The notes: a model not told the origin generated them from the letters alone. DNA of 49,001 nt from a virus (IMGVR_UViG_3300009378_000013:1-49001); one strand, 5' to 3'. Positions 1-49,001 are shown, counted from the first letter of the stretch. Numbers and translations are program-made.

Positions 1-119
1 CATATATCGGTCTTTGCTGACAATTCTGCCTTTATACCGATATTGTTTTTGTCCCGTTTTTGTTGTGACAATTTTCAGGTCTGATGCTTTTGTCCTGCTT
101 TCTGCTACCGCAGCATCAC
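1..119. repeat. Terminal direct repeat, copy 1 (circular contig overlap)
   Basis: Bases 1-119 are identical to 48883-49001. The giant reading frame continues without a stop across the join, which shows that the ends are adjacent in the real molecule. A length of exactly 119 bases equals a k-mer size used by common de Bruijn assemblers. I therefore read it as the overlap left on a circular contig rather than a biological terminal repeat. Confidence 0.9.
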
Positions 120-2286
120 CGATAGGTTGTGGACCACCTTCTTCAACAATTGCTTGCTCTCTCGGCCCACCTCGTCCCTCGATGATCTCACCCTCTTGTC
201 GCGGGCCTTTTCTTGTATCCGCTGCTTCTGGGCGAGCTGGTTCCTCGGCTTTATAACCAGTTTCGCGAATAACTTCCGCTTCGCGTGCAACATGAGCTTT
301 GAAACCGGACATCTCACGGGGAGAAACACCGTGTGGTTCTGACAATTCACTAATACCGGATTCAGACCTACCTCCTTGTCTGCTTTCACTGACTCTTGGT
401 TCAGTCCCCCGCTCAACAACACCTCCGGGCTCAACAATACGCTCCGACTCCATTTGTTCCATAATACCTTGAAGTTCGGAAAGCGCACGTTGATTTTCTC
501 GGATAGCATTTTGATCATTGTTTTCGCGAGCTTGCCCCATCTTTTCGACAATATGTTGTTCGATACTCTGGGCATCTTCCATCGACTCAATTTTCTGATC
601 ACGGAAATTAAATGTCTTCTTTTTCCGATTCGATAAATTTGCACGCCGCGCAAGCAATTCCGCGAAATCGGTTTGATTACTGAGTAAATGACTAGCAATC
701 AAGTAAGCGTCAAGAACATCAACAGCGGTTGCGCCTTCCCCATGCAGTTGATCAATTCGTGCCAACGCCTTCTTATTAACGCCTTTTTTGTCCAGCATTT
801 CACGGAGATGTTTGGTCGCTTTATAATATCCGAAAAGCGTTTCTGTCCCCAAGTTCTCTACAAACGCTTCGATATTACGACCAGCGGCTTGAAGAACAGC
901 AGACTCGTAATTCTCCTTGTCAATCGTTGTATCTTTACTATAGAGACGATCAAACGATTCAATCAACTCTTCCCGAATCTGGACTTTATCACGTCCGTCC
1001 AGAATTGGCGACAACTTGCGAATTGCAAGATCAATTCGTTTCCGCCAATCGGTTCCTGACAGTTTTTTGGGAAGTCCTGTAGCTCTGGATTCTCCAAAAG
1101 CAGCACCACGGAAAAAACCACCCGCAATCATTTCTGGAGTAATATCTGCATCCGGCAGCGGCTGCTCGCGACCCGTCCCCTTTGGGTCAGCTTTCAGCCC
1201 AAGCATCTCATCCCAACCGACCTTGCCCGATTCAATCCCACGCAAAAACTTGTCAAAATCACGCTTCGCGTCACGAATTGGCTTGGTGGTTTCGAGCCAG
1301 TATTTCAAATTCTTAAAGTCTTTTGCGGCATGAAGAGAATGAAATCCTGCACCTAAAATAAAGGATGCGGCAATATCATTCCAATCGGTTTCCATCTTGG
1401 CGGGACGACGTTCAAACGGAAGGGTTTTCCAATAATCTTCTGCAGCATCCTGTTGGTGGATATATGAATCAGTAGCAAAAGAAAGACCGGCGGCGACAGA
1501 ACCAGCCACACCAGCAACAATAGCCCCAGCAGACGGCTTCATATTCATTGCCATCGTCATGCCGAGAGTACGGCCCAGTTCACCACCAACACCAAACATC
1601 ATACCAGAACGAATTGCTTTGGGATCAGGATGACCCGACATGATCGAATGATGAATCATGAAGGTTGATGAATCGCGCAATGCTGAGGATGTCAGCCGTT
1701 GCATAAATCCACCAAATCGGCTAATATCTTTCCCGCGAGAGAATAGTTTTGCTACGGCGGCTCCGCGCATTCCAAGCCCAACTCCGCTAAGAACACCGCC
1801 AGAACCAGCAGAAAGTGCAAGGAAAAGAGGAAGATCAGCAAGCATGGCACCACCACCAGAATATAAATATTCCAGTGTGGTACGAGGATTTGAAATGTCT
1901 TGGTATTTTTCCTGACGATATAAATCTCCAGGCTCACGAATACCAGCATTTTCCATATTGGAAACAAATTCGCCAGCAAAAGAATCGCCAATAGCCGCAG
2001 CCATTTTTGCACCCTGAAACGCTATCGTCTCAAGCTGGCGATTAAACGACTTCCAGAAATATGCACCAAGAGGGGTTTTGGTATCACGGGCAGCATCGTT
2101 AAAGCCAACTTCGTATGGGATCATACGTTCGGCTTCACGCATTAACAGTGGGTACTGTTCGTAAATACCATTCAGCGCACGGATTCCGTCTGTTGCAGAC
2201 GACCCGTTTACACCACTTGCCGCTCGTTCGAGATGGAGGATATTCTCTAACGTATTACGATCAATTTGAACACGCGGTTCTGCCAC
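1..2286 (-). CDS. Giant virion protein, N-terminal 762 codons (continues at 48882)
   Basis: This is the 5' part of a 3481-aa gene cut by the opening of the circle. The start is GTG at 2286-2284, chosen because an AGGGGG Shine-Dalgarno sits about 5 nt upstream and an in-frame TAG (2298-2296, the stop of the preceding gene) blocks any longer frame. I translated it base by base to position 1 without a stop; residue 762 is the ATG at 3-1. Long hydrophobic or Gly/Ala-rich stretches at about residues 135-180 and 247-272 look membrane-active, as in ejected podovirus proteins. Residues about 560-760 are a polar, charged linker rich in R-E-x, E-G-G and S-E repeats. It follows the 574-aa internal protein by 9 bp, the place of T7 gp16. 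It is likely packaged in the capsid and ejected with the DNA; that role is inferred from position and size. Confidence 0.85.
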   Translation of the reverse strand, partial: MAEPRVQIDRNTLENILHLERAASGVNGSSATDGIRALNGIYEQYPLLMREAERMIPYEVGFNDAARDTKTPLGAYFWKSFNRQLETIAFQGAKMAAAIGDSFAGEFVSNMENAGIREPGDLYRQEKYQDISNPRTTLEYLYSGGGAMLADLPLFLALSAGSGGVLSGVGLGMRGAAVAKLFSRGKDISRFGGFMQRLTSSALRDSSTFMIHHSIMSGHPDPKAIRSGMMFGVGGELGRTLGMTMAMNMKPSAGAIVAGVAGSVAAGLSFATDSYIHQQDAAEDYWKTLPFERRPAKMETDWNDIAASFILGAGFHSLHAAKDFKNLKYWLETTKPIRDAKRDFDKFLRGIESGKVGWDEMLGLKADPKGTGREQPLPDADITPEMIAGGFFRGAAFGESRATGLPKKLSGTDWRKRIDLAIRKLSPILDGRDKVQIREELIESFDRLYSKDTTIDKENYESAVLQAAGRNIEAFVENLGTETLFGYYKATKHLREMLDKKGVNKKALARIDQLHGEGATAVDVLDAYLIASHLLSNQTDFAELLARRANLSNRKKKTFNFRDQKIESMEDAQSIEQHIVEKMGQARENNDQNAIRENQRALSELQGIMEQMESERIVEPGGVVERGTEPRVSESRQGGRSESGISELSEPHGVSPREMSGFKAHVAREAEVIRETGYKAEEPARPEAADTRKGPRQEGEIIEGRGGPREQAIVEEGGPQPIGDAAVAESRTKASDLKIVTTKTGQKQYRYKGRIVSKDRYM

Positions 2287-2295
2287 AAAATCCCC

Positions 2296-4020
2296 CTACG
2301 GCTGTTGAATAGGCCACGGAGCGGACTCTTTACCTGACGGCGTATAAGTCCCACGGCGCTTGAAGTATTCAAGCATAAGATCGCTCATGCGTTGTTCATA
2401 AGCAACACCAGCAAGACTATCCCCAGAATAAAAGTCACCATACAAACCCGCAGTAGCTCCAACGGCATTCCTTGTCATCCATGATACATCACGCATAAAC
2501 CGAACAGTCGCGCCCGGAATTTTAGGGACGTTATCAATAATACCATCAGCAATAAGTTTGGCACCTTCTCTGAAGGTTTCCGGCATACCGTGTTCATCCC
2601 AAAGCGGGTTGGAAGGATCATTGATCATCATAACTTCAAAGAAATCAACATTTTCTGTGACCTCTTCTTGATCACCCTCAGAGGTTTCTTCTGGTGCAGA
2701 ATAATAATCAAGGAATTTGTCACGGTATCCGGGCATAACTTGATCGATCAACATAATATCGTGTTGACTAACCGGAAGTTCCGCACTGATATGAGCTTTG
2801 GAGAAGCGGGTTGTGAATACATTTGGCGCTTTGCCGACCAGATCCTTCAAACGGGCGTTCATCCGATTACGGAAATGATCCTCAGCTTTTTCAACCATAA
2901 CAGTTGAACCATCAGCTATCTTGAAAGTCGCTTTACCGGCCCCAGCCTTTTCAAGGAAGGCCGCATAATCTTCAAAGAAATCCTCTTCCCAGTCCTCAGC
3001 TTCTTCCCGCTTCGCATCTTTCCCGGCGAGCGTATAACTTCTGTGGAAATCCTTGAAATTCTGAACACCTTGCGGCGTAGCTGAAAAAGATGACAACAAC
3101 ATATTGGTGTCGAAATCTTCTACTTCCCCACGCGGCAAATAATATGGGTCTTCAAAATCATGAGGCATGTTCAAAAGCAGGTTCGCATCAGCCCGGAAGC
3201 GACTAATTGCTCCTGCGGCTTCTTCTTCAGAAAGTCCCCAAAGTTCAGGATCTTTCTCCATCGAATAAGCAATGCGTGTTAAGTCATTGACATATTGACC
3301 GACAGTATCTTCTGTAAGACGTTCACCTAAGAATTGACGAGAACCAAGCTCAGTGGCTTGATGCAATCCAGCATTTTCCATTCTCTGGAAGTCGGTCCAC
3401 GCGGTCTGTGTCCCCATGATATAACCGCGTTTATCGACAGCATACTCAATGTTATTGTGGGTTCGGAACCCATGCAATTCGTATGGTGCGCTTTCTGCGT
3501 CCCACTTGGTTCTCCAACGCATTCGGTAATCATCAGCATATTTATTGATCTGATCAGTAGTCATCCCAGCTGGGATTGAAAACTCCTCATCCCCAAAAAT
3601 ATCCCTGATGTTTTTCTCTGTAACCTGACGATATTGATCGATGCCTTGAACGGTTTGAAGTGTTTGAGCATATGGACCCGTATTAAAACCAAGTCCAGCT
3701 GCTTTGTTCATTAAAGGTTCAACTCTTGCGCGAAGCTCGGCAGGTTCGTCCAAATCTTCAGAAGCACCATATCCAGAATACGCCGTATTCCACTCTTGCA
3801 AAAAGAGTCCGGCAGCATCAGAAGCAGCATCAGCACGGGTATTTTCTACAGTAGTTCGTTCCCGATTCGCGCGCGTTTCATTAATCGTCTGTTGAGTGCG
3901 CTCACCGTATAACCGTGCATTAAGCAGCTGTTGTTGAGCGGCTGGATCATTAGCAGCAAAACGTCGACGAAACGCATCTTGAATCGCAATCTGCATAATC
4001 ATATCGGTCATTTTACCCAT
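2296..4020 (-). CDS. Internal virion protein (T7 gp15-position), 574 aa
   Basis: Probable internal core or ejection protein. It lies directly upstream of the giant gene and downstream of the small internal proteins, the order seen for gp14-gp15-gp16 in T7-like phages. No family motif is recognised. The first ~60 residues are helical and rich in Ala, Gln, Arg and Thr; the rest is acidic and alpha-helical with no membrane segment. The ATG at 4020 follows GGAGGAACATC, and the start overlaps the preceding stop by 8 bp (ATGGGTAA), so the two are translationally coupled. A tail-assembly role is an alternative. Confidence 0.75.
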   Translation of the reverse strand: MGKMTDMIMQIAIQDAFRRRFAANDPAAQQQLLNARLYGERTQQTINETRANRERTTVENTRADAASDAAGLFLQEWNTAYSGYGASEDLDEPAELRARVEPLMNKAAGLGFNTGPYAQTLQTVQGIDQYRQVTEKNIRDIFGDEEFSIPAGMTTDQINKYADDYRMRWRTKWDAESAPYELHGFRTHNNIEYAVDKRGYIMGTQTAWTDFQRMENAGLHQATELGSRQFLGERLTEDTVGQYVNDLTRIAYSMEKDPELWGLSEEEAAGAISRFRADANLLLNMPHDFEDPYYLPRGEVEDFDTNMLLSSFSATPQGVQNFKDFHRSYTLAGKDAKREEAEDWEEDFFEDYAAFLEKAGAGKATFKIADGSTVMVEKAEDHFRNRMNARLKDLVGKAPNVFTTRFSKAHISAELPVSQHDIMLIDQVMPGYRDKFLDYYSAPEETSEGDQEEVTENVDFFEVMMINDPSNPLWDEHGMPETFREGAKLIADGIIDNVPKIPGATVRFMRDVSWMTRNAVGATAGLYGDFYSGDSLAGVAYEQRMSDLMLEYFKRRGTYTPSGKESAPWPIQQP

Positions 4021-4342
4021 GATGTTCCTCCACAGCCATGTTACGAACGGTCAATCCAGCATCAAGTAGATGTTCCAACAGGTTGTCCCGCTCTTCAATA
4101 TTGATCAGCGGTGTGATAATTCTTCCCTTCAGGAATTGTAAAGCCTTTTCCTTGACATCAACCGTCCAATCCAGCTCTGTTGCTTTCGACAGAACCGCAT
4201 CGTAAAGACGAAGCACAAATTCAATGTGCTCTGACCATGTTTTTGGATCATAATTCACATTAAACCACATGTGATTATAATCGGTGAAGCAAGACCAAGC
4301 CGCCTCTTTCATTTGTAAGTCACGTTCATCCTGAAGCATCAT
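4013..4342 (-). CDS. Small protein between internal virion genes, 109 aa
   Basis: Unrecognised soluble protein with two or three predicted helices and a His-rich end (VEEHHG). The start ATG at 4342 overlaps the previous gene as ATGA, and its stop overlaps the next gene by 8 bp. It is therefore locked into the operon between the membrane/coiled-coil protein and the 574-aa internal protein. It could be a minor virion component or a chaperone for the large ejected proteins; neither is shown by a motif. Confidence 0.65.
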   Translation of the reverse strand: MMLQDERDLQMKEAAWSCFTDYNHMWFNVNYDPKTWSEHIEFVLRLYDAVLSKATELDWTVDVKEKALQFLKGRIITPLINIEERDNLLEHLLDAGLTVRNMAVEEHHG

Positions 4343-4650
4343 GGGTCCGAGCTGGTTATGCCGACTTGTGCCGCCATCATAATACGAATTTGCGTGACCT
4401 CTTCGGTTAGCTGACTAATATATTCATACATTTCAGTTCGACTAACCTTTGTGTCTTCAAGATGAACAAGGATCTGTTGAATTTCTCCAATCTGTTCAGC
4501 TTGCTCTTGATGCCGTGTAGCTGAAGCATAATCAACGGCAAAAAGGTTATTGGAGGCATACCATCCCAACAACAGGATAACTGAAACAACAGTTACCCAA
4601 CGATCTATTGTCATACCCCTGAACCAATCTCCTGCGGCCTTGGCTGTCAT
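4339..4650 (-). CDS. Small single-pass membrane protein with coiled coil, 103 aa
   Basis: One hydrophobic segment at about residues 15-37 (TVVSVILLLGWYASNNLFAV) is followed by a heptad-like region rich in Glu, Gln and Ile, so it is a membrane-anchored coiled coil. I chose the ATG at 4650 because it makes a 4-bp ATGA overlap with the upstream stop and has GGAG in range; a TTG 15 bases further up has no advantage. Spanin-like or ejection-channel roles both fit. Its position inside the internal-virion cluster, away from the endolysin, favours a virion or ejection role. Confidence 0.65.
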   Translation of the reverse strand: MTAKAAGDWFRGMTIDRWVTVVSVILLLGWYASNNLFAVDYASATRHQEQAEQIGEIQQILVHLEDTKVSRTEMYEYISQLTEEVTQIRIMMAAQVGITSSDP

Positions 4651-5270
4651 CTCGGTGGTCTCCAACTAGAGAATTGCCAGTTAAACATGCTTCCAAGATC
4701 AACGTTTTGTGTTAAATCAATTCCGCCGTAATTTTCCGCAGGCTGTCCTTTGGTGAACATGTTGGCGGCAGCCTTGCCTCCGTTTTTTTCTGCACCACCC
4801 AGCGCATCAAGCAAAAAAAGACTGGTCCCGGTGTCAATAGCATCGTCAAAGAAAGAGCGTTTATATGCGCGCTCGTCAGTGTCGCGTTGGAACTGCATCA
4901 TATAATTCTGGCGTAATTCTTGCAGCTTTGCATATTCTGCTTGAGCTTCTGCTGCAGCACGGTCAGCGTCAATACCACCAACGGTGTTTGCTGTGTCACT
5001 CATGATTCCGGCTTCGACAGAAGCAGACACACCGGATTTACCAAGGCCGCGACTGTATAAACCAGCGCTGGCGCGGGCCTGCGTCTGACGACCTCTGCGA
5101 TAGGCTTCGCCATATAATGGCTGAAACTTCGGACGCACCATCGAACGGGCGTCCCATTTCTGGGAATCGTTCAGAGTTGTCGGTGGCTTGATATCTGGAG
5201 CGGGACCACCATACAGATTGCCAGCAACCTTGCCAGCAAGACTAGCTACTAAAGGAATCCACCAAAGCAT
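4647..5270 (-). CDS. Internal virion protein (T7 gp14-like position), 207 aa
   Basis: Begins with a hydrophobic N-terminus (MLWWIPLVASLAGKVAG), then a basic, Ala/Gly/Arg-rich middle with A-E-A-Q-A-E-Y helices and a helical C-terminus. This composition and its place just after the tail nozzle match small internal or ejection proteins of T7-like phages. ATG at 5270 has a consensus AGGAGG five bases upstream. The assignment rests on composition and synteny, not a conserved motif. Confidence 0.7.
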   Translation of the reverse strand: MLWWIPLVASLAGKVAGNLYGGPAPDIKPPTTLNDSQKWDARSMVRPKFQPLYGEAYRRGRQTQARASAGLYSRGLGKSGVSASVEAGIMSDTANTVGGIDADRAAAEAQAEYAKLQELRQNYMMQFQRDTDERAYKRSFFDDAIDTGTSLFLLDALGGAEKNGGKAAANMFTKGQPAENYGGIDLTQNVDLGSMFNWQFSSWRPPR

Positions 5271-5326
5271 ATTTGCCTCCTAGTCACCACCCGGAACGTC
5301 CCCGCCGCCGCCGCCATGATAATCTC

Positions 5327-5611
5327 CTACGTCGGGTCGGGGATGTCTCCACCACCACCACCACCAAGACCTTCAATTTCAGCCCAGAGCTCCCGGAGCT
5401 GATCATACATATAGTTTTGATGCGTTCGCAGGTTTTCAGCAGTCGCTTTGTACTGACGGCGCTCGCGCAGCAAATCCGTTTTCAGGTTTTTCAACTCTCT
5501 ATCCAGCTGTGGCGATTTAACTTGGGGCTGGGTTCGAGTCTTTGAACCGCGAGCCCGGTCGCCAGTAGAGGTTGATCCCATAGACGGTAAGGTGTGTGTT
5601 TGTGTCTTCAT
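5327..5611 (-). CDS. Coiled-coil protein with polyglycine tail, up to 94 aa
   Basis: The central part (about residues 35-80) is a strong coiled coil rich in Lys, Arg, Glu and Leu, and the end is a run of six glycines followed by DIPDPT. It overlaps the end of the nozzle gene by 95 bp from the ATG at 5611, or by 65 bp from the ATG at 5581; neither start has a clear Shine-Dalgarno, so the start is uncertain. It is real enough to list because the nozzle and internal-protein genes otherwise leave 246 bp empty. The -1 frame after its stop codes for a second polyglycine-D-V-P run ending at 5280. Possibly a tail or head accessory fibre. Confidence 0.5.
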   Translation of the reverse strand: MKTQTHTLPSMGSTSTGDRARGSKTRTQPQVKSPQLDRELKNLKTDLLRERRQYKATAENLRTHQNYMYDQLRELWAEIEGLGGGGGGDIPDPT

Positions 5612-8600
5612 CTTGCAGTGTCGTGTTAAGGGTTACCTCAATTTCAATATAACGCCCATGACGCACGTCCGCTGGCAAAGTTAGGTCTCGAATTACGCGC
5701 TCGCTGGCAGTATCAGACAAATACCCCCAGTCGTTTGTATTGATCAAACTCCCGTCAATATAGATATTTACCAGAATATTCGTGTTTGAAGCAAATTCAA
5801 TATCGATCCCCTCAAAGATTTTTTCCTGTCCGGGCTGACCAAAGTCGATTCGTTTAGATTTCCATTTTGGTACAACATCGGGCGGATTGTCTACAGGAAA
5901 CCAGATTACCTGATCCGATTTAATCAGCAACAAATCTTCGTTATTGGGATCACGGCAGACAGCTTTCACGCCGCTCGCATTTGTAATTTCAAACCAAGTC
6001 CCTTCAAGGATGTTGAAAAGAAACGCTGTCGTATCGCCAATAAATCCCCAGAAGATCATTGGACGCCCTTCATGTTCGAAGTATTCCCCATAACACGTAT
6101 CTCGAATGCTTTTGTCAAGCAGGCCGAGTGTTTCATGGATCTCTTCTGAAATCACTTGCGAGACGCCGTTTAACTGGGACATACGGAAATGCCTGCCATC
6201 CAGATGAAATATAACATCACCGTAGACAACCACGCTGTTCTTCGCTGTGGTGCCGGGGCCGGGGAAAGAATCCTGAATGGTCCATTCGGTCTCTAAGCCA
6301 GACACATAAGCAACGGAATAACCATCCTCTTTCATCATGACAATACGGTCGCCCGCTTTACAGATTGCAATAATATGACTGTCCAGCCGGAGCACGTTAG
6401 CGGCTGGCACATGGTCAGGCATAGAGTGACCATAGAGGTGCGACCACGCCAAAGTCGGGTGTTCTGTTCTGGTGTCATCATAAGCATTTACAGGATCTAT
6501 ATTGGCGTTGCCAAAGAACACGCGCCCATTATGACCGCCGACAACGTCCGACCAAACCATTTGGCTACGAACGGCGGCTGTAGCATAACCTTTAACCTGA
6601 GACCCGTCAACTGTTCCGTAAATATCATATTGAAAACTTTCAAGCGCCATCAAAGTAATAGTTGAGGTTAAATCATCTACGTTATCAACCCTTGCAAAAA
6701 CAACAGGCTTGTTGGGATCAGCCGTCTCGATTGATACCAATTGACCCACATAAAAATCTTCTTCTTCATCAACAATAGGGGAGCATTCGCCATATTCTTC
6801 CCCATAAGAGCCAGACCACGTAGTAGCACCCGATGTCAACGTCTCTGTAATGATTTCCCTTTCTTCATCCAATGGAAATGGCGGAGAATAACCAAGCAGG
6901 TTTTCCAGCGGCAAGTTCGTTTCAGAATCAAATCCAACAATTGGTAGCCCAAAACCAGCTCCCGCTTGGGTGTTGCGAATTTTCCAACACAGGATTGCAA
7001 TGTCAGGTTCACTGTGCATAGTGAGAAAATCAGTCGGTTCGGCAAAAACAACGCGGGAATTACCGCCTTCACGACCAACGATTTTCCAATACTTCCCCGT
7101 GCGAGCATTACGCATGTAATAAATGACAGGACATTGGTTAGACGCCGCCCATTCCGCAGGAACCTCATCTATAAAGCTGGAGTCCATGTGTTTAACGGTA
7201 TAGGATGTTCTTCCAACCGTTCCGCCAGACGGGTCCATATAAAAAGCATCGATCTCTGGTACACGATAATACTTACTTTTCTCAAGAATTTCCGCTAAAG
7301 TAAACCCGGCGAAATTATCCCTCTCGTGGTAATTCGTCATATCGCTTTTGCGGATAAACACATGAAGGCGTTTTACATTTCGACCCCACTGCTTACTTGC
7401 CCCCAGCCCGATTACGGTGATGAACCAATCCTGTGTGGTTCCAAACTGATCCGGACGAATTGACTGATCAATCATTACCGGAGTTGAATATTCTCCATTA
7501 TGCATCTCTGTGATAACAGCTATGTCATATCTTGTTGTTGAGTCCAGCGCATCAGGTGTCGCCCCACCGATCCTATAATGTTCGCGAGGGGATCGATAAT
7601 AACGGTTTTCAAACGTGATCCCCGGCGCTTTTTTGTATGCAAGAGCAGCAATGTTGGTAACAATCCATTCATCATTTACATAATCACGCCATAGCTTTAA
7701 TCCGGGGACATTGTTGTTGAAAGAGACATATACCGCGTCCTCAAACACCGCCATCGTACTTTGATCTTCAAAATCAGAGTAATCGTCAATATCTGGCCCA
7801 AACAATGAATTATGAAGCCTATCATAGAAATAAATAGCCCGACCACCTCTTTGCGTCCATGCATCTATTGCAATCTGGATTTGCTCGTCCACATGATAAG
7901 TAGAAAACGGAATCGCATTATAATAGACAGGAACTTCTGTTTCGGCGTACGCCTCTACAACAAACAGGTCTGTATCAATTGAACTATAAGAGCCCAAAAT
8001 GCCGAAAAAGAATTTTTCGTCTATATCTTGGTAATAATAAGAGCTTTTCCAGAGAGCGATCCGCCAGCAATCCGTCTCAAATGGGATCTGCAAAAAGGAA
8101 CGCCATGAATCGGAAATCAACCTGCGGAAAGTGATAGTCGACCCTGTTGTCCAGCCATAAATTGGGACGCGGGTGTAAACCGGCCCGCTTTCTGTAATAC
8201 GATATGACCCAACATCAAAACCACTGATGTGATCAAAAACAATCCCAGTATTATGTACCCCATAAACTGACCCACTGTCTTCGTAAAGAACACGGATGCG
8301 TCCATCTGGGTGTACATACCCAACCAACACTTTTGTCACATCATCATTATCGTGGTCTACCCAGATTGGAGTTCCGCCTTTGCAGGTATAGGTATTTGAA
8401 CCGTCAGTAACATTCGTCTCGCTTCCAAGAACAATATCACCACCAGTCACAGTGATTGTGCGATAGACCAATTTCCAGACTTCATTTGAAGCGTCCCATT
8501 TTTGATAGAACAGCGCACCAGTTTCGAAATTCCCGTCCTGCCTTAATGAAAGCTGTGGGCTACCGGCATTGGGAATTGTAACATCATCATCGGCGCTCAG

Positions 8601-9659
8601 AGAAACCGGCTCCCCGCCTGTGCGATTCACAGTCATAGTACGAAGACGAATACAGTGACGGTAAGTAGCGTAATACTCAAATGTTTGGGCGATTGTGACA
8701 AGAGAATCTCCATTCTCATCATTCATCACCATTACAGAATTGCCTTCACATGGAATGGTTTGAGGGCGATCGGTGTAAGCGTCTGCGTAATCTTTCGATT
8801 CGTCCCAAATGTCTACACGGGTAGCACCATCAACAGCGTCATCGTGCCAAACGGCTAAGCGAGCCCAATATTTGACAGTGGTCTCGACCATTGTGGTGCC
8901 ATCTTCTGGATCACCAGTTTCTTCATAACGAGTGTGACCGTCTTGAAGCAGCCATGTTTCATCAACATCTTCATCATAAAACATGCTGATGGCACCGCCA
9001 ATGAGGTTGTTGTAGCCACTATCACGTTCGGTAACACCAGTCAACGCAAACACCTGTTTGTCCCCAGTCGGCAGAGTGCCGGGGTCGCCTGCCTCGATTC
9101 CCGTCCCCGGCATATTTCGATGGTAACGATCAGCTTCTGCACTGATCATGTTGCCACCACCGATCAAAGCGGTGTTTGCGCCATTAATAACTTCTGTCAA
9201 ATCAGTCACATTCGGGCCTTTGTCAATCTGACAAATCGGGCCATGAAGGTGATAGTCGTTGGTATCTCGCGAACTGCGACAGATCATGCTTTGGGCATAA
9301 TACTGACTGCCGCTATACTCGAAGAACAGAAATGGGTTTCCGTTGTGGCGTCTATAAGGAGGCAACGGGTCCATAAAGTCGGTGATAAAACGGGCCTCGC
9401 CCCCATCACCCTTCTTTGGATCGGGATTATAATCGTAAGATCGTCCCCATCTGTATCCCCACGGTGGGACGGGTCCACCCGGACCACCACCAACTCCCAC
9501 AGGGGCGATTTTCGTCAAAGCGCCAATCTTGGGGATTGTGACGAAGTTCTGACAAATTTGGGCAAAGTGGGTATCATCCGGCAGATCTGCTGGATCAATT
9601 CCTTCATGCAACCCGCCAAATATCCTGATTGGATATACTTTTGATCGCTTTCTACGCAT
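5517..9659 (-). CDS. Large tail nozzle-like protein, 1380 aa
   Basis: Beta-rich protein that begins RKRSKVYPIRIFGGLHEG, resembling the N-terminus of podovirus nozzle/stabilisation proteins (T7 gp12, P22 gp10 families), which bind the adaptor ring and form the tail tip channel. The C-terminal third (about residues 1050-1320) has repeated short blades of the type D-R-I-V-M-M-K-E-D-G and V-I-F-H-L-D-G, as in their beta-propeller. At 1380 residues it is much longer than T7 gp12 (about 800), so extra domains are likely inserted. ATG at 9659 was chosen: GGGGAG lies 8 bp upstream and it overlaps the previous stop by 8 bp (ATGCGTAG). Family assignment is from pattern and position. Confidence 0.7.
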   Translation of the reverse strand: MRRKRSKVYPIRIFGGLHEGIDPADLPDDTHFAQICQNFVTIPKIGALTKIAPVGVGGGPGGPVPPWGYRWGRSYDYNPDPKKGDGGEARFITDFMDPLPPYRRHNGNPFLFFEYSGSQYYAQSMICRSSRDTNDYHLHGPICQIDKGPNVTDLTEVINGANTALIGGGNMISAEADRYHRNMPGTGIEAGDPGTLPTGDKQVFALTGVTERDSGYNNLIGGAISMFYDEDVDETWLLQDGHTRYEETGDPEDGTTMVETTVKYWARLAVWHDDAVDGATRVDIWDESKDYADAYTDRPQTIPCEGNSVMVMNDENGDSLVTIAQTFEYYATYRHCIRLRTMTVNRTGGEPVSLSADDDVTIPNAGSPQLSLRQDGNFETGALFYQKWDASNEVWKLVYRTITVTGGDIVLGSETNVTDGSNTYTCKGGTPIWVDHDNDDVTKVLVGYVHPDGRIRVLYEDSGSVYGVHNTGIVFDHISGFDVGSYRITESGPVYTRVPIYGWTTGSTITFRRLISDSWRSFLQIPFETDCWRIALWKSSYYYQDIDEKFFFGILGSYSSIDTDLFVVEAYAETEVPVYYNAIPFSTYHVDEQIQIAIDAWTQRGGRAIYFYDRLHNSLFGPDIDDYSDFEDQSTMAVFEDAVYVSFNNNVPGLKLWRDYVNDEWIVTNIAALAYKKAPGITFENRYYRSPREHYRIGGATPDALDSTTRYDIAVITEMHNGEYSTPVMIDQSIRPDQFGTTQDWFITVIGLGASKQWGRNVKRLHVFIRKSDMTNYHERDNFAGFTLAEILEKSKYYRVPEIDAFYMDPSGGTVGRTSYTVKHMDSSFIDEVPAEWAASNQCPVIYYMRNARTGKYWKIVGREGGNSRVVFAEPTDFLTMHSEPDIAILCWKIRNTQAGAGFGLPIVGFDSETNLPLENLLGYSPPFPLDEEREIITETLTSGATTWSGSYGEEYGECSPIVDEEEDFYVGQLVSIETADPNKPVVFARVDNVDDLTSTITLMALESFQYDIYGTVDGSQVKGYATAAVRSQMVWSDVVGGHNGRVFFGNANIDPVNAYDDTRTEHPTLAWSHLYGHSMPDHVPAANVLRLDSHIIAICKAGDRIVMMKEDGYSVAYVSGLETEWTIQDSFPGPGTTAKNSVVVYGDVIFHLDGRHFRMSQLNGVSQVISEEIHETLGLLDKSIRDTCYGEYFEHEGRPMIFWGFIGDTTAFLFNILEGTWFEITNASGVKAVCRDPNNEDLLLIKSDQVIWFPVDNPPDVVPKWKSKRIDFGQPGQEKIFEGIDIEFASNTNILVNIYIDGSLINTNDWGYLSDTASERVIRDLTLPADVRHGRYIEIEVTLNTTLQDEDTNTHLTVYGINLYWRPGSRFKDSNPAPS

Positions 9660-10548
9660 GAGGAGAATCTCCCCAATCCATCGGTTGCAGTTGCAATACC
9701 TCTGGAGGTGTTGCTTGTACAAACAGGCTCGCCAACGGTCCCATTTTTTGATGGAACTGTGCTTCGAAATACGGCGCGTCCTGATGCCCAATCTCTGAAA
9801 GAACAGACGCTACCAACCACTTGAGCATGGCCTCGTGAAAACGAGCATCAACTCGCAGAGTCGAACTATATGTCGTTATCTGAGGCCAAACCTTGATCAT
9901 CAGGGTAAAGGCTTCGGTTGAATATGGCTCAATAACAATCCGGTCCTGCCCATCCCAAGCCCAGAAAGGAGTCCCCTGATAATAGTTGTACGTTACGTTC
10001 TTGTTGTTAAACACATTCTCGTATAAATCCACCTGTCCAAGATTTGATGGACTGGAAGAAATGACCTCAACAACTTCTTCGTCAGTCAAAGTACACGCGC
10101 TGAAATCAGTAATCGAAGTCCCATCAATAGAACTTGCGCCGGTATCAATTGAAGTCACCTTGATAGCAACCTCACCGGAAACAAAGTAAACGATGTCACC
10201 GATATAAATCTTGTCCAGAGAATCAAGGACCACATCAGCAATCGTCGCACCAATACCGGTGCCGCTGAAGGCCGGAACACCACCAGAAGCATCAAGCGTT
10301 GTGTCAGCCTTCCGAGGTCCAAACCACGCATTTTCGACACGGAACGGCTTGGAAGACATGTGATACATTTGCTGATTTGCTGAAAATCTCAGAAACCACT
10401 CTTCTGTCACACACCCAAGATATTGAATCAGAGTGTTCTGCATTTCAACGATCAGTTCTTGCAGCAAAGCATCGCGCCGGAAATGAGCCGGAATATCACG
10501 AGCAATCAGAGGAATCTGTGCTCGCTCAATCATCGTTGCGCCAGTCAC
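9652..10548 (-). CDS. Head-tail connector/tail protein, 298 aa
   Basis: The N-terminus (about residues 1-80) is helical and the middle is beta-rich with Thr, Ser and Asp. The segment after about residue 200 (Y-N-Y-Y-Q-G-T-P-F-W-A-W-D-G) resembles those found in T7 gp11-like adaptor or tail proteins. The GTG start at 10548 overlaps the upstream stop as GTGA and is preceded by GGAGGAG. It lies between a smaller adaptor-like gene and the nozzle, so a connector ring component is the likely role. No catalytic motif is seen. Confidence 0.65.
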   Translation of the reverse strand: MTGATMIERAQIPLIARDIPAHFRRDALLQELIVEMQNTLIQYLGCVTEEWFLRFSANQQMYHMSSKPFRVENAWFGPRKADTTLDASGGVPAFSGTGIGATIADVVLDSLDKIYIGDIVYFVSGEVAIKVTSIDTGASSIDGTSITDFSACTLTDEEVVEVISSSPSNLGQVDLYENVFNNKNVTYNYYQGTPFWAWDGQDRIVIEPYSTEAFTLMIKVWPQITTYSSTLRVDARFHEAMLKWLVASVLSEIGHQDAPYFEAQFHQKMGPLASLFVQATPPEVLQLQPMDWGDSPHA

Positions 10549-11219
10549 TTTCTCCTCCCCGGATATTGAAGTTTCACACCATAAAGCTGCAATTCTGGCA
10601 ACACGTTATTATTCCATATTGCCAATGCTAGTGTTTCTTCTTCTTCAGAAATCAACAGGTGTACCAAAGCAATCTGTGTCATTAAACCATGCAGAACCTC
10701 TGGCATATCTGCATATTCACTACCACTTGCTGCAAAAGCAGCTGTTGGCACCGTAACAAATCGGCACTGAACAACATGACTCCAGTTTGTTGCACTTCCT
10801 GTGTAATAACAGAAAGCGTTGTTCTGGATATACATGGTCGGATCTGTCAGGCTTGATTTGGTATATGTGTTCGTTTCTATATCATCTTTCGGCTCACTAA
10901 GAACCACTGTAATTTGCTTAGATGGTTTAGCGTTTGCTGTCAACCAGCACTGAGGGATAATCTGGACAATACGAGCCCCAGCAGTAAATGCAGACGCTTG
11001 AATCTTATCAAAAGTCGAATAACTTCCGCTTAAATCTTCTGCGGCAAACGTCACATTTTCTGTTTCAACACGAACACCAAGATGTTCGGGCGGCAGAGCA
11101 CGACAAAGTGCTGCCGCCGCCTTATCGAACATTGGTAACAGGTAACTGGCGTCATGCTTCGTACCACCGGGATCACCAATAGCTACCCGAAGATCCGCAA
11201 GCATTTCATTTGGGCTCAT
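10545..11219 (-). CDS. Head-tail adaptor-like protein, 224 aa
   Basis: Starts MSPNEMLADLRVAIGD and has a helical N-terminal block, a beta-rich middle and a helical C-terminus (VLHGLMTQIALVHLLISEEEE), the arrangement of podovirus adaptor proteins that dock below the portal. It has no membrane segment. Start at ATG 11219, one base after the stop of the preceding gene. It and the next gene may be two connector components or a duplicated adaptor; I cannot decide by reading. Confidence 0.6.
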   Translation of the reverse strand: MSPNEMLADLRVAIGDPGGTKHDASYLLPMFDKAAAALCRALPPEHLGVRVETENVTFAAEDLSGSYSTFDKIQASAFTAGARIVQIIPQCWLTANAKPSKQITVVLSEPKDDIETNTYTKSSLTDPTMYIQNNAFCYYTGSATNWSHVVQCRFVTVPTAAFAASGSEYADMPEVLHGLMTQIALVHLLISEEEETLALAIWNNNVLPELQLYGVKLQYPGRRK

Positions 11220-11220
11220 T

Positions 11221-11691
11221 CTACTTGCCCTTCATTTCAGCAACCTTTTCCTCCAGAGATTTCATGTGTTCTTTTTCAAGAACATCAAAATCCTTCTGAA
11301 GAAGTTCCTTGACTGCGGTTCGAATAGCAATAGTACCCTTCGGAACCGGAAGTTCAGGATGAGTCTTGACAAAAATTCGCTTCAGCTGAGAATACGACAT
11401 GACATCCAGCTCTTCCAGATCAATGCCCATTTTTGGACCGGTTTCATCCATATACGGAGCAAAGTTTTCTTCGACATCTACCGGGAGCAGGCTGTAATAC
11501 TTCCCATTAGTGGGAGCTTCCTGCAAAGCCTTTGCCAGCTTTTCGTCGGTTGTCGTGAAAACGCCGTTACGGAAATGAACAGGTCGGAATTCGCCGCCAA
11601 GCATGACGTGAAATCCTTTATGGACAGAAAGGAAAGTGAAGGATTGCCGCTTCTTGGCTGCACCGGTTTTCTTGGTGGATTTCTTTGGCAC
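11221..11691 (-). CDS. Capsid-associated small protein, 156 aa
   Basis: Lys-rich start (PKKSTKKTGAAKKRQS), then a short beta region (FTFLSVHKGFHVMLGGEFRPVHFRNGVF) and an acidic helical C-terminus. It lies directly after the major capsid gene, where head decoration, fibre or completion proteins are usual. The GTG at 11691 is chosen over a TTG at 11709 because AGGAAGG falls in the correct window only for the GTG. Function is not recognised; a DNA-facing head protein is plausible from the basic N-terminus. Confidence 0.6.
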   Translation of the reverse strand: MPKKSTKKTGAAKKRQSFTFLSVHKGFHVMLGGEFRPVHFRNGVFTTTDEKLAKALQEAPTNGKYYSLLPVDVEENFAPYMDETGPKMGIDLEELDVMSYSQLKRIFVKTHPELPVPKGTIAIRTAVKELLQKDFDVLEKEHMKSLEEKVAEMKGK

Positions 11692-11755
11692 GATACCTTC
11701 CTCCGTCAAACAAAAGAATCATCTGGGGAGCCGAAACTCCCCAGAAGATTTCAGG

Positions 11756-13021
11756 TTATGAGGTCAGACCCGTGATTTCAAAGAAACCGTGGGTCTGTTC
11801 CTGCATGCACTGCAGGCCGACCTCTGTCAGGATTTCGCCTTCAACCGAGTCCTGACCGGTGAACGGAATCGGACGGTACTTCGTGTCACGGTTCCGCATC
11901 GGACGGCGACGGACATTTGCTGGATCAATCCAGAAATTGTAACCAGAGTAATCCGAACTGGACAAGCGCGGGTGAATGACGAGATCAACGGTGCCGAACG
12001 GTGTCAGGAACGACTGCGCGTTGAAGCCCAGCTTCGTGGTACGCGGCTTTTCAATCTGAACCTGCGGTGTGTCTTCGAGGAAATCCTTCAGCTGATAGAA
12101 CGCAGCCACATAGTCAGAGACCATGAGGATCTTCCGCTTTGAACCATACCGCAGGTACTGACGGGCCGTGTAGAAGAAGTTGGTGCCACCGGAACGCAGC
12201 GTGTAATCAGTGTCAGCCGCCGAACCGCTGTTGGTGGAAATGAAGCGGTAGAAACCGCGCGAAGCACGGTGAGCTGTGTACATGGTCGAACCGGAAAAGA
12301 CGTTGTTGTCGTAAGTCTCTGTGCCGGAGTTAAACCATTCACCCATCAGAAGGCCAAAGTCAATGTCCTTCTTGTGAGCAACGGTTGCTTCCATGACACG
12401 GAGCTTCCATTCGTCCATACCGTACCATGCAGCCTGTACAGCAGTACCCGACATTGCAACTTCGGACTTGAAAATCTGAGTGAAGTTGCTTTTCGGAACC
12501 ATCGCCTGCATGTGTGCTTCACCACGACCAGAACCTTCCGGGTGCGCTGTACCGATGATTTCCACAACGGTATCGTTCGCAACAGTGGAAGTTGCATGAC
12601 CGGTAATGCCTTTGAACGTAACATTGTTTCCACTGACACCCGTCACAATCGCAATGACGTTAAATGCTGTGACGTCAGTGTACTGCATCTGAACGATCTG
12701 GTAAGTATGGAACAGATCGCCATCCGACATGGTGAGGGTCGCTTCATTACTGGCCCATGTATCACCACTGGATACAGTGTCGGATCGAGCCAGTGCATCA
12801 CCTTCAAACCACTCGAACTTCGGGTTCACAGTTGTACGAGCCGGAAGCGAGGTCAAGAAGGTGTACCACGGCGTTTGATCCGGTTCAAGCCAGTGAATCA
12901 CCGAATCCAAATCACGAACGCGCCGTTCACTGATCGGACCATAAACACTGTTACCAGCATCTACATAAGTGTTCCACATGTTGGCAGGCGAGCTACCAGA
13001 GCCCGGATTATAAATTGCCAC
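11756..13021 (-). CDS. Major capsid protein, SU10/DUF5309 type, 421 aa
   Basis: HK97-fold capsid protein. The N-terminal part with the sequence V-R-D-L-D-S-V-I-H-W-L-E-P-D-Q-T-P-W-Y-T-F-L resembles the SU10-type major capsid family, as do the length and the R-R-R-P-M-R-N-R-D-T-K region near the C-terminus. GTG start at 13021 with AAGGAG eight bases upstream, in a 52-bp leader that contains a small hairpin. It follows the scaffold-like gene. No long N-terminal delta domain is visible, in keeping with a separate scaffold gene. Confidence 0.85.
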   Translation of the reverse strand: MAIYNPGSGSSPANMWNTYVDAGNSVYGPISERRVRDLDSVIHWLEPDQTPWYTFLTSLPARTTVNPKFEWFEGDALARSDTVSSGDTWASNEATLTMSDGDLFHTYQIVQMQYTDVTAFNVIAIVTGVSGNNVTFKGITGHATSTVANDTVVEIIGTAHPEGSGRGEAHMQAMVPKSNFTQIFKSEVAMSGTAVQAAWYGMDEWKLRVMEATVAHKKDIDFGLLMGEWFNSGTETYDNNVFSGSTMYTAHRASRGFYRFISTNSGSAADTDYTLRSGGTNFFYTARQYLRYGSKRKILMVSDYVAAFYQLKDFLEDTPQVQIEKPRTTKLGFNAQSFLTPFGTVDLVIHPRLSSSDYSGYNFWIDPANVRRRPMRNRDTKYRPIPFTGQDSVEGEILTEVGLQCMQEQTHGFFEITGLTS

Positions 13022-13052
13022 GATAAAACTCCTTTTCGTTGCTCCTCAAGTC

Positions 13053-13066
13053 AGAGTTCCGACTCT
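13053..13066 (-). promoter_or_regulatory. Hairpin in the capsid gene leader
   Basis: On the minus strand AGAGT-CGGA-ACTCT forms a 5-bp stem with a 4-base loop between the scaffold stop and the capsid Shine-Dalgarno. It may be an RNA-processing or stability element for the capsid message; it has no U-run, so it is not a standard terminator. Confidence 0.35.
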
Positions 13067-13073
13067 TCAGCTA

Positions 13074-14204
13074 TCACAGGTAAGAAGTCGCACGGGATTT
13101 GTCATGCAAATCCTTGATGGTCTTCTGGAATTCAATATCGCCCGGATCGCCCATTCCCGGTTGCATCTGCTGGTTCGGCTGCTGTGGGAATCCACGCGGC
13201 TGAACATTCATGATGGTCGGGGGCTGTCCGTATGGATGTTGATAATACATGTTTGGATTCCACTGCGGAGCCATTGGCGGCTGTTGTGCAAACTGCGGCG
13301 ACATCGGCTGCATTGGCACCTGTGGTTGTCCCGGCTGAGGCATCATCGGCTGCTGCGGCATCTGCGGTTGCGGCTGCATCTGCGGAGGCTGCTGAGGCTG
13401 CTGAGGATAACCTTGCGGTGGCATTCCTTGCGGTGGAAACATGTTGTTACCTGCTGCTTGCTGTTGAGTTTGGTTATACACCTGATAAAAAATCTCAGGC
13501 GACCAATTGCCCGGATCTTCCATAAACTTGAGGAAGTTATCCCTTTGCTGGGGATTTTGAAGTTCAGGATGCTGTGCAGCCAACGAGTCCATCAGGTCTC
13601 GACGACTTTCATGCTTACTCATGTGGTCATTCATGGAATAACCAATAAGCTGGTGCATCCAATCACCCAACTTCGCCATACCGTCTTCATCCGTGGTATC
13701 AATGCCACCCTCTGGAATTGGGGGCGGTCCCGGAGCTTCTTCTTGCTCCGTACCTTTGGCAAAGGATTGACGAATGTTGGATACAAGTTCTGGAGTCAAT
13801 TGATTTGGGTTATTCAAACCGAGCTGGTTCAAAACACCGTTCAATTGATTTTGAGTTTGATGCGCCTGACTCATCCAAAACGCATCTCTCGGCCCAAAAC
13901 CGCTTTGAGTTTGCACATCCGGCTGTGGCTGTGGCTTCGGCTGAGTGAACGATTCAAATCGTTCTCTCGGAGAAGGAACATCCATTTCAACCGGCGGTTG
14001 CATGTTACCAGCACCTTCTGGCGCAAAAAATGGATCTGCCGCAGGCGGCTGTCCCATAATCTGGTCTGAAGGTCTGGGTGTTACTGGTTGTTGTGGTTGT
14101 GGTATACCACCGTTCAGCATGTTTCGTGCTGGCGGTAGATCCATTTCACCACCCTGATGAACATCCCCTGTTGGGGAAATGTCTGCTGCCATCCTCGGGT
14201 CCAT
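13074..14204 (-). CDS. Scaffold-like head protein, Pro/Gln/Met-rich, 376 aa
   Basis: Lies immediately upstream of the capsid gene, the usual scaffold position. The N-terminal half is disordered (Pro, Gln, Asp), the centre (about residues 100-245) is helical with N-Q-L-G-L-N-N-P-N-Q-L repeats, and about residues 250-345 are a low-complexity run of P, Q, M and G. The last 35 residues (DIEFQKTIKDLHDKSR) form a charged helix, as in scaffold proteins whose C-terminus binds the capsid. No protease motif is seen. ATG at 14204 follows CCGGAGGCAAAG. Confidence 0.65.
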   Translation of the reverse strand: MDPRMAADISPTGDVHQGGEMDLPPARNMLNGGIPQPQQPVTPRPSDQIMGQPPAADPFFAPEGAGNMQPPVEMDVPSPRERFESFTQPKPQPQPDVQTQSGFGPRDAFWMSQAHQTQNQLNGVLNQLGLNNPNQLTPELVSNIRQSFAKGTEQEEAPGPPPIPEGGIDTTDEDGMAKLGDWMHQLIGYSMNDHMSKHESRRDLMDSLAAQHPELQNPQQRDNFLKFMEDPGNWSPEIFYQVYNQTQQQAAGNNMFPPQGMPPQGYPQQPQQPPQMQPQPQMPQQPMMPQPGQPQVPMQPMSPQFAQQPPMAPQWNPNMYYQHPYGQPPTIMNVQPRGFPQQPNQQMQPGMGDPGDIEFQKTIKDLHDKSRATSYL

Positions 14205-14220
14205 CTTTGCCTCCGGTCGT

Positions 14221-14285
14221 GAATTTCCATCTGGGGGTCTCCGCTATGCGAATTTCCCATTCGGGGTCTCCACTTTGGCAAGTGG
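14221..14285 (-). repeat. Paired 22-bp repeats and hairpin ahead of the scaffold gene
   Basis: Two imperfect 22-bp direct repeats lie at 14221-14242 and 14250-14271 (minus strand, both GGAGACCCC ... AAATTC), separated by 7 bp. Just upstream in transcription is a perfect hairpin CCACTT-TGGC-AAGTGG at 14270-14285. Together they fill almost the whole 95-bp gap between the exported protein and the scaffold gene. Could be a regulator- or RNA-binding site for head genes, or a packaging signal; nothing distinguishes these by reading. Confidence 0.6.
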
Positions 14286-14299
14286 TTAAATGTGGAACG

Positions 14300-14926
14300 C
14301 TATTCGTCCCACTGAATTACTCTTTTTTCAACAGAAATCTTAATGGAATCGCCGTTCGTATAATCAACAAAATCCATTTCTACCCATAAATTTCCAGTTG
14401 TTGGGTACGGCTCATATCGGAGCCGCCCCGCTTTTGCAGTATCGTACAATGATTCCTTCTGCGGCTCAAGCCATAGCCAAACCCATGTGTTCGTGTCCAA
14501 ATCCGCAATAGAGTCCAACTTTTCTACAATCGGATAAGTCCCAATGGTTGGGCTTCCCTTTGTACTATCCCAAAAGAAAGTACGCCGCTGGGAAAACCAT
14601 CCTTCAGAAGAATCATTATCAGACATAAACCATTGCAGATTTCGAAGTGCTTGTGTCCCAGACGAATCTTCATCATCCAAACATTCGAGTTTTAACCGAA
14701 TGGCTGCCTGACAATCATCACGATAAAAATAACCAGCCGGTAATCGTCCCAACTGATACGAGAAAGTGACGATGGAATCTGTTGACAATGCATCTTCCGC
14801 CGTATCACCAACAGCGGGATGATACAAATGTGCCGTGTTTGTCCACCAGTCTTCTGCCTGTGCGGGCAGGGCCATGAGGACTGCGATCAGCAAAACAATC
14901 CACAGTCCAAAGCAGGGCTTTTTCAT
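14300..14926 (-). CDS. Sec-exported protein between portal and scaffold, 208 aa
   Basis: Residues 1-24 are a classical signal peptide: Met-Lys-Lys, a hydrophobic core LWIVLLIAVLMAL, and the cleavage motif A-Q-A before Glu. The mature part (about 184 aa) is acidic, rich in Asp, Ser, Thr and Trp, and probably beta-sheet, with four Cys (one in the signal). No family is recognised. The start overlaps the portal stop as ATGA, so it is firmly part of the head operon. An exported product here is unusual; it may act on the host envelope or cell surface during late infection, or be a moron. Confidence 0.65.
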   Translation of the reverse strand: MKKPCFGLWIVLLIAVLMALPAQAEDWWTNTAHLYHPAVGDTAEDALSTDSIVTFSYQLGRLPAGYFYRDDCQAAIRLKLECLDDEDSSGTQALRNLQWFMSDNDSSEGWFSQRRTFFWDSTKGSPTIGTYPIVEKLDSIADLDTNTWVWLWLEPQKESLYDTAKAGRLRYEPYPTTGNLWVEMDFVDYTNGDSIKISVEKRVIQWDE

Positions 14927-16998
14927 CCTTCAGCTCCTTCTTTTTCAAGTTCCTGTTCTGCTTCTGCTGCCATCAGAGCCAGTTTAGCTCGGAATTTTTC
15001 AAGTTCGACGTTCTTTTCGCCGGTAAGTTGCACTTTCGCGATCATACGATCAGCTTCCATAACCTGCTTCAAGAACTGCCGCAACAGGATATTCTTCTGA
15101 CTGAGATCACGTTCATAAGCCTCAAGCAGGTGCTGCATCTTCTGAACTTCGCCCATCCGCTGTTCTATTTCCTGCGGATTTTCAATCGGAGCCAGCTTCC
15201 GCACTTCCGTACCATCAACAATGCCTTCACGCGCAAGTTCAAGCATGGCAGACAACTTTGCCGTGCGCTGGGTAGGAGCATAAGAACCTCCAACGACTTG
15301 GACATCATACCGACCCTGCGAAACATCCAGCAATTTACCAATAATCCCCGGACCAATTGCAGTCACATCATTCACACGGACCTGACGTTCTTTTGCAACA
15401 CGATCATTCATCATGCGGAATGTTCTGGGCTGACCAGCATAATACTGCTGCATCATCTGGACAGACGCTGAACCAAGCTGGACGAGCATAGCTTCGATTC
15501 GATCAGTGACATCACCAACCTGTTCTCTCGCGTTTTCCAGCTGTGCAAGATACCCGTGCCATGTTTCGGCGGCCCGAGCATCGTGCAGGAATACGTCAGA
15601 CCCTGTTGTTTCACGAAGGAATTTAGCCATTTCGAGGTAAATTCCATAGAACGCCTCGTTCATCGGGGTTGGTGAAAGCGTGATCGGTGGAGTCTGACCA
15701 TTAAATGGTAAATGTGATCCCGGCGCACTGAACATCTGGCGAGCCTTGTCCATCTGGGCATTCTGAGCTCCCTGCAGTGATCCGGTAGGATAAGCAATGC
15801 GTGGGTTTGCGGTTTGCTGGGCATGAAGCATGACAGTTGACATTGCCTTGTTCAAGGTTCTGACAACTTCATGGACAAATTCAGGCTCGCCCATTGGTTG
15901 TGTATTGGACATCGGTTCATAGCCGCCCGTATCCTCATACGAAGTCGAAACCACGGGGCAGGTGTCTGTATATAATTTCATCCACGGGCTAACCTGCAGA
16001 CGGTCCAGAAATACCGATGTCTCGTAAATATTCTGTGACTGAACTTCTATTCGGGCCATTTGTTGCTGTAACAACTGCAATGCCCACGGGATTGTATCCG
16101 GTGGCATATTAAATTCAAAAGTATCATACGGTGTGTGTAAAACATACAGAGGAGCCCATGTTCTACGGAACGCTTGGGACTGGCGTAACATCGAGGCGTT
16201 CTGATTTTCCTGAAACGGGACACCTTCGTGTGTTGTCCAGTTCGATCCCGGTCTGGAAACATCCGGCACAGAGGCCACATACTGGAGTTCCTGTGCCAGA
16301 TGAGGATAATGACGCATTGCCTGTTGTGGTGTTACATACTGGAACAACAGCCAAAGGTCGGTGTCGGTATATAGCGGGTCTTGTGAATATGGATCAGGAA
16401 GAGATTGGTGGGTAGGCCAATGTCGGAACTTCAAATCACCCCTGCCGCGCTCGGCTAAGGCATCCCAATAGGGGACAATCGTGGTTTGCCCAGAACCGAT
16501 AAGCCATTTGACAGCTCGTTGCATCTGCATGTTGCCACGGCTGATATGAAACATCCGCCGCAACAGGAAACCGAATACCGAAGCCATTTGTTCGTCGCCG
16601 CCCTCCATCGCAACAACATCAAATGACGGATTATTTGCGGTATAATACCGAACAAGAGAACGAACGGCCTGACGCAAGTAATTCATCTTGATCGGGGTCA
16701 TCTTCTGGCGTTTCATTGCGGCGATTTCAGCAGCCGTATAATGCCCGCCCCAGATCATTTCCATACCACGAAGAGCTCGATCATGAAACGAACGAAACGC
16801 CGTCAGGCGCTCTTCAATTTCATGATGAACATCACTGCCATTGATGTTTGATTTGGAAGCGGCATCAATGCTTAACGTGTGCGGAGGCGGATCGAGAGCA
16901 CCAAGAAGACCGTCCCGACTCGAAGGAAGAAGTTCTTCATCCTCAATCTGGGCCATCTGCCCTATGCCTATTCCCTGTTCAAAGCCAGCCTGAATCAT
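14923..16998 (-). CDS. Portal protein, 691 aa
   Basis: Follows TerL with a 4-bp ATGA overlap. Residues about 55-130 contain the helical entry region typical of podovirus portals (R-A-L-R-G-M-E-M-I-W-G-G-H-Y-T, then N-Y-L-R-Q-A-V-R-S-L-V-R-Y-Y-T-A-N-N-P), and about 440-640 form the stem/crown part with long helices. The Met/Gln-rich C-terminus is a charged coiled coil. Length matches podovirus portals (about 600-750 aa). It makes the dodecameric DNA gate that binds TerL during packaging. Confidence 0.85.
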   Translation of the reverse strand: MIQAGFEQGIGIGQMAQIEDEELLPSSRDGLLGALDPPPHTLSIDAASKSNINGSDVHHEIEERLTAFRSFHDRALRGMEMIWGGHYTAAEIAAMKRQKMTPIKMNYLRQAVRSLVRYYTANNPSFDVVAMEGGDEQMASVFGFLLRRMFHISRGNMQMQRAVKWLIGSGQTTIVPYWDALAERGRGDLKFRHWPTHQSLPDPYSQDPLYTDTDLWLLFQYVTPQQAMRHYPHLAQELQYVASVPDVSRPGSNWTTHEGVPFQENQNASMLRQSQAFRRTWAPLYVLHTPYDTFEFNMPPDTIPWALQLLQQQMARIEVQSQNIYETSVFLDRLQVSPWMKLYTDTCPVVSTSYEDTGGYEPMSNTQPMGEPEFVHEVVRTLNKAMSTVMLHAQQTANPRIAYPTGSLQGAQNAQMDKARQMFSAPGSHLPFNGQTPPITLSPTPMNEAFYGIYLEMAKFLRETTGSDVFLHDARAAETWHGYLAQLENAREQVGDVTDRIEAMLVQLGSASVQMMQQYYAGQPRTFRMMNDRVAKERQVRVNDVTAIGPGIIGKLLDVSQGRYDVQVVGGSYAPTQRTAKLSAMLELAREGIVDGTEVRKLAPIENPQEIEQRMGEVQKMQHLLEAYERDLSQKNILLRQFLKQVMEADRMIAKVQLTGEKNVELEKFRAKLALMAAEAEQELEKEGAEG

Positions 16999-18899
16999 AC
17001 CGTTATCCAGCTTGAGTCATCTTGAACTTCGACTTCCTCGTCATCATAAAAACCTTCAGCATTCAGTGTCGGAGGTCGCGGCGGAGGCATCGCTTCCCTG
17101 ATTGCCTTTTCTCCCGCGTCCAACCTGTCCCGTCTTGCTGGCGAAGGCCAATCGTCCATATCCTTCAGGTAATTTGTCAAAGTAATATGGACGTAGACGT
17201 TCCCTTTCCTCAATGGTCCTAATATACGATCAATTCGTGCGTCTTTGCCAATACTCTCAGCATCTGCGATAATATTAAAGGGCGGTCGATTTTGTGTAGC
17301 CCGGTTTCTCTGAATCCCAGCCTGTACCAGCCCTTGCGCCCCATTTGTTTCTGAACGCCATAAAATTGGGCGGAACTGGGAGTCCGCTCTATCCAGACCC
17401 ATTTCAATTTGACCGTAATCCATTGGACCGGATGTGTCATGAAAATAGTAGTAGTTTTCATCAGGATCGACCGCAACCAAAATCATCGCCGTATAATCAG
17501 ATTCGTCCTTATTTGTGAATCCCAAATCAAGTCCGGCATAGATGTGAACCGGGACAGTAATCTGATCAAATTGATTGCGCGGCTCGATCGCCCCCGGCAA
17601 AGCGTTGTTGTGGCGAAGATAGCGTTTAATCGTCATCCACGGTTCCATGCCGCCGTTTCGCCAAAAGAGATTTCCGTCAAACAACCGGACATGAGGCTTC
17701 ATCCGGCGTTTTTCATCAGACATTGGTTCGTTGTAATACTCTTGCCGGAAGCCTTCCCAGTCACCAGCAGCACGAGCTTCTATGCCTTTTCGGATGATCC
17801 ATTCTTTTGAATACCGCTTGCCCCAGATAGGCTTACCGTTCGTATCTTCGATCTGAAGGAACATCACTTCCCAGAAGTTGGGCTGTCCTGTGCTCAACAT
17901 CTGCTGGTAAATGTTGTATGAACGGTTCAGGAAGGAGTCGACATGAACGATTGTGCCGGTAAGAACCAGCTGCCCACCCTGCTTTTCGATGGCTGGCATG
18001 ACCTTGCGACGGATGAACCGCCTGACTTTTTCCCGCAGGTTCTCCGTATTGGTGTTTTCCTCACTCTCGAAATCGTCAAGAAACACAAGGTCAGGACGAA
18101 ACGACCGGAACTTACGACCTCGCGGCTTCTGACCCCAGCCGATTGCCTCCAGCATGATGCCATTTTGGGTCACAATCCGGGTCGTTGACCATTTGTTTTC
18201 CTCGACTTTCCGACTGCGGGTTCGACGCAGTTTTTTCAAAGCCCCGCCGGAAAGGAGATGGATACGCGGGTTTGTCAACAACTCGTGGGAAACGGCATCA
18301 AGCCACAATGTCGCCTGTTCTCTGGATTCGGAGAACGATTGGATGTATCGCTTCTTTCGGAAAGTAACACATTGGAGGGTGAAAATTTGCTCGACGGTAG
18401 TTTTAGCGTGTTCGCGAGGCCATATGATACAAAGGTGTTCCGTTCCGCAAGCAAGACGGTCAAGGGCTTCTATGTGGAACTGGGGGACACCGAAACGGGG
18501 GCCAACAAGTCCTTCGTGTCCCCCTTCGTCAAGGGCGGGATGCTTATTGTCCGGCAACATATTGCCGTAGCGGTCCCGTGGTGTGAGAGCAAAAACTTCA
18601 AAAGCTACCGGATCATCCTTCAGCCAACCGAGGAGGTACTTCCATTCATCAGGCCGATTCTCCCGCACCTCCCTCAACGCCTTGTCGTTCATCGTCAGAA
18701 GCGGGTGGTTTAGGTACTCGGCTTCGTTCGACAGTCTCGCGATTTTCAAGTGCCAAGTCGACAATAGCGTCCGAGATGTGAGCCCCGCGTTGCTTGGTTG
18801 ATCTTGCAACACCGACTCCACCGGATTCGGGCCAACTTTCGGGCTCAGATCCGGCATCCCCGGTCGCACCTTGAAGTTGATCAGTTTCGTATCCGACAT
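16995..18899 (-). CDS. terL: Terminase large subunit (TerL), 634 aa
   Basis: DNA-packaging motor ATPase and nuclease. Walker A variant WPREHAKTT is at about 160-168 and Walker B DLVFLDDFE at about 270-278. The RNase-H-like nuclease domain starts with A-G-L-D-L-G-F-T (Asp458), followed by I-I-A-D-A-E-S (about 550) and D-D-W-P-S-P. The ATG at 18899 has only a weak GGTG in front. The next in-frame ATG in the helical region, 18692, has no Shine-Dalgarno. With the longer start the gene overlaps TerS by 251 bp in another frame. The product stops with a 4-bp overlap into the portal gene. Confidence 0.9.
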   Translation of the reverse strand: MSDTKLINFKVRPGMPDLSPKVGPNPVESVLQDQPSNAGLTSRTLLSTWHLKIARLSNEAEYLNHPLLTMNDKALREVRENRPDEWKYLLGWLKDDPVAFEVFALTPRDRYGNMLPDNKHPALDEGGHEGLVGPRFGVPQFHIEALDRLACGTEHLCIIWPREHAKTTVEQIFTLQCVTFRKKRYIQSFSESREQATLWLDAVSHELLTNPRIHLLSGGALKKLRRTRSRKVEENKWSTTRIVTQNGIMLEAIGWGQKPRGRKFRSFRPDLVFLDDFESEENTNTENLREKVRRFIRRKVMPAIEKQGGQLVLTGTIVHVDSFLNRSYNIYQQMLSTGQPNFWEVMFLQIEDTNGKPIWGKRYSKEWIIRKGIEARAAGDWEGFRQEYYNEPMSDEKRRMKPHVRLFDGNLFWRNGGMEPWMTIKRYLRHNNALPGAIEPRNQFDQITVPVHIYAGLDLGFTNKDESDYTAMILVAVDPDENYYYFHDTSGPMDYGQIEMGLDRADSQFRPILWRSETNGAQGLVQAGIQRNRATQNRPPFNIIADAESIGKDARIDRILGPLRKGNVYVHITLTNYLKDMDDWPSPARRDRLDAGEKAIREAMPPPRPPTLNAEGFYDDEEVEVQDDSSWITV

Positions 18900-19473
18900 T
18901 GTTCACCAGAGCAGCTGCGTTATTTTCGGGGACAGCCATCATCTTACGGAGGATTTCTTCCATTCCTCCGGCGTGTTTTTCAACATCAGCGATGATTTCC
19001 AGTGGACGAATGCCATAACCGGCCTGAACAGCCAGTTCCATCAGGGCATTCTTCTTGTCAATTGGGTCTTCGATCTGATCAATCGTCTCCATGATCCGCC
19101 TGACCAGTTCCTGTGGCGGAAGATTTGCGTCGACCATCCCTTTTGACAATACAGTAAGCATAATTTCCCTAACTACAGGATTTGTTTCCTTTGCCTCAAT
19201 CTGCCGGTAATTCTTTGTTGGGGCATATCCCGCCCCCCGGTATGCCTCGGCCTTTGAGGTTCCTTTCAAACGAAGGTATGCATAACGCAGGTCGCGCATC
19301 GAAAATTTCTTATCCATGAAATCATCGTCGACAACCTTGTCGCGGAACACCTCCGTAACCAAAAAAGACAGGAGAAGTTCGAACATTTCCGCATGACTCT
19401 TCGGGTTCTTGAGCCGTATTTTGCGGACCTTTTTGAATTTTCCCCTGCCAACAGGAATTTCGTCCCAAGCCAT
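18649..19473 (-). CDS. terS: Terminase small subunit-like (TerS), 274 aa
   Basis: Lies directly before TerL. Residues about 60-100 contain a helix-turn-helix-like stretch (RYAYLRLKGTSKAEAYRGAGY), and about 110-185 are helical, matching DNA-binding plus oligomerisation parts of small terminases. The last ~84 residues, rich in Gly, Glu, Ser and Arg, are coded by DNA that also encodes the TerL N-terminus in a different frame, so this tail may be of little function. Start ATG 19473 shares one base with the holin stop (TGATG). Confidence 0.65.
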   Translation of the reverse strand: MAWDEIPVGRGKFKKVRKIRLKNPKSHAEMFELLLSFLVTEVFRDKVVDDDFMDKKFSMRDLRYAYLRLKGTSKAEAYRGAGYAPTKNYRQIEAKETNPVVREIMLTVLSKGMVDANLPPQELVRRIMETIDQIEDPIDKKNALMELAVQAGYGIRPLEIIADVEKHAGGMEEILRKMMAVPENNAAALVNNVGYETDQLQGATGDAGSEPESWPESGGVGVARSTKQRGAHISDAIVDLALENRETVERSRVPKPPASDDERQGVEGGAGESA

Positions 19474-19712
19474 CAGCTTTCAATCTTGGTCTTCTTCCCT
19501 GCCATGATACTGTCAGACACAGACTGTCCGGTAATGATCGCGCCAGCTACACCAGCACACCATTTCAAGCCTTCCAGTACCATGTCATCAGGAACGCCAA
19601 CAAATTTCACAATAAGTGAAGAGGCCGGGATATATACCAGAATCCACAACAGAAAATATGTGGCAAACGCAATGCGTTTCGTGCTTGTAATCTTGTCCCA
19701 GAGCTTAGTCAT
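19473..19712 (-). CDS. Holin-like small membrane protein, 79 aa
   Basis: Two hydrophobic segments (about 15-37 and 45-62) joined by a short Pro-Asp-Asp turn, ending in a basic tail (AGKKTKIES): the size and layout of a class II holin, which permeabilises the inner membrane to release endolysin. The start at ATG 19712 overlaps the preceding stop by 8 bp (ATGACTAA), with GGAG in front. It is next to TerS, as in T7, and about 3.5 kb from the endolysin. A non-lytic membrane protein is the main alternative. Confidence 0.6.
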   Translation of the reverse strand: MTKLWDKITSTKRIAFATYFLLWILVYIPASSLIVKFVGVPDDMVLEGLKWCAGVAGAIITGQSVSDSIMAGKKTKIES

Positions 19713-21357
19713 CACCAACTCCATCGTTGAAAAACAAAAGAAACTGTGCGCCCTGACCAATAACGGGTTCTGTGCCAAGCGCACCCAAATAAGTACCACC
19801 CGTGTATGTCGTTGTAAAAGCAGGAGAAATTGCTTTCAGATAAAAATTCAGGCTCGTAGCATCCACAAACTGGGGGACTTGTCCAGTTACATCGTTCCCA
19901 ATCGAAGTAAAAGACCCGTTTGTGTTAGAAGTGTTCAAATAAAACAACGTATGACCGTAAGAAAATTTTGTGGCAGCTACGTTTTGATAGCCGTATGAAG
20001 CTGTCCCATTATGGAGAGTGACGATGTTATCTGTTACAATTAATTCTCCTCCCGGCTCACCGCCATAGGCACTTGATCTGACCCCTCGCGAATTGTTCAC
20101 GTCAGAACCCGGACCCACAATTGTATTGTGGTAAACCTCAATGGTATCTTGGGCTTCGGCAATTATGAGATCAATGCCGATTAAATTATTTTTGAGTACG
20201 TTCCACCCAATCTCACCATCAGCATCACCGTTGAACTTGATCCCCGGACCATTATCGTTATTTCTGACGTTCAAACTACAAACATAAACACGGTAAGACG
20301 AGTCAATTTGAGCGACATATCCGTCCTGACCAAAGTTCAGAACTGCACCAAGATCCGTGTTGCCCTGCGTCAAAGAATCATTCCACCAGACAGTATTCTT
20401 CGTGTTTGCCTTGATCACCAACAGACTGTCAAGGACTTCGGCTGGATGATAAAAAACAGACGGCATGATTTTTATCGTATCCATCTGACCTGCAGTTGTC
20501 AAATTCTTTCTGGCATATCCACCTGCTGAAGTTAATGTTCTGAAGGTTGTGTCTGGGATGTGCATGTACTTTGCAAGCGCGTCATATGTCAGCGTAAAGT
20601 CAAAATTATCCCCAGTGGCTTCACTTGGAAAATGCCACACAGCAACTATCGACACGGCCCCTTCGTAAGACAACGAATTATCAGCATTGCCACTTGCATT
20701 GTGTCCGCCACCAATTACAGGGTCTGCCGGATTTACCTGATACGGCGAGGTTTTCCCGTGCGCTATTGGTGCGTGTTCTGTGTTATTAGTCGTGGCGTGA
20801 ACATTGGTTCCGTCCATATAGACCGAATAAACCTTCCAGTTGTGGGAATAACTGTCGTCATCCGGGGTGTCGATATATGAACTTTCAACCCGCTGTTGCC
20901 AAACACCATAACGATCCAGAATACCTTGATCAAGATCACAAGGGGCATAAATAATCTCTGTTCCAGCAGTTCCAATGTATGGGTTTGTAATCACCTCGAT
21001 CAGCATCCCGTCACGCCATTGCAGTGTATCTCGAAAATCAGCATCAGTCCACGAACAGTATTTTGATCCGTTGAACTGAGCAGCTACAATATCTCCACCA
21101 AACGGGGATTCTGCATAAGCATAGGCGGCGGCGGTATAGGTTGTTGTGTCAATATTCGTGTAATCCCGACACAACATTTGGAATCCGTATGGACGAGCGA
21201 TCATCAACGCAACAAGAGAATCGGCAGACCTGCCCGAAAGCGCGGCATAATCTGCCAGCGTTGCAAGTTCAAGAGGATTATCATCATCGACCGTCAGCGT
21301 CACCTGTGCAAATGCTGCGGCTGTGATCAACATGGCGAAAAGCATGAGCCATTTCAT
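19705..21357 (-). CDS. Sec-exported beta-helix protein, 550 aa
   Basis: Residues 1-17 are a signal peptide (MKWLMLFAMLITAAAFA, cleavage before Gln). The mature protein has many short beta strands; the C-terminal half shows right-handed parallel beta-helix rungs (N-V-L-K-N-N-L-I-G-I-D-L, I-E-V-Y-H-N-T-I-V-G-P, G-E-L-I-V-T-D-N-I-V-T-L-H-N), as in pectate-lyase-like adhesins and tailspikes. ATG 21357 is chosen over a TTG two codons earlier because GAGGAG fits and it makes an ATGA overlap. It could be a polysaccharide-binding or -cleaving protein. A tailspike would not normally have a signal peptide, so a secreted host-surface factor is preferred. Confidence 0.65.
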   Translation of the reverse strand: MKWLMLFAMLITAAAFAQVTLTVDDDNPLELATLADYAALSGRSADSLVALMIARPYGFQMLCRDYTNIDTTTYTAAAYAYAESPFGGDIVAAQFNGSKYCSWTDADFRDTLQWRDGMLIEVITNPYIGTAGTEIIYAPCDLDQGILDRYGVWQQRVESSYIDTPDDDSYSHNWKVYSVYMDGTNVHATTNNTEHAPIAHGKTSPYQVNPADPVIGGGHNASGNADNSLSYEGAVSIVAVWHFPSEATGDNFDFTLTYDALAKYMHIPDTTFRTLTSAGGYARKNLTTAGQMDTIKIMPSVFYHPAEVLDSLLVIKANTKNTVWWNDSLTQGNTDLGAVLNFGQDGYVAQIDSSYRVYVCSLNVRNNDNGPGIKFNGDADGEIGWNVLKNNLIGIDLIIAEAQDTIEVYHNTIVGPGSDVNNSRGVRSSAYGGEPGGELIVTDNIVTLHNGTASYGYQNVAATKFSYGHTLFYLNTSNTNGSFTSIGNDVTGQVPQFVDATSLNFYLKAISPAFTTTYTGGTYLGALGTEPVIGQGAQFLLFFNDGVGDD

Positions 21358-21797
21358 TCCCAAAACTCCTCCATCAGGAGACTATCCTGCGAAACAACCC
21401 GCCCGTTATGCCAATGACCAGACAGAGTTGAGTCTTTGTCAAAAAACTCTTGTCCATCTTCACGAGAAAGAATTGCGCCGTAGTTTAATCCATGAACATC
21501 ATGTAACAGGGAAACGTCTTCCTCGGTAAAGCCAACGGCTTTTTTTAGAGCTAGGACATGAAGACTGTCAGACGAAACGACATACCAGTCCCATTCAAAA
21601 AGCAACTCAACAGTAACCCATTCTTCCCAATCAACATCAACATAACACAACGTCGACGCTGTTGGGAGCCCGCTGTTTGGGATATAATAGTCGCCGCTGG
21701 GACTGAATGGTGGATCGGCTTTAACAACAAGCGCAATTACCAGAATCAAAACAGCCAGAGTACCGGGAGCCCACCAATATCTATCCATCCAGTTCAT
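21354..21797 (-). CDS. Signal-anchored envelope protein, 147 aa
   Basis: N-terminal hydrophobic segment after MNWMDRYWWAPG (about residues 11-27, TLAVLILVIALVVKA) with no clear cleavage site, so probably an inner-membrane-anchored protein whose acidic C-terminal domain (about 120 aa) faces the periplasm. ATG 21797 is chosen because it makes an ATGA overlap with the previous stop and has AAAGGTG in front. No family recognised. It lies within the exported/membrane gene cluster next to the endolysin; an inner-membrane spanin-like role is possible but it lacks a clear coiled coil. Confidence 0.6.
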   Translation of the reverse strand: MNWMDRYWWAPGTLAVLILVIALVVKADPPFSPSGDYYIPNSGLPTASTLCYVDVDWEEWVTVELLFEWDWYVVSSDSLHVLALKKAVGFTEEDVSLLHDVHGLNYGAILSREDGQEFFDKDSTLSGHWHNGRVVSQDSLLMEEFWE

Positions 21798-22378
21798 AAC
21801 CACACCTTTGCGGTTAATCCTGCGTTCCATCCTTGCCACCAACCAATGTCCATTCCGAGCGACAATCTGCCGATCCGTCTGGATTCAGCACCGATACCAC
21901 CCTGCAACCATCTATCGTACTCGTGTCTCGATAATGGAGTGCTGAAGTCGGCCCTGACGCCCGTATATGCGAAGAGTCTAATCCAAGCTGAATCAACAGG
22001 TCTTGATGTGCTCGTTGTGCTGTTAATACTGCTAAAATCAATGTACTCAACGGAGTCTGGGGGGACATACGCACTACTGTAGTCGAAATCGTAGTCGCTA
22101 CGTCGATCTCTTCCAACTCTGATCCTAAGCGGTCCCCCATCACCAACAACCGTTCCAGCGGGGATCTCAACCGTAATTGTATCTCGCTCAACTTTTGCCT
22201 CACGGTAAACGATCTGTTGTTCAATCTTTGGCGGCTGTGGAACAGGGATACGGACTTCCATTTTTTGAAAATGGACAACTTCTTCCGTCTTCCCGAAGTA
22301 ACTTCCTGCAAAGCCCATAATACCAAGCAGGAGTATCACAACCCACAGGGGTATTTTCAAGCCAATGATTTTTTTCAT
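21794..22378 (-). CDS. Signal-anchored envelope protein with beta-rich C-terminus, 194 aa
   Basis: Residues about 9-26 are a transmembrane anchor (IPLWVVILLLGIMGFAGS), followed by a Pro-rich extended linker (RIPVPQPPKIEQQIVYREAKVERDTITVEIPAG), then a domain whose last 60 residues alternate polar and aromatic or glycine residues (LFAYTGVRADF, LSLGMDIGWWQGWNAGLTAKVWL), like amphipathic outer-membrane strands. The layout is a tether from the inner membrane towards the outer membrane, as in unimolecular spanins. ATG 22378 follows CTGGAGATCGCAAGA. It sits between the exported proteins and endolysin; a lysis or envelope role is inferred from layout only. Confidence 0.55.
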   Translation of the reverse strand: MKKIIGLKIPLWVVILLLGIMGFAGSYFGKTEEVVHFQKMEVRIPVPQPPKIEQQIVYREAKVERDTITVEIPAGTVVGDGGPLRIRVGRDRRSDYDFDYSSAYVPPDSVEYIDFSSINSTTSTSRPVDSAWIRLFAYTGVRADFSTPLSRHEYDRWLQGGIGAESRRIGRLSLGMDIGWWQGWNAGLTAKVWL

Positions 22379-22402
22379 TCTTGCGATCTCCAGTAGTACC
22401 TA

Positions 22403-23269
22403 TCACGGTTCATTATCCTTGTAAAGCAGGGCATCACCGTTGACCAACTGTACCCAGCCTGCATGTAGCGGGTAATAAAACCCGTTTTTCAATATCAAGG
22501 TATCTTCTACGGTATCACCACGATACATTCCTCTGATATGGATGGTCGCGTCACCATTCACAGGCTGAATACCGGCCCAATCACCATTGCATGGAACCGC
22601 CCTGATAGAGTCGATATACATGCCTGTACCAGTCGAAGTATCGGCTTTCAACAAGGCAACCATATCCCTGCTGGCTCTGGGCGGACGATAATAAGCGGTT
22701 TGAGACTCAACGGCATTCAGGGTGAGGACTGTATCGGTTCCGAACATGAGGTAAACTGTGCCAGAATCGTGGACTTCGCAGTGGGCTTCAACATAATAGT
22801 ACGGGAAGGTGCGTTCGAAGAAGAAGTGCCGGATTTTCATGCTGTTGTCTTCTTGGAATGCTGCCAGTTCAGCCGCTGAAAAAGCACCTCCAGCATCAGC
22901 ATCGTCCCTTTTCTTGCTCAACCAGTACATTCGGTTTTCGGTTGAGTCGAAATGGACCGAATCACCCCAAGCTACACACCATAAACTGTCATCTTCCATC
23001 GTCGATGGAGCCCAACCGGACAAAATAGACGATAAACCACGCGGATTGGGCCAACTACTGTTGCCTTTCGTCACATCGCTACCGACATCAAGCAAATCCC
23101 AGTCTGTCCACTTGAATTCGACATGATAATTGGCGTATGTCGAGTCCTGACCGTAGATAATCGTGGAATCTTGGATGTAAATAACGTCTGTTTCGAGCGG
23201 ACCAGCCTGAACCGCAAGAAACGTGAGCAACCCAACCAGCAGCGTCAGAAACAACGCCAACCATTTCAT
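22403..23269 (-). CDS. Sec-exported protein after the endolysin, 288 aa
   Basis: Residues 1-22 form a signal peptide beginning MKWLALFLTLL and ending A-V-Q-A before Gly. Its start closely resembles that of the 550-aa exported protein (MKWL-x-LF). The mature part is acidic, aromatic and beta-rich (D-S-T-I-I-Y-G-Q-D-S-T-Y; G-T-V-Y-L-M-F-G-T-D-T-V-L-T-L-N) and has 3 Cys. No family is recognised. It overlaps the endolysin stop as ATGA. It could bind or modify the cell surface or help in late envelope disruption. Confidence 0.65.
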   Translation of the reverse strand: MKWLALFLTLLVGLLTFLAVQAGPLETDVIYIQDSTIIYGQDSTYANYHVEFKWTDWDLLDVGSDVTKGNSSWPNPRGLSSILSGWAPSTMEDDSLWCVAWGDSVHFDSTENRMYWLSKKRDDADAGGAFSAAELAAFQEDNSMKIRHFFFERTFPYYYVEAHCEVHDSGTVYLMFGTDTVLTLNAVESQTAYYRPPRASRDMVALLKADTSTGTGMYIDSIRAVPCNGDWAGIQPVNGDATIHIRGMYRGDTVEDTLILKNGFYYPLHAGWVQLVNGDALLYKDNEP

Positions 23270-23928
23270 GAGGAACCTCCTCCTTCGGGATCAAACTGGC
23301 ACCTTTGAACCCAGTGCCACCAATATTTTGACAGCGCGGGATTCTGTTTCGCGAGTTGCGTGTAATATACGAATCTTTTCGCGACAATGACAGTCAAAAG
23401 CGTAGCGAGTCGATTCCCCTTGACGGCCGATTTCATCATTTCTATCGTTTTACGACCAACAACCCCGTCTTCCACCAGCCGGGGCATTTTCCGTTTTACT
23501 GTTCCGCCTCGTTTTCGGGCCTTTTTCTGGACTTGACGGAATTCTTGGTCGGCAATGTCATTAAGCGCGGACTGAAGAAGGCGACCCGTTCTGGCGACTC
23601 CGGCGTTGAAGGCATGGTCTGTAAGCAAGTATGCAAGACGGAGTGGGACAAAATCTTCCCTTGCGCCGATCTGGTCATAGTAATGCTCACGCATGATGGT
23701 CCTTGTCCGAGCCCGGATGCGTGAATTGTCCTCAATAGAGAGACGTATTCCGGCGACCTTTCCACTATTTTCTTCAATAGCATCTCTAAGAATATCCCAG
23801 AAGAACTCTTCTCCCCAATCTCGCTCGGTAATACCAAAGATCGTGAGACCTCCCGGATCTGCTGAATCGTTGGAAATTCCACCTTCATTTTCTTCAATCC
23901 TCAAGCAAACCTTTGTGAACTTATCCAT
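23266..23928 (-). CDS. Endolysin, GH108 muramidase with peptidoglycan-binding region, 220 aa
   Basis: N-terminal glycoside hydrolase 108 pattern: E-E-N-E-G-G-I-S-N-D-S-A-D-P-G-G-L-T at about 12-29, with the catalytic Glu in ENEGG and the D-P-G-G-x-T loop, then a helical body containing L-T-D-H-A-F-N-A-G. The second half (about 145-205) contains D-G-V-V-G-R-K-T-I-E-M-M, like the small helical peptidoglycan-binding domain usual in this family. There is no signal peptide, so release depends on a holin. ATG 23928 was chosen: AAGGAG lies 10 bp upstream and it overlaps the previous stop by 8 bp (ATGGATAA). Confidence 0.85.
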   Translation of the reverse strand: MDKFTKVCLRIEENEGGISNDSADPGGLTIFGITERDWGEEFFWDILRDAIEENSGKVAGIRLSIEDNSRIRARTRTIMREHYYDQIGAREDFVPLRLAYLLTDHAFNAGVARTGRLLQSALNDIADQEFRQVQKKARKRGGTVKRKMPRLVEDGVVGRKTIEMMKSAVKGNRLATLLTVIVAKRFVYYTQLAKQNPALSKYWWHWVQRCQFDPEGGGSS

Positions 23929-24385
23929 CTTCGCCCATCTCCTTGCGCTGCTGCGCGGTACGCTTGTCGACATATGGCTTGTGACGGGTGACTACACCGC
24001 CGTGCTTTTTGCTGGTTGGGGTTTGTTCATATTTTCGACAGCCTGTGTCAACGCTATCCCCCGACTCGACAGTTCTTCCTTCACTCCGGGCTTTTTGTCG
24101 TAAACGTATCCCCCTGATCCATTCAAATTGCTCTCCCACTGCCCCATCGGGCCTTGTTTCTGCCGAAACAGTGACATCCTCACCGAGAGCTGCCTTTGCT
24201 TCATGTTCTACCTCGATTGCGTCTGCCAGCTGGCTCATTGTAACATCATTTTCTTCATCAATTTCAGCCATCTGGGCTATGTTTTCAGCTTCCAACCGCG
24301 TTTGGAAGGCCGGATCAATGTCAAACGGATCATCACGATCATAATTGTGTTTTCGAGGCAATAAATTCGATTTCTCCTGCGGCAT
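23921..24385 (-). CDS. Hydrophilic protein of the late operon head, 154 aa
   Basis: Unrecognised. Acidic helical N-terminal half (Glu-Ala-Glu-rich) and basic C-terminal half (K-K-H-G-G-V-V-T-R-H-K-P-Y-V-D-K-R). ATG 24385 is chosen because AGAGGAGG sits 5-8 bases upstream; a start nine codons earlier is possible but has no such site. It overlaps the preceding gene by 47 bp and the endolysin start by 8 bp. No membrane segment. Confidence 0.55.
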   Translation of the reverse strand: MPQEKSNLLPRKHNYDRDDPFDIDPAFQTRLEAENIAQMAEIDEENDVTMSQLADAIEVEHEAKAALGEDVTVSAETRPDGAVGEQFEWIRGIRLRQKARSEGRTVESGDSVDTGCRKYEQTPTSKKHGGVVTRHKPYVDKRTAQQRKEMGEDG

Positions 24386-24662
24386 CGTAATCCTCCTCTG
24401 CCAGAAATTCAACCTCTTTACCGTGCCGATAGAAGACTTTTGCCCCTTTCGGCGTGATCATGACAACCATACTGCAACCCTTTTTCCCAGAAAGGGTCTC
24501 AACGTAAGATTCAGCCCGTTTTTGCTGATCATCAGCATATTTTCGACGCAGGATAAACATATTATCCTCACCCGCCGCAATAAATTGCTCCAAAATGCCG
24601 CCGGAGTTCCCGCGCTTCATTGACGGTAAAATCAGGAAATCACTGCTGTAAACTTGATACAA
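24339..24662 (-). CDS. Small unknown protein, 107 aa
   Basis: No recognised domain. Residues about 45-105 alternate strands and helices (CSMVVMITPKGAKVFYRHGKEVEFLAEEDY). The TTG at 24662 is chosen as start because AAGGGAG lies 5-6 bases upstream; the ATG at 24620 has no ribosome-binding site. It overlaps the winged-helix gene by 23 bp and the next gene by 47 bp. Being second in the late operon, a regulatory role alongside its neighbour is possible. Confidence 0.5.
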   Translation of the reverse strand: MYQVYSSDFLILPSMKRGNSGGILEQFIAAGEDNMFILRRKYADDQQKRAESYVETLSGKKGCSMVVMITPKGAKVFYRHGKEVEFLAEEDYDAAGEIEFIASKTQL

Positions 24663-24894
24663 GGTTGCTCCCTTCTACCGTCAGGCTATATCTACCCTCA
24701 ATCACGTACACAAAACCCCGCCCACGCAGATTTTGCAATGATCTCCAGATCATTTTCCGGTGATTGGGGTCTGTTTTACCGTAAAACGCTTGGGAAAGGC
24801 CGGAAGGCGTATTGAACGGGACACTGCCCAGATTCTTCAAAATAAACTTCTGCCTGCGACCCAAGCCCTTTGAATTGTTGACCATTGATGTCAT
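24640..24894 (-). CDS. Winged-helix DNA-binding protein, first late gene, 84 aa
   Basis: Pattern of a small winged helix: helices in RRQKFILKNLG and TPSGLSQAFYGKTD, a recognition helix in RKMIWRSLQNLRGRGFV, then a beta wing (YVIEGRYSLTVEG). It resembles the 81-aa protein at 38036-38281 over the recognition helix and wing (LQNLRGRGFVYVIEGRYSLT against LKTLKRRGLVEVIKRGSYSIT), so the two are probably paralogues. As the first gene of the leftward late block it is a good candidate regulator of the divergent promoters. ATG 24894 follows CACTGGAG. Confidence 0.65.
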   Translation of the reverse strand: MTSMVNNSKGLGRRQKFILKNLGSVPFNTPSGLSQAFYGKTDPNHRKMIWRSLQNLRGRGFVYVIEGRYSLTVEGSNLVSSLQQ

Positions 24895-24919
24895 CTACTG
24901 TTCTCCAGTGTGTGCAGAC

Positions 24920-24949
24920 AATATAGCCCATACGGAAGAGCCCACGCAA
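24920..24949 (-). promoter_or_regulatory. Candidate late promoter (minus strand)
   Basis: TTGCGT, 18-base spacer, TATATT, read on the minus strand, with TG two bases before the -10 box region. Transcription would begin about 20 bases before the winged-helix gene. It matches sigma70 consensus at the key positions but the -35 box is weak, so it may need an activator. Confidence 0.4.
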
Positions 24950-25098
24950 GACCAAAAAGAGACCCCGACAGGTTGGTCAAGCCCATCGGGGGTCCACTGG
25001 AGATTCGGTGCGGACGAAGAACACAGATCACACCGTCGAACCACAATATACGAACAACAGGTGGACTCCAACAAACTGAACAAAAATAAAAAGAGTTC

Positions 25099-25127
25099 TT
25101 GACAAGAAAGAATCTCAACCGTACCTT
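25099..25127 (+). promoter_or_regulatory. Candidate early promoter (plus strand)
   Basis: Perfect -35 TTGACA (25099-25104), 17-base spacer, TACCTT (25122-25127), which keeps T1, A2 and T6 of the -10 box. Start point about 25134. It faces the plus-strand gene block and lies in the divergent region 24895-25201, which otherwise holds no gene that I can support. Confidence 0.6.
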
Positions 25128-25168
25128 ACCGGGGCGACAGCAGCCGACATGCTTTATCATATATATAT

Positions 25169-25199
25169 ATCCCTCTGATAAAAAAATCAGGGGGATTTT
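25169..25199 (+). terminator. Intrinsic terminator or attenuator in the early leader
   Basis: An 11-bp stem (ATCCCTCTGAT with ATCAGGGGGAT, one G-U pair) with a 6-base A-rich loop and a short TTT tail. It lies only about 35 nt downstream of the predicted start point at 25134, before any gene. It could attenuate early transcription, or end a ~65-nt small RNA. Its 3' arm also contains the GGGGG that could serve the small frame at 25202. Confidence 0.6.
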
Positions 25200-25201
25200 C
25201 T

Positions 25202-25363
25202 ATGAAAAAAATATGGAAAACAGGGAGGAAAAAAATAATTGGAAACGAAATAGTTGGGATTTGTGTAGAGGGGGTATACCTTCGATTTCCTTCCTATACC
25301 GGTCTTTTAGGTCTATGGGGGTCTTCTTTTGAGGAGAGGGGAATGGTTGGTAGTTTAACTTAA
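25202..25363 (+). CDS. Possible small basic peptide, 53 aa
   Basis: Frame starting MKKIWKTGRKKIIGN, basic at the N-terminus and more hydrophobic afterwards (YTGLLGLWGSSF). AGGGGG lies 9-10 bases upstream but inside the 3' arm of the leader hairpin, so translation would depend on opening it. It ends 13 bp before the next gene. It may be a leader peptide or chance; no similarity is recognised. Confidence 0.3.
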   Translation: MKKIWKTGRKKIIGNEIVGICVEGVYLRFPSYTGLLGLWGSSFEERGMVGSLT

Positions 25364-25376
25364 CTGGAGGTTAGTC

Positions 25377-25757
25377 ATGCGTGTACGATTCATGTTCTCT
25401 GATGCGTGTAAGGTAGCACGTACAAGTAAGCAGGTGAAGGCTGGTAAGATCATGTCTTCTATTCGTGCGAGTGATACTGAACTCAATGATTGGATCACCA
25501 TCTACAATCGTTGTGCTCTACCATCATTCGGTAAGCTGTCTGATTCTGCATATGTTGATATTGTTGATGCTGACAGTGGTGAAGTACTGGACAGGTATTC
25601 AATTGCTGCTACTGAAGGTAGTGGTATGACTGCTGAAGGTCACAAGGATGTAATGTCCAAGCGTGGCTATGTGAAGATCGTTGTAGCCCCTATGGATGAC
25701 AGCTGTACTGATGAGCTTGAAGAGTCAGTAGCTGTCGAAGATGAAGTAATGTCGTAG
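25377..25757 (+). CDS. First early protein, 126 aa
   Basis: Unrecognised soluble protein: basic N-terminal third (KVARTSKQVKAGKI), mixed alpha/beta centre with A-Y-V-D-I-V-D-A-D-S-G-E-V-L-D, and a strongly acidic C-terminus. Start ATG 25377 with CTGGAGG seven bases upstream. It is followed at once by a strong terminator. Codons end mostly in T (GGT, GCT, CGT), unlike later genes, which suggests high expression. First position after the early promoter fits a host-takeover function, but this is only positional. Confidence 0.7.
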   Translation: MRVRFMFSDACKVARTSKQVKAGKIMSSIRASDTELNDWITIYNRCALPSFGKLSDSAYVDIVDADSGEVLDRYSIAATEGSGMTAEGHKDVMSKRGYVKIVVAPMDDSCTDELEESVAVEDEVMS

Positions 25758-25763
25758 CATCAT

Positions 25764-25794
25764 GGGGGACTTGTTCCCCCTTTTTAAGGGGTTT
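25764..25794 (+). terminator. Twin overlapping terminator hairpins
   Basis: GGGGGA-CTTGT-TCCCCC followed by TTTTT (25764-25785) is a standard terminator. The same C-run can instead pair downstream: CCCCTT-TTT-AAGGGG followed by TTTT (25777-25794). The two stems exclude each other, yet each ends with a U-run. The rest of the 98-bp gap to the next gene contains a weak GCAGA/TCTGC pairing and no gene. Confidence 0.7.
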
Positions 25795-25855
25795 TGCAGA
25801 AAAGTGTGGTACTCTGCTAGAAACCCCTGTATATTCCTGCAACGGGGATGATTTC

Positions 25856-26098
25856 GTGAGAGACGGTAGAAACGTATTCCATGCTGGTTTGTTGTTTGTT
25901 GGTGATTATTGTGGATTGAGGCAAGGTGTGTATTTTGGCATCATTCCTGATAAGAAGCAGCGAACTTGGCAAGCCATGTATAAACGCAGAGAACATGGAT
26001 ATTTATCTATTGGTAAGTCTAAACGTGAGTCATCCCCAACGTGGGCTGTTGATGTGTCTAACGATTGGATAGTGGAGGTCATGAAACATGATGACTGA
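25856..26098 (+). CDS. Small early protein, 80 aa
   Basis: Unrecognised. Beta-rich (GLLFVGDYCGLRQGVYFGIIPDKKQRTW) with a Trp-Ala-Val-Asp-Val end. GTG 25856 has GGGGAT 9 bases upstream. Its end overlaps the next gene by 11 bp, and its size, overlap and T-rich codons mark it as part of the early small-gene cluster. Confidence 0.5.
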   Translation: MRDGRNVFHAGLLFVGDYCGLRQGVYFGIIPDKKQRTWQAMYKRREHGYLSIGKSKRESSPTWAVDVSNDWIVEVMKHDD

Positions 26099-26276
26099 AT
26101 GGATAGTTGCTTGGAACCAAGACCTTCGTCGTTATGGTTTGTGGAACACAGGAAAAGGTTTCTTTCTTGATGGTTACTGGTATCGTCGTTTGGAAGAGGC
26201 TGAGAGTTCGGCACATTTAATGAACAGCTATGCTACTAGGGCTGTCAACGAAGGATTGGAGGTGATTCCATCGTGA
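26088..26276 (+). CDS. Small early protein, 62 aa
   Basis: Unrecognised; begins with two ATG codons (26088 and 26091) and is preceded by GGAGG 10-12 bases upstream. Aromatic-rich first half (WIVAWNQDLRRYGLWNTGKGFFLDGYWYRRL), then a short helix. Reading ends in a GTGA-type overlap with the membrane protein gene that follows. Confidence 0.5.
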   Translation: MMTEWIVAWNQDLRRYGLWNTGKGFFLDGYWYRRLEEAESSAHLMNSYATRAVNEGLEVIPS

Positions 26277-26473
26277 GAATACCACAAATGGTCAAACTCA
26301 CAACCCTGATCACTGGTATTGGTCGCTTTGCGATCCTTGTTATCGTGGTTGTGCCAAACTGGCAGTTCTTCCCTGAAGGCACCCACACATGGTATCTCTT
26401 CGCTGTTGGTGTCTTCACAGCATTAACATACATTGATTTCAAAGCAACCGGTTTATACAAGGGGGGAGGATGA
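26273..26473 (+). CDS. Small two-pass membrane protein, 66 aa
   Basis: Two hydrophobic segments (about 9-28 and 38-55) linked by a short loop with P-N-W-Q-F-F-P-E-G-T-H-T-W, ending in a Gly run. GTG 26273 overlaps the previous stop as GTGA, and GGAGGTGATT fits as ribosome-binding site. An early inner-membrane protein could serve superinfection exclusion; holin-like timing would be wrong for an early gene. Function unknown. Confidence 0.55.
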   Translation: MRIPQMVKLTTLITGIGRFAILVIVVVPNWQFFPEGTHTWYLFAVGVFTALTYIDFKATGLYKGGG

Positions 26474-27507
26474 GATCATTAAAGCATTACTACGACAACC
26501 ATACTCTGTATCGACTGATAGAATATCCTCTATCCGTCTTTCACCAATGTAGTAAAAAGGGTCAGGCATACCTGAACGAGATCACCATCGAAAACGGTCA
26601 TGAACTGTTGTCTGACTTTATGCATTGGCAAGAATCAATCGTCATTGCAATCGTTGACGAACAACCTGAAGCCGATCTTCATAACAGTGTTGCACTGACA
26701 AAAGCCTTTCACACAGATTCGGCCAGTACCGACCGTATTGAACAACTTGTTCACTCTCTTAATCAAAGTGGTCGCCCTGTTGAAGGACTGACTGATAACC
26801 GGTTAAAACGTATTCTAGCTGCAGATAAACAGGTTGAAGAAAACCCGTTTTCTGCCTTAGATTTACCTGCTGTCAACGACGATTTCTTCAACGCTTTCAG
26901 GATACATTTCTCCAGAGTAAAGTGGAAAGGTCTGTCTTCAACAACACGTAAATGTTTAGACAGGCTGCCTCATGCTCCTGACCCTACTACTGATCGTTTC
27001 TTTTTCTATCTCCCGGCAGGAAAAGACACAGATTCAGAAGATATACATGACGGTGAAATAACTCGAAAGCATCGGGCATTTGTTGATACATGCCTTAGAC
27101 CAAAACCAACCCTCAGTAACAACACAGGTGCAATTCTTGACATCCTGACTTATGGCGCATCTACCATTGATTTTGATAGTTTCGATTTTGAGGATTTCCT
27201 TGAACAAACAAAGCTGGAGGACAACATCGTGAGCCCGACAACTGAAACAACCAAGACCGAACTGACTCGCTTCTTCAACACACGGATCATGCCATCCATT
27301 GAACTTGCGTTGAGTCGCAAAAAGAAAGCACAAACCGTTTATGCTGGCTGGCCCCTTGCCGACGGCCCGACCAGCATCGAGGCTCAACGTCTTCGTTTGA
27401 TGATTCATGATGAATATGAAACTCATTTGATGAACGACGAAGCGGTCATCTTCGACAAGGAAACCGGAGTTTTCTCTGTCGATCTCCTTCGCAACGACGA
27501 CGATTGA
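26470..27507 (+). CDS. Unknown early protein with an internal start, 345 aa
   Basis: No recognised domain. The N-terminal ~150 residues are helical; the middle is acidic (GKDTDSEDIHDGEITRK); the last ~90 residues form a separate helical unit. ATG 26470 overlaps the membrane-protein stop as ATGA, with a G-rich AAGGGGGGAGG directly before it. Inside the gene, CTGGAGG stands 7 bases before an in-frame GTG at 27229, so a 92-aa C-terminal product (27229-27507) may also be made. A structured region follows its stop. Confidence 0.6.
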   Translation: MRSLKHYYDNHTLYRLIEYPLSVFHQCSKKGQAYLNEITIENGHELLSDFMHWQESIVIAIVDEQPEADLHNSVALTKAFHTDSASTDRIEQLVHSLNQSGRPVEGLTDNRLKRILAADKQVEENPFSALDLPAVNDDFFNAFRIHFSRVKWKGLSSTTRKCLDRLPHAPDPTTDRFFFYLPAGKDTDSEDIHDGEITRKHRAFVDTCLRPKPTLSNNTGAILDILTYGASTIDFDSFDFEDFLEQTKLEDNIVSPTTETTKTELTRFFNTRIMPSIELALSRKKKAQTVYAGWPLADGPTSIEAQRLRLMIHDEYETHLMNDEAVIFDKETGVFSVDLLRNDDD

Positions 27508-27529
27508 TCAAACCGGTCAGTAACGATAC

Positions 27530-27605
27530 AAAACGGGATGATAATAGGGCTCTACTTCCCCCATAAGCTCCGTTTCTGTTATGAGCAGAACGATCATCCC
27601 GTTTT
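27530..27605 (+). ncRNA. Long hairpin leader: 13-bp inverted repeat
   Basis: AAAACGGGATGAT (27530-27542) pairs perfectly with ATCATCCCGTTTT (27593-27605) around a 50-nt loop that contains its own small stem (CATAA with TTATG). It occupies most of the 134-bp gap between genes and ends 36 bp before the next start. The T-run after the 3' arm could make it a large terminator; a leader RNA controlling the next gene is the alternative. Confidence 0.5.
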
Positions 27606-27641
27606 ACTTGTTTTACAACACGATCACTGGAGGACAGAAAG

Positions 27642-27869
27642 ATGTCGGAAAAACAGAAGTTTGACCTTGACAATCTTGACCAGTATGTGGACAGAAAGAT
27701 CAAGTTCACCAAAGAACAGATTTGCTGTGGTAGTGTGTGTGCCGAAGCAGGTACAAAGGCGAAGATTACCGGTCATAAAAAATACAGAGATGAATATTTC
27801 TTCGCAACCGACAAAATGGGCTGGATCGGATACGTTCTGGCAAATGTGAACGAATGTGAACTCGTTTGA
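27642..27869 (+). CDS. Small early protein, 75 aa
   Basis: Unrecognised. Lys/Asp-rich N-terminus (MSEKQKFDLDNLDQYVDRKIKF), two Cys in I-C-C-G-S-V-C, and an aromatic end (DKMGWIGYVLANVN). ATG 27642 follows CACTGGAGG at 8 bases, one of the best ribosome-binding sites in the region. It lies downstream of a long hairpin that may control it. Confidence 0.6.
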   Translation: MSEKQKFDLDNLDQYVDRKIKFTKEQICCGSVCAEAGTKAKITGHKKYRDEYFFATDKMGWIGYVLANVNECELV

Positions 27870-28119
27870 TGGTATGAACCATCACAACGGGAAATTCGAA
27901 GGTCTGGATATTCCAATGGCTGATTTCCGAGACCGCTTTTTCCCCAAACAAGCCATTATTGCTGAACCACCATCGTCTTACAAAAAACACAAGCATTCTG
28001 ACTACATACCAAGCACAACAATTGTGATTGATGTCAGAAGTGGACTTGGTTTTCACAAGCGATACGGTTCAATAGGCCCATCAAGACCACACCACCGGAG
28101 AACGAACGATGAAGCGTGA
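27856..28119 (+). CDS. Small early protein, 87 aa
   Basis: Unrecognised basic protein with many His, Lys and Arg (SSYKKHKHSDYIPS; FHKRYGSIGPSRPHHRRTNDEA). The GTG at 27856 lies inside the end of the preceding gene; an ATG at 27874 is the alternative start. Neither has a strong Shine-Dalgarno, so translation may rely on coupling. It overlaps the next gene by 11 bp. Confidence 0.4.
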   Translation: MNSFDGMNHHNGKFEGLDIPMADFRDRFFPKQAIIAEPPSSYKKHKHSDYIPSTTIVIDVRSGLGFHKRYGSIGPSRPHHRRTNDEA

Positions 28120-28873
28120 AGAATTCATAGCAAAACTGCCATTCTTGCTGTTCCCACTCATGAGCACCATCTGGAACGACCTTACGCTTGAAGACCTTGA
28201 GCGTATGCACAAGGCCGAAAATGAACCTCATCGTGAGGCCAGTGAAGACAGGTTCCTTGAAGGGATCTTCGATGCCCTGAAAAACATTGCCGTCACCGGT
28301 TTCAACGATGGCGCAATTCTTCAAATCACCACTCACGAACGGGTTGAAACAAACAAGGACAAGGTGCTCGAACAGTTTGAAGAAAAAATCCCTGATGACA
28401 TGAAAGACAAGCTTGCAGCAGCAGTCAGCGGCGGATTTGCAGGAGAAATCTGCTATTTTCATCATCCTGACAATCTTTCATCCCGTCAGAACCTTGTGGT
28501 TGAACTACACGAGCTTCTTCAAGACAAAAAAGGTCTTATGTCCATGCCATCCCCATTTGGTCAAGAAGCTTTGATCGCCACAGCAGGTGAAGCCATCAGG
28601 CGGGCTTCTGCTATGGAAGCCTCATTGAATGTACTGTGGCCACAGATCAACGAAGGTCTGAGGAAAATGAGCAAAGAAGAAGTGACACCGCCCGTTGAAG
28701 TAGATCACGAAGTTACTGATACCCGTCAGGAAACTTCAGAAACCACCGAAGAACTTCATTCTGAAGCCGATCCAAAAGATCCACACAAGGAAGCAAAATC
28801 AATTGTTGAGACGGAAGAACCACCGATTGATTTGTCCTCCACCGGTGGTGATCCAGCGGAACGCACAGAGTAA
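28109..28873 (+). CDS. Acidic early protein, 254 aa
   Basis: No recognised domain. The first ~180 residues are helical and probably globular; the last ~65 are a disordered tail rich in Glu, Thr, Asp and Pro. ATG 28109 has CGGAGAACG in front. It ends before a perfect 9-bp terminator at 28892, so it closes the first early transcription unit. Confidence 0.65.
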   Translation: MKREEFIAKLPFLLFPLMSTIWNDLTLEDLERMHKAENEPHREASEDRFLEGIFDALKNIAVTGFNDGAILQITTHERVETNKDKVLEQFEEKIPDDMKDKLAAAVSGGFAGEICYFHHPDNLSSRQNLVVELHELLQDKKGLMSMPSPFGQEALIATAGEAIRRASAMEASLNVLWPQINEGLRKMSKEEVTPPVEVDHEVTDTRQETSETTEELHSEADPKDPHKEAKSIVETEEPPIDLSSTGGDPAERTE

Positions 28874-28891
28874 TTACTGCCCGTTGCAGCC

Positions 28892-28925
28892 AGCCCACAG
28901 TCAGTGCGTTGCTGTGGGCTGTTTT
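28892..28925 (+). terminator. Intrinsic terminator after the first early unit
   Basis: AGCCCACAG (28892-28900) pairs with CTGTGGGCT (28912-28920) around an 11-base loop, followed by GTTTT. A perfect 9-bp stem placed just after the stop of the 254-aa gene and before the tRNA-like gene. Confidence 0.85.
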
Positions 28926-28934
28926 AGATATGGT

Positions 28935-29080
28935 TCCCACGTGGCGGAATTGGTAGACGCACTAGGGGAAGGCTATCCGAAAGGTGTTGCGAACAACCTA
29001 GATTGCCGGTGGAAACAAGTCTACGGAACGTCTTACAAGCCCGGAAAGTCCAAGTGCAGGTTCGAGTCCTGCCGTGGGAG
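28935..29080 (+). tRNA. tRNA-Leu-like gene with interrupted anticodon and variable regions
   Basis: The ends are those of a class II (Leu/Ser-type) tRNA. Acceptor TCCCACG (28935-28941) pairs perfectly with CGTGGGA (29073-29079). The D arm GCG..AATTGGTAGA..CGC is Leu-like, and the T arm GCAGG-TTCGAGT-CCTGC is canonical and directly abuts the acceptor. Between D and T arms lie about 94 nt instead of about 30-40. A 5-bp stem CTAGG (28962-28966) with CCTAG (28997-29001) can be the anticodon stem, but its loop is 30 nt, not 7, and the variable region is 54 nt. No CCA is encoded. It could be a tRNA with one or two small inserts or introns, a decayed tRNA, or a tRNA mimic; the anticodon cannot be assigned. 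Confidence 0.6.
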
Positions 29081-29101
29081 CAAGAAGAAAAAAGGCTGTG
29101 A

Positions 29102-29154
29102 CCGGATGGGCCACTGCCGTTAAAAGCGGGCTATTAATCGGTGGCCCACCCCGG
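29102..29154 (+). ncRNA. Large hairpin downstream of the tRNA-like gene
   Basis: TGGGCCAC (29107-29114) pairs with GTGGCCCA (29141-29148), extended by CCGG/CCGG across a small bulge, around a 26-nt loop. No U-run follows, so it is not a standard terminator. A second small hairpin at 29155-29168 (TCCTT-TGAA-AAGGA) covers the Shine-Dalgarno of the next gene. Confidence 0.5.
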
Positions 29155-29179
29155 TCCTTTGAAAAGGAGAGGGAAAAAG

Positions 29180-30034
29180 ATGGAACGAATTAAAGAAAGA
29201 CCACAACTTTCCAAGCGGTATCTCATGCCAGTCGATGTTATAGCTCATCACCCTTGCGGTGATGTTACGTTGAAATATGGTTTGGAAACCAAAAACAACA
29301 TGATTCGTATTAATCCTCTTAGTACAACTCTCTTCCCTGCCACCCGTGTCTGTGACGCTCTGAACGCCGAGTGGCGCAAGGAGCAGGAGGACAAAGACGC
29401 GCAGATCGAGGAGTTGAAGGAGCAATACAAGAAGCTGAAGAGCACTTCTGATGGATACAAAGTTTCGGTCATGGCAAAGCAGGAACGCGCCGAACAGGCC
29501 GAGGAGCAGCGAGACCTGTTACAGGACAAACACCTCAACGCTCAAAGCGAAATCCGTCGAATTATAGTGCAGCGGGATCAAGCTCACAAATGGGCAATAC
29601 ATTGGGGGCGTAGAGCCAGCACGCAAAGCCCAGATAAAATTCGCGAGTGGAACAAATACCTCGCTGAAATTACCCTCGAACTCGCGCCGCCGCCTGAGCC
29701 TGAGCCGCTGAGGTACTATACAGACGGGTACTTTGTTAGAGATCGTCTAGCACCCACAAGGGCTGTTATAACTTGCCCAACCAAATCTTTAGCTGTTGAC
29801 ATTTGCGACCTCCTCTCCGCCCTCGAATCCAAAGAAGCGGAGGTTGTGAGGCTGAGAAAGGCCGGGTTGAGGGTGTTAGACATCTATGAAGGAAACCTTG
29901 ACTGCACCCACATAGATCATCACGGATATTGCCAAAGCCATAATCTTGATCCTGTCGAAGATTGTTGGATGAAGCAACTCCGCCAAGCCCTAGCCGACTC
30001 GCCAGACGCGAGGAAGGAGAGAAAAGATGCTTAA
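29180..30034 (+). CDS. Coiled-coil protein of foreign codon use, 284 aa
   Basis: Residues about 55-125 form a long coiled coil (E-W-R-K-E-Q-E-D-K-D-A-Q-I-E-E-L-K-E-Q-Y), and the C-terminus has C-T-H-I-D-H-H-G-Y-C with further Cys and His, possibly metal-binding. ATG 29180 is chosen because AAGGAG lies upstream; an earlier in-frame start has no such site. In the coiled coil its codons favour GAG, AAG and CGC where neighbouring genes use GAA, AAA and CGT, which suggests recent transfer. It stands just after the tRNA-like gene. Function unknown. Confidence 0.65.
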   Translation: MERIKERPQLSKRYLMPVDVIAHHPCGDVTLKYGLETKNNMIRINPLSTTLFPATRVCDALNAEWRKEQEDKDAQIEELKEQYKKLKSTSDGYKVSVMAKQERAEQAEEQRDLLQDKHLNAQSEIRRIIVQRDQAHKWAIHWGRRASTQSPDKIREWNKYLAEITLELAPPPEPEPLRYYTDGYFVRDRLAPTRAVITCPTKSLAVDICDLLSALESKEAEVVRLRKAGLRVLDIYEGNLDCTHIDHHGYCQSHNLDPVEDCWMKQLRQALADSPDARKERKDA

Positions 30035-30563
30035 AGAGAAATTGACTGTTATCAATTCCCAACGAGCCGTTAATTTAATTCTGGAAAACTCCATTGCACT
30101 GGAAAAACGGAAAACGGATCTTCATAAATGGGAACCCCTTGTCAGAAAACTAGCTCACCTGACCCCAAAGGGTGTAGAATTTTATTGGGATGGGGGTTCC
30201 TATTTTACCTATGAAATTCCATTCAAGGACAAGTCTCGTCTTGGTCGTCTTCTGAATCAATTGGAGAAATATTTCAATATAAGGTTTGATATTGAAACAG
30301 ACTACACATTCCTTAGTCTGTGGGTTACAAGATATGATTCAGGGGTGCCAAAACCCTTTCGAGAACTCTTGCCAGAAGGTATCAAGGTTCGTATTCAAGC
30401 TGAAACGGATGAAATCAAAACCTACTACCGGAAATACATTTCAAACCGGTATGCTGATAAGTTCAAGGACAAATGTTTCTCTGTTGGTCGAGTAAGATGT
30501 ATCAGCAGACCCCAAGTTTGTGGCGATCAGGCTCGTCTTGCTTTCGAAACCAACCTGATTTGA
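30027..30563 (+). CDS. Unknown protein, 178 aa
   Basis: Helical N-terminus (residues 1-45), then alternating strands (VEFYWDGGSYFTYEIPF; IRFDIETDYTFLSLWVTRY), a basic end and three Cys. ATG 30027 overlaps the preceding stop by 8 bp (ATGCTTAA) with AAGGAGAG in front, so it is coupled to the coiled-coil gene, although its codon use is like the rest of the phage. No family recognised. Confidence 0.6.
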   Translation: MLKEKLTVINSQRAVNLILENSIALEKRKTDLHKWEPLVRKLAHLTPKGVEFYWDGGSYFTYEIPFKDKSRLGRLLNQLEKYFNIRFDIETDYTFLSLWVTRYDSGVPKPFRELLPEGIKVRIQAETDEIKTYYRKYISNRYADKFKDKCFSVGRVRCISRPQVCGDQARLAFETNLI

Positions 30564-30570
30564 TGTATCT

Positions 30571-30589
30571 TCCAGAAACGATTTCTGGA
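30571..30589 (+). promoter_or_regulatory. Hairpin covering a ribosome-binding site
   Basis: TCCAGAAA-CGA-TTTCTGGA is a perfect 8-bp stem whose 3' arm includes the first half of the CTGGAGG ribosome-binding site of the gene starting at 30597. Folding would hide the site, so this looks like a translational control element. Confidence 0.6.
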
Positions 30590-30596
30590 GGATATT

Positions 30597-31184
30597 GTGG
30601 CATACCATAATTACTACATTCGTGAAGGGGCTCTCAGTGGAAACGGTTCCATTGAAAGTCCCTTCGGTACTTTAACCGAAGCCTATAATGCCACAGTTAC
30701 CCGCAGCATATCAATAGGAGACATCATGAGACCGCAATCGCACTTTGATCAGTTGGTCCAGTTTTTGGAAGACATTTACAACGAAGACATGAAACGAGAG
30801 GGTGATTCGAATCATCCAACCATTCTGCTTGTCTCTGTTGGGCATGCCGAATCTTCAAAAAACGTACCTTCTGTTGAGTTCATGCCATCCATGAAAATGT
30901 TTCCAACATATGGTGCGATGTGTGATATTGGATTTGGATTGATTGAATCTCTGAAAGAAATTGTTAAATCAACGTCTGGTCCTCACATGTCTCCCGATGA
31001 CGTAATGAATCGGGTTATTAATACGATTGTCTGGGGTTTTCTTACGATGGTTGAAGGAGAGGGATACGAATATCAACGTGCTGTCGACAATATCAAGGCA
31101 TATTTCGACAAGGCAATGGAATTCCAAACTCCATCGAAAAAACCGCTAAACATCATTCTTCCACCAACCCTGCATTCAAACTAA
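30597..31184 (+). CDS. Unknown protein with two possible starts, 195 or 152 aa
   Basis: GTG 30597 has CTGGAGG 6 bases upstream, within a hairpin. A second in-frame start, ATG 30726, has AGGAG 5 bases upstream. The first 43 residues resemble the N-terminal cap of beta-helix proteins (Y-Y-I-R-E-G-A-L-S-G-N-G-S-I-E-S-P-F-G-T-L-T-E-A). The remainder is helical and has no recognised domain (F-D-Q-L-V-Q-F-L-E-D-I-Y-N-E-D). It may be an old fusion, or a gene made in two lengths, with the hairpin selecting the start. Confidence 0.6.
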   Translation: MAYHNYYIREGALSGNGSIESPFGTLTEAYNATVTRSISIGDIMRPQSHFDQLVQFLEDIYNEDMKREGDSNHPTILLVSVGHAESSKNVPSVEFMPSMKMFPTYGAMCDIGFGLIESLKEIVKSTSGPHMSPDDVMNRVINTIVWGFLTMVEGEGYEYQRAVDNIKAYFDKAMEFQTPSKKPLNIILPPTLHSN

Positions 31185-31198
31185 CCACTGGAGAAAAA

Positions 31199-31441
31199 AT
31201 GCTTACTACAGAAAGGGCGCGTGATGCGCCCTGTTTTTTGGCTCGTCCAGAACAAATTTGTCCTGTCTGTAAAAGAGTAATCTTCGCAGAAGACGAGCAA
31301 TGTGTTTACTGCGAAACCGACTTGTTTTCATACTTCGGTTTTCGTACATTCAAAACAGGAGATTCGTATGGCAGGACGGACAACATTTCAGCCGTGGATG
31401 GCGTATCGTGTGCTCGGAGCATTGAGTCGAACAAACGCTGA
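31199..31441 (+). CDS. Small zinc-ribbon protein, 80 aa
   Basis: Two CxxC knuckles, CPVC and CVYC (residues about 21-24 and 35-38), form a zinc ribbon like those that tie small proteins to nucleic acids or partners. ATG 31199 follows CACTGGAG. The last ~25 residues are coded within the next gene in another frame (74-bp overlap), so the functional part is probably the first 55 residues. Confidence 0.55.
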   Translation: MLTTERARDAPCFLARPEQICPVCKRVIFAEDEQCVYCETDLFSYFGFRTFKTGDSYGRTDNISAVDGVSCARSIESNKR

Positions 31442-32015
31442 AAAACCAATCAGCAGAAAAGACATTGTTAATCGGTCAGGGCTGTTGGATAAGATGTCTT
31501 TTGCACAAGCTGAACGGGTTGTTCGTGAAAGTATGTCCTTCCTGTTATCCAAGTATCATCCAATCGTAAGGCTTCCCAAAGCAGGCGGCGGAACATTTTA
31601 TGCCAGAAACATTGATGATATTAACAAGGCGGTTTCTGTACTGGCATCCATGCGTGATGCACTCAACAAACAGATCGCTGCTCTTGAAAGTATCAGATGG
31701 CACTGGTTAAATGTCCGTAAACCCGAGCCGTGGGATATGCCGCCTCATGAAAAACTGGCTGGTCCTGAACTTGAGGAAAGGATCAAAACAGAGGAGGACA
31801 AACAAGTTGAACTTGATCTTACCAGAACAACCCATCCCCGCAAAGACTGGATTACCGAATACAGGCGGATACCTGTGGAACGGTCCACCGAAGGGCGGGA
31901 AAAGCAGTCTGGTCGCAACAATCCCAAATTGTCAGGTGCTAAGTTTAGACAAGGGCGGTTACGAACATCTGGGCGGGAGAGTAACACAGATACCGGAAGG
32001 GATGAAACCTCTTGA
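31368..32015 (+). CDS. Probable helix-turn-helix protein, 215 aa
   Basis: N-terminal ~100 residues look like a winged helix (AYRVLGALSRTN, ISRKDIVNRSGL, AERVVRESMSFLLSKY, then a strand pair with G-G-G-T-F-Y-A-R). A helical middle follows. ATG 31368 has AGGAG in front. The last ~69 residues, rich in Arg, Thr, Ser and Gly, lie in DNA that encodes the Sak4-like ATPase in another frame (209-bp overlap), and may be dispensable. Possibly a regulator or replication accessory protein of the recombination operon. Confidence 0.55.
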   Translation: MAGRTTFQPWMAYRVLGALSRTNAEKPISRKDIVNRSGLLDKMSFAQAERVVRESMSFLLSKYHPIVRLPKAGGGTFYARNIDDINKAVSVLASMRDALNKQIAALESIRWHWLNVRKPEPWDMPPHEKLAGPELEERIKTEEDKQVELDLTRTTHPRKDWITEYRRIPVERSTEGREKQSGRNNPKLSGAKFRQGRLRTSGRESNTDTGRDETS

Positions 32016-32808
32016 AGTAATGCAGTTCACTGATGCGTGGCTTCGAGCTCTTGAAAAAAACTTTGCAGACGGCAACAAGATGAAGATTGAACATGTTGCT
32101 GTTGATCCAACCAATATTTTCTGGAACGCGGTAGAGGATCAAACCTGTGAAGAACACGGAGTCAAAACACTGGCAGAAATTCAAAAGGCCATTGATGTCA
32201 ACGGATGGGCTCTTGCCTATCCCAAATTTCGAAGTTTCCTTACCCGCCTCCAGAAACTTCCCTGCAGTTATCATCTCATCACTCATACCAAGCGGGCTTA
32301 TGTTGATGATCGACCCGCAGGACGTTCCCCAGATCTTGCTGGCAGACTTTCTCGCGAGGTGCCGGGGAAGGTCGATGCCATCGGGTTTGTATGTGCTGAA
32401 TTCAAAGACGGCAGCACTGTGGTATCCGTTGACTTCATGCCAAGCCCACTTATCGAATCCGGTTCCAGAATCAAAAACTGGACCGGTAAACGAATAGTTC
32501 TTCCACCTGACAAGGGATGGGAAGCTCTTGTCAAAGCCGCTAACGGTGAAGAAGTAGAAACTATTGATTATCCAGCTGAAATGACCGCATTAGATCAAAT
32601 GCATTATGCGGGTAAGTTGGGTAAAGACAAGTACGTTCAGAAGAAAGCCAACATACAGCAGTCACTACTTGAACGAGATCAAAACCGAAAGGAAGAAAAG
32701 AATGCGGAGCAAAGCAAAGGAGGTCAAGGGGGACTTCAAGAAAGTTCCAGACTTCATGGAGGTGGTGAAGCTACAGAAACCGACAGTGTGGCTCGATCAG
32801 GACAGTGA
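31807..32808 (+). CDS. Sak4-like RecA-fold ATPase, 333 aa
   Basis: Predicted single-strand annealing/recombination ATPase (Sak4/RAD51-like phage family). Walker A is NGPPKGGKSS at about 25-34 in the LPNTGGYLWNGPPKGGKS context typical of the family, and Walker B-like IEHVAVDPTN follows at about 95-105. Later come the HLITHTKRAY strand and DRPAGRSPDLAGRL near residues 165-190. The C-terminus is a disordered tail. TTG 31807 is chosen because GAGGAGG is upstream and the protein then begins just before the ATPase core. It overlaps the upstream gene by 209 bp and the next by 107 bp. Works with SSB in known systems, and the next gene ends in an SSB-type tip. Confidence 0.75.
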   Translation: MNLILPEQPIPAKTGLPNTGGYLWNGPPKGGKSSLVATIPNCQVLSLDKGGYEHLGGRVTQIPEGMKPLEVMQFTDAWLRALEKNFADGNKMKIEHVAVDPTNIFWNAVEDQTCEEHGVKTLAEIQKAIDVNGWALAYPKFRSFLTRLQKLPCSYHLITHTKRAYVDDRPAGRSPDLAGRLSREVPGKVDAIGFVCAEFKDGSTVVSVDFMPSPLIESGSRIKNWTGKRIVLPPDKGWEALVKAANGEEVETIDYPAEMTALDQMHYAGKLGKDKYVQKKANIQQSLLERDQNRKEEKNAEQSKGGQGGLQESSRLHGGGEATETDSVARSGQ

Positions 32809-33325
32809 TGTCGAGTTCCTGTCAGTATTTGTTCAACCGTCTGTGTGCGATGATGAATTTGAACATCGAATCCGCAACACAGAAAACACGATCTGGTTGA
32901 TTCAGCAGCTGTTTGATGACGCTGGTATTGATTACAACCTTTCATTCATTCACGGCGGCGATGATGGTTGTAGCGGAGACATCAACATGTCAATGAAAGC
33001 CATTCGTAAAGCGAAGTTCAAACCGGTTTGTCCTGAATGCGGCAAATCCATACCTAAGTCCGACATGTTTCAGCCGGACTATCATTTCGACGAAACCGCT
33101 CTTCACGGTGTTCCAATCGGAATGATTGTCATGGAAAACGCTTCCGGTTGGCCTCAGTGTTTTGCCACATATCCCGCTGATGCTGATGAAGAACGGATCA
33201 AACAGGCGAAAAAAGCTGCAAGTCGTGGACTTCAGAAAAACAAGGAATATGTAGCCAAGAAGTCCATGCATTCTGGGCAGCAGCAAGCCTCTTCTGGAGG
33301 TACTGACGGGGATGTCCCATTCTAA
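32702..33325 (+). CDS. Zinc-finger protein with SSB-like C-terminal tip, 207 aa
   Basis: One knuckle C-P-E-C at about residues 111-114; no second Cys pair is obvious, though nearby His and Cys might complete a site. The C-terminus is a Gly/Ser-rich linker ending T-D-G-D-V-P-F, very like the acidic tip of single-stranded DNA-binding proteins (D-D-D-I-P-F) that recruits replication and repair partners. No clear OB fold could be read, so this may be an SSB functional analogue or a partner protein. It lies between the Sak4-like ATPase and the helicase loader. ATG 32702 has AAAGGAAG in front. Confidence 0.6.
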   Translation: MRSKAKEVKGDFKKVPDFMEVVKLQKPTVWLDQDSDVEFLSVFVQPSVCDDEFEHRIRNTENTIWLIQQLFDDAGIDYNLSFIHGGDDGCSGDINMSMKAIRKAKFKPVCPECGKSIPKSDMFQPDYHFDETALHGVPIGMIVMENASGWPQCFATYPADADEERIKQAKKAASRGLQKNKEYVAKKSMHSGQQQASSGGTDGDVPF

Positions 33326-34052
33326 GGAACCTACTCCTTGTCAACGATGTGGAGAGCTGGTAGATCGTATCCCAATCAATATCGGGGATAAAGAATACAA
33401 TATGGCAAGTCGATATTGTGATTCTTGTTCTAAGATTGTAGATAAGGAAAATCGTACTACCAGTCAGAAACCGAAAGCGACCTTCAGTGAATTTGAAGCA
33501 GGAGGTGATGCTGATATGGTCGCTCGCGGTTTCTTTCCACATTTACTGGGAGTAGAACTTGAAGCACCCACTCCCGGCAATCCAGACTTTACCATCATAG
33601 ATGGTTTTCCAGAAGACGCTTCATTCATGTTTACAGGTGGGACCGGAGCTGGCAAAACAACATACGCCACAGCAATAGGAAGGCGCTTCCTGCAAACAGG
33701 AAAAACAGCACGGTTCTATTATTGGCCCAACATGATGAAGCGAGTATCTCAAATTTTCAAGCAGCCGGGGTACCAACAGGCTTCTACAATTATTGCCACC
33801 GAGATGACAGCCCCGCACTTGTTAATTGTTGATGATATTTCATCTTTACGAAAAGGCAACCAGATTTTAGATCAGATTCTTGCTGAAATCGTTTATTCAC
33901 GTAGTAAGAAACCAACGATTTATACTACCAACCGTCCAGCAAAAACTCTGGTCAACTTATATGGTGAAGCTGTGGTTTCTCGTTTACTGGGTGCCACAAC
34001 AGAAGTCAGGTTCAACGGATTTGACTGGCGAAAAAACAGGGGAATGCCGTGA
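33312..34052 (+). CDS. DnaC-like helicase loader ATPase, 246 aa
   Basis: AAA+ ATPase that probably loads the host replicative helicase. N-terminal zinc site (C10, C13, C36, C39), then Walker A GGTGAGKTT at 109-117, Walker B LLIVDDI at 170-176, a sensor in T-I-Y-T-T-N-R-P near 200, and an arginine finger candidate in V-V-S-R-L-L-G near 222. The zinc-plus-AAA layout is that of DnaC/IstB-type loaders. ATG 33312 overlaps the previous gene by 14 bp. No phage replicative helicase is recognisable here, so host DnaB recruitment is likely. Confidence 0.75.
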   Translation: MSHSKEPTPCQRCGELVDRIPINIGDKEYNMASRYCDSCSKIVDKENRTTSQKPKATFSEFEAGGDADMVARGFFPHLLGVELEAPTPGNPDFTIIDGFPEDASFMFTGGTGAGKTTYATAIGRRFLQTGKTARFYYWPNMMKRVSQIFKQPGYQQASTIIATEMTAPHLLIVDDISSLRKGNQILDQILAEIVYSRSKKPTIYTTNRPAKTLVNLYGEAVVSRLLGATTEVRFNGFDWRKNRGMP

Positions 34053-34441
34053 AATGGAAAGGGGCGGTTTTTACAAAACAACGGCTTGGTCACGACAAAG
34101 ACTTATACCTGAAATTCTCAAGTCAATCTCGTTCGATGTTAATGCATCGTATGTTTGATCTTGCCGTTGACCCAAGATACAACTGTTATATTCAGGAACC
34201 GGGATCAGAACTGTGGATGTATTTCAGACTGTCTGGTCCTTACACCATTGACAAGCGAAAGTTAAGAGCAAAACCGAAAGGGCTGGATGATGGAAGACGG
34301 AACGAAAAAGGGCGAGGTGAAGAAAATTTCGGAAGTAATGCCGGAAACCCCGCAGGAAACAGAAGAAACTCCGACGGTCTTCGAACAACAGACCCCAAAA
34401 TCGTTGATGTTGCTGACTCAGGAGTTGGTCGAACTTCGTGA
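34049..34441 (+). CDS. Unknown protein after the loader, 130 aa
   Basis: The first ~78 residues look structured (FTKQRLGHDKDLYLKFSSQSRS; YNCYIQEPGSELWMYFRLSGPYT). The rest is a Gly/Arg/Asn/Ser-rich tail encoded by DNA that also encodes the Gp157-like protein (155-bp overlap), so the tail is probably not under strong selection. GTG 34049 makes a GTGA overlap with the loader stop and has AGGGGAA before it. No family recognised. Confidence 0.5.
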   Translation: MKWKGAVFTKQRLGHDKDLYLKFSSQSRSMLMHRMFDLAVDPRYNCYIQEPGSELWMYFRLSGPYTIDKRKLRAKPKGLDDGRRNEKGRGEENFGSNAGNPAGNRRNSDGLRTTDPKIVDVADSGVGRTS

Positions 34442-34970
34442 CATCGAAGACCCTCTCGAACAGGAAAAGCGGGTCGCTGAACTCATCATCACTGAAATGG
34501 ATTTTCAGAACAAGATTGACAAATACGTCATGTTTCTTGATCATCTTGAAGCTGAAGCTGTCATCAGTGATAACTGGGCGAAACAATTCAAGGAACAAGC
34601 CCAATCACTTCGCAATTTGAGAGAGTCATTACGCGGAAATATCCGTCTCGCAATGGCCCAACTCAACCAGAAGAAAATTCTGGGCGAAGTAATGAAATTC
34701 CAGCTTCAGAACACCCAGTTCAATCTGGAAACTATTGATGTTGACGAACTTCCAGATGACTGTATCAAGGATCTTCTTGATGTTGGCCTTGTTCGTCTGA
34801 AGGTTGAATTTGACAACAAGAAAATCCGCGAGTGGTTCAAAGAACAGTATGGTCCTTCAAAGGATTGGCTGGAACCCAAGAAGCTCGTCTGGAAACAGCT
34901 TGAGGTCGCAACCGGGACACAACAGGACACGTTGTATACCCGACCACTTGCTGTGAGTGACAAAACATGA
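34287..34970 (+). CDS. Gp157-like protein, 227 aa
   Basis: Resembles the Siphovirus Gp157 family found beside recombination genes: K-I-D-K-Y-V-M-F-L-D-H-L-E-A-E, followed by a long helix with E-S-L-R-G-N-I-R-L-A-M-A-Q-L-N-Q-K-K-I and a final beta part. The N-terminal ~40 residues are acidic and disordered. Starts with two ATG codons at 34287, after AAAGGG. Family members are linked to phage resistance in lactic acid bacteria and to recombination operons, but their biochemical role is not settled. Confidence 0.65.
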   Translation: MMEDGTKKGEVKKISEVMPETPQETEETPTVFEQQTPKSLMLLTQELVELRDIEDPLEQEKRVAELIITEMDFQNKIDKYVMFLDHLEAEAVISDNWAKQFKEQAQSLRNLRESLRGNIRLAMAQLNQKKILGEVMKFQLQNTQFNLETIDVDELPDDCIKDLLDVGLVRLKVEFDNKKIREWFKEQYGPSKDWLEPKKLVWKQLEVATGTQQDTLYTRPLAVSDKT

Positions 34971-35191
34971 GACCTCCCAACTTCGTCTTCCTAACAGACG
35001 AAGGTGGGAAGATACATCGCATCATGATTGGTCCTGAAAACGTCTATAATCATAAGGATCACATGGTTTTAATTCTACCAAAAGGAACTGGAGATGAGCA
35101 AAGCAAGCCCCTATTTCCCGTGGAACGCAAAGGTAACTTTGGAGCCACTAGAACAGATGGAGGATCGTGCAATTGTGACGATTCATCCTGA
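34967..35191 (+). CDS. Small unknown protein, 74 aa
   Basis: ATG 34967 overlaps the Gp157-like stop as ATGA. About 45 residues of possible beta structure (NFVFLTDEGGKIHRIMIGPENVYNHKDHMVLIL). The last ~33 residues lie in DNA that codes for the DUF932-like gene (98-bp overlap) and end in C-N-C-D-D-S-S. Translation is likely coupled to the gene before it. Function unknown. Confidence 0.45.
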   Translation: MRPPNFVFLTDEGGKIHRIMIGPENVYNHKDHMVLILPKGTGDEQSKPLFPVERKGNFGATRTDGGSCNCDDSS

Positions 35192-35948
35192 CACATCTTT
35201 TGCTGAAGATGTAACCGAAATTCCAAAGCCGAAAGGAATCGAAATCGTTTCGAACCAGTACAAACTGGTGTCAAACGAAGATGCTCGAAATCTCGGTGAA
35301 GATATTTTACATCGAACCGGATTCAACTGGGAACCAGAATCCAGAATCTGGGATGGGAACCGTTTTCGTCAAAGGTTCATTTCCAAAGATTTGACGATGC
35401 AAGTGGGCGGTCATGATAACCTGATGTTTGCCGCTGACATTGTAAATAGCTACAACGGTACAATGTCTCTCGGCCTGCAGACTCTTGCGTGGCGGCAGGT
35501 CTGTACAAACGGCATGGTCGCCCGTCAATTCTTCGATGGTTTCCGCATCCGTCACCTGAAAAATGGTGATATGGAAGAAGAAATTCTTCTCCAAGCAGAA
35601 GCTATTGTCAATCGTGCCAGCAATTGGGAAAAAACCCTGCCAGTCTGGGACCGGATGTACGAACGTGAATTGAGTGCTGACGAAATTTTGTCCACTCTTC
35701 ATGAAGCCATTCATGTCGCAAAAATGCCAAAGAGCTTGATTGGTAAAGTTGCGGCTCATCCTGAAGTTCTGGATGGCGGAACCAGTGCTTGGACGATGTT
35801 TAATCATTTCACTCGTGAACTGACTTCAGACAATAGCTTCCCTTCCGAAGCTGCCAACGAACGTATCTGTGAATACTTCATTAACAGATATGGGACAGAG
35901 CAGGAAATCGAACGACACGAAGACGGAACGCCGAAACATTTCGGTTAA
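35094..35948 (+). CDS. DUF932-like protein, 284 aa
   Basis: Contains the features of the DUF932 phage/plasmid family: W-D-G-N-R-F-R-Q-R-F, V-G-G-H-D-N-L-M-F-A-A-D, V-N-S-Y-N-G-T-M-S-L-G-L, then A-W-R-Q-V-C-T-N-G-M-V near residues 130-150. The family is widespread in mobile elements with an unproven role, often near recombination genes. ATG 35094 follows ACTGGAG closely. Ends at a perfect tetraloop terminator. Confidence 0.75.
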   Translation: MSKASPYFPWNAKVTLEPLEQMEDRAIVTIHPDTSFAEDVTEIPKPKGIEIVSNQYKLVSNEDARNLGEDILHRTGFNWEPESRIWDGNRFRQRFISKDLTMQVGGHDNLMFAADIVNSYNGTMSLGLQTLAWRQVCTNGMVARQFFDGFRIRHLKNGDMEEEILLQAEAIVNRASNWEKTLPVWDRMYERELSADEILSTLHEAIHVAKMPKSLIGKVAAHPEVLDGGTSAWTMFNHFTRELTSDNSFPSEAANERICEYFINRYGTEQEIERHEDGTPKHFG

Positions 35949-35954
35949 TCAACT

Positions 35955-35980
35955 GGGGGTCTTCGGACCCCCTTGTTTTT
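35955..35980 (+). terminator. Strong UUCG-loop terminator
   Basis: GGGGGTC-TTCG-GACCCCC (35955-35972) followed by TTGTTTTT. A 7-bp perfect stem with the very stable UUCG loop, seven bases after the DUF932-like stop. It separates the recombination genes from the last early cluster. Confidence 0.9.
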
Positions 35981-36024
35981 CGTATCCTACTTTTCGTACA
36001 TTCCATTATTCACTGGAGGACCAG

Positions 36025-36495
36025 ATGGCACCTGACAGTACGGGTCGTATTAATCTGGATGATGTTGGCGGTCGAATGGGACTTGCCAAACGATTCCAGA
36101 CAGCACTTGAAGAAATTGAAGAAAAGATGTCCGATCCTGAAGTCAAGCGAGGTGATCACAAGATCACCATCGAACTGACTTTCAAACCACTCAAAGACAA
36201 GGAGCTGGAGGGCTCCTATCGTACCATTCTTTCGGTTAAAACAACCTCACCAAAGGCTGAATATCGTGGCATGATTTGTCACATCAATCAGACCGGAAAG
36301 TTGTTGACCGATAAGGTCTCAGGCGATTACCATCAGCCGATGCTTCAGAATACGGAACAGGCGGACGAAAGCCACCCTCATCAAAACAATACCACACCAG
36401 AGTATGTTACTGATGAACAACCTCAAGAACCAACTCACAAACCGGAAATTGATCCGGCTTCCGTAGGTCAACCATTGGAGGATAAACACAGATGA
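36025..36495 (+). CDS. Unknown protein preceding DUF2303-like gene, 156 aa
   Basis: Helical start (RMGLAKRFQTALEEIEEKM), a beta middle (HKITIELTFKPLKDKELEGSYRTILSVKT) and a disordered acidic tail with many His, Gln and Pro. ATG 36025 is chosen because CACTGGAGG stands 6 bases upstream; earlier in-frame starts lie before the terminator. Such small proteins commonly precede DUF2303 genes in phages. Role unknown. Confidence 0.65.
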   Translation: MAPDSTGRINLDDVGGRMGLAKRFQTALEEIEEKMSDPEVKRGDHKITIELTFKPLKDKELEGSYRTILSVKTTSPKAEYRGMICHINQTGKLLTDKVSGDYHQPMLQNTEQADESHPHQNNTTPEYVTDEQPQEPTHKPEIDPASVGQPLEDKHR

Positions 36496-37373
36496 TTGCT
36501 GAATTCATTCAGAAACTGGCGGATCACGTCCGCCCAACCCACATTCAGGCCGAAGAACGTCTTTTCCTGCATCCAGATTTCAAGGAAAAGACATATCCGC
36601 CACGTCAGCGACGACACCGTTTCAATGACACACCATCTTTGATCAATTGGGCAAAGATCAATGCTGATGGCAACAAGTCAGTGTTCATTGATGTTCAATT
36701 TACCGGTCACGGTGATGACCCAGCACGATGTCAACTTGCTGTCATGACCAACGAAGACTCAACTCCTCGTAATGCTGAATGGGGAACTGTCAAGCTGCGG
36801 AAGAATCCGATCTTTGATGAAATTTTTGGATACAAAACGCAGAGAGATTTCGCAGACATGCTTCTGCGTCATGGTCATCTCTTCACTGAAACCAAAAAGA
36901 TTCTTCTGGGCAAGAAAGCTGAAAATGCCCAGATGGGATTCAGTCCGGGCGAACCATTTGATTTGTCCCTGATGCTTCGTAAAGTGACCATCTGTGATGC
37001 TTCCAGCACCAGCAAGGTGTTGAACGAGTATTCGGATGAAAACAACTTGTCCATCAAGTATACGGTCGACGACGAACCCAACCGTACAGAATTCCCACGT
37101 TTATGGGTTCTTGATTGTCCGTATTACGAAGGAATGGAACCGATCCCGATCCCGGTGTATCTGTCCTATTCCACTGATGGTGCAACAAACGTCACATTCA
37201 AGCTCGAATTCTTCAAAGAGCTTGACCTTGTTCGCAATATCGGAACTGAAATTCGCGAACACGTTGAAGAAATCCTTGATGACGACAAGGATGATTGGAA
37301 CATTTACATGGGTTGGCCTGATGGGTCGCTTAACCCGAAGGTTAAAGTTGACCAATCGGAGCCTGCCTTTTGA
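36492..37373 (+). CDS. DUF2303-like protein, 293 aa
   Basis: Resembles the DUF2303 (YfdQ) phage family: R-R-H-R-F-N-D-T-P-S-L-I-N-W-A-K near residues 40-56, then S-V-F-I-D-V-Q-F and a mixed alpha/beta body. ATG 36492 overlaps the previous stop as ATGA and has TTGGAGG upstream. The family is common beside phage recombination genes with unknown action. Assignment is from pattern, moderately sure. Confidence 0.6.
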   Translation: MIAEFIQKLADHVRPTHIQAEERLFLHPDFKEKTYPPRQRRHRFNDTPSLINWAKINADGNKSVFIDVQFTGHGDDPARCQLAVMTNEDSTPRNAEWGTVKLRKNPIFDEIFGYKTQRDFADMLLRHGHLFTETKKILLGKKAENAQMGFSPGEPFDLSLMLRKVTICDASSTSKVLNEYSDENNLSIKYTVDDEPNRTEFPRLWVLDCPYYEGMEPIPIPVYLSYSTDGATNVTFKLEFFKELDLVRNIGTEIREHVEEILDDDKDDWNIYMGWPDGSLNPKVKVDQSEPAF

Positions 37374-37606
37374 TGTTTGAACACCGCAAAATTAAAAAAG
37401 GCACCCGTTGTCTTTATTGCGGAGAAGAAATCTCTGGACCCGCCGCTGTATATCGTAAAGTGATATATAGCGGTGTGGTTTGGTTTGACATGCATCCCGA
37501 TTGTGCAGAAGAATTTGAAGCAGATCACAAGTTCGGGATCATTCCTCCGGGCGTTTTTTTAGAATCGGTCGCAGAAAAAACAAAGCAGAGTATTCTGCCA
37601 AACTGA
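37373..37606 (+). CDS. Small zinc-binding protein, 77 aa
   Basis: CxxC at about residues 13-16 and HxxC at about 41-44 (W-F-D-M-H-P-D-C), with 24 residues between. The C-x2-C...H-x2-C order is that of PARP-like or treble-clef zinc modules, though the spacing is shorter than in PARP fingers. ATG 37373 overlaps the preceding stop by one base (TGATG); a TTG one codon earlier is also possible. Probably nucleic-acid or protein binding. Confidence 0.55.
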   Translation: MFEHRKIKKGTRCLYCGEEISGPAAVYRKVIYSGVVWFDMHPDCAEEFEADHKFGIIPPGVFLESVAEKTKQSILPN

Positions 37607-37613
37607 GGCATTT

Positions 37614-38039
37614 ATGCTTTTTGACCCATTTGGAAACCCGCTCGGACCACAAGGGCCAACGGGGACGGCAACAGAATCAACATTTGATTTCAACAACATG
37701 AGCTGGGAACATCAGCACATGCTGACAACCCTTGCTGCCTTATCCAGTAAGAGTCAGCTCAGTGTTCCTGAAGATCACATCATGCCACGGATCAATCAGT
37801 TGCGACAGCAATCATTCGCAATGGGTGATTTTGAGGCATTCAAAATGTGGTCTAATCTAGCAAACTGGAACGAAGCGCACGGCCTTTATCCGATGCTTGA
37901 AAAAGCTCGTGCATATGCTGTCAGCCTACCTCCACCAACAGATGTTGAGGCGCTGGCACTACAACGCCGTCAGGAAATAGAGGCGCAAGAAACCGCCGAA
38001 CGCTTGGAAAGAAAGGCGCGTTACGGAGGGAAAAAATGA
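37614..38039 (+). CDS. Unknown protein, 141 aa
   Basis: Gly/Pro-rich first 20 residues (FGNPLGPQGPTGTAT), then helices (H-M-L-T-T-L-A-A-L-S-S-K-S) and an acidic/basic coiled C-terminus (Q-R-R-Q-E-I-E-A-Q-E-T-A-E-R-L-E-R-K). ATG 37614 has GAGG five bases upstream. It overlaps the next start as ATGA. No family recognised. Confidence 0.6.
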   Translation: MLFDPFGNPLGPQGPTGTATESTFDFNNMSWEHQHMLTTLAALSSKSQLSVPEDHIMPRINQLRQQSFAMGDFEAFKMWSNLANWNEAHGLYPMLEKARAYAVSLPPPTDVEALALQRRQEIEAQETAERLERKARYGGKK

Positions 38040-38281
38040 CAAACCAACCATTACGCAGCCGACAGCTGCGTTGTCTTTTTTTCGTTCATAAGGAAGGCCC
38101 AGTCAAGCCAAGACAGATTGCTGAAAGTGTACTTGGCAACAACAATTTCGATAACCAGAGAACAGCATGGCACGTTCTAAAAACTCTAAAAAGAAGAGGT
38201 CTTGTCGAAGTGATCAAACGGGGATCATACTCAATCACTGGCATGGGTGTAATCACCCTGAAGGAGAGAAACTATCTCTAA
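38036..38281 (+). CDS. Winged-helix DNA-binding protein (paralogue), 81 aa
   Basis: Helix-turn-helix and wing pattern: RSRQLRCLFFVHKEGPVKPRQIAESVLG, a recognition helix TAWHVLKTLKRRGLVEVI, and a wing KRGSYSITGMG. It resembles the first late gene (24640-24894) in the recognition helix and wing. ATGA overlap with the gene before, TAATG junction with the RusA-like gene after. A regulator balancing early and late blocks is a reasonable guess. Confidence 0.65.
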   Translation: MTNQPLRSRQLRCLFFVHKEGPVKPRQIAESVLGNNNFDNQRTAWHVLKTLKRRGLVEVIKRGSYSITGMGVITLKERNYL

Positions 38282-38763
38282 TGGTCCATGACATTGATCT
38301 TGTTCCCAAACAGCGTCCGAAAACATTGTATAAAAACCGTCGTATGACAATTACCCCGTGGCGCACTTGGGAATATGAACATGTTTTGAAAGAACTGTTT
38401 CATTCCATTAAAACTGATCATCTTCCTCTTGGTTTAGATCAACCAGAATCTGTGAATGTAGAAATCACCTTCCTTTTACCAATTCCAAGTTCGATTGATG
38501 GTGTATACATACCTAAAAAGCTGCGAGAAGACCTCATAGGACACGATGCTCCAATGTTCCGAGGGTCTGACATAGATAATTTGGAGAAAGCTGTCTATGA
38601 TGCCGGAAATGGTGTTTTGTGGGCAGATGACAAATACATCTCTCGTGGGAAAAAGAAACGAATGTATTGGAAATATACCGGATTCACGCTTTGGGCAAAT
38701 CCTGTATATCTTCCCAATTCTATTCGTGCCCACATAGAAAGCAAACGACCGAGGTTCGCATGA
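38281..38763 (+). CDS. RusA-like Holliday junction resolvase, 160 aa
   Basis: Contains the RusA signature D-I-D-N-L-E-K-A-V-Y-D-A with further acidic residues W-A-D-D-K-Y-I about ten residues on; these Asp residues bind the catalytic metal. Preceded by V-N-V-E-I-T-F-L-L-P. RusA cuts four-way DNA junctions, resolving recombination and branched DNA before packaging. Length is in the family's range (120-160 aa). ATG 38281 follows AAGGAG and a TAATG junction. Confidence 0.8.
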   Translation: MVHDIDLVPKQRPKTLYKNRRMTITPWRTWEYEHVLKELFHSIKTDHLPLGLDQPESVNVEITFLLPIPSSIDGVYIPKKLREDLIGHDAPMFRGSDIDNLEKAVYDAGNGVLWADDKYISRGKKKRMYWKYTGFTLWANPVYLPNSIRAHIESKRPRFA

Positions 38764-38909
38764 ACGAAATCTCGCTGTTTTGGAAGATTATTATCGGTGT
38801 TGGCGGATACATTGGTTTTTGTTTCATATTCGCTTGGCTTTTTGGTCGCTTTATTCGTTGGGCAGAAAATCGCCCAATGCCACCTTCAGAAGGAGATGAA
38901 TATTCATGA
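38760..38909 (+). CDS. Small single-pass membrane protein, 49 aa
   Basis: MNEISLFWK, then one hydrophobic segment (about 10-29, IIIGVGGYIGFCFIFAWLFG), then a basic and Pro-rich end. ATG 38760 overlaps the RusA-like stop as ATGA; the end overlaps the polytopic membrane gene as ATGA, so the three are coupled. It may be an accessory subunit of the large membrane protein that follows. Confidence 0.6.
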   Translation: MNEISLFWKIIIGVGGYIGFCFIFAWLFGRFIRWAENRPMPPSEGDEYS

Positions 38910-40258
38910 AACTGGGGATTCTATCTTTAATTGTAGGGACACTACTTTTTATTACGGTTGGTCCCGAAGCTCTCTGGTCAGGAAACCAACATACATATAC
39001 GATCCATGCACTGGCTTTTGCGGGTCATGGGAACTTGGATCAAGATCCATTTACCGAGTTCACAGACCCGTTTCCTGCTTATTCCCTCATTGTACTAACT
39101 GCAGTGTCATTAAATGCGGGCTGGTTGCTACATGTCATTAACCTGATGCTGTTCTGGCTGTACGCTTGGGGGCTGCTTCGAATGGCGATGTTCGTAAGCG
39201 AAAGCAAACGACTTGTATTTTGGACTGCCGGAATGATCATCGCACATTACCTGTTATGGCATCCAGCTTTTGATTACATCGGACTGGGATTTGCCAGACA
39301 GATGATGATGACTGCATCATTGACACCAGCATCATTCGGTGCGTTCACTCTGGCTGGAATTGTTAATGCATTATGGCGGAAAAGCGCCAAAAAGACTTCA
39401 ATATTCCTTTCAATTGGCGCAATTATGCATCCGGGCTATGCGGTTGCAACCCTTATTCTATGGGGCTTCTGGATACTTTTGAAGTATCCACATCGTTCAT
39501 GGAAAGAGCCAGCAAAAACCATTGCTGCACCAGTCGTGGCGCTATTAAATATCTTCTGGATATCCGGGCTCTCTCAAGGAACATTAACTGAAAAACTTCA
39601 AGCAGCTAGTATTTTGGTTTGGCGTTTCCCACACCATGCAGACCCAAAAGTATTTATGACCGATCATCCCGTGGTAGTTCTCTTTTTCCTGACAATATCC
39701 ATGTTGATATATTACCGGTTCGCTGGACACAATCTTCTTTTCTCAAGATTCCTGCTGAAGGTATCACTTTTTGCTATCTCAATGATTGTGCTGACATTGA
39801 TATTCCCCCAACTTGGTGCATTTACCCCGTGGCGTGTGATGACTGTTATTCTGCCGATTCTTCTATCTTTGACATTGAGCAAACTGCATTACATTACACC
39901 GGAGGTAATTCGAATAGGAGCGATTGGTCTTGCTTGCGTTTTTCTGTTGTTAGGCGCATCACGAGCGTTTGATCCAACAACATCCTTATATCAAACATCT
40001 CCTTATGAAGAGGGTGATCTATATGCCGTTCCATCAAACCTTTACGATTTTCGGATCAACACCGGTTATCCAACCTACGTGTTGTGGAAAACTCATCCGT
40101 GGGCCGCTCCTGAAATCATCGAATGGAAGCGCCGACTGGATATTAACGATAGAGCTTTTGAAACTGGAGACTTCGGGCCATTACTCGAAGAAGGTGTAAC
40201 TAAGGTTATGACAGGAGAACAACATGGAACCATTAGTCGATCTGAAAAGGATCAGTGA
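38906..40258 (+). CDS. Polytopic membrane protein, GT-C/DUF6798-like, 450 aa
   Basis: About ten hydrophobic segments fill residues 1-360, with an early acidic outside loop (G-H-G-N-L-D-Q-D-P-F-T-E-F), as in GT-C-type glycosyltransferase-like membrane proteins. The C-terminal outside part, D-L-Y-A-V-P-S-N-L-Y-D-F-R-I-N-T-G-Y-P-T-Y-V-L-W-K and E-W-K-R-R-L-D, resembles DUF6798 proteins of bacteria (P..DFR....R..YV.WK.....EW..R). A 450-aa polytopic protein is unusual for a podovirus. It may alter surface glycans, for instance to block superinfection. ATG 38906 has AAGGAG and an ATGA overlap. Confidence 0.65.
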   Translation: MKLGILSLIVGTLLFITVGPEALWSGNQHTYTIHALAFAGHGNLDQDPFTEFTDPFPAYSLIVLTAVSLNAGWLLHVINLMLFWLYAWGLLRMAMFVSESKRLVFWTAGMIIAHYLLWHPAFDYIGLGFARQMMMTASLTPASFGAFTLAGIVNALWRKSAKKTSIFLSIGAIMHPGYAVATLILWGFWILLKYPHRSWKEPAKTIAAPVVALLNIFWISGLSQGTLTEKLQAASILVWRFPHHADPKVFMTDHPVVVLFFLTISMLIYYRFAGHNLLFSRFLLKVSLFAISMIVLTLIFPQLGAFTPWRVMTVILPILLSLTLSKLHYITPEVIRIGAIGLACVFLLLGASRAFDPTTSLYQTSPYEEGDLYAVPSNLYDFRINTGYPTYVLWKTHPWAAPEIIEWKRRLDINDRAFETGDFGPLLEEGVTKVMTGEQHGTISRSEKDQ

Positions 40259-40736
40259 CAGCACCAGAATCGTTTATCAAACAAAAGGCAACGGTTTCCA
40301 GATTGGAAAAGCGTCCAACACCGCCACCGCACGATTTAATGTTGTTGGTAGCAAGGGATACAGCAACCGTTTTCTTCGAGAACGAGTTACCGTACAGGTG
40401 CGAAGCAATAGATATCATCCTGACAAGGATGAAGTTATTCTTCGTATTGAAAACAGCGATGGCAATCCCAAAAATATTGTGAAGCTATCTGCACACAATG
40501 ATTGGGGAACCGAAGAGGAACTGACTCTTACGAAGAAGGTGGCTGAGTTGGAACAACAGCTTGAAGACGAAAAGCTCGGCCCGCTTTCCAGAACCCGTAC
40601 AACAGAGATGTTGACCGCAAAACGGGAAGCGATATCCAGCTTTCTCCACCAGTTACAAAGTAGAAACATCGGTCTTGATTATGATGCAATCAATTTTGTA
40701 ACAGCGGCGTTCGATCAAGTGATCAACGACCTATAA
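40224..40736 (+). CDS. Last plus-strand gene, 170 aa
   Basis: Beta-rich N-terminal half (IVYQTKGNGFQIGKASNTATARFNVV; RVTVQVRSNRYHPDKDEVILRIE), coiled-coil centre (L-T-K-K-V-A-E-L-E-Q-Q-L-E-D-E-K-L) and a helical end. ATG 40224 follows AGGAG and overlaps the membrane gene by 35 bp. Its stop lies 14 bp inside the end of the giant gene on the other strand. No family recognised. Confidence 0.6.
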   Translation: MEPLVDLKRISDSTRIVYQTKGNGFQIGKASNTATARFNVVGSKGYSNRFLRERVTVQVRSNRYHPDKDEVILRIENSDGNPKNIVKLSAHNDWGTEEELTLTKKVAELEQQLEDEKLGPLSRTRTTEMLTAKREAISSFLHQLQSRNIGLDYDAINFVTAAFDQVINDL

Positions 40737-43700
40737 GGTCTTCCATACGATCTTTGAGGTCTTCCAACTGTTCCCAATTCCCACGCATTTGCCATTCAGA
40801 CTGATTAACACCAGCCCAACGAAGAGCCGCCCTGCCAAGTGACATATTTGCACTACCTACTTGGTACAGATCAGGGAGAATACCTGACAGGTGCGGTTCT
40901 TCGTTTTCATCCATCCACGTTCGGGCATAAGAACCGCCGAACATGTTATTCGCTGAATTGAAGGCAAGACGGCTGTATTCACCGTTGCTAAGAGTCAGAA
41001 GAATATCAAGAGCGGTCTGAAGCCCCGGTCCTCCGAACGATCCAGCGACCAAGTAACCAATCCCTTCTTCTGTTGACATTGGTCCACGACCAAATGCACC
41101 ACGCTCTTCCCTGTCCCGTTCATCTTCAAGCATGTAGGTAGCAATATCAAACGCGGTCTGGAATTCAGGATTCGGCATCAGACGAATCATTGATTCTGCA
41201 CCAAGAAGGATCGCCGCCCCCGCTACCATACCATGTGAAAGATAAAAACGGAACAGTCTTGATGCTGGATCACGCCCGTCAACAATCCCCTTGATTATTT
41301 TTGCGCCACTGTAACGCTGTCCCGGCAACGAGCCACGAATCCCGATCTTGGAAACATCAGAAGCCAGCTCCTTGTGATAGCGAGTCAAAAGCCTGAGCTG
41401 GGTTGCATGATATTTCTGGAACGCAAACAGAATTGGTCCCATTGGAGAACGAAGTACATCGTTGGTAAAGAAGGAACGATATTCACCTTGAACTAATTGA
41501 TTCGTTCTCATCGTTGCACGTTGAGCCATTCTGTCTGCTTCAACATGCAGAAATTCCGGGTTTGAATTACCGAATCGTCTTCGCAGATTCAAATATGCCT
41601 GATTGTAAACACGGCGATAAGAACCAAGCGCAATAGCACGAGTCTGCTTTTCCGACCATGTAAATCCTTTACCCAGAACTTCTGACGCACGACGAGTTTT
41701 TTCGGCTGTCCAATTAAGCAGCTTGTTGTCCCACCGCTTATAGGAATCCGATCCAACACCACCTCGATCACCACCAACATGATCCCAGAGGAGATCATTC
41801 ATACGGCGTTGCGATTCTGACAACATCACAGGACGATCAAAACCACCAGCAATCTGTTCTGCAGACGCAGCCTGTGTAGAGAACATATCAATCCTGTTTC
41901 GGATGACACGGCCCTCTGCTGTCTGCATTTCACGAAGACCGGTGTACATTGCTTTGATGCCCTGATCAACACCGTACATGGACATACCGCCAACAATGTT
42001 ACGAATAGGCGAAGCAATGTTAATTGCACCCAGCTTGGTCGTGAACTGTACGTTACCAAAGATTTGCGCGATCAATTCAATGTTCGAATCGTGAGGACGG
42101 GTAATATGATCCTCAAGCATCTTTGCTCGTTCAACCAGATATGTTAAACGATTAGCCCTGTGAGTTCCGACACCAGCACCACGTAACTTGGAAAGTTCTG
42201 CAGCAACCTCAGAATAGAATCCACCAAACTCTTTAGCAAAGATATTGTGTCGCCAGACACGATGATTCATCTCGAAATAACCAGCAATATCCTTCACAGG
42301 ATCAACAGAATCACGACCGATAACCCTTACATCATAACCATCAGCATCGGTTCTGCGAAGCATACTGGCTGAAATTTGCCCACCGCGACGAGCACCTTCT
42401 ACACCAGCCTGAGCCCGTGCAATATCCCATTTACCCATCGGATAGTATCGACGACGATGACCAAAACCAAGACCTTTGATTGAACCATAAAAGACGGTTC
42501 CCCCAGCACGAAGTTTGCTGACAGCACCGTTGTACTTTTTAATATCGGCCTGCATTAAAGCATTCCAATATGCCCACTCTTCCGATCCTTGCTTGTTTGC
42601 ATTACGAGCCACCTCGAAATAACGGCGTTGATGATGATGTTCGTTTCGAAGTGAAGCCTCCGCAGACTCGATCAGATAACCTTCCATCCGGCGATTGCCG
42701 TTTGAATCTTTACCCTCCCGCAAAAAGTCCTGCAAGAATCCAGCATGTTTCCCGCGAAGAGCTCCTTCATGCGAAACCCACAGTTCCGGGTTTTTAACTT
42801 CAGGAATTCCAACAAGAGCATCTTTCAAATCTTTGCCACCCTGAATCATTCGAACGGCGGCATACATTTCAGGGCGCAACGCAAACACCTGTGTGTCCCA
42901 CTTTTCTTCCAATGCTTTTGTTAAAGACTCCCGAACTCGATATTTTGCTGCTTCTCCTTTTGCGGCTTTATATCGCTTTTTCCATGTATTAACTTCTGAC
43001 TCGATCAATAACGGTTTATCTGGAAGCATTAAGCCGGGACGGCTGTCATACTTTTCACGTATAACACTGTATGCAGGTTCGTCCCGCAGGCCGATCATCA
43101 ACAGGTCTTGGAAATCCATTAAACGCATGGGTCTCTGGTCAACGGGTACGGTGTCCGGGTTTCGGTTTTGTAGTTTCCCCGCGAGATCGTGACTCCATGA
43201 CCAGAGACCCCTGCCTTCAAGTGTTTTCGCAAAGAATACACCGGCTTCGGGATCTTCTTGCTCAAGTCGAGAGAACAACTTTCTGAACTGCTGTAACTTC
43301 ATCCCCGAACGTGCCAAGAATTCCGCCTCACGTCCATGAGCCGTATTGATACCATCAAAGAATTTCAGCGCCTCGACTTCCATTCCGAAAATAGTATCCA
43401 TGAATTGGAGTTTTGCCATTAATGGTGATGCTGGACGATCTTCTGTCATTCGACTGGTCTTATCATTCCACTTCTGTCGAAGACGAAGAACTTCTTGTTC
43501 TGTTATTGGTCGAGGAAGATCCATCGACCACGCATCAATCTTATCCTGTGCCACATAGTAAAGCCATGCTTCGCCATCACCAATATCGGGATGACCAAGA
43601 AACTTTCTGACATCACTACGAAGAGCATCCAACTGAGTATCAGCTCTACGGTTTTCTCCCACAAACAGAGGAACCACATCCTGACCAACATCAAATATTT

Positions 43701-46700
43701 CATTTAAGTCTTTTCGTATCGAATCCCTGTGTGGCGACTTCGCCGCAACACTCCCGTGCGCTGTTACATGATCGGGTTGGCCTCCGAATATAGTCTTTGC
43801 CGCATCAAACAACACACCGAAGTTCACAGAACCTCGACGCATTTTACCGTACCGATTCAACTTTTCTCGTGCTGCGGCGATCCCATCTTCCATTTGTCGT
43901 TGGCGAAGAATTTCAAGAATCTGCTTTCTGTTCCCACGACCAAGAAAATGTAGAAGACTGCCAAAGTCTTCAGAATATTTAGCTTGTGTGACTAACTGAC
44001 CTTGCGCTTCCGGCAGATAGTGCTGATTAAACTTTTCGCCATAACGATTCTGTATTGCGTCTGTCAATGCCGCTGCTGGGAAAGTATCATCATAAAGGAA
44101 AAGCATGTCAGCCATCATGCGTTCAAATCTTCCCGTAGCTGGATCAGAAGACACGACCTGCATCATGTCTTGGACATTCCGGCTGACACCATTCACAATA
44201 CGAGATTTACCCGTGTTAGGATCAGTATCTACATACGAATCCCAACGGGTCTTAAAGCCTTTCGCTTCAGCAACCTCATGATCACGCATCAGATCATGAA
44301 CATCTTCGAGAATTTTCCAATGCTTGTTACCAAACAACCGCTCCCAACGGGCCTGCCCCTCTTCTGTAAACCTGAACAGTCTTTGACTGCCTTCATGACG
44401 TTTAACCAACCCCGATTGCCATGAATTAAAGTTCTTCAGCGACCACCCTTCTGGCTTAAACCTGCGTCGTCTGAACCAACTGTTCATAATCTGACGGTTT
44501 TCCCGAAACAGTGCTTCACGAGCTTTTTTATGTGTTTCAAAAGCCGCGTTACGACTGAACATCAATGGAGATGCGATCTCAACTTCGGCAAACCTTCTAC
44601 GGTTCTTTCCTGAGCCACGCTCAACCGTCCGAACCATTGGTTCAGCAAGCAGGCCGGTTTCACGCATCTTCAAGATCAACCGCTCGCGAGCAGACATCCC
44701 GCCCCTGCCAAGAACTTCAAGACGTTCAACAATACCGCCCATCAGATTTAGCGCATGGGAAAGCTCGATTCCGTTGGCCCTGCCTGCATTTTTCAATGCA
44801 CCAGAATTGCGAATACCAGCAGGAAGCAGGAATTGCTCCGGTTCTCCCTTTTTCCGTTTCAAAAGAGTTGGCGAAGTGGGCTGTTTTGCTATATCGACAC
44901 CAATCATCCCGCGAATCTCAGCAGAATCTGGAGAATAATACCACGACAAGAAATCAGCAGCAGCTCGTTCTGGGCCTTGACCCGTAATTCTGGTCACAAA
45001 GTTGAAAAACTCAAGCCGGTTGCCAATTTGCTTTTGTATGCCTGCCCACACCTTCGGTGTCTTTTGGATCTCTGGAATAGCTGTAAGCGGTCTCCACTTC
45101 CCGGCTTTTGTTTGCGCCTCAAACAATGACATCTCAAACAGAAGTGGATCATATCCTAAACGAGACATAGCGCGATGCTTCGCATTGTCGGTTGCAATGG
45201 AGGTCATGTACGCAGCCAGTTCGTCCATATCCTTGTTATCACGAGCTCGAACCCGTGTTTCAAGTTCACCAATCTTGATCTTTGGCTGAAGACGATTATC
45301 TGCAATCACCCGTCGCTGTGCCATCAACGATACAATCTGTCCGACAGCCTTTTGCCCATAGTGATATTCAGATGCTGTCTGTGCAATTGCATCACCATCA
45401 AACAACATACGACGAGCTTGTCCACGGATTGTTTCAATAAAACCTTGTTTCCGGTTTACAAATCCGGGTGACACCCCAGAAGACGGTTCATCTACCAGTT
45501 CATAAACAACATTTCCGTTCCGATCTCTTAGCAAAGAGTGATCATTGTTGAAAACAGGAACCTGCAGACGGCCCTTACCATCTGTAATTGACACCGGCGT
45601 AGACGGTTTATTGAAATATTCAAGGGTAGGACTTTTTGGATCAACACCAAGAGAATAATGTGCTGTATCAGCATCATAGTCAGCATCAAGACGGTTCTTC
45701 ACCTGTCTTGAATTCAACATTAGAACATTCCCACGACCTTCCGGCAACACACCGGCAACACGAACAGAGAAAAGGCCATCTTTACCACGAGTCGGGAAGC
45801 GACTAACCGCCATATGTAACTCAATACCAGCTGCTGCTAAGTCAACACCTTTTCCCGCGACCAACTGCTGATGCATTGCCCCATTATCGTGGAAAACATC
45901 ATCAAGAACTCGAACGTCGAAAGCCCGCTGCTTGTTTGCTGGATCTGCGTAGAACTTCTTGAGCACATTGTATGGGACATAAGCCTCCCCCGGCTCAACA
46001 AGTCCAAAAACATCAGGAACGATTGTTGAACGCTGTGCTCCCGGCATCGCAGCCTTCAGAATTCCATTAACATAAGCGCGACGAACAACATATGGCATGG
46101 CAAGCAGGCTTACAGCAGGCGACTGAATAGGCACACCGTTTGAAAGCAAGCGATTCAGGTCATTATAACTGGTCATGAATGCACCAACACCACGGGCTTC
46201 AGAATCACGCAAGAGAATATTCAATTCGTTCGCGAATTCTTTCGGGTTAGCTGTGGCTAGATCTATCATCAAATCAACATGATGATCAACCGCTGGGCCT
46301 AAAAGATCATCGACATAATGTTTTCCAATCCGCCCCGGTGCGAAATTCATGGCCTGAAAACCAAGACGACCGACTGCCTCTGAACCAGTTTGAACTGCCA
46401 CTCGCTTTACATCACGAGGCCGGAACCGGATTTTGTCAAGTGACCCGATTTTTTGAGCTGACCGAGCTACAATTATCTGTTCTCGTGCTGTAAAGTTTCC
46501 TTCAGCATCAAACAGGTCTGGAGCAATTTCCCGCATTCTTTGCTTTGCGGCTTCACCACGAGCGCCGTACATGTTCAGATCTGGAAAAGCAGTGATAACC
46601 GTCTTGAGCATGACTGGATGATTCTCCAACACACGCGCAACCTGCTCGATTGGCAAAGGGTTGCCCCTTCCGTCTACATCCAGCATCCCTGTAGATTTAC

Positions 46701-49001
46701 GATAACGAGTCCGCAATTCTGTCTCAGTGAATCCGGGCAATTTAGCATCCCGAATATCACCCACATTCATCGGGCGACCAAAGAATTCCAGCTTCGCCGC
46801 TTTTGCATCCAGAGGCGCACCGGTTGAAAACGAAACCTCATCAATCCAAGCTGATGGAGCCCAGCCGTGCGAATCAACTCGAACATTGTCTGGATCAAGT
46901 CCCGTCAACAACTGAGTGATCGCATCAATCTGATTGTCGTCAATCACCCTGACTTCAATCGGATTCTTTTTGAAGTGTTCATGCCCTTCAAGCGAAACCG
47001 CATCACGGATAATCGCTTTACCACGCTTGGAAGCAACGTCAAGTCCCTTGAATTTTCCGCCGGGGCCGAGTTCTGCTTCCGCAGCTTCCATGCGCGTTTT
47101 GATCTTAACCAGTTCTGCGTGTTGTGACTTCTCTGTTTTTCCTGTCAATCTGGCATCAAGCCATTCTTTTGCATCATTAATTGGCTTTTGTCCCTGCCAA
47201 CGCGCTTCCTGTTGTCCGGGCCAAAGCTCACGAAGAACCTGTTCATATAACTTCTGGACAGGCAGATCAGTAACGGCTTTTCTTGGACGAAGACCAACCA
47301 TTGTAGGCGAAACTTCAAAAGGCCAGTGCATAACAAGACCGGCCCGTTCAAGGGCTGCATCAACCATCATGATCTTTTCGGACGTATCCAACTTATCAAA
47401 AGAACCCGCCTGATCATGTGGATTGAAAATCATCCTTCCATCTTCTGTCTTTTCGTGCCGTCCTAAAAAGTTCAGATAAACAACGCCACCTATTTTCCCA
47501 TCATCTACCAAATCATCAAGAACAGTTCGTTTGTAATAATCTGGCAGTTTTTTCCCAGAACCATCTACATTTTCTGTTGGTCGTAATTTCAATTGACCGT
47601 CTGCCGAATAAACATCTGTGATGTCACGTTCGACTGCACTTCTGAGATTATTGTAAATCGCTCGCAGGGCGGTATGCGTGTCATGACCAAGAACAAATTC
47701 GCGCTTCAAATCCTCTCGCAACCTTCCATTCTTGGATTCGATATAGTCGCGAATTTCTCCGGCCTTCAAAGCACGAGGATCAACACCATAAACCGAACTC
47801 ATGATAGCCATAATCCATTGGTCTGGCGATAGTTCTTTTGCCATCATGATCAAATGCTGATCCGCTATCTGAAAACCAAGTTCGGGATTTTGAGTACGAT
47901 TCATAATATTGATGATGTCATCAACAGATCGGATACGGCTGAGGATAAAGTTCTCGTCGGTCGCAACATTATTATTACGTTCATAAACAACACCACCAAA
48001 GACCTTCTTTTGCGCTTCTTCCCCCGGAAGTTCTGACACCCCCTGACGGGTCTGTTCTTCTTTTGCTGCCGTCAAGATGCGTTCGACAGCATCTTCATAC
48101 TCAGTCTGAACACCTCGTTTGCGCTCAACCTCAACAAGCGATTCGGCAACACGGCGTACCTCATCTGTGCTGAGTTCAGAAACCTTCTTGGGAATTCCTT
48201 CCTCAACAATAGCATCACCTATCGGATCAGGACCGTCCTGTTCACGGATTGCCCCCTCTTCACGAATGATGCCTTCTTCTGAAACAACCTTACCTTCAGG
48301 CTGTTCTCTAACGATACCGGCTTCATCAGGGAGCCCCTCTTTAATACCGAAGAACTCTTCAATCTGAGCCAACAGCTCGGGTGTCTTATCTGTACGCGTC
48401 GTTCCTTTCGGCGTTTTCAGAAGAGCTTCACGGGTAGGAATAACAATATGAATATTAGGAGACGCCTCCATCGTTTGTTTCAACAACGGAAGAATCACCT
48501 TTGGATCACCTTGACCATGTCCAAGACCCATCAGGGGCAGATAAAACTGTACGTCCGGTTCAGATCGAGCACGATTGATCAGGCGGCGCAAACCATCCTT
48601 CATCAAATCAATATTGGCTTCATCACGCCAATGCTTTTTAACGTAAATTGGCATGACGTGAGGATTAGCCATGTAATCCTTAAACATCTTCGCCAAGCCA
48701 GCACCGTGGACATGCCCTTGATTGATTGGGACAACCACAACGCCTTGTCCATGAACAACAGCGGTCCCGAAAATATCCATCAGATCGCCACGAACTACCG
48801 GTTCTGTTGGAAGCTCCCCCGGCGGCATTTTCGTAGTACCAAGCTCGCCCTTACGTTCACCGGAAACTTTGCGAGACAATTCCATATATCGGTCTTTGCT
48901 GACAATTCTGCCTTTATACCGATATTGTTTTTGTCCCGTTTTTGTTGTGACAATTTTCAGGTCTGATGCTTTTGTCCTGCTTTCTGCTACCGCAGCATCA
49001 C
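40723..49001 (-). CDS. Giant virion protein, C-terminal part: macro domain and RNA-polymerase-like motif
   Basis: Continuation of the 3481-aa gene; residues 762-3481 are coded by 48885-40723. Residues about 790-916 resemble a DarG/TARG1-type macro domain: G-D-L, then NQGHVHGAGLAKMF, then K-H-W-R and a G-L-x-x-L helix, then FYLPLMGLGHGQGD. Such domains bind ADP-ribose and remove it from DNA or protein. A Pro/Glu-rich linker follows. Residues 1790-1834 resemble the catalytic double-psi barrel of RNA polymerase beta': R-F-P-T at 1790, then LDADYDADTAHYSL with aspartates 1828, 1830, 1832 and 1834 (45687-45667). An upstream lysine (about 1705, in ILKAAMPG) could belong to the partner barrel. The last third is helical, with a hydrophobic stretch near 3304-3330. 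N4-type phages also carry a ~3500-aa virion polymerase, but of the single-subunit T7 type. Ends with TGA at 40723, overlapping the convergent gene by 14 bp. Confidence 0.85.
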   Translation of the reverse strand, partial: DAAVAESRTKASDLKIVTTKTGQKQYRYKGRIVSKDRYMELSRKVSGERKGELGTTKMPPGELPTEPVVRGDLMDIFGTAVVHGQGVVVVPINQGHVHGAGLAKMFKDYMANPHVMPIYVKKHWRDEANIDLMKDGLRRLINRARSEPDVQFYLPLMGLGHGQGDPKVILPLLKQTMEASPNIHIVIPTREALLKTPKGTTRTDKTPELLAQIEEFFGIKEGLPDEAGIVREQPEGKVVSEEGIIREEGAIREQDGPDPIGDAIVEEGIPKKVSELSTDEVRRVAESLVEVERKRGVQTEYEDAVERILTAAKEEQTRQGVSELPGEEAQKKVFGGVVYERNNNVATDENFILSRIRSVDDIINIMNRTQNPELGFQIADQHLIMMAKELSPDQWIMAIMSSVYGVDPRALKAGEIRDYIESKNGRLREDLKREFVLGHDTHTALRAIYNNLRSAVERDITDVYSADGQLKLRPTENVDGSGKKLPDYYKRTVLDDLVDDGKIGGVVYLNFLGRHEKTEDGRMIFNPHDQAGSFDKLDTSEKIMMVDAALERAGLVMHWPFEVSPTMVGLRPRKAVTDLPVQKLYEQVLRELWPGQQEARWQGQKPINDAKEWLDARLTGKTEKSQHAELVKIKTRMEAAEAELGPGGKFKGLDVASKRGKAIIRDAVSLEGHEHFKKNPIEVRVIDDNQIDAITQLLTGLDPDNVRVDSHGWAPSAWIDEVSFSTGAPLDAKAAKLEFFGRPMNVGDIRDAKLPGFTETELRTRYRKSTGMLDVDGRGNPLPIEQVARVLENHPVMLKTVITAFPDLNMYGARGEAAKQRMREIAPDLFDAEGNFTAREQIIVARSAQKIGSLDKIRFRPRDVKRVAVQTGSEAVGRLGFQAMNFAPGRIGKHYVDDLLGPAVDHHVDLMIDLATANPKEFANELNILLRDSEARGVGAFMTSYNDLNRLLSNGVPIQSPAVSLLAMPYVVRRAYVNGILKAAMPGAQRSTIVPDVFGLVEPGEAYVPYNVLKKFYADPANKQRAFDVRVLDDVFHDNGAMHQQLVAGKGVDLAAAGIELHMAVSRFPTRGKDGLFSVRVAGVLPEGRGNVLMLNSRQVKNRLDADYDADTAHYSLGVDPKSPTLEYFNKPSTPVSITDGKGRLQVPVFNNDHSLLRDRNGNVVYELVDEPSSGVSPGFVNRKQGFIETIRGQARRMLFDGDAIAQTASEYHYGQKAVGQIVSLMAQRRVIADNRLQPKIKIGELETRVRARDNKDMDELAAYMTSIATDNAKHRAMSRLGYDPLLFEMSLFEAQTKAGKWRPLTAIPEIQKTPKVWAGIQKQIGNRLEFFNFVTRITGQGPERAAADFLSWYYSPDSAEIRGMIGVDIAKQPTSPTLLKRKKGEPEQFLLPAGIRNSGALKNAGRANGIELSHALNLMGGIVERLEVLGRGGMSARERLILKMRETGLLAEPMVRTVERGSGKNRRRFAEVEIASPLMFSRNAAFETHKKAREALFRENRQIMNSWFRRRRFKPEGWSLKNFNSWQSGLVKRHEGSQRLFRFTEEGQARWERLFGNKHWKILEDVHDLMRDHEVAEAKGFKTRWDSYVDTDPNTGKSRIVNGVSRNVQDMMQVVSSDPATGRFERMMADMLFLYDDTFPAAALTDAIQNRYGEKFNQHYLPEAQGQLVTQAKYSEDFGSLLHFLGRGNRKQILEILRQRQMEDGIAAAREKLNRYGKMRRGSVNFGVLFDAAKTIFGGQPDHVTAHGSVAAKSPHRDSIRKDLNEIFDVGQDVVPLFVGENRRADTQLDALRSDVRKFLGHPDIGDGEAWLYYVAQDKIDAWSMDLPRPITEQEVLRLRQKWNDKTSRMTEDRPASPLMAKLQFMDTIFGMEVEALKFFDGINTAHGREAEFLARSGMKLQQFRKLFSRLEQEDPEAGVFFAKTLEGRGLWSWSHDLAGKLQNRNPDTVPVDQRPMRLMDFQDLLMIGLRDEPAYSVIREKYDSRPGLMLPDKPLLIESEVNTWKKRYKAAKGEAAKYRVRESLTKALEEKWDTQVFALRPEMYAAVRMIQGGKDLKDALVGIPEVKNPELWVSHEGALRGKHAGFLQDFLREGKDSNGNRRMEGYLIESAEASLRNEHHHQRRYFEVARNANKQGSEEWAYWNALMQADIKKYNGAVSKLRAGGTVFYGSIKGLGFGHRRRYYPMGKWDIARAQAGVEGARRGGQISASMLRRTDADGYDVRVIGRDSVDPVKDIAGYFEMNHRVWRHNIFAKEFGGFYSEVAAELSKLRGAGVGTHRANRLTYLVERAKMLEDHITRPHDSNIELIAQIFGNVQFTTKLGAINIASPIRNIVGGMSMYGVDQGIKAMYTGLREMQTAEGRVIRNRIDMFSTQAASAEQIAGGFDRPVMLSESQRRMNDLLWDHVGGDRGGVGSDSYKRWDNKLLNWTAEKTRRASEVLGKGFTWSEKQTRAIALGSYRRVYNQAYLNLRRRFGNSNPEFLHVEADRMAQRATMRTNQLVQGEYRSFFTNDVLRSPMGPILFAFQKYHATQLRLLTRYHKELASDVSKIGIRGSLPGQRYSGAKIIKGIVDGRDPASRLFRFYLSHGMVAGAAILLGAESMIRLMPNPEFQTAFDIATYMLEDERDREERGAFGRGPMSTEEGIGYLVAGSFGGPGLQTALDILLTLSNGEYSRLAFNSANNMFGGSYARTWMDENEEPHLSGILPDLYQVGSANMSLGRAALRWAGVNQSEWQMRGNWEQLEDLKDRMEDLIGR
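40728..40740. terminator. Small hairpin at the convergent gene ends
   Basis: GACCT-ATA-AGGTC forms a 5-bp palindromic stem over the plus-strand stop codon, within the overlap of the two convergent genes; a second small palindrome (GATCA-AG-TGATC) lies just before it. There is no U-run, so as a terminator it would be weak. Confidence 0.25.
48883..49001. repeat. Terminal direct repeat, copy 2 (circular contig overlap)
   Basis: Second copy of the 119-bp overlap. Removing one copy gives a 48,882-bp circle. The repeat lies entirely inside the coding sequence of the giant virion protein, so the contig end is not an intergenic cos or pac site. Confidence 0.9.

Follow-up and report, generated by a model that had tools for sequence, protein, structure and literature searches.

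A DarG/TARG1-class macro domain in a giant phage protein with an RNA polymerase motif: a candidate eraser of nucleic-acid ADP-ribosylation at genome entry

Introduction

What would a macro domain do inside a giant protein encoded with the structural genes of a phage? This question is raised by a viral record of 49,001 bp (IMGVR_UViG_3300009378_000013; the window, that is, the whole stretch of DNA analysed here). In it, an initial annotation made from the sequence had placed a DarG/TARG1-like macro domain within an ejected virion protein, where it could protect the incoming genome. Removal of thymidine-linked ADP-ribose unifies the ALC1-like class of macro domains, which includes DarG, TARG1 and SCO6735 (PMC9411070), and the toxicity of DarT is rescued by the macro domain of DarG alone (PMC5179494). 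Here we analyse the giant gene, the fold and pocket of its macro domain, the relatives of this domain and the protein that surrounds it, and then weigh the functions that it may have.

Results

The giant gene

The ends of the window are identical over 119 bp, so that the genome closes at 48,882 bp (Table 1). Because 119 is a common assembler k-mer length, this repeat is probably an assembly overlap rather than a biological terminal repeat. Through the junction runs a minus-strand gene that consists of a single open frame of 3481 amino acids with no stop. The fusion of the macro region to the sequences downstream is independent of circle closure, since within the window alone a frame of 2758 aa is already uninterrupted and joins the macro region to about 1800 more residues, through the RNA polymerase (RNAP) region and beyond.

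The giant gene is the last of a minus-strand structural operon that also encodes the large terminase subunit (TerL), the portal and the major capsid protein, and its product has hydrophobic segments near both ends. TerL matches many unrelated phages at about 24%, and a search with the helicase loader gave no hit. Within the giant protein, a motif search found neither HExxH nor Walker A motifs, and a Pfam search with all its parts found no Macro, polyvalent-associated or RNAP domain. Single-protein queries of the phage collection, viral contigs and genome contigs returned no close relative, an absence that is weak evidence as these scans require exact 8-residue patterns and may omit near copies.

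Table 1. Coordinates of the features of the giant gene and its surroundings in the window.
Feature	Position (nt)	Strand	Evidence or remark
Terminal repeat	1..119 = 48883-49001	.	genome 48882 bp, circular or circularly permuted
Giant gene, residues 1-762	1..2286	-	GTG start; GGGGG shortly upstream
Giant gene, residues 763-3481	40723..48882	-	open frame and exact 119-bp terminal repeat
Hydrophobic segment, residues 147-173	1768-1848	-	
Hydrophobic segment, residues 252-273	1468..1533	-	
Hydrophobic segment, residues 3313-3331	41176-41232	-	
Low-complexity E/G/P/R-rich linker before macro domain, residues 600-762	1..489	-	
Low-complexity linker end before macro domain, residues 763-787	48808..48882	-	
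Macro domain core, residues 788-912	48433..48807	-	AlphaFold pLDDT 85.4, pTM 0.81; DarG Z 13.6, TARG1 Z 12.9
N816 = TaqDarG N22	48721..48723	-	invariant in 96 relatives
GxG loop, residues 822-824 (HGAGLA)	48697..48705	-	glycines invariant
K844 = catalytic TaqDarG K80 / TARG1 K84	48637..48639	-	invariant in 96 relatives
H846-W847 = TaqDarG H82-W83, DarG KHW signature	48628..48633	-	H in 81/96, W in 90/96 relatives
Phosphate-binding loop, residues 881-885 (GLGHG) = TaqDarG G117-G121	48514..48528	-	alignment to TaqDarG
Linker after macro domain, residues 942-1055	48004..48345	-	repeats GPxPIGDAxVxE of the first linker
RFPTRGK...DADYDAD, residues 1790-1835, two-barrel RNAP DPBB-A motif	45664..45801	-	
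EYHYGQKAVG, residues 1934-1943	45340..45369	-	MAFFT alignment; not detected by the profile
Terminase large subunit and portal	14923..18899	-	PHROG_38, PHROG_156; upstream in the operon of the giant gene
Major capsid protein	11756..13021	-	PHROG_1328; operon of the giant gene

A macro domain of the DarG/TARG1 class

Residues ~788-912 of the giant protein are well supported as a macro domain of the DarG/TARG1 (ALC1-like) class. The motifs on which the initial annotation had drawn follow one another in the stated order and in a single reading frame on the minus strand, at 48346-48798 (residues 791-941 of the joined protein), a region with which the residue numbers given there (790-916) agree in the 3481-aa frame. 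A profile built from 14 macro sequences of DarGs and phages, with the window sequence left out, scores 56.7 bits (E=1e-16) against the giant protein, the best of 5000 shuffles of the macro region reaching 9.2 bits. Because these sequences were gathered by similarity to the window, curated libraries provide the independent test. Among curated families, the closest are PHROG_335 (best PHROG match, E=1.4e-12) and DarG, the latter matched through PADLOC (E=3e-6) and through NCBIfam antitoxin_DarG (E=6e-8; 32 bits at a cutoff of 250, over profile positions 78-168 of 338 only); the Pfam Macro family did not detect the macro region. In phmmer searches of the PDB, the top three matches are TaqDarG (4e-4), MtbDarG (0.012) and Thermosipho DarTG (0.08).

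AlphaFold modelling, which had been suggested as a check of the fold, confidently predicts a macro domain from a 25-sequence alignment. DarG is its best PDB match (Foldseek E 9e-7; Z 13.6 and 13.5), followed by TARG1; these two are within 1 Z of each other, effectively tied, and above other macro domains. Because DarG-like proteins were part of the alignment, the fold result lends support to the sequence result but does not stand apart from it. The assignment to the DarG/TARG1 type is thus borne out by sequence, profile and predicted fold, with the catalytic lysine and the glycine loops kept. Recent acquisition of the domain is unsupported, as its GC3 is 0.44 versus 0.40, its codon score is normal and its codon usage is in line with the remainder of the giant gene.

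Conserved pocket and missing elements

Residues were mapped on TaqDarG (PMC5179494) and conservation was counted among 96 relatives. All six columns that are invariant in these relatives are unchanged in the window protein (N816, G822, G824, A826, K844 and G885), and G881, G883 and G885 correspond to TaqDarG G117, G119 and G121. Three TaqDarG residues are substituted, namely K29 by A823, T79 by V843 and N120 by H884. Of the TaqDarG mutants, K80A has lost its activity and both N22A and G119E are impaired, but the changes H82A and W83A have little effect (PMC5179494). Since the invariant pocket residues are kept, as are those critical in these mutants, the domain looks catalytically intact and is predicted to be an active enzyme.

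The model has five strands and is devoid of helix alpha2 and the edge strand beta3, about 20-40 residues that are present in 96/96 relatives. The spacing between A826 and K844 is 18 residues in the window protein versus 37-56 in every one of these. Macro-domain strands are ordered 1-5-6-2-4-3, which places beta3 at the edge of the sheet (PMC9503650), so that the core need not suffer from its loss. The absence of alpha2 and beta3 is a feature that the initial annotation did not mention. Such a trimmed fold would show the minimum of a macro domain that is required for catalysis.

Relatives and rarity of the arrangement

Alignment-based scans of viral sequences yielded 10, 80 and 49 loci, and those of genomes a single locus. 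Across the ~150 loci seen (phages, plasmids, IMG/VR and one bacterial genome), every matching ORF other than the window's own encodes either a standalone protein or a DarG that has DarT next to it, and none exceeds 508 aa. The best viral predicted-structure match, A0A6J5QNL6 of an uncultured Caudovirales phage (E 3e-8, 28% identity), is also part of a giant phage protein, annotated as 'DNA 3'-5' helicase'; the arrangement is therefore rare among the loci seen and perhaps not unique. The identity of the window macro domain to all its relatives is low. The branch of this domain in the tree is very long (5.2 substitutions per site) and lies outside the clade that contains all DarGs (SH-aLRT 97), and standalone phage proteins form the nearest branches, a placement that is uncertain because of the long branches.

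The surrounding protein

The macro domain is flanked by linkers, whose self-alignment scores 80 versus at most 74 in 300 shuffles, a marginal result, also as evidence for a cassette. Further downstream, tblastn pairs residues 1790-1835 (RFPTRGKDGLFSVRVAGVLPEGRGNVLMLNSRQVKNRLDADYDADT) with the segment RIPTQGMSSMFAIQVADILPETTGDLIIVPREFTAQTGSDFDVDK of giant crAss-like proteins (E=0.02). A crAss profile gives 10.4 bits for this motif, whereas none of 1000 shuffles exceeds 1.2 bits and none of 13,704 other ORFs exceeds 5.7, and hhalign gives P 1e-4 and a probability of 57. With the same crAss-like profile and proteins, a hit at E=1e-26 is obtained to 6VR4, the solved structure of a phage RNA polymerase, namely gp66 of the crAss-like phage phi14:2 (PMC10770324). 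Moreover, the EYHYGQKAVG segment aligns with a motif conserved ~100-150 residues past the catalytic one in crAss-like RNAPs. AlphaFold gave a pLDDT of 33 for this region, and the claim of a barrel rests on the motifs, by which we consider the RNAP assignment probable. For phage P23-45, too, the first sign of the polymerase was DxDxD in a virion protein of giant size (PMC10770324). As in polyvalent proteins, unrelated early-acting domains, here the macro domain and the RNAP motif, are thus found in one giant phage polypeptide.

The earlier proposal of an ejected virion protein draws support from the place of the giant gene at the end of the structural operon, from the hydrophobic segments and from a motif like that of virion RNAPs. 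Location in the virion and ejection are extrapolated from these. By analogy with virion polymerases, packaging of the giant protein and its delivery with the DNA are plausible, and delivery with the viral DNA is probable because the protein also carries the RNAP motif.

Discussion

Proposed role and rival explanations

The macro domain, its class, its pocket residues, its fusion within a giant protein and the RNAP motif are supported by computation. The explanation that we favour, with a probability of slightly less than one half, is that a trimmed ALC1-like macro domain in a virion-packaged protein of the RNAP type reverses nucleic-acid ADP-ribosylation of the DarT type at genome entry. We infer that this domain, tethered by flexible linkers within a multidomain protein of 3481 aa that bears a two-barrel RNAP signature, would be packaged in the virion and enter the cell with the DNA, like the virion polymerases of crAss-like and N4 phages and polyvalent proteins. 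In the cell, K844 would be used to cleave ADP-ribose off nucleic acid, the main target being thymidines of exposed single strands modified by a host DarT. Entry, early transcription and the first round of replication would then be unblocked before any phage gene is expressed. A narrower form of this explanation is more tentative: the ejected virion RNAP protein would carry a minimal five-stranded enzyme of the DarG type that acts on DNA and erases DarT marks ahead of expression. If true, this would be the first case of a countermeasure to ADP-ribosylation defence that the virion delivers and that acts before expression, and a module common to giant phage proteins. The ways known for phages to answer DarTG (polymerase mutations, AdfA and AdfB) act after phage genes or replication start; an enzyme that accompanies the genome would already be at work in the first minute.

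Against removal of DarT marks stand the missing alpha2 and beta3, the very long branch and the replacement of T79, K29 and N120, together with a literature survey in which small ADP-ribose derivatives are argued to be the substrates of most phage macro domains (PMC9503650). The latter leads to the main rival, which we consider rather unlikely, in which an active hydrolase or sponge for ADPr-1''-phosphate, O-acetyl-ADPr or the cyclic ADPr signals of Thoeris-like systems is delivered early against NAD-based signalling and does not clean DNA. The genes for ribose-phosphate pyrophosphokinase and NAMPT that lie close to the nearest named phage relative, in Vibrio phage eugene, fit such a function. 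However, the best curated and structural matches are to DarG, of the class that shares thymidine-ADPr reversal (PMC9411070), and the KHW signature and catalytic lysine are kept. Somewhat less probable still is that the domain protects the ejected machinery or the first transcripts, taking ADP-ribose off proteins such as the virion RNAP itself, or off RNA modified by CmdT-like host transferases. The fusion to a protein with an RNAP motif favours this, as do the action of TARG1 on proteins and RNA phosphate ends (PMC11833690) and the known role of mRNA ADP-ribosylation in anti-phage defence (PMC11618068). Yet the DarG macro domain, whose KHW features the window domain shares, is directed to DNA, and no feature specific for RNA or protein was found in the window domain. 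About equally improbable is that the macro domain has degenerated and does no more than bind ADP-ribose, or act as a structural spacer, in a polyvalent protein that changes rapidly; loss of alpha2 and beta3, the long branch and low identity to all relatives would agree with it. Nevertheless, all invariant columns and the H and W of the signature are unchanged, and sparing of the pocket only is not expected under decay, which argues against degeneration.

Comparison with known systems

The DarGs of Thermus aquaticus and M. tuberculosis (5m3e, 5m31, 5m3i) share with the window domain the fold and the pocket, namely N22, G117/G119/G121, the catalytic K80 and H82-W83. In contrast to these, the window domain is without a DarT partner, the DarT-binding C-terminal half and alpha2/beta3, and is set in a 3481-aa phage protein. 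A profile search of all window ORFs found no DarT, alignment to the DarG model is confined to its macro part and the macro domain is followed by a linker, so that identity with a DarG antitoxin is ruled out. TARG1/OARD1 shares the fold and the catalytic lysine, whereas its Lys/Asp dyad does not appear recognisable in the window domain, judging from the alignment to DarG; SCO6735, also ALC1-like, has Gln where the window domain and TARG1 have lysine. The standalone macro proteins of PHROG_335 ('phosphatase'; e.g., those of Bacillus phage SP-15 and Vibrio phage eugene) are both the best PHROG match and the nearest tree branches, and some of them share the VK-HW form of the lysine motif. They are, however, free proteins of 145-240 aa that lie among non-structural genes in the loci read, and the window domain is embedded. 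Macro domains of DNA viruses and phages are in fact typically standalone (PMC9503650), and the novelty here is a virion-type giant protein that carries one.

Fusion of two-barrel virion RNAPs to large proteins is known (PMC10770324). phi14:2 gp66 (6VR4) and gp96 of Thermus phage P23-45 likewise have RxPT...LPE...DxDxD in a giant protein of the structural region, although the window protein shows recognisable similarity only at the DPBB-A motif and at a single later one, and no macro domain has been reported for either polymerase. A PHROG_335 search of 8 crAss-like records gave no match. AdfA and AdfB of phages RB69 and ICP1 are phage-encoded counter-defence against DarTG (PMC11481870), as is proposed for the window domain; they are made after infection and expected to bind DarT, whereas the candidate described here would be a virion-borne hydrolase. 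The closest parallel in architecture is offered by the polyvalent proteins of phages and conjugative elements, which are likewise giant and multidomain and join early-acting activities (PMC5512222). A text search of that work (Iyer et al. 2017) found ADP-ribosyltransferases in polyvalent proteins and no macro domains, and the ART domains fused to N4-like virion RNAPs that it describes are a mirror-image precedent for the present protein. If the proposed role is true, the activities of polyvalent proteins would be extended from ADP-ribosyltransferases to the reversal of ADP-ribosylation.

Genomic context of related macro domains

Among the first 106 loci matching the macro domain, 27 carried a match to DarT, and darT-darG pairs lay on many IMG/VR viral contigs (fetched loci L038, L046 and L053-L104, among others), so that DarTG systems seem to be common on viral or provirus contigs. 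In Vibrio phage eugene 12A10 (locus L002:2755-6165), genes for a ribose-phosphate pyrophosphokinase and a nicotinamide phosphoribosyltransferase lie near a standalone macro protein, whose neighbourhood is an NAD-metabolism cluster. In a Thermus thermophilus plasmid (locus L008:1240-2248), a macro protein lies near a gene for an RNA 2'-phosphotransferase (KptA), as would be expected of two genes that serve to process ADPr-1''-phosphate. Among viral proteins, the closest macro domain resides within the predicted structure (BFVD) of a giant phage protein, A0A6J5QNL6, which is annotated as a DNA helicase.

Further features of the window

A 119-bp exact repeat is present at both ends of the window (1-119 = 48883-49001), which is probably an assembler overlap that indicates a circular map. 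The 1424-aa protein of the structural region had no match in Pfam or PHROG.

Additional features of the window
Feature	Position	Strand
Two-barrel RNA polymerase motifs of the giant protein (RFPTRG...DADYDAD and EYHYGQKAVG)	45340-45801	minus
1424-aa protein, structural region	5517-9791	minus
Early-region genes, DUF6798 and DUF2303 domains	38906-40258 and 36492-37373	plus

From its sequence motifs, the giant protein is a candidate virion RNA polymerase beyond those of crAss-like phages.
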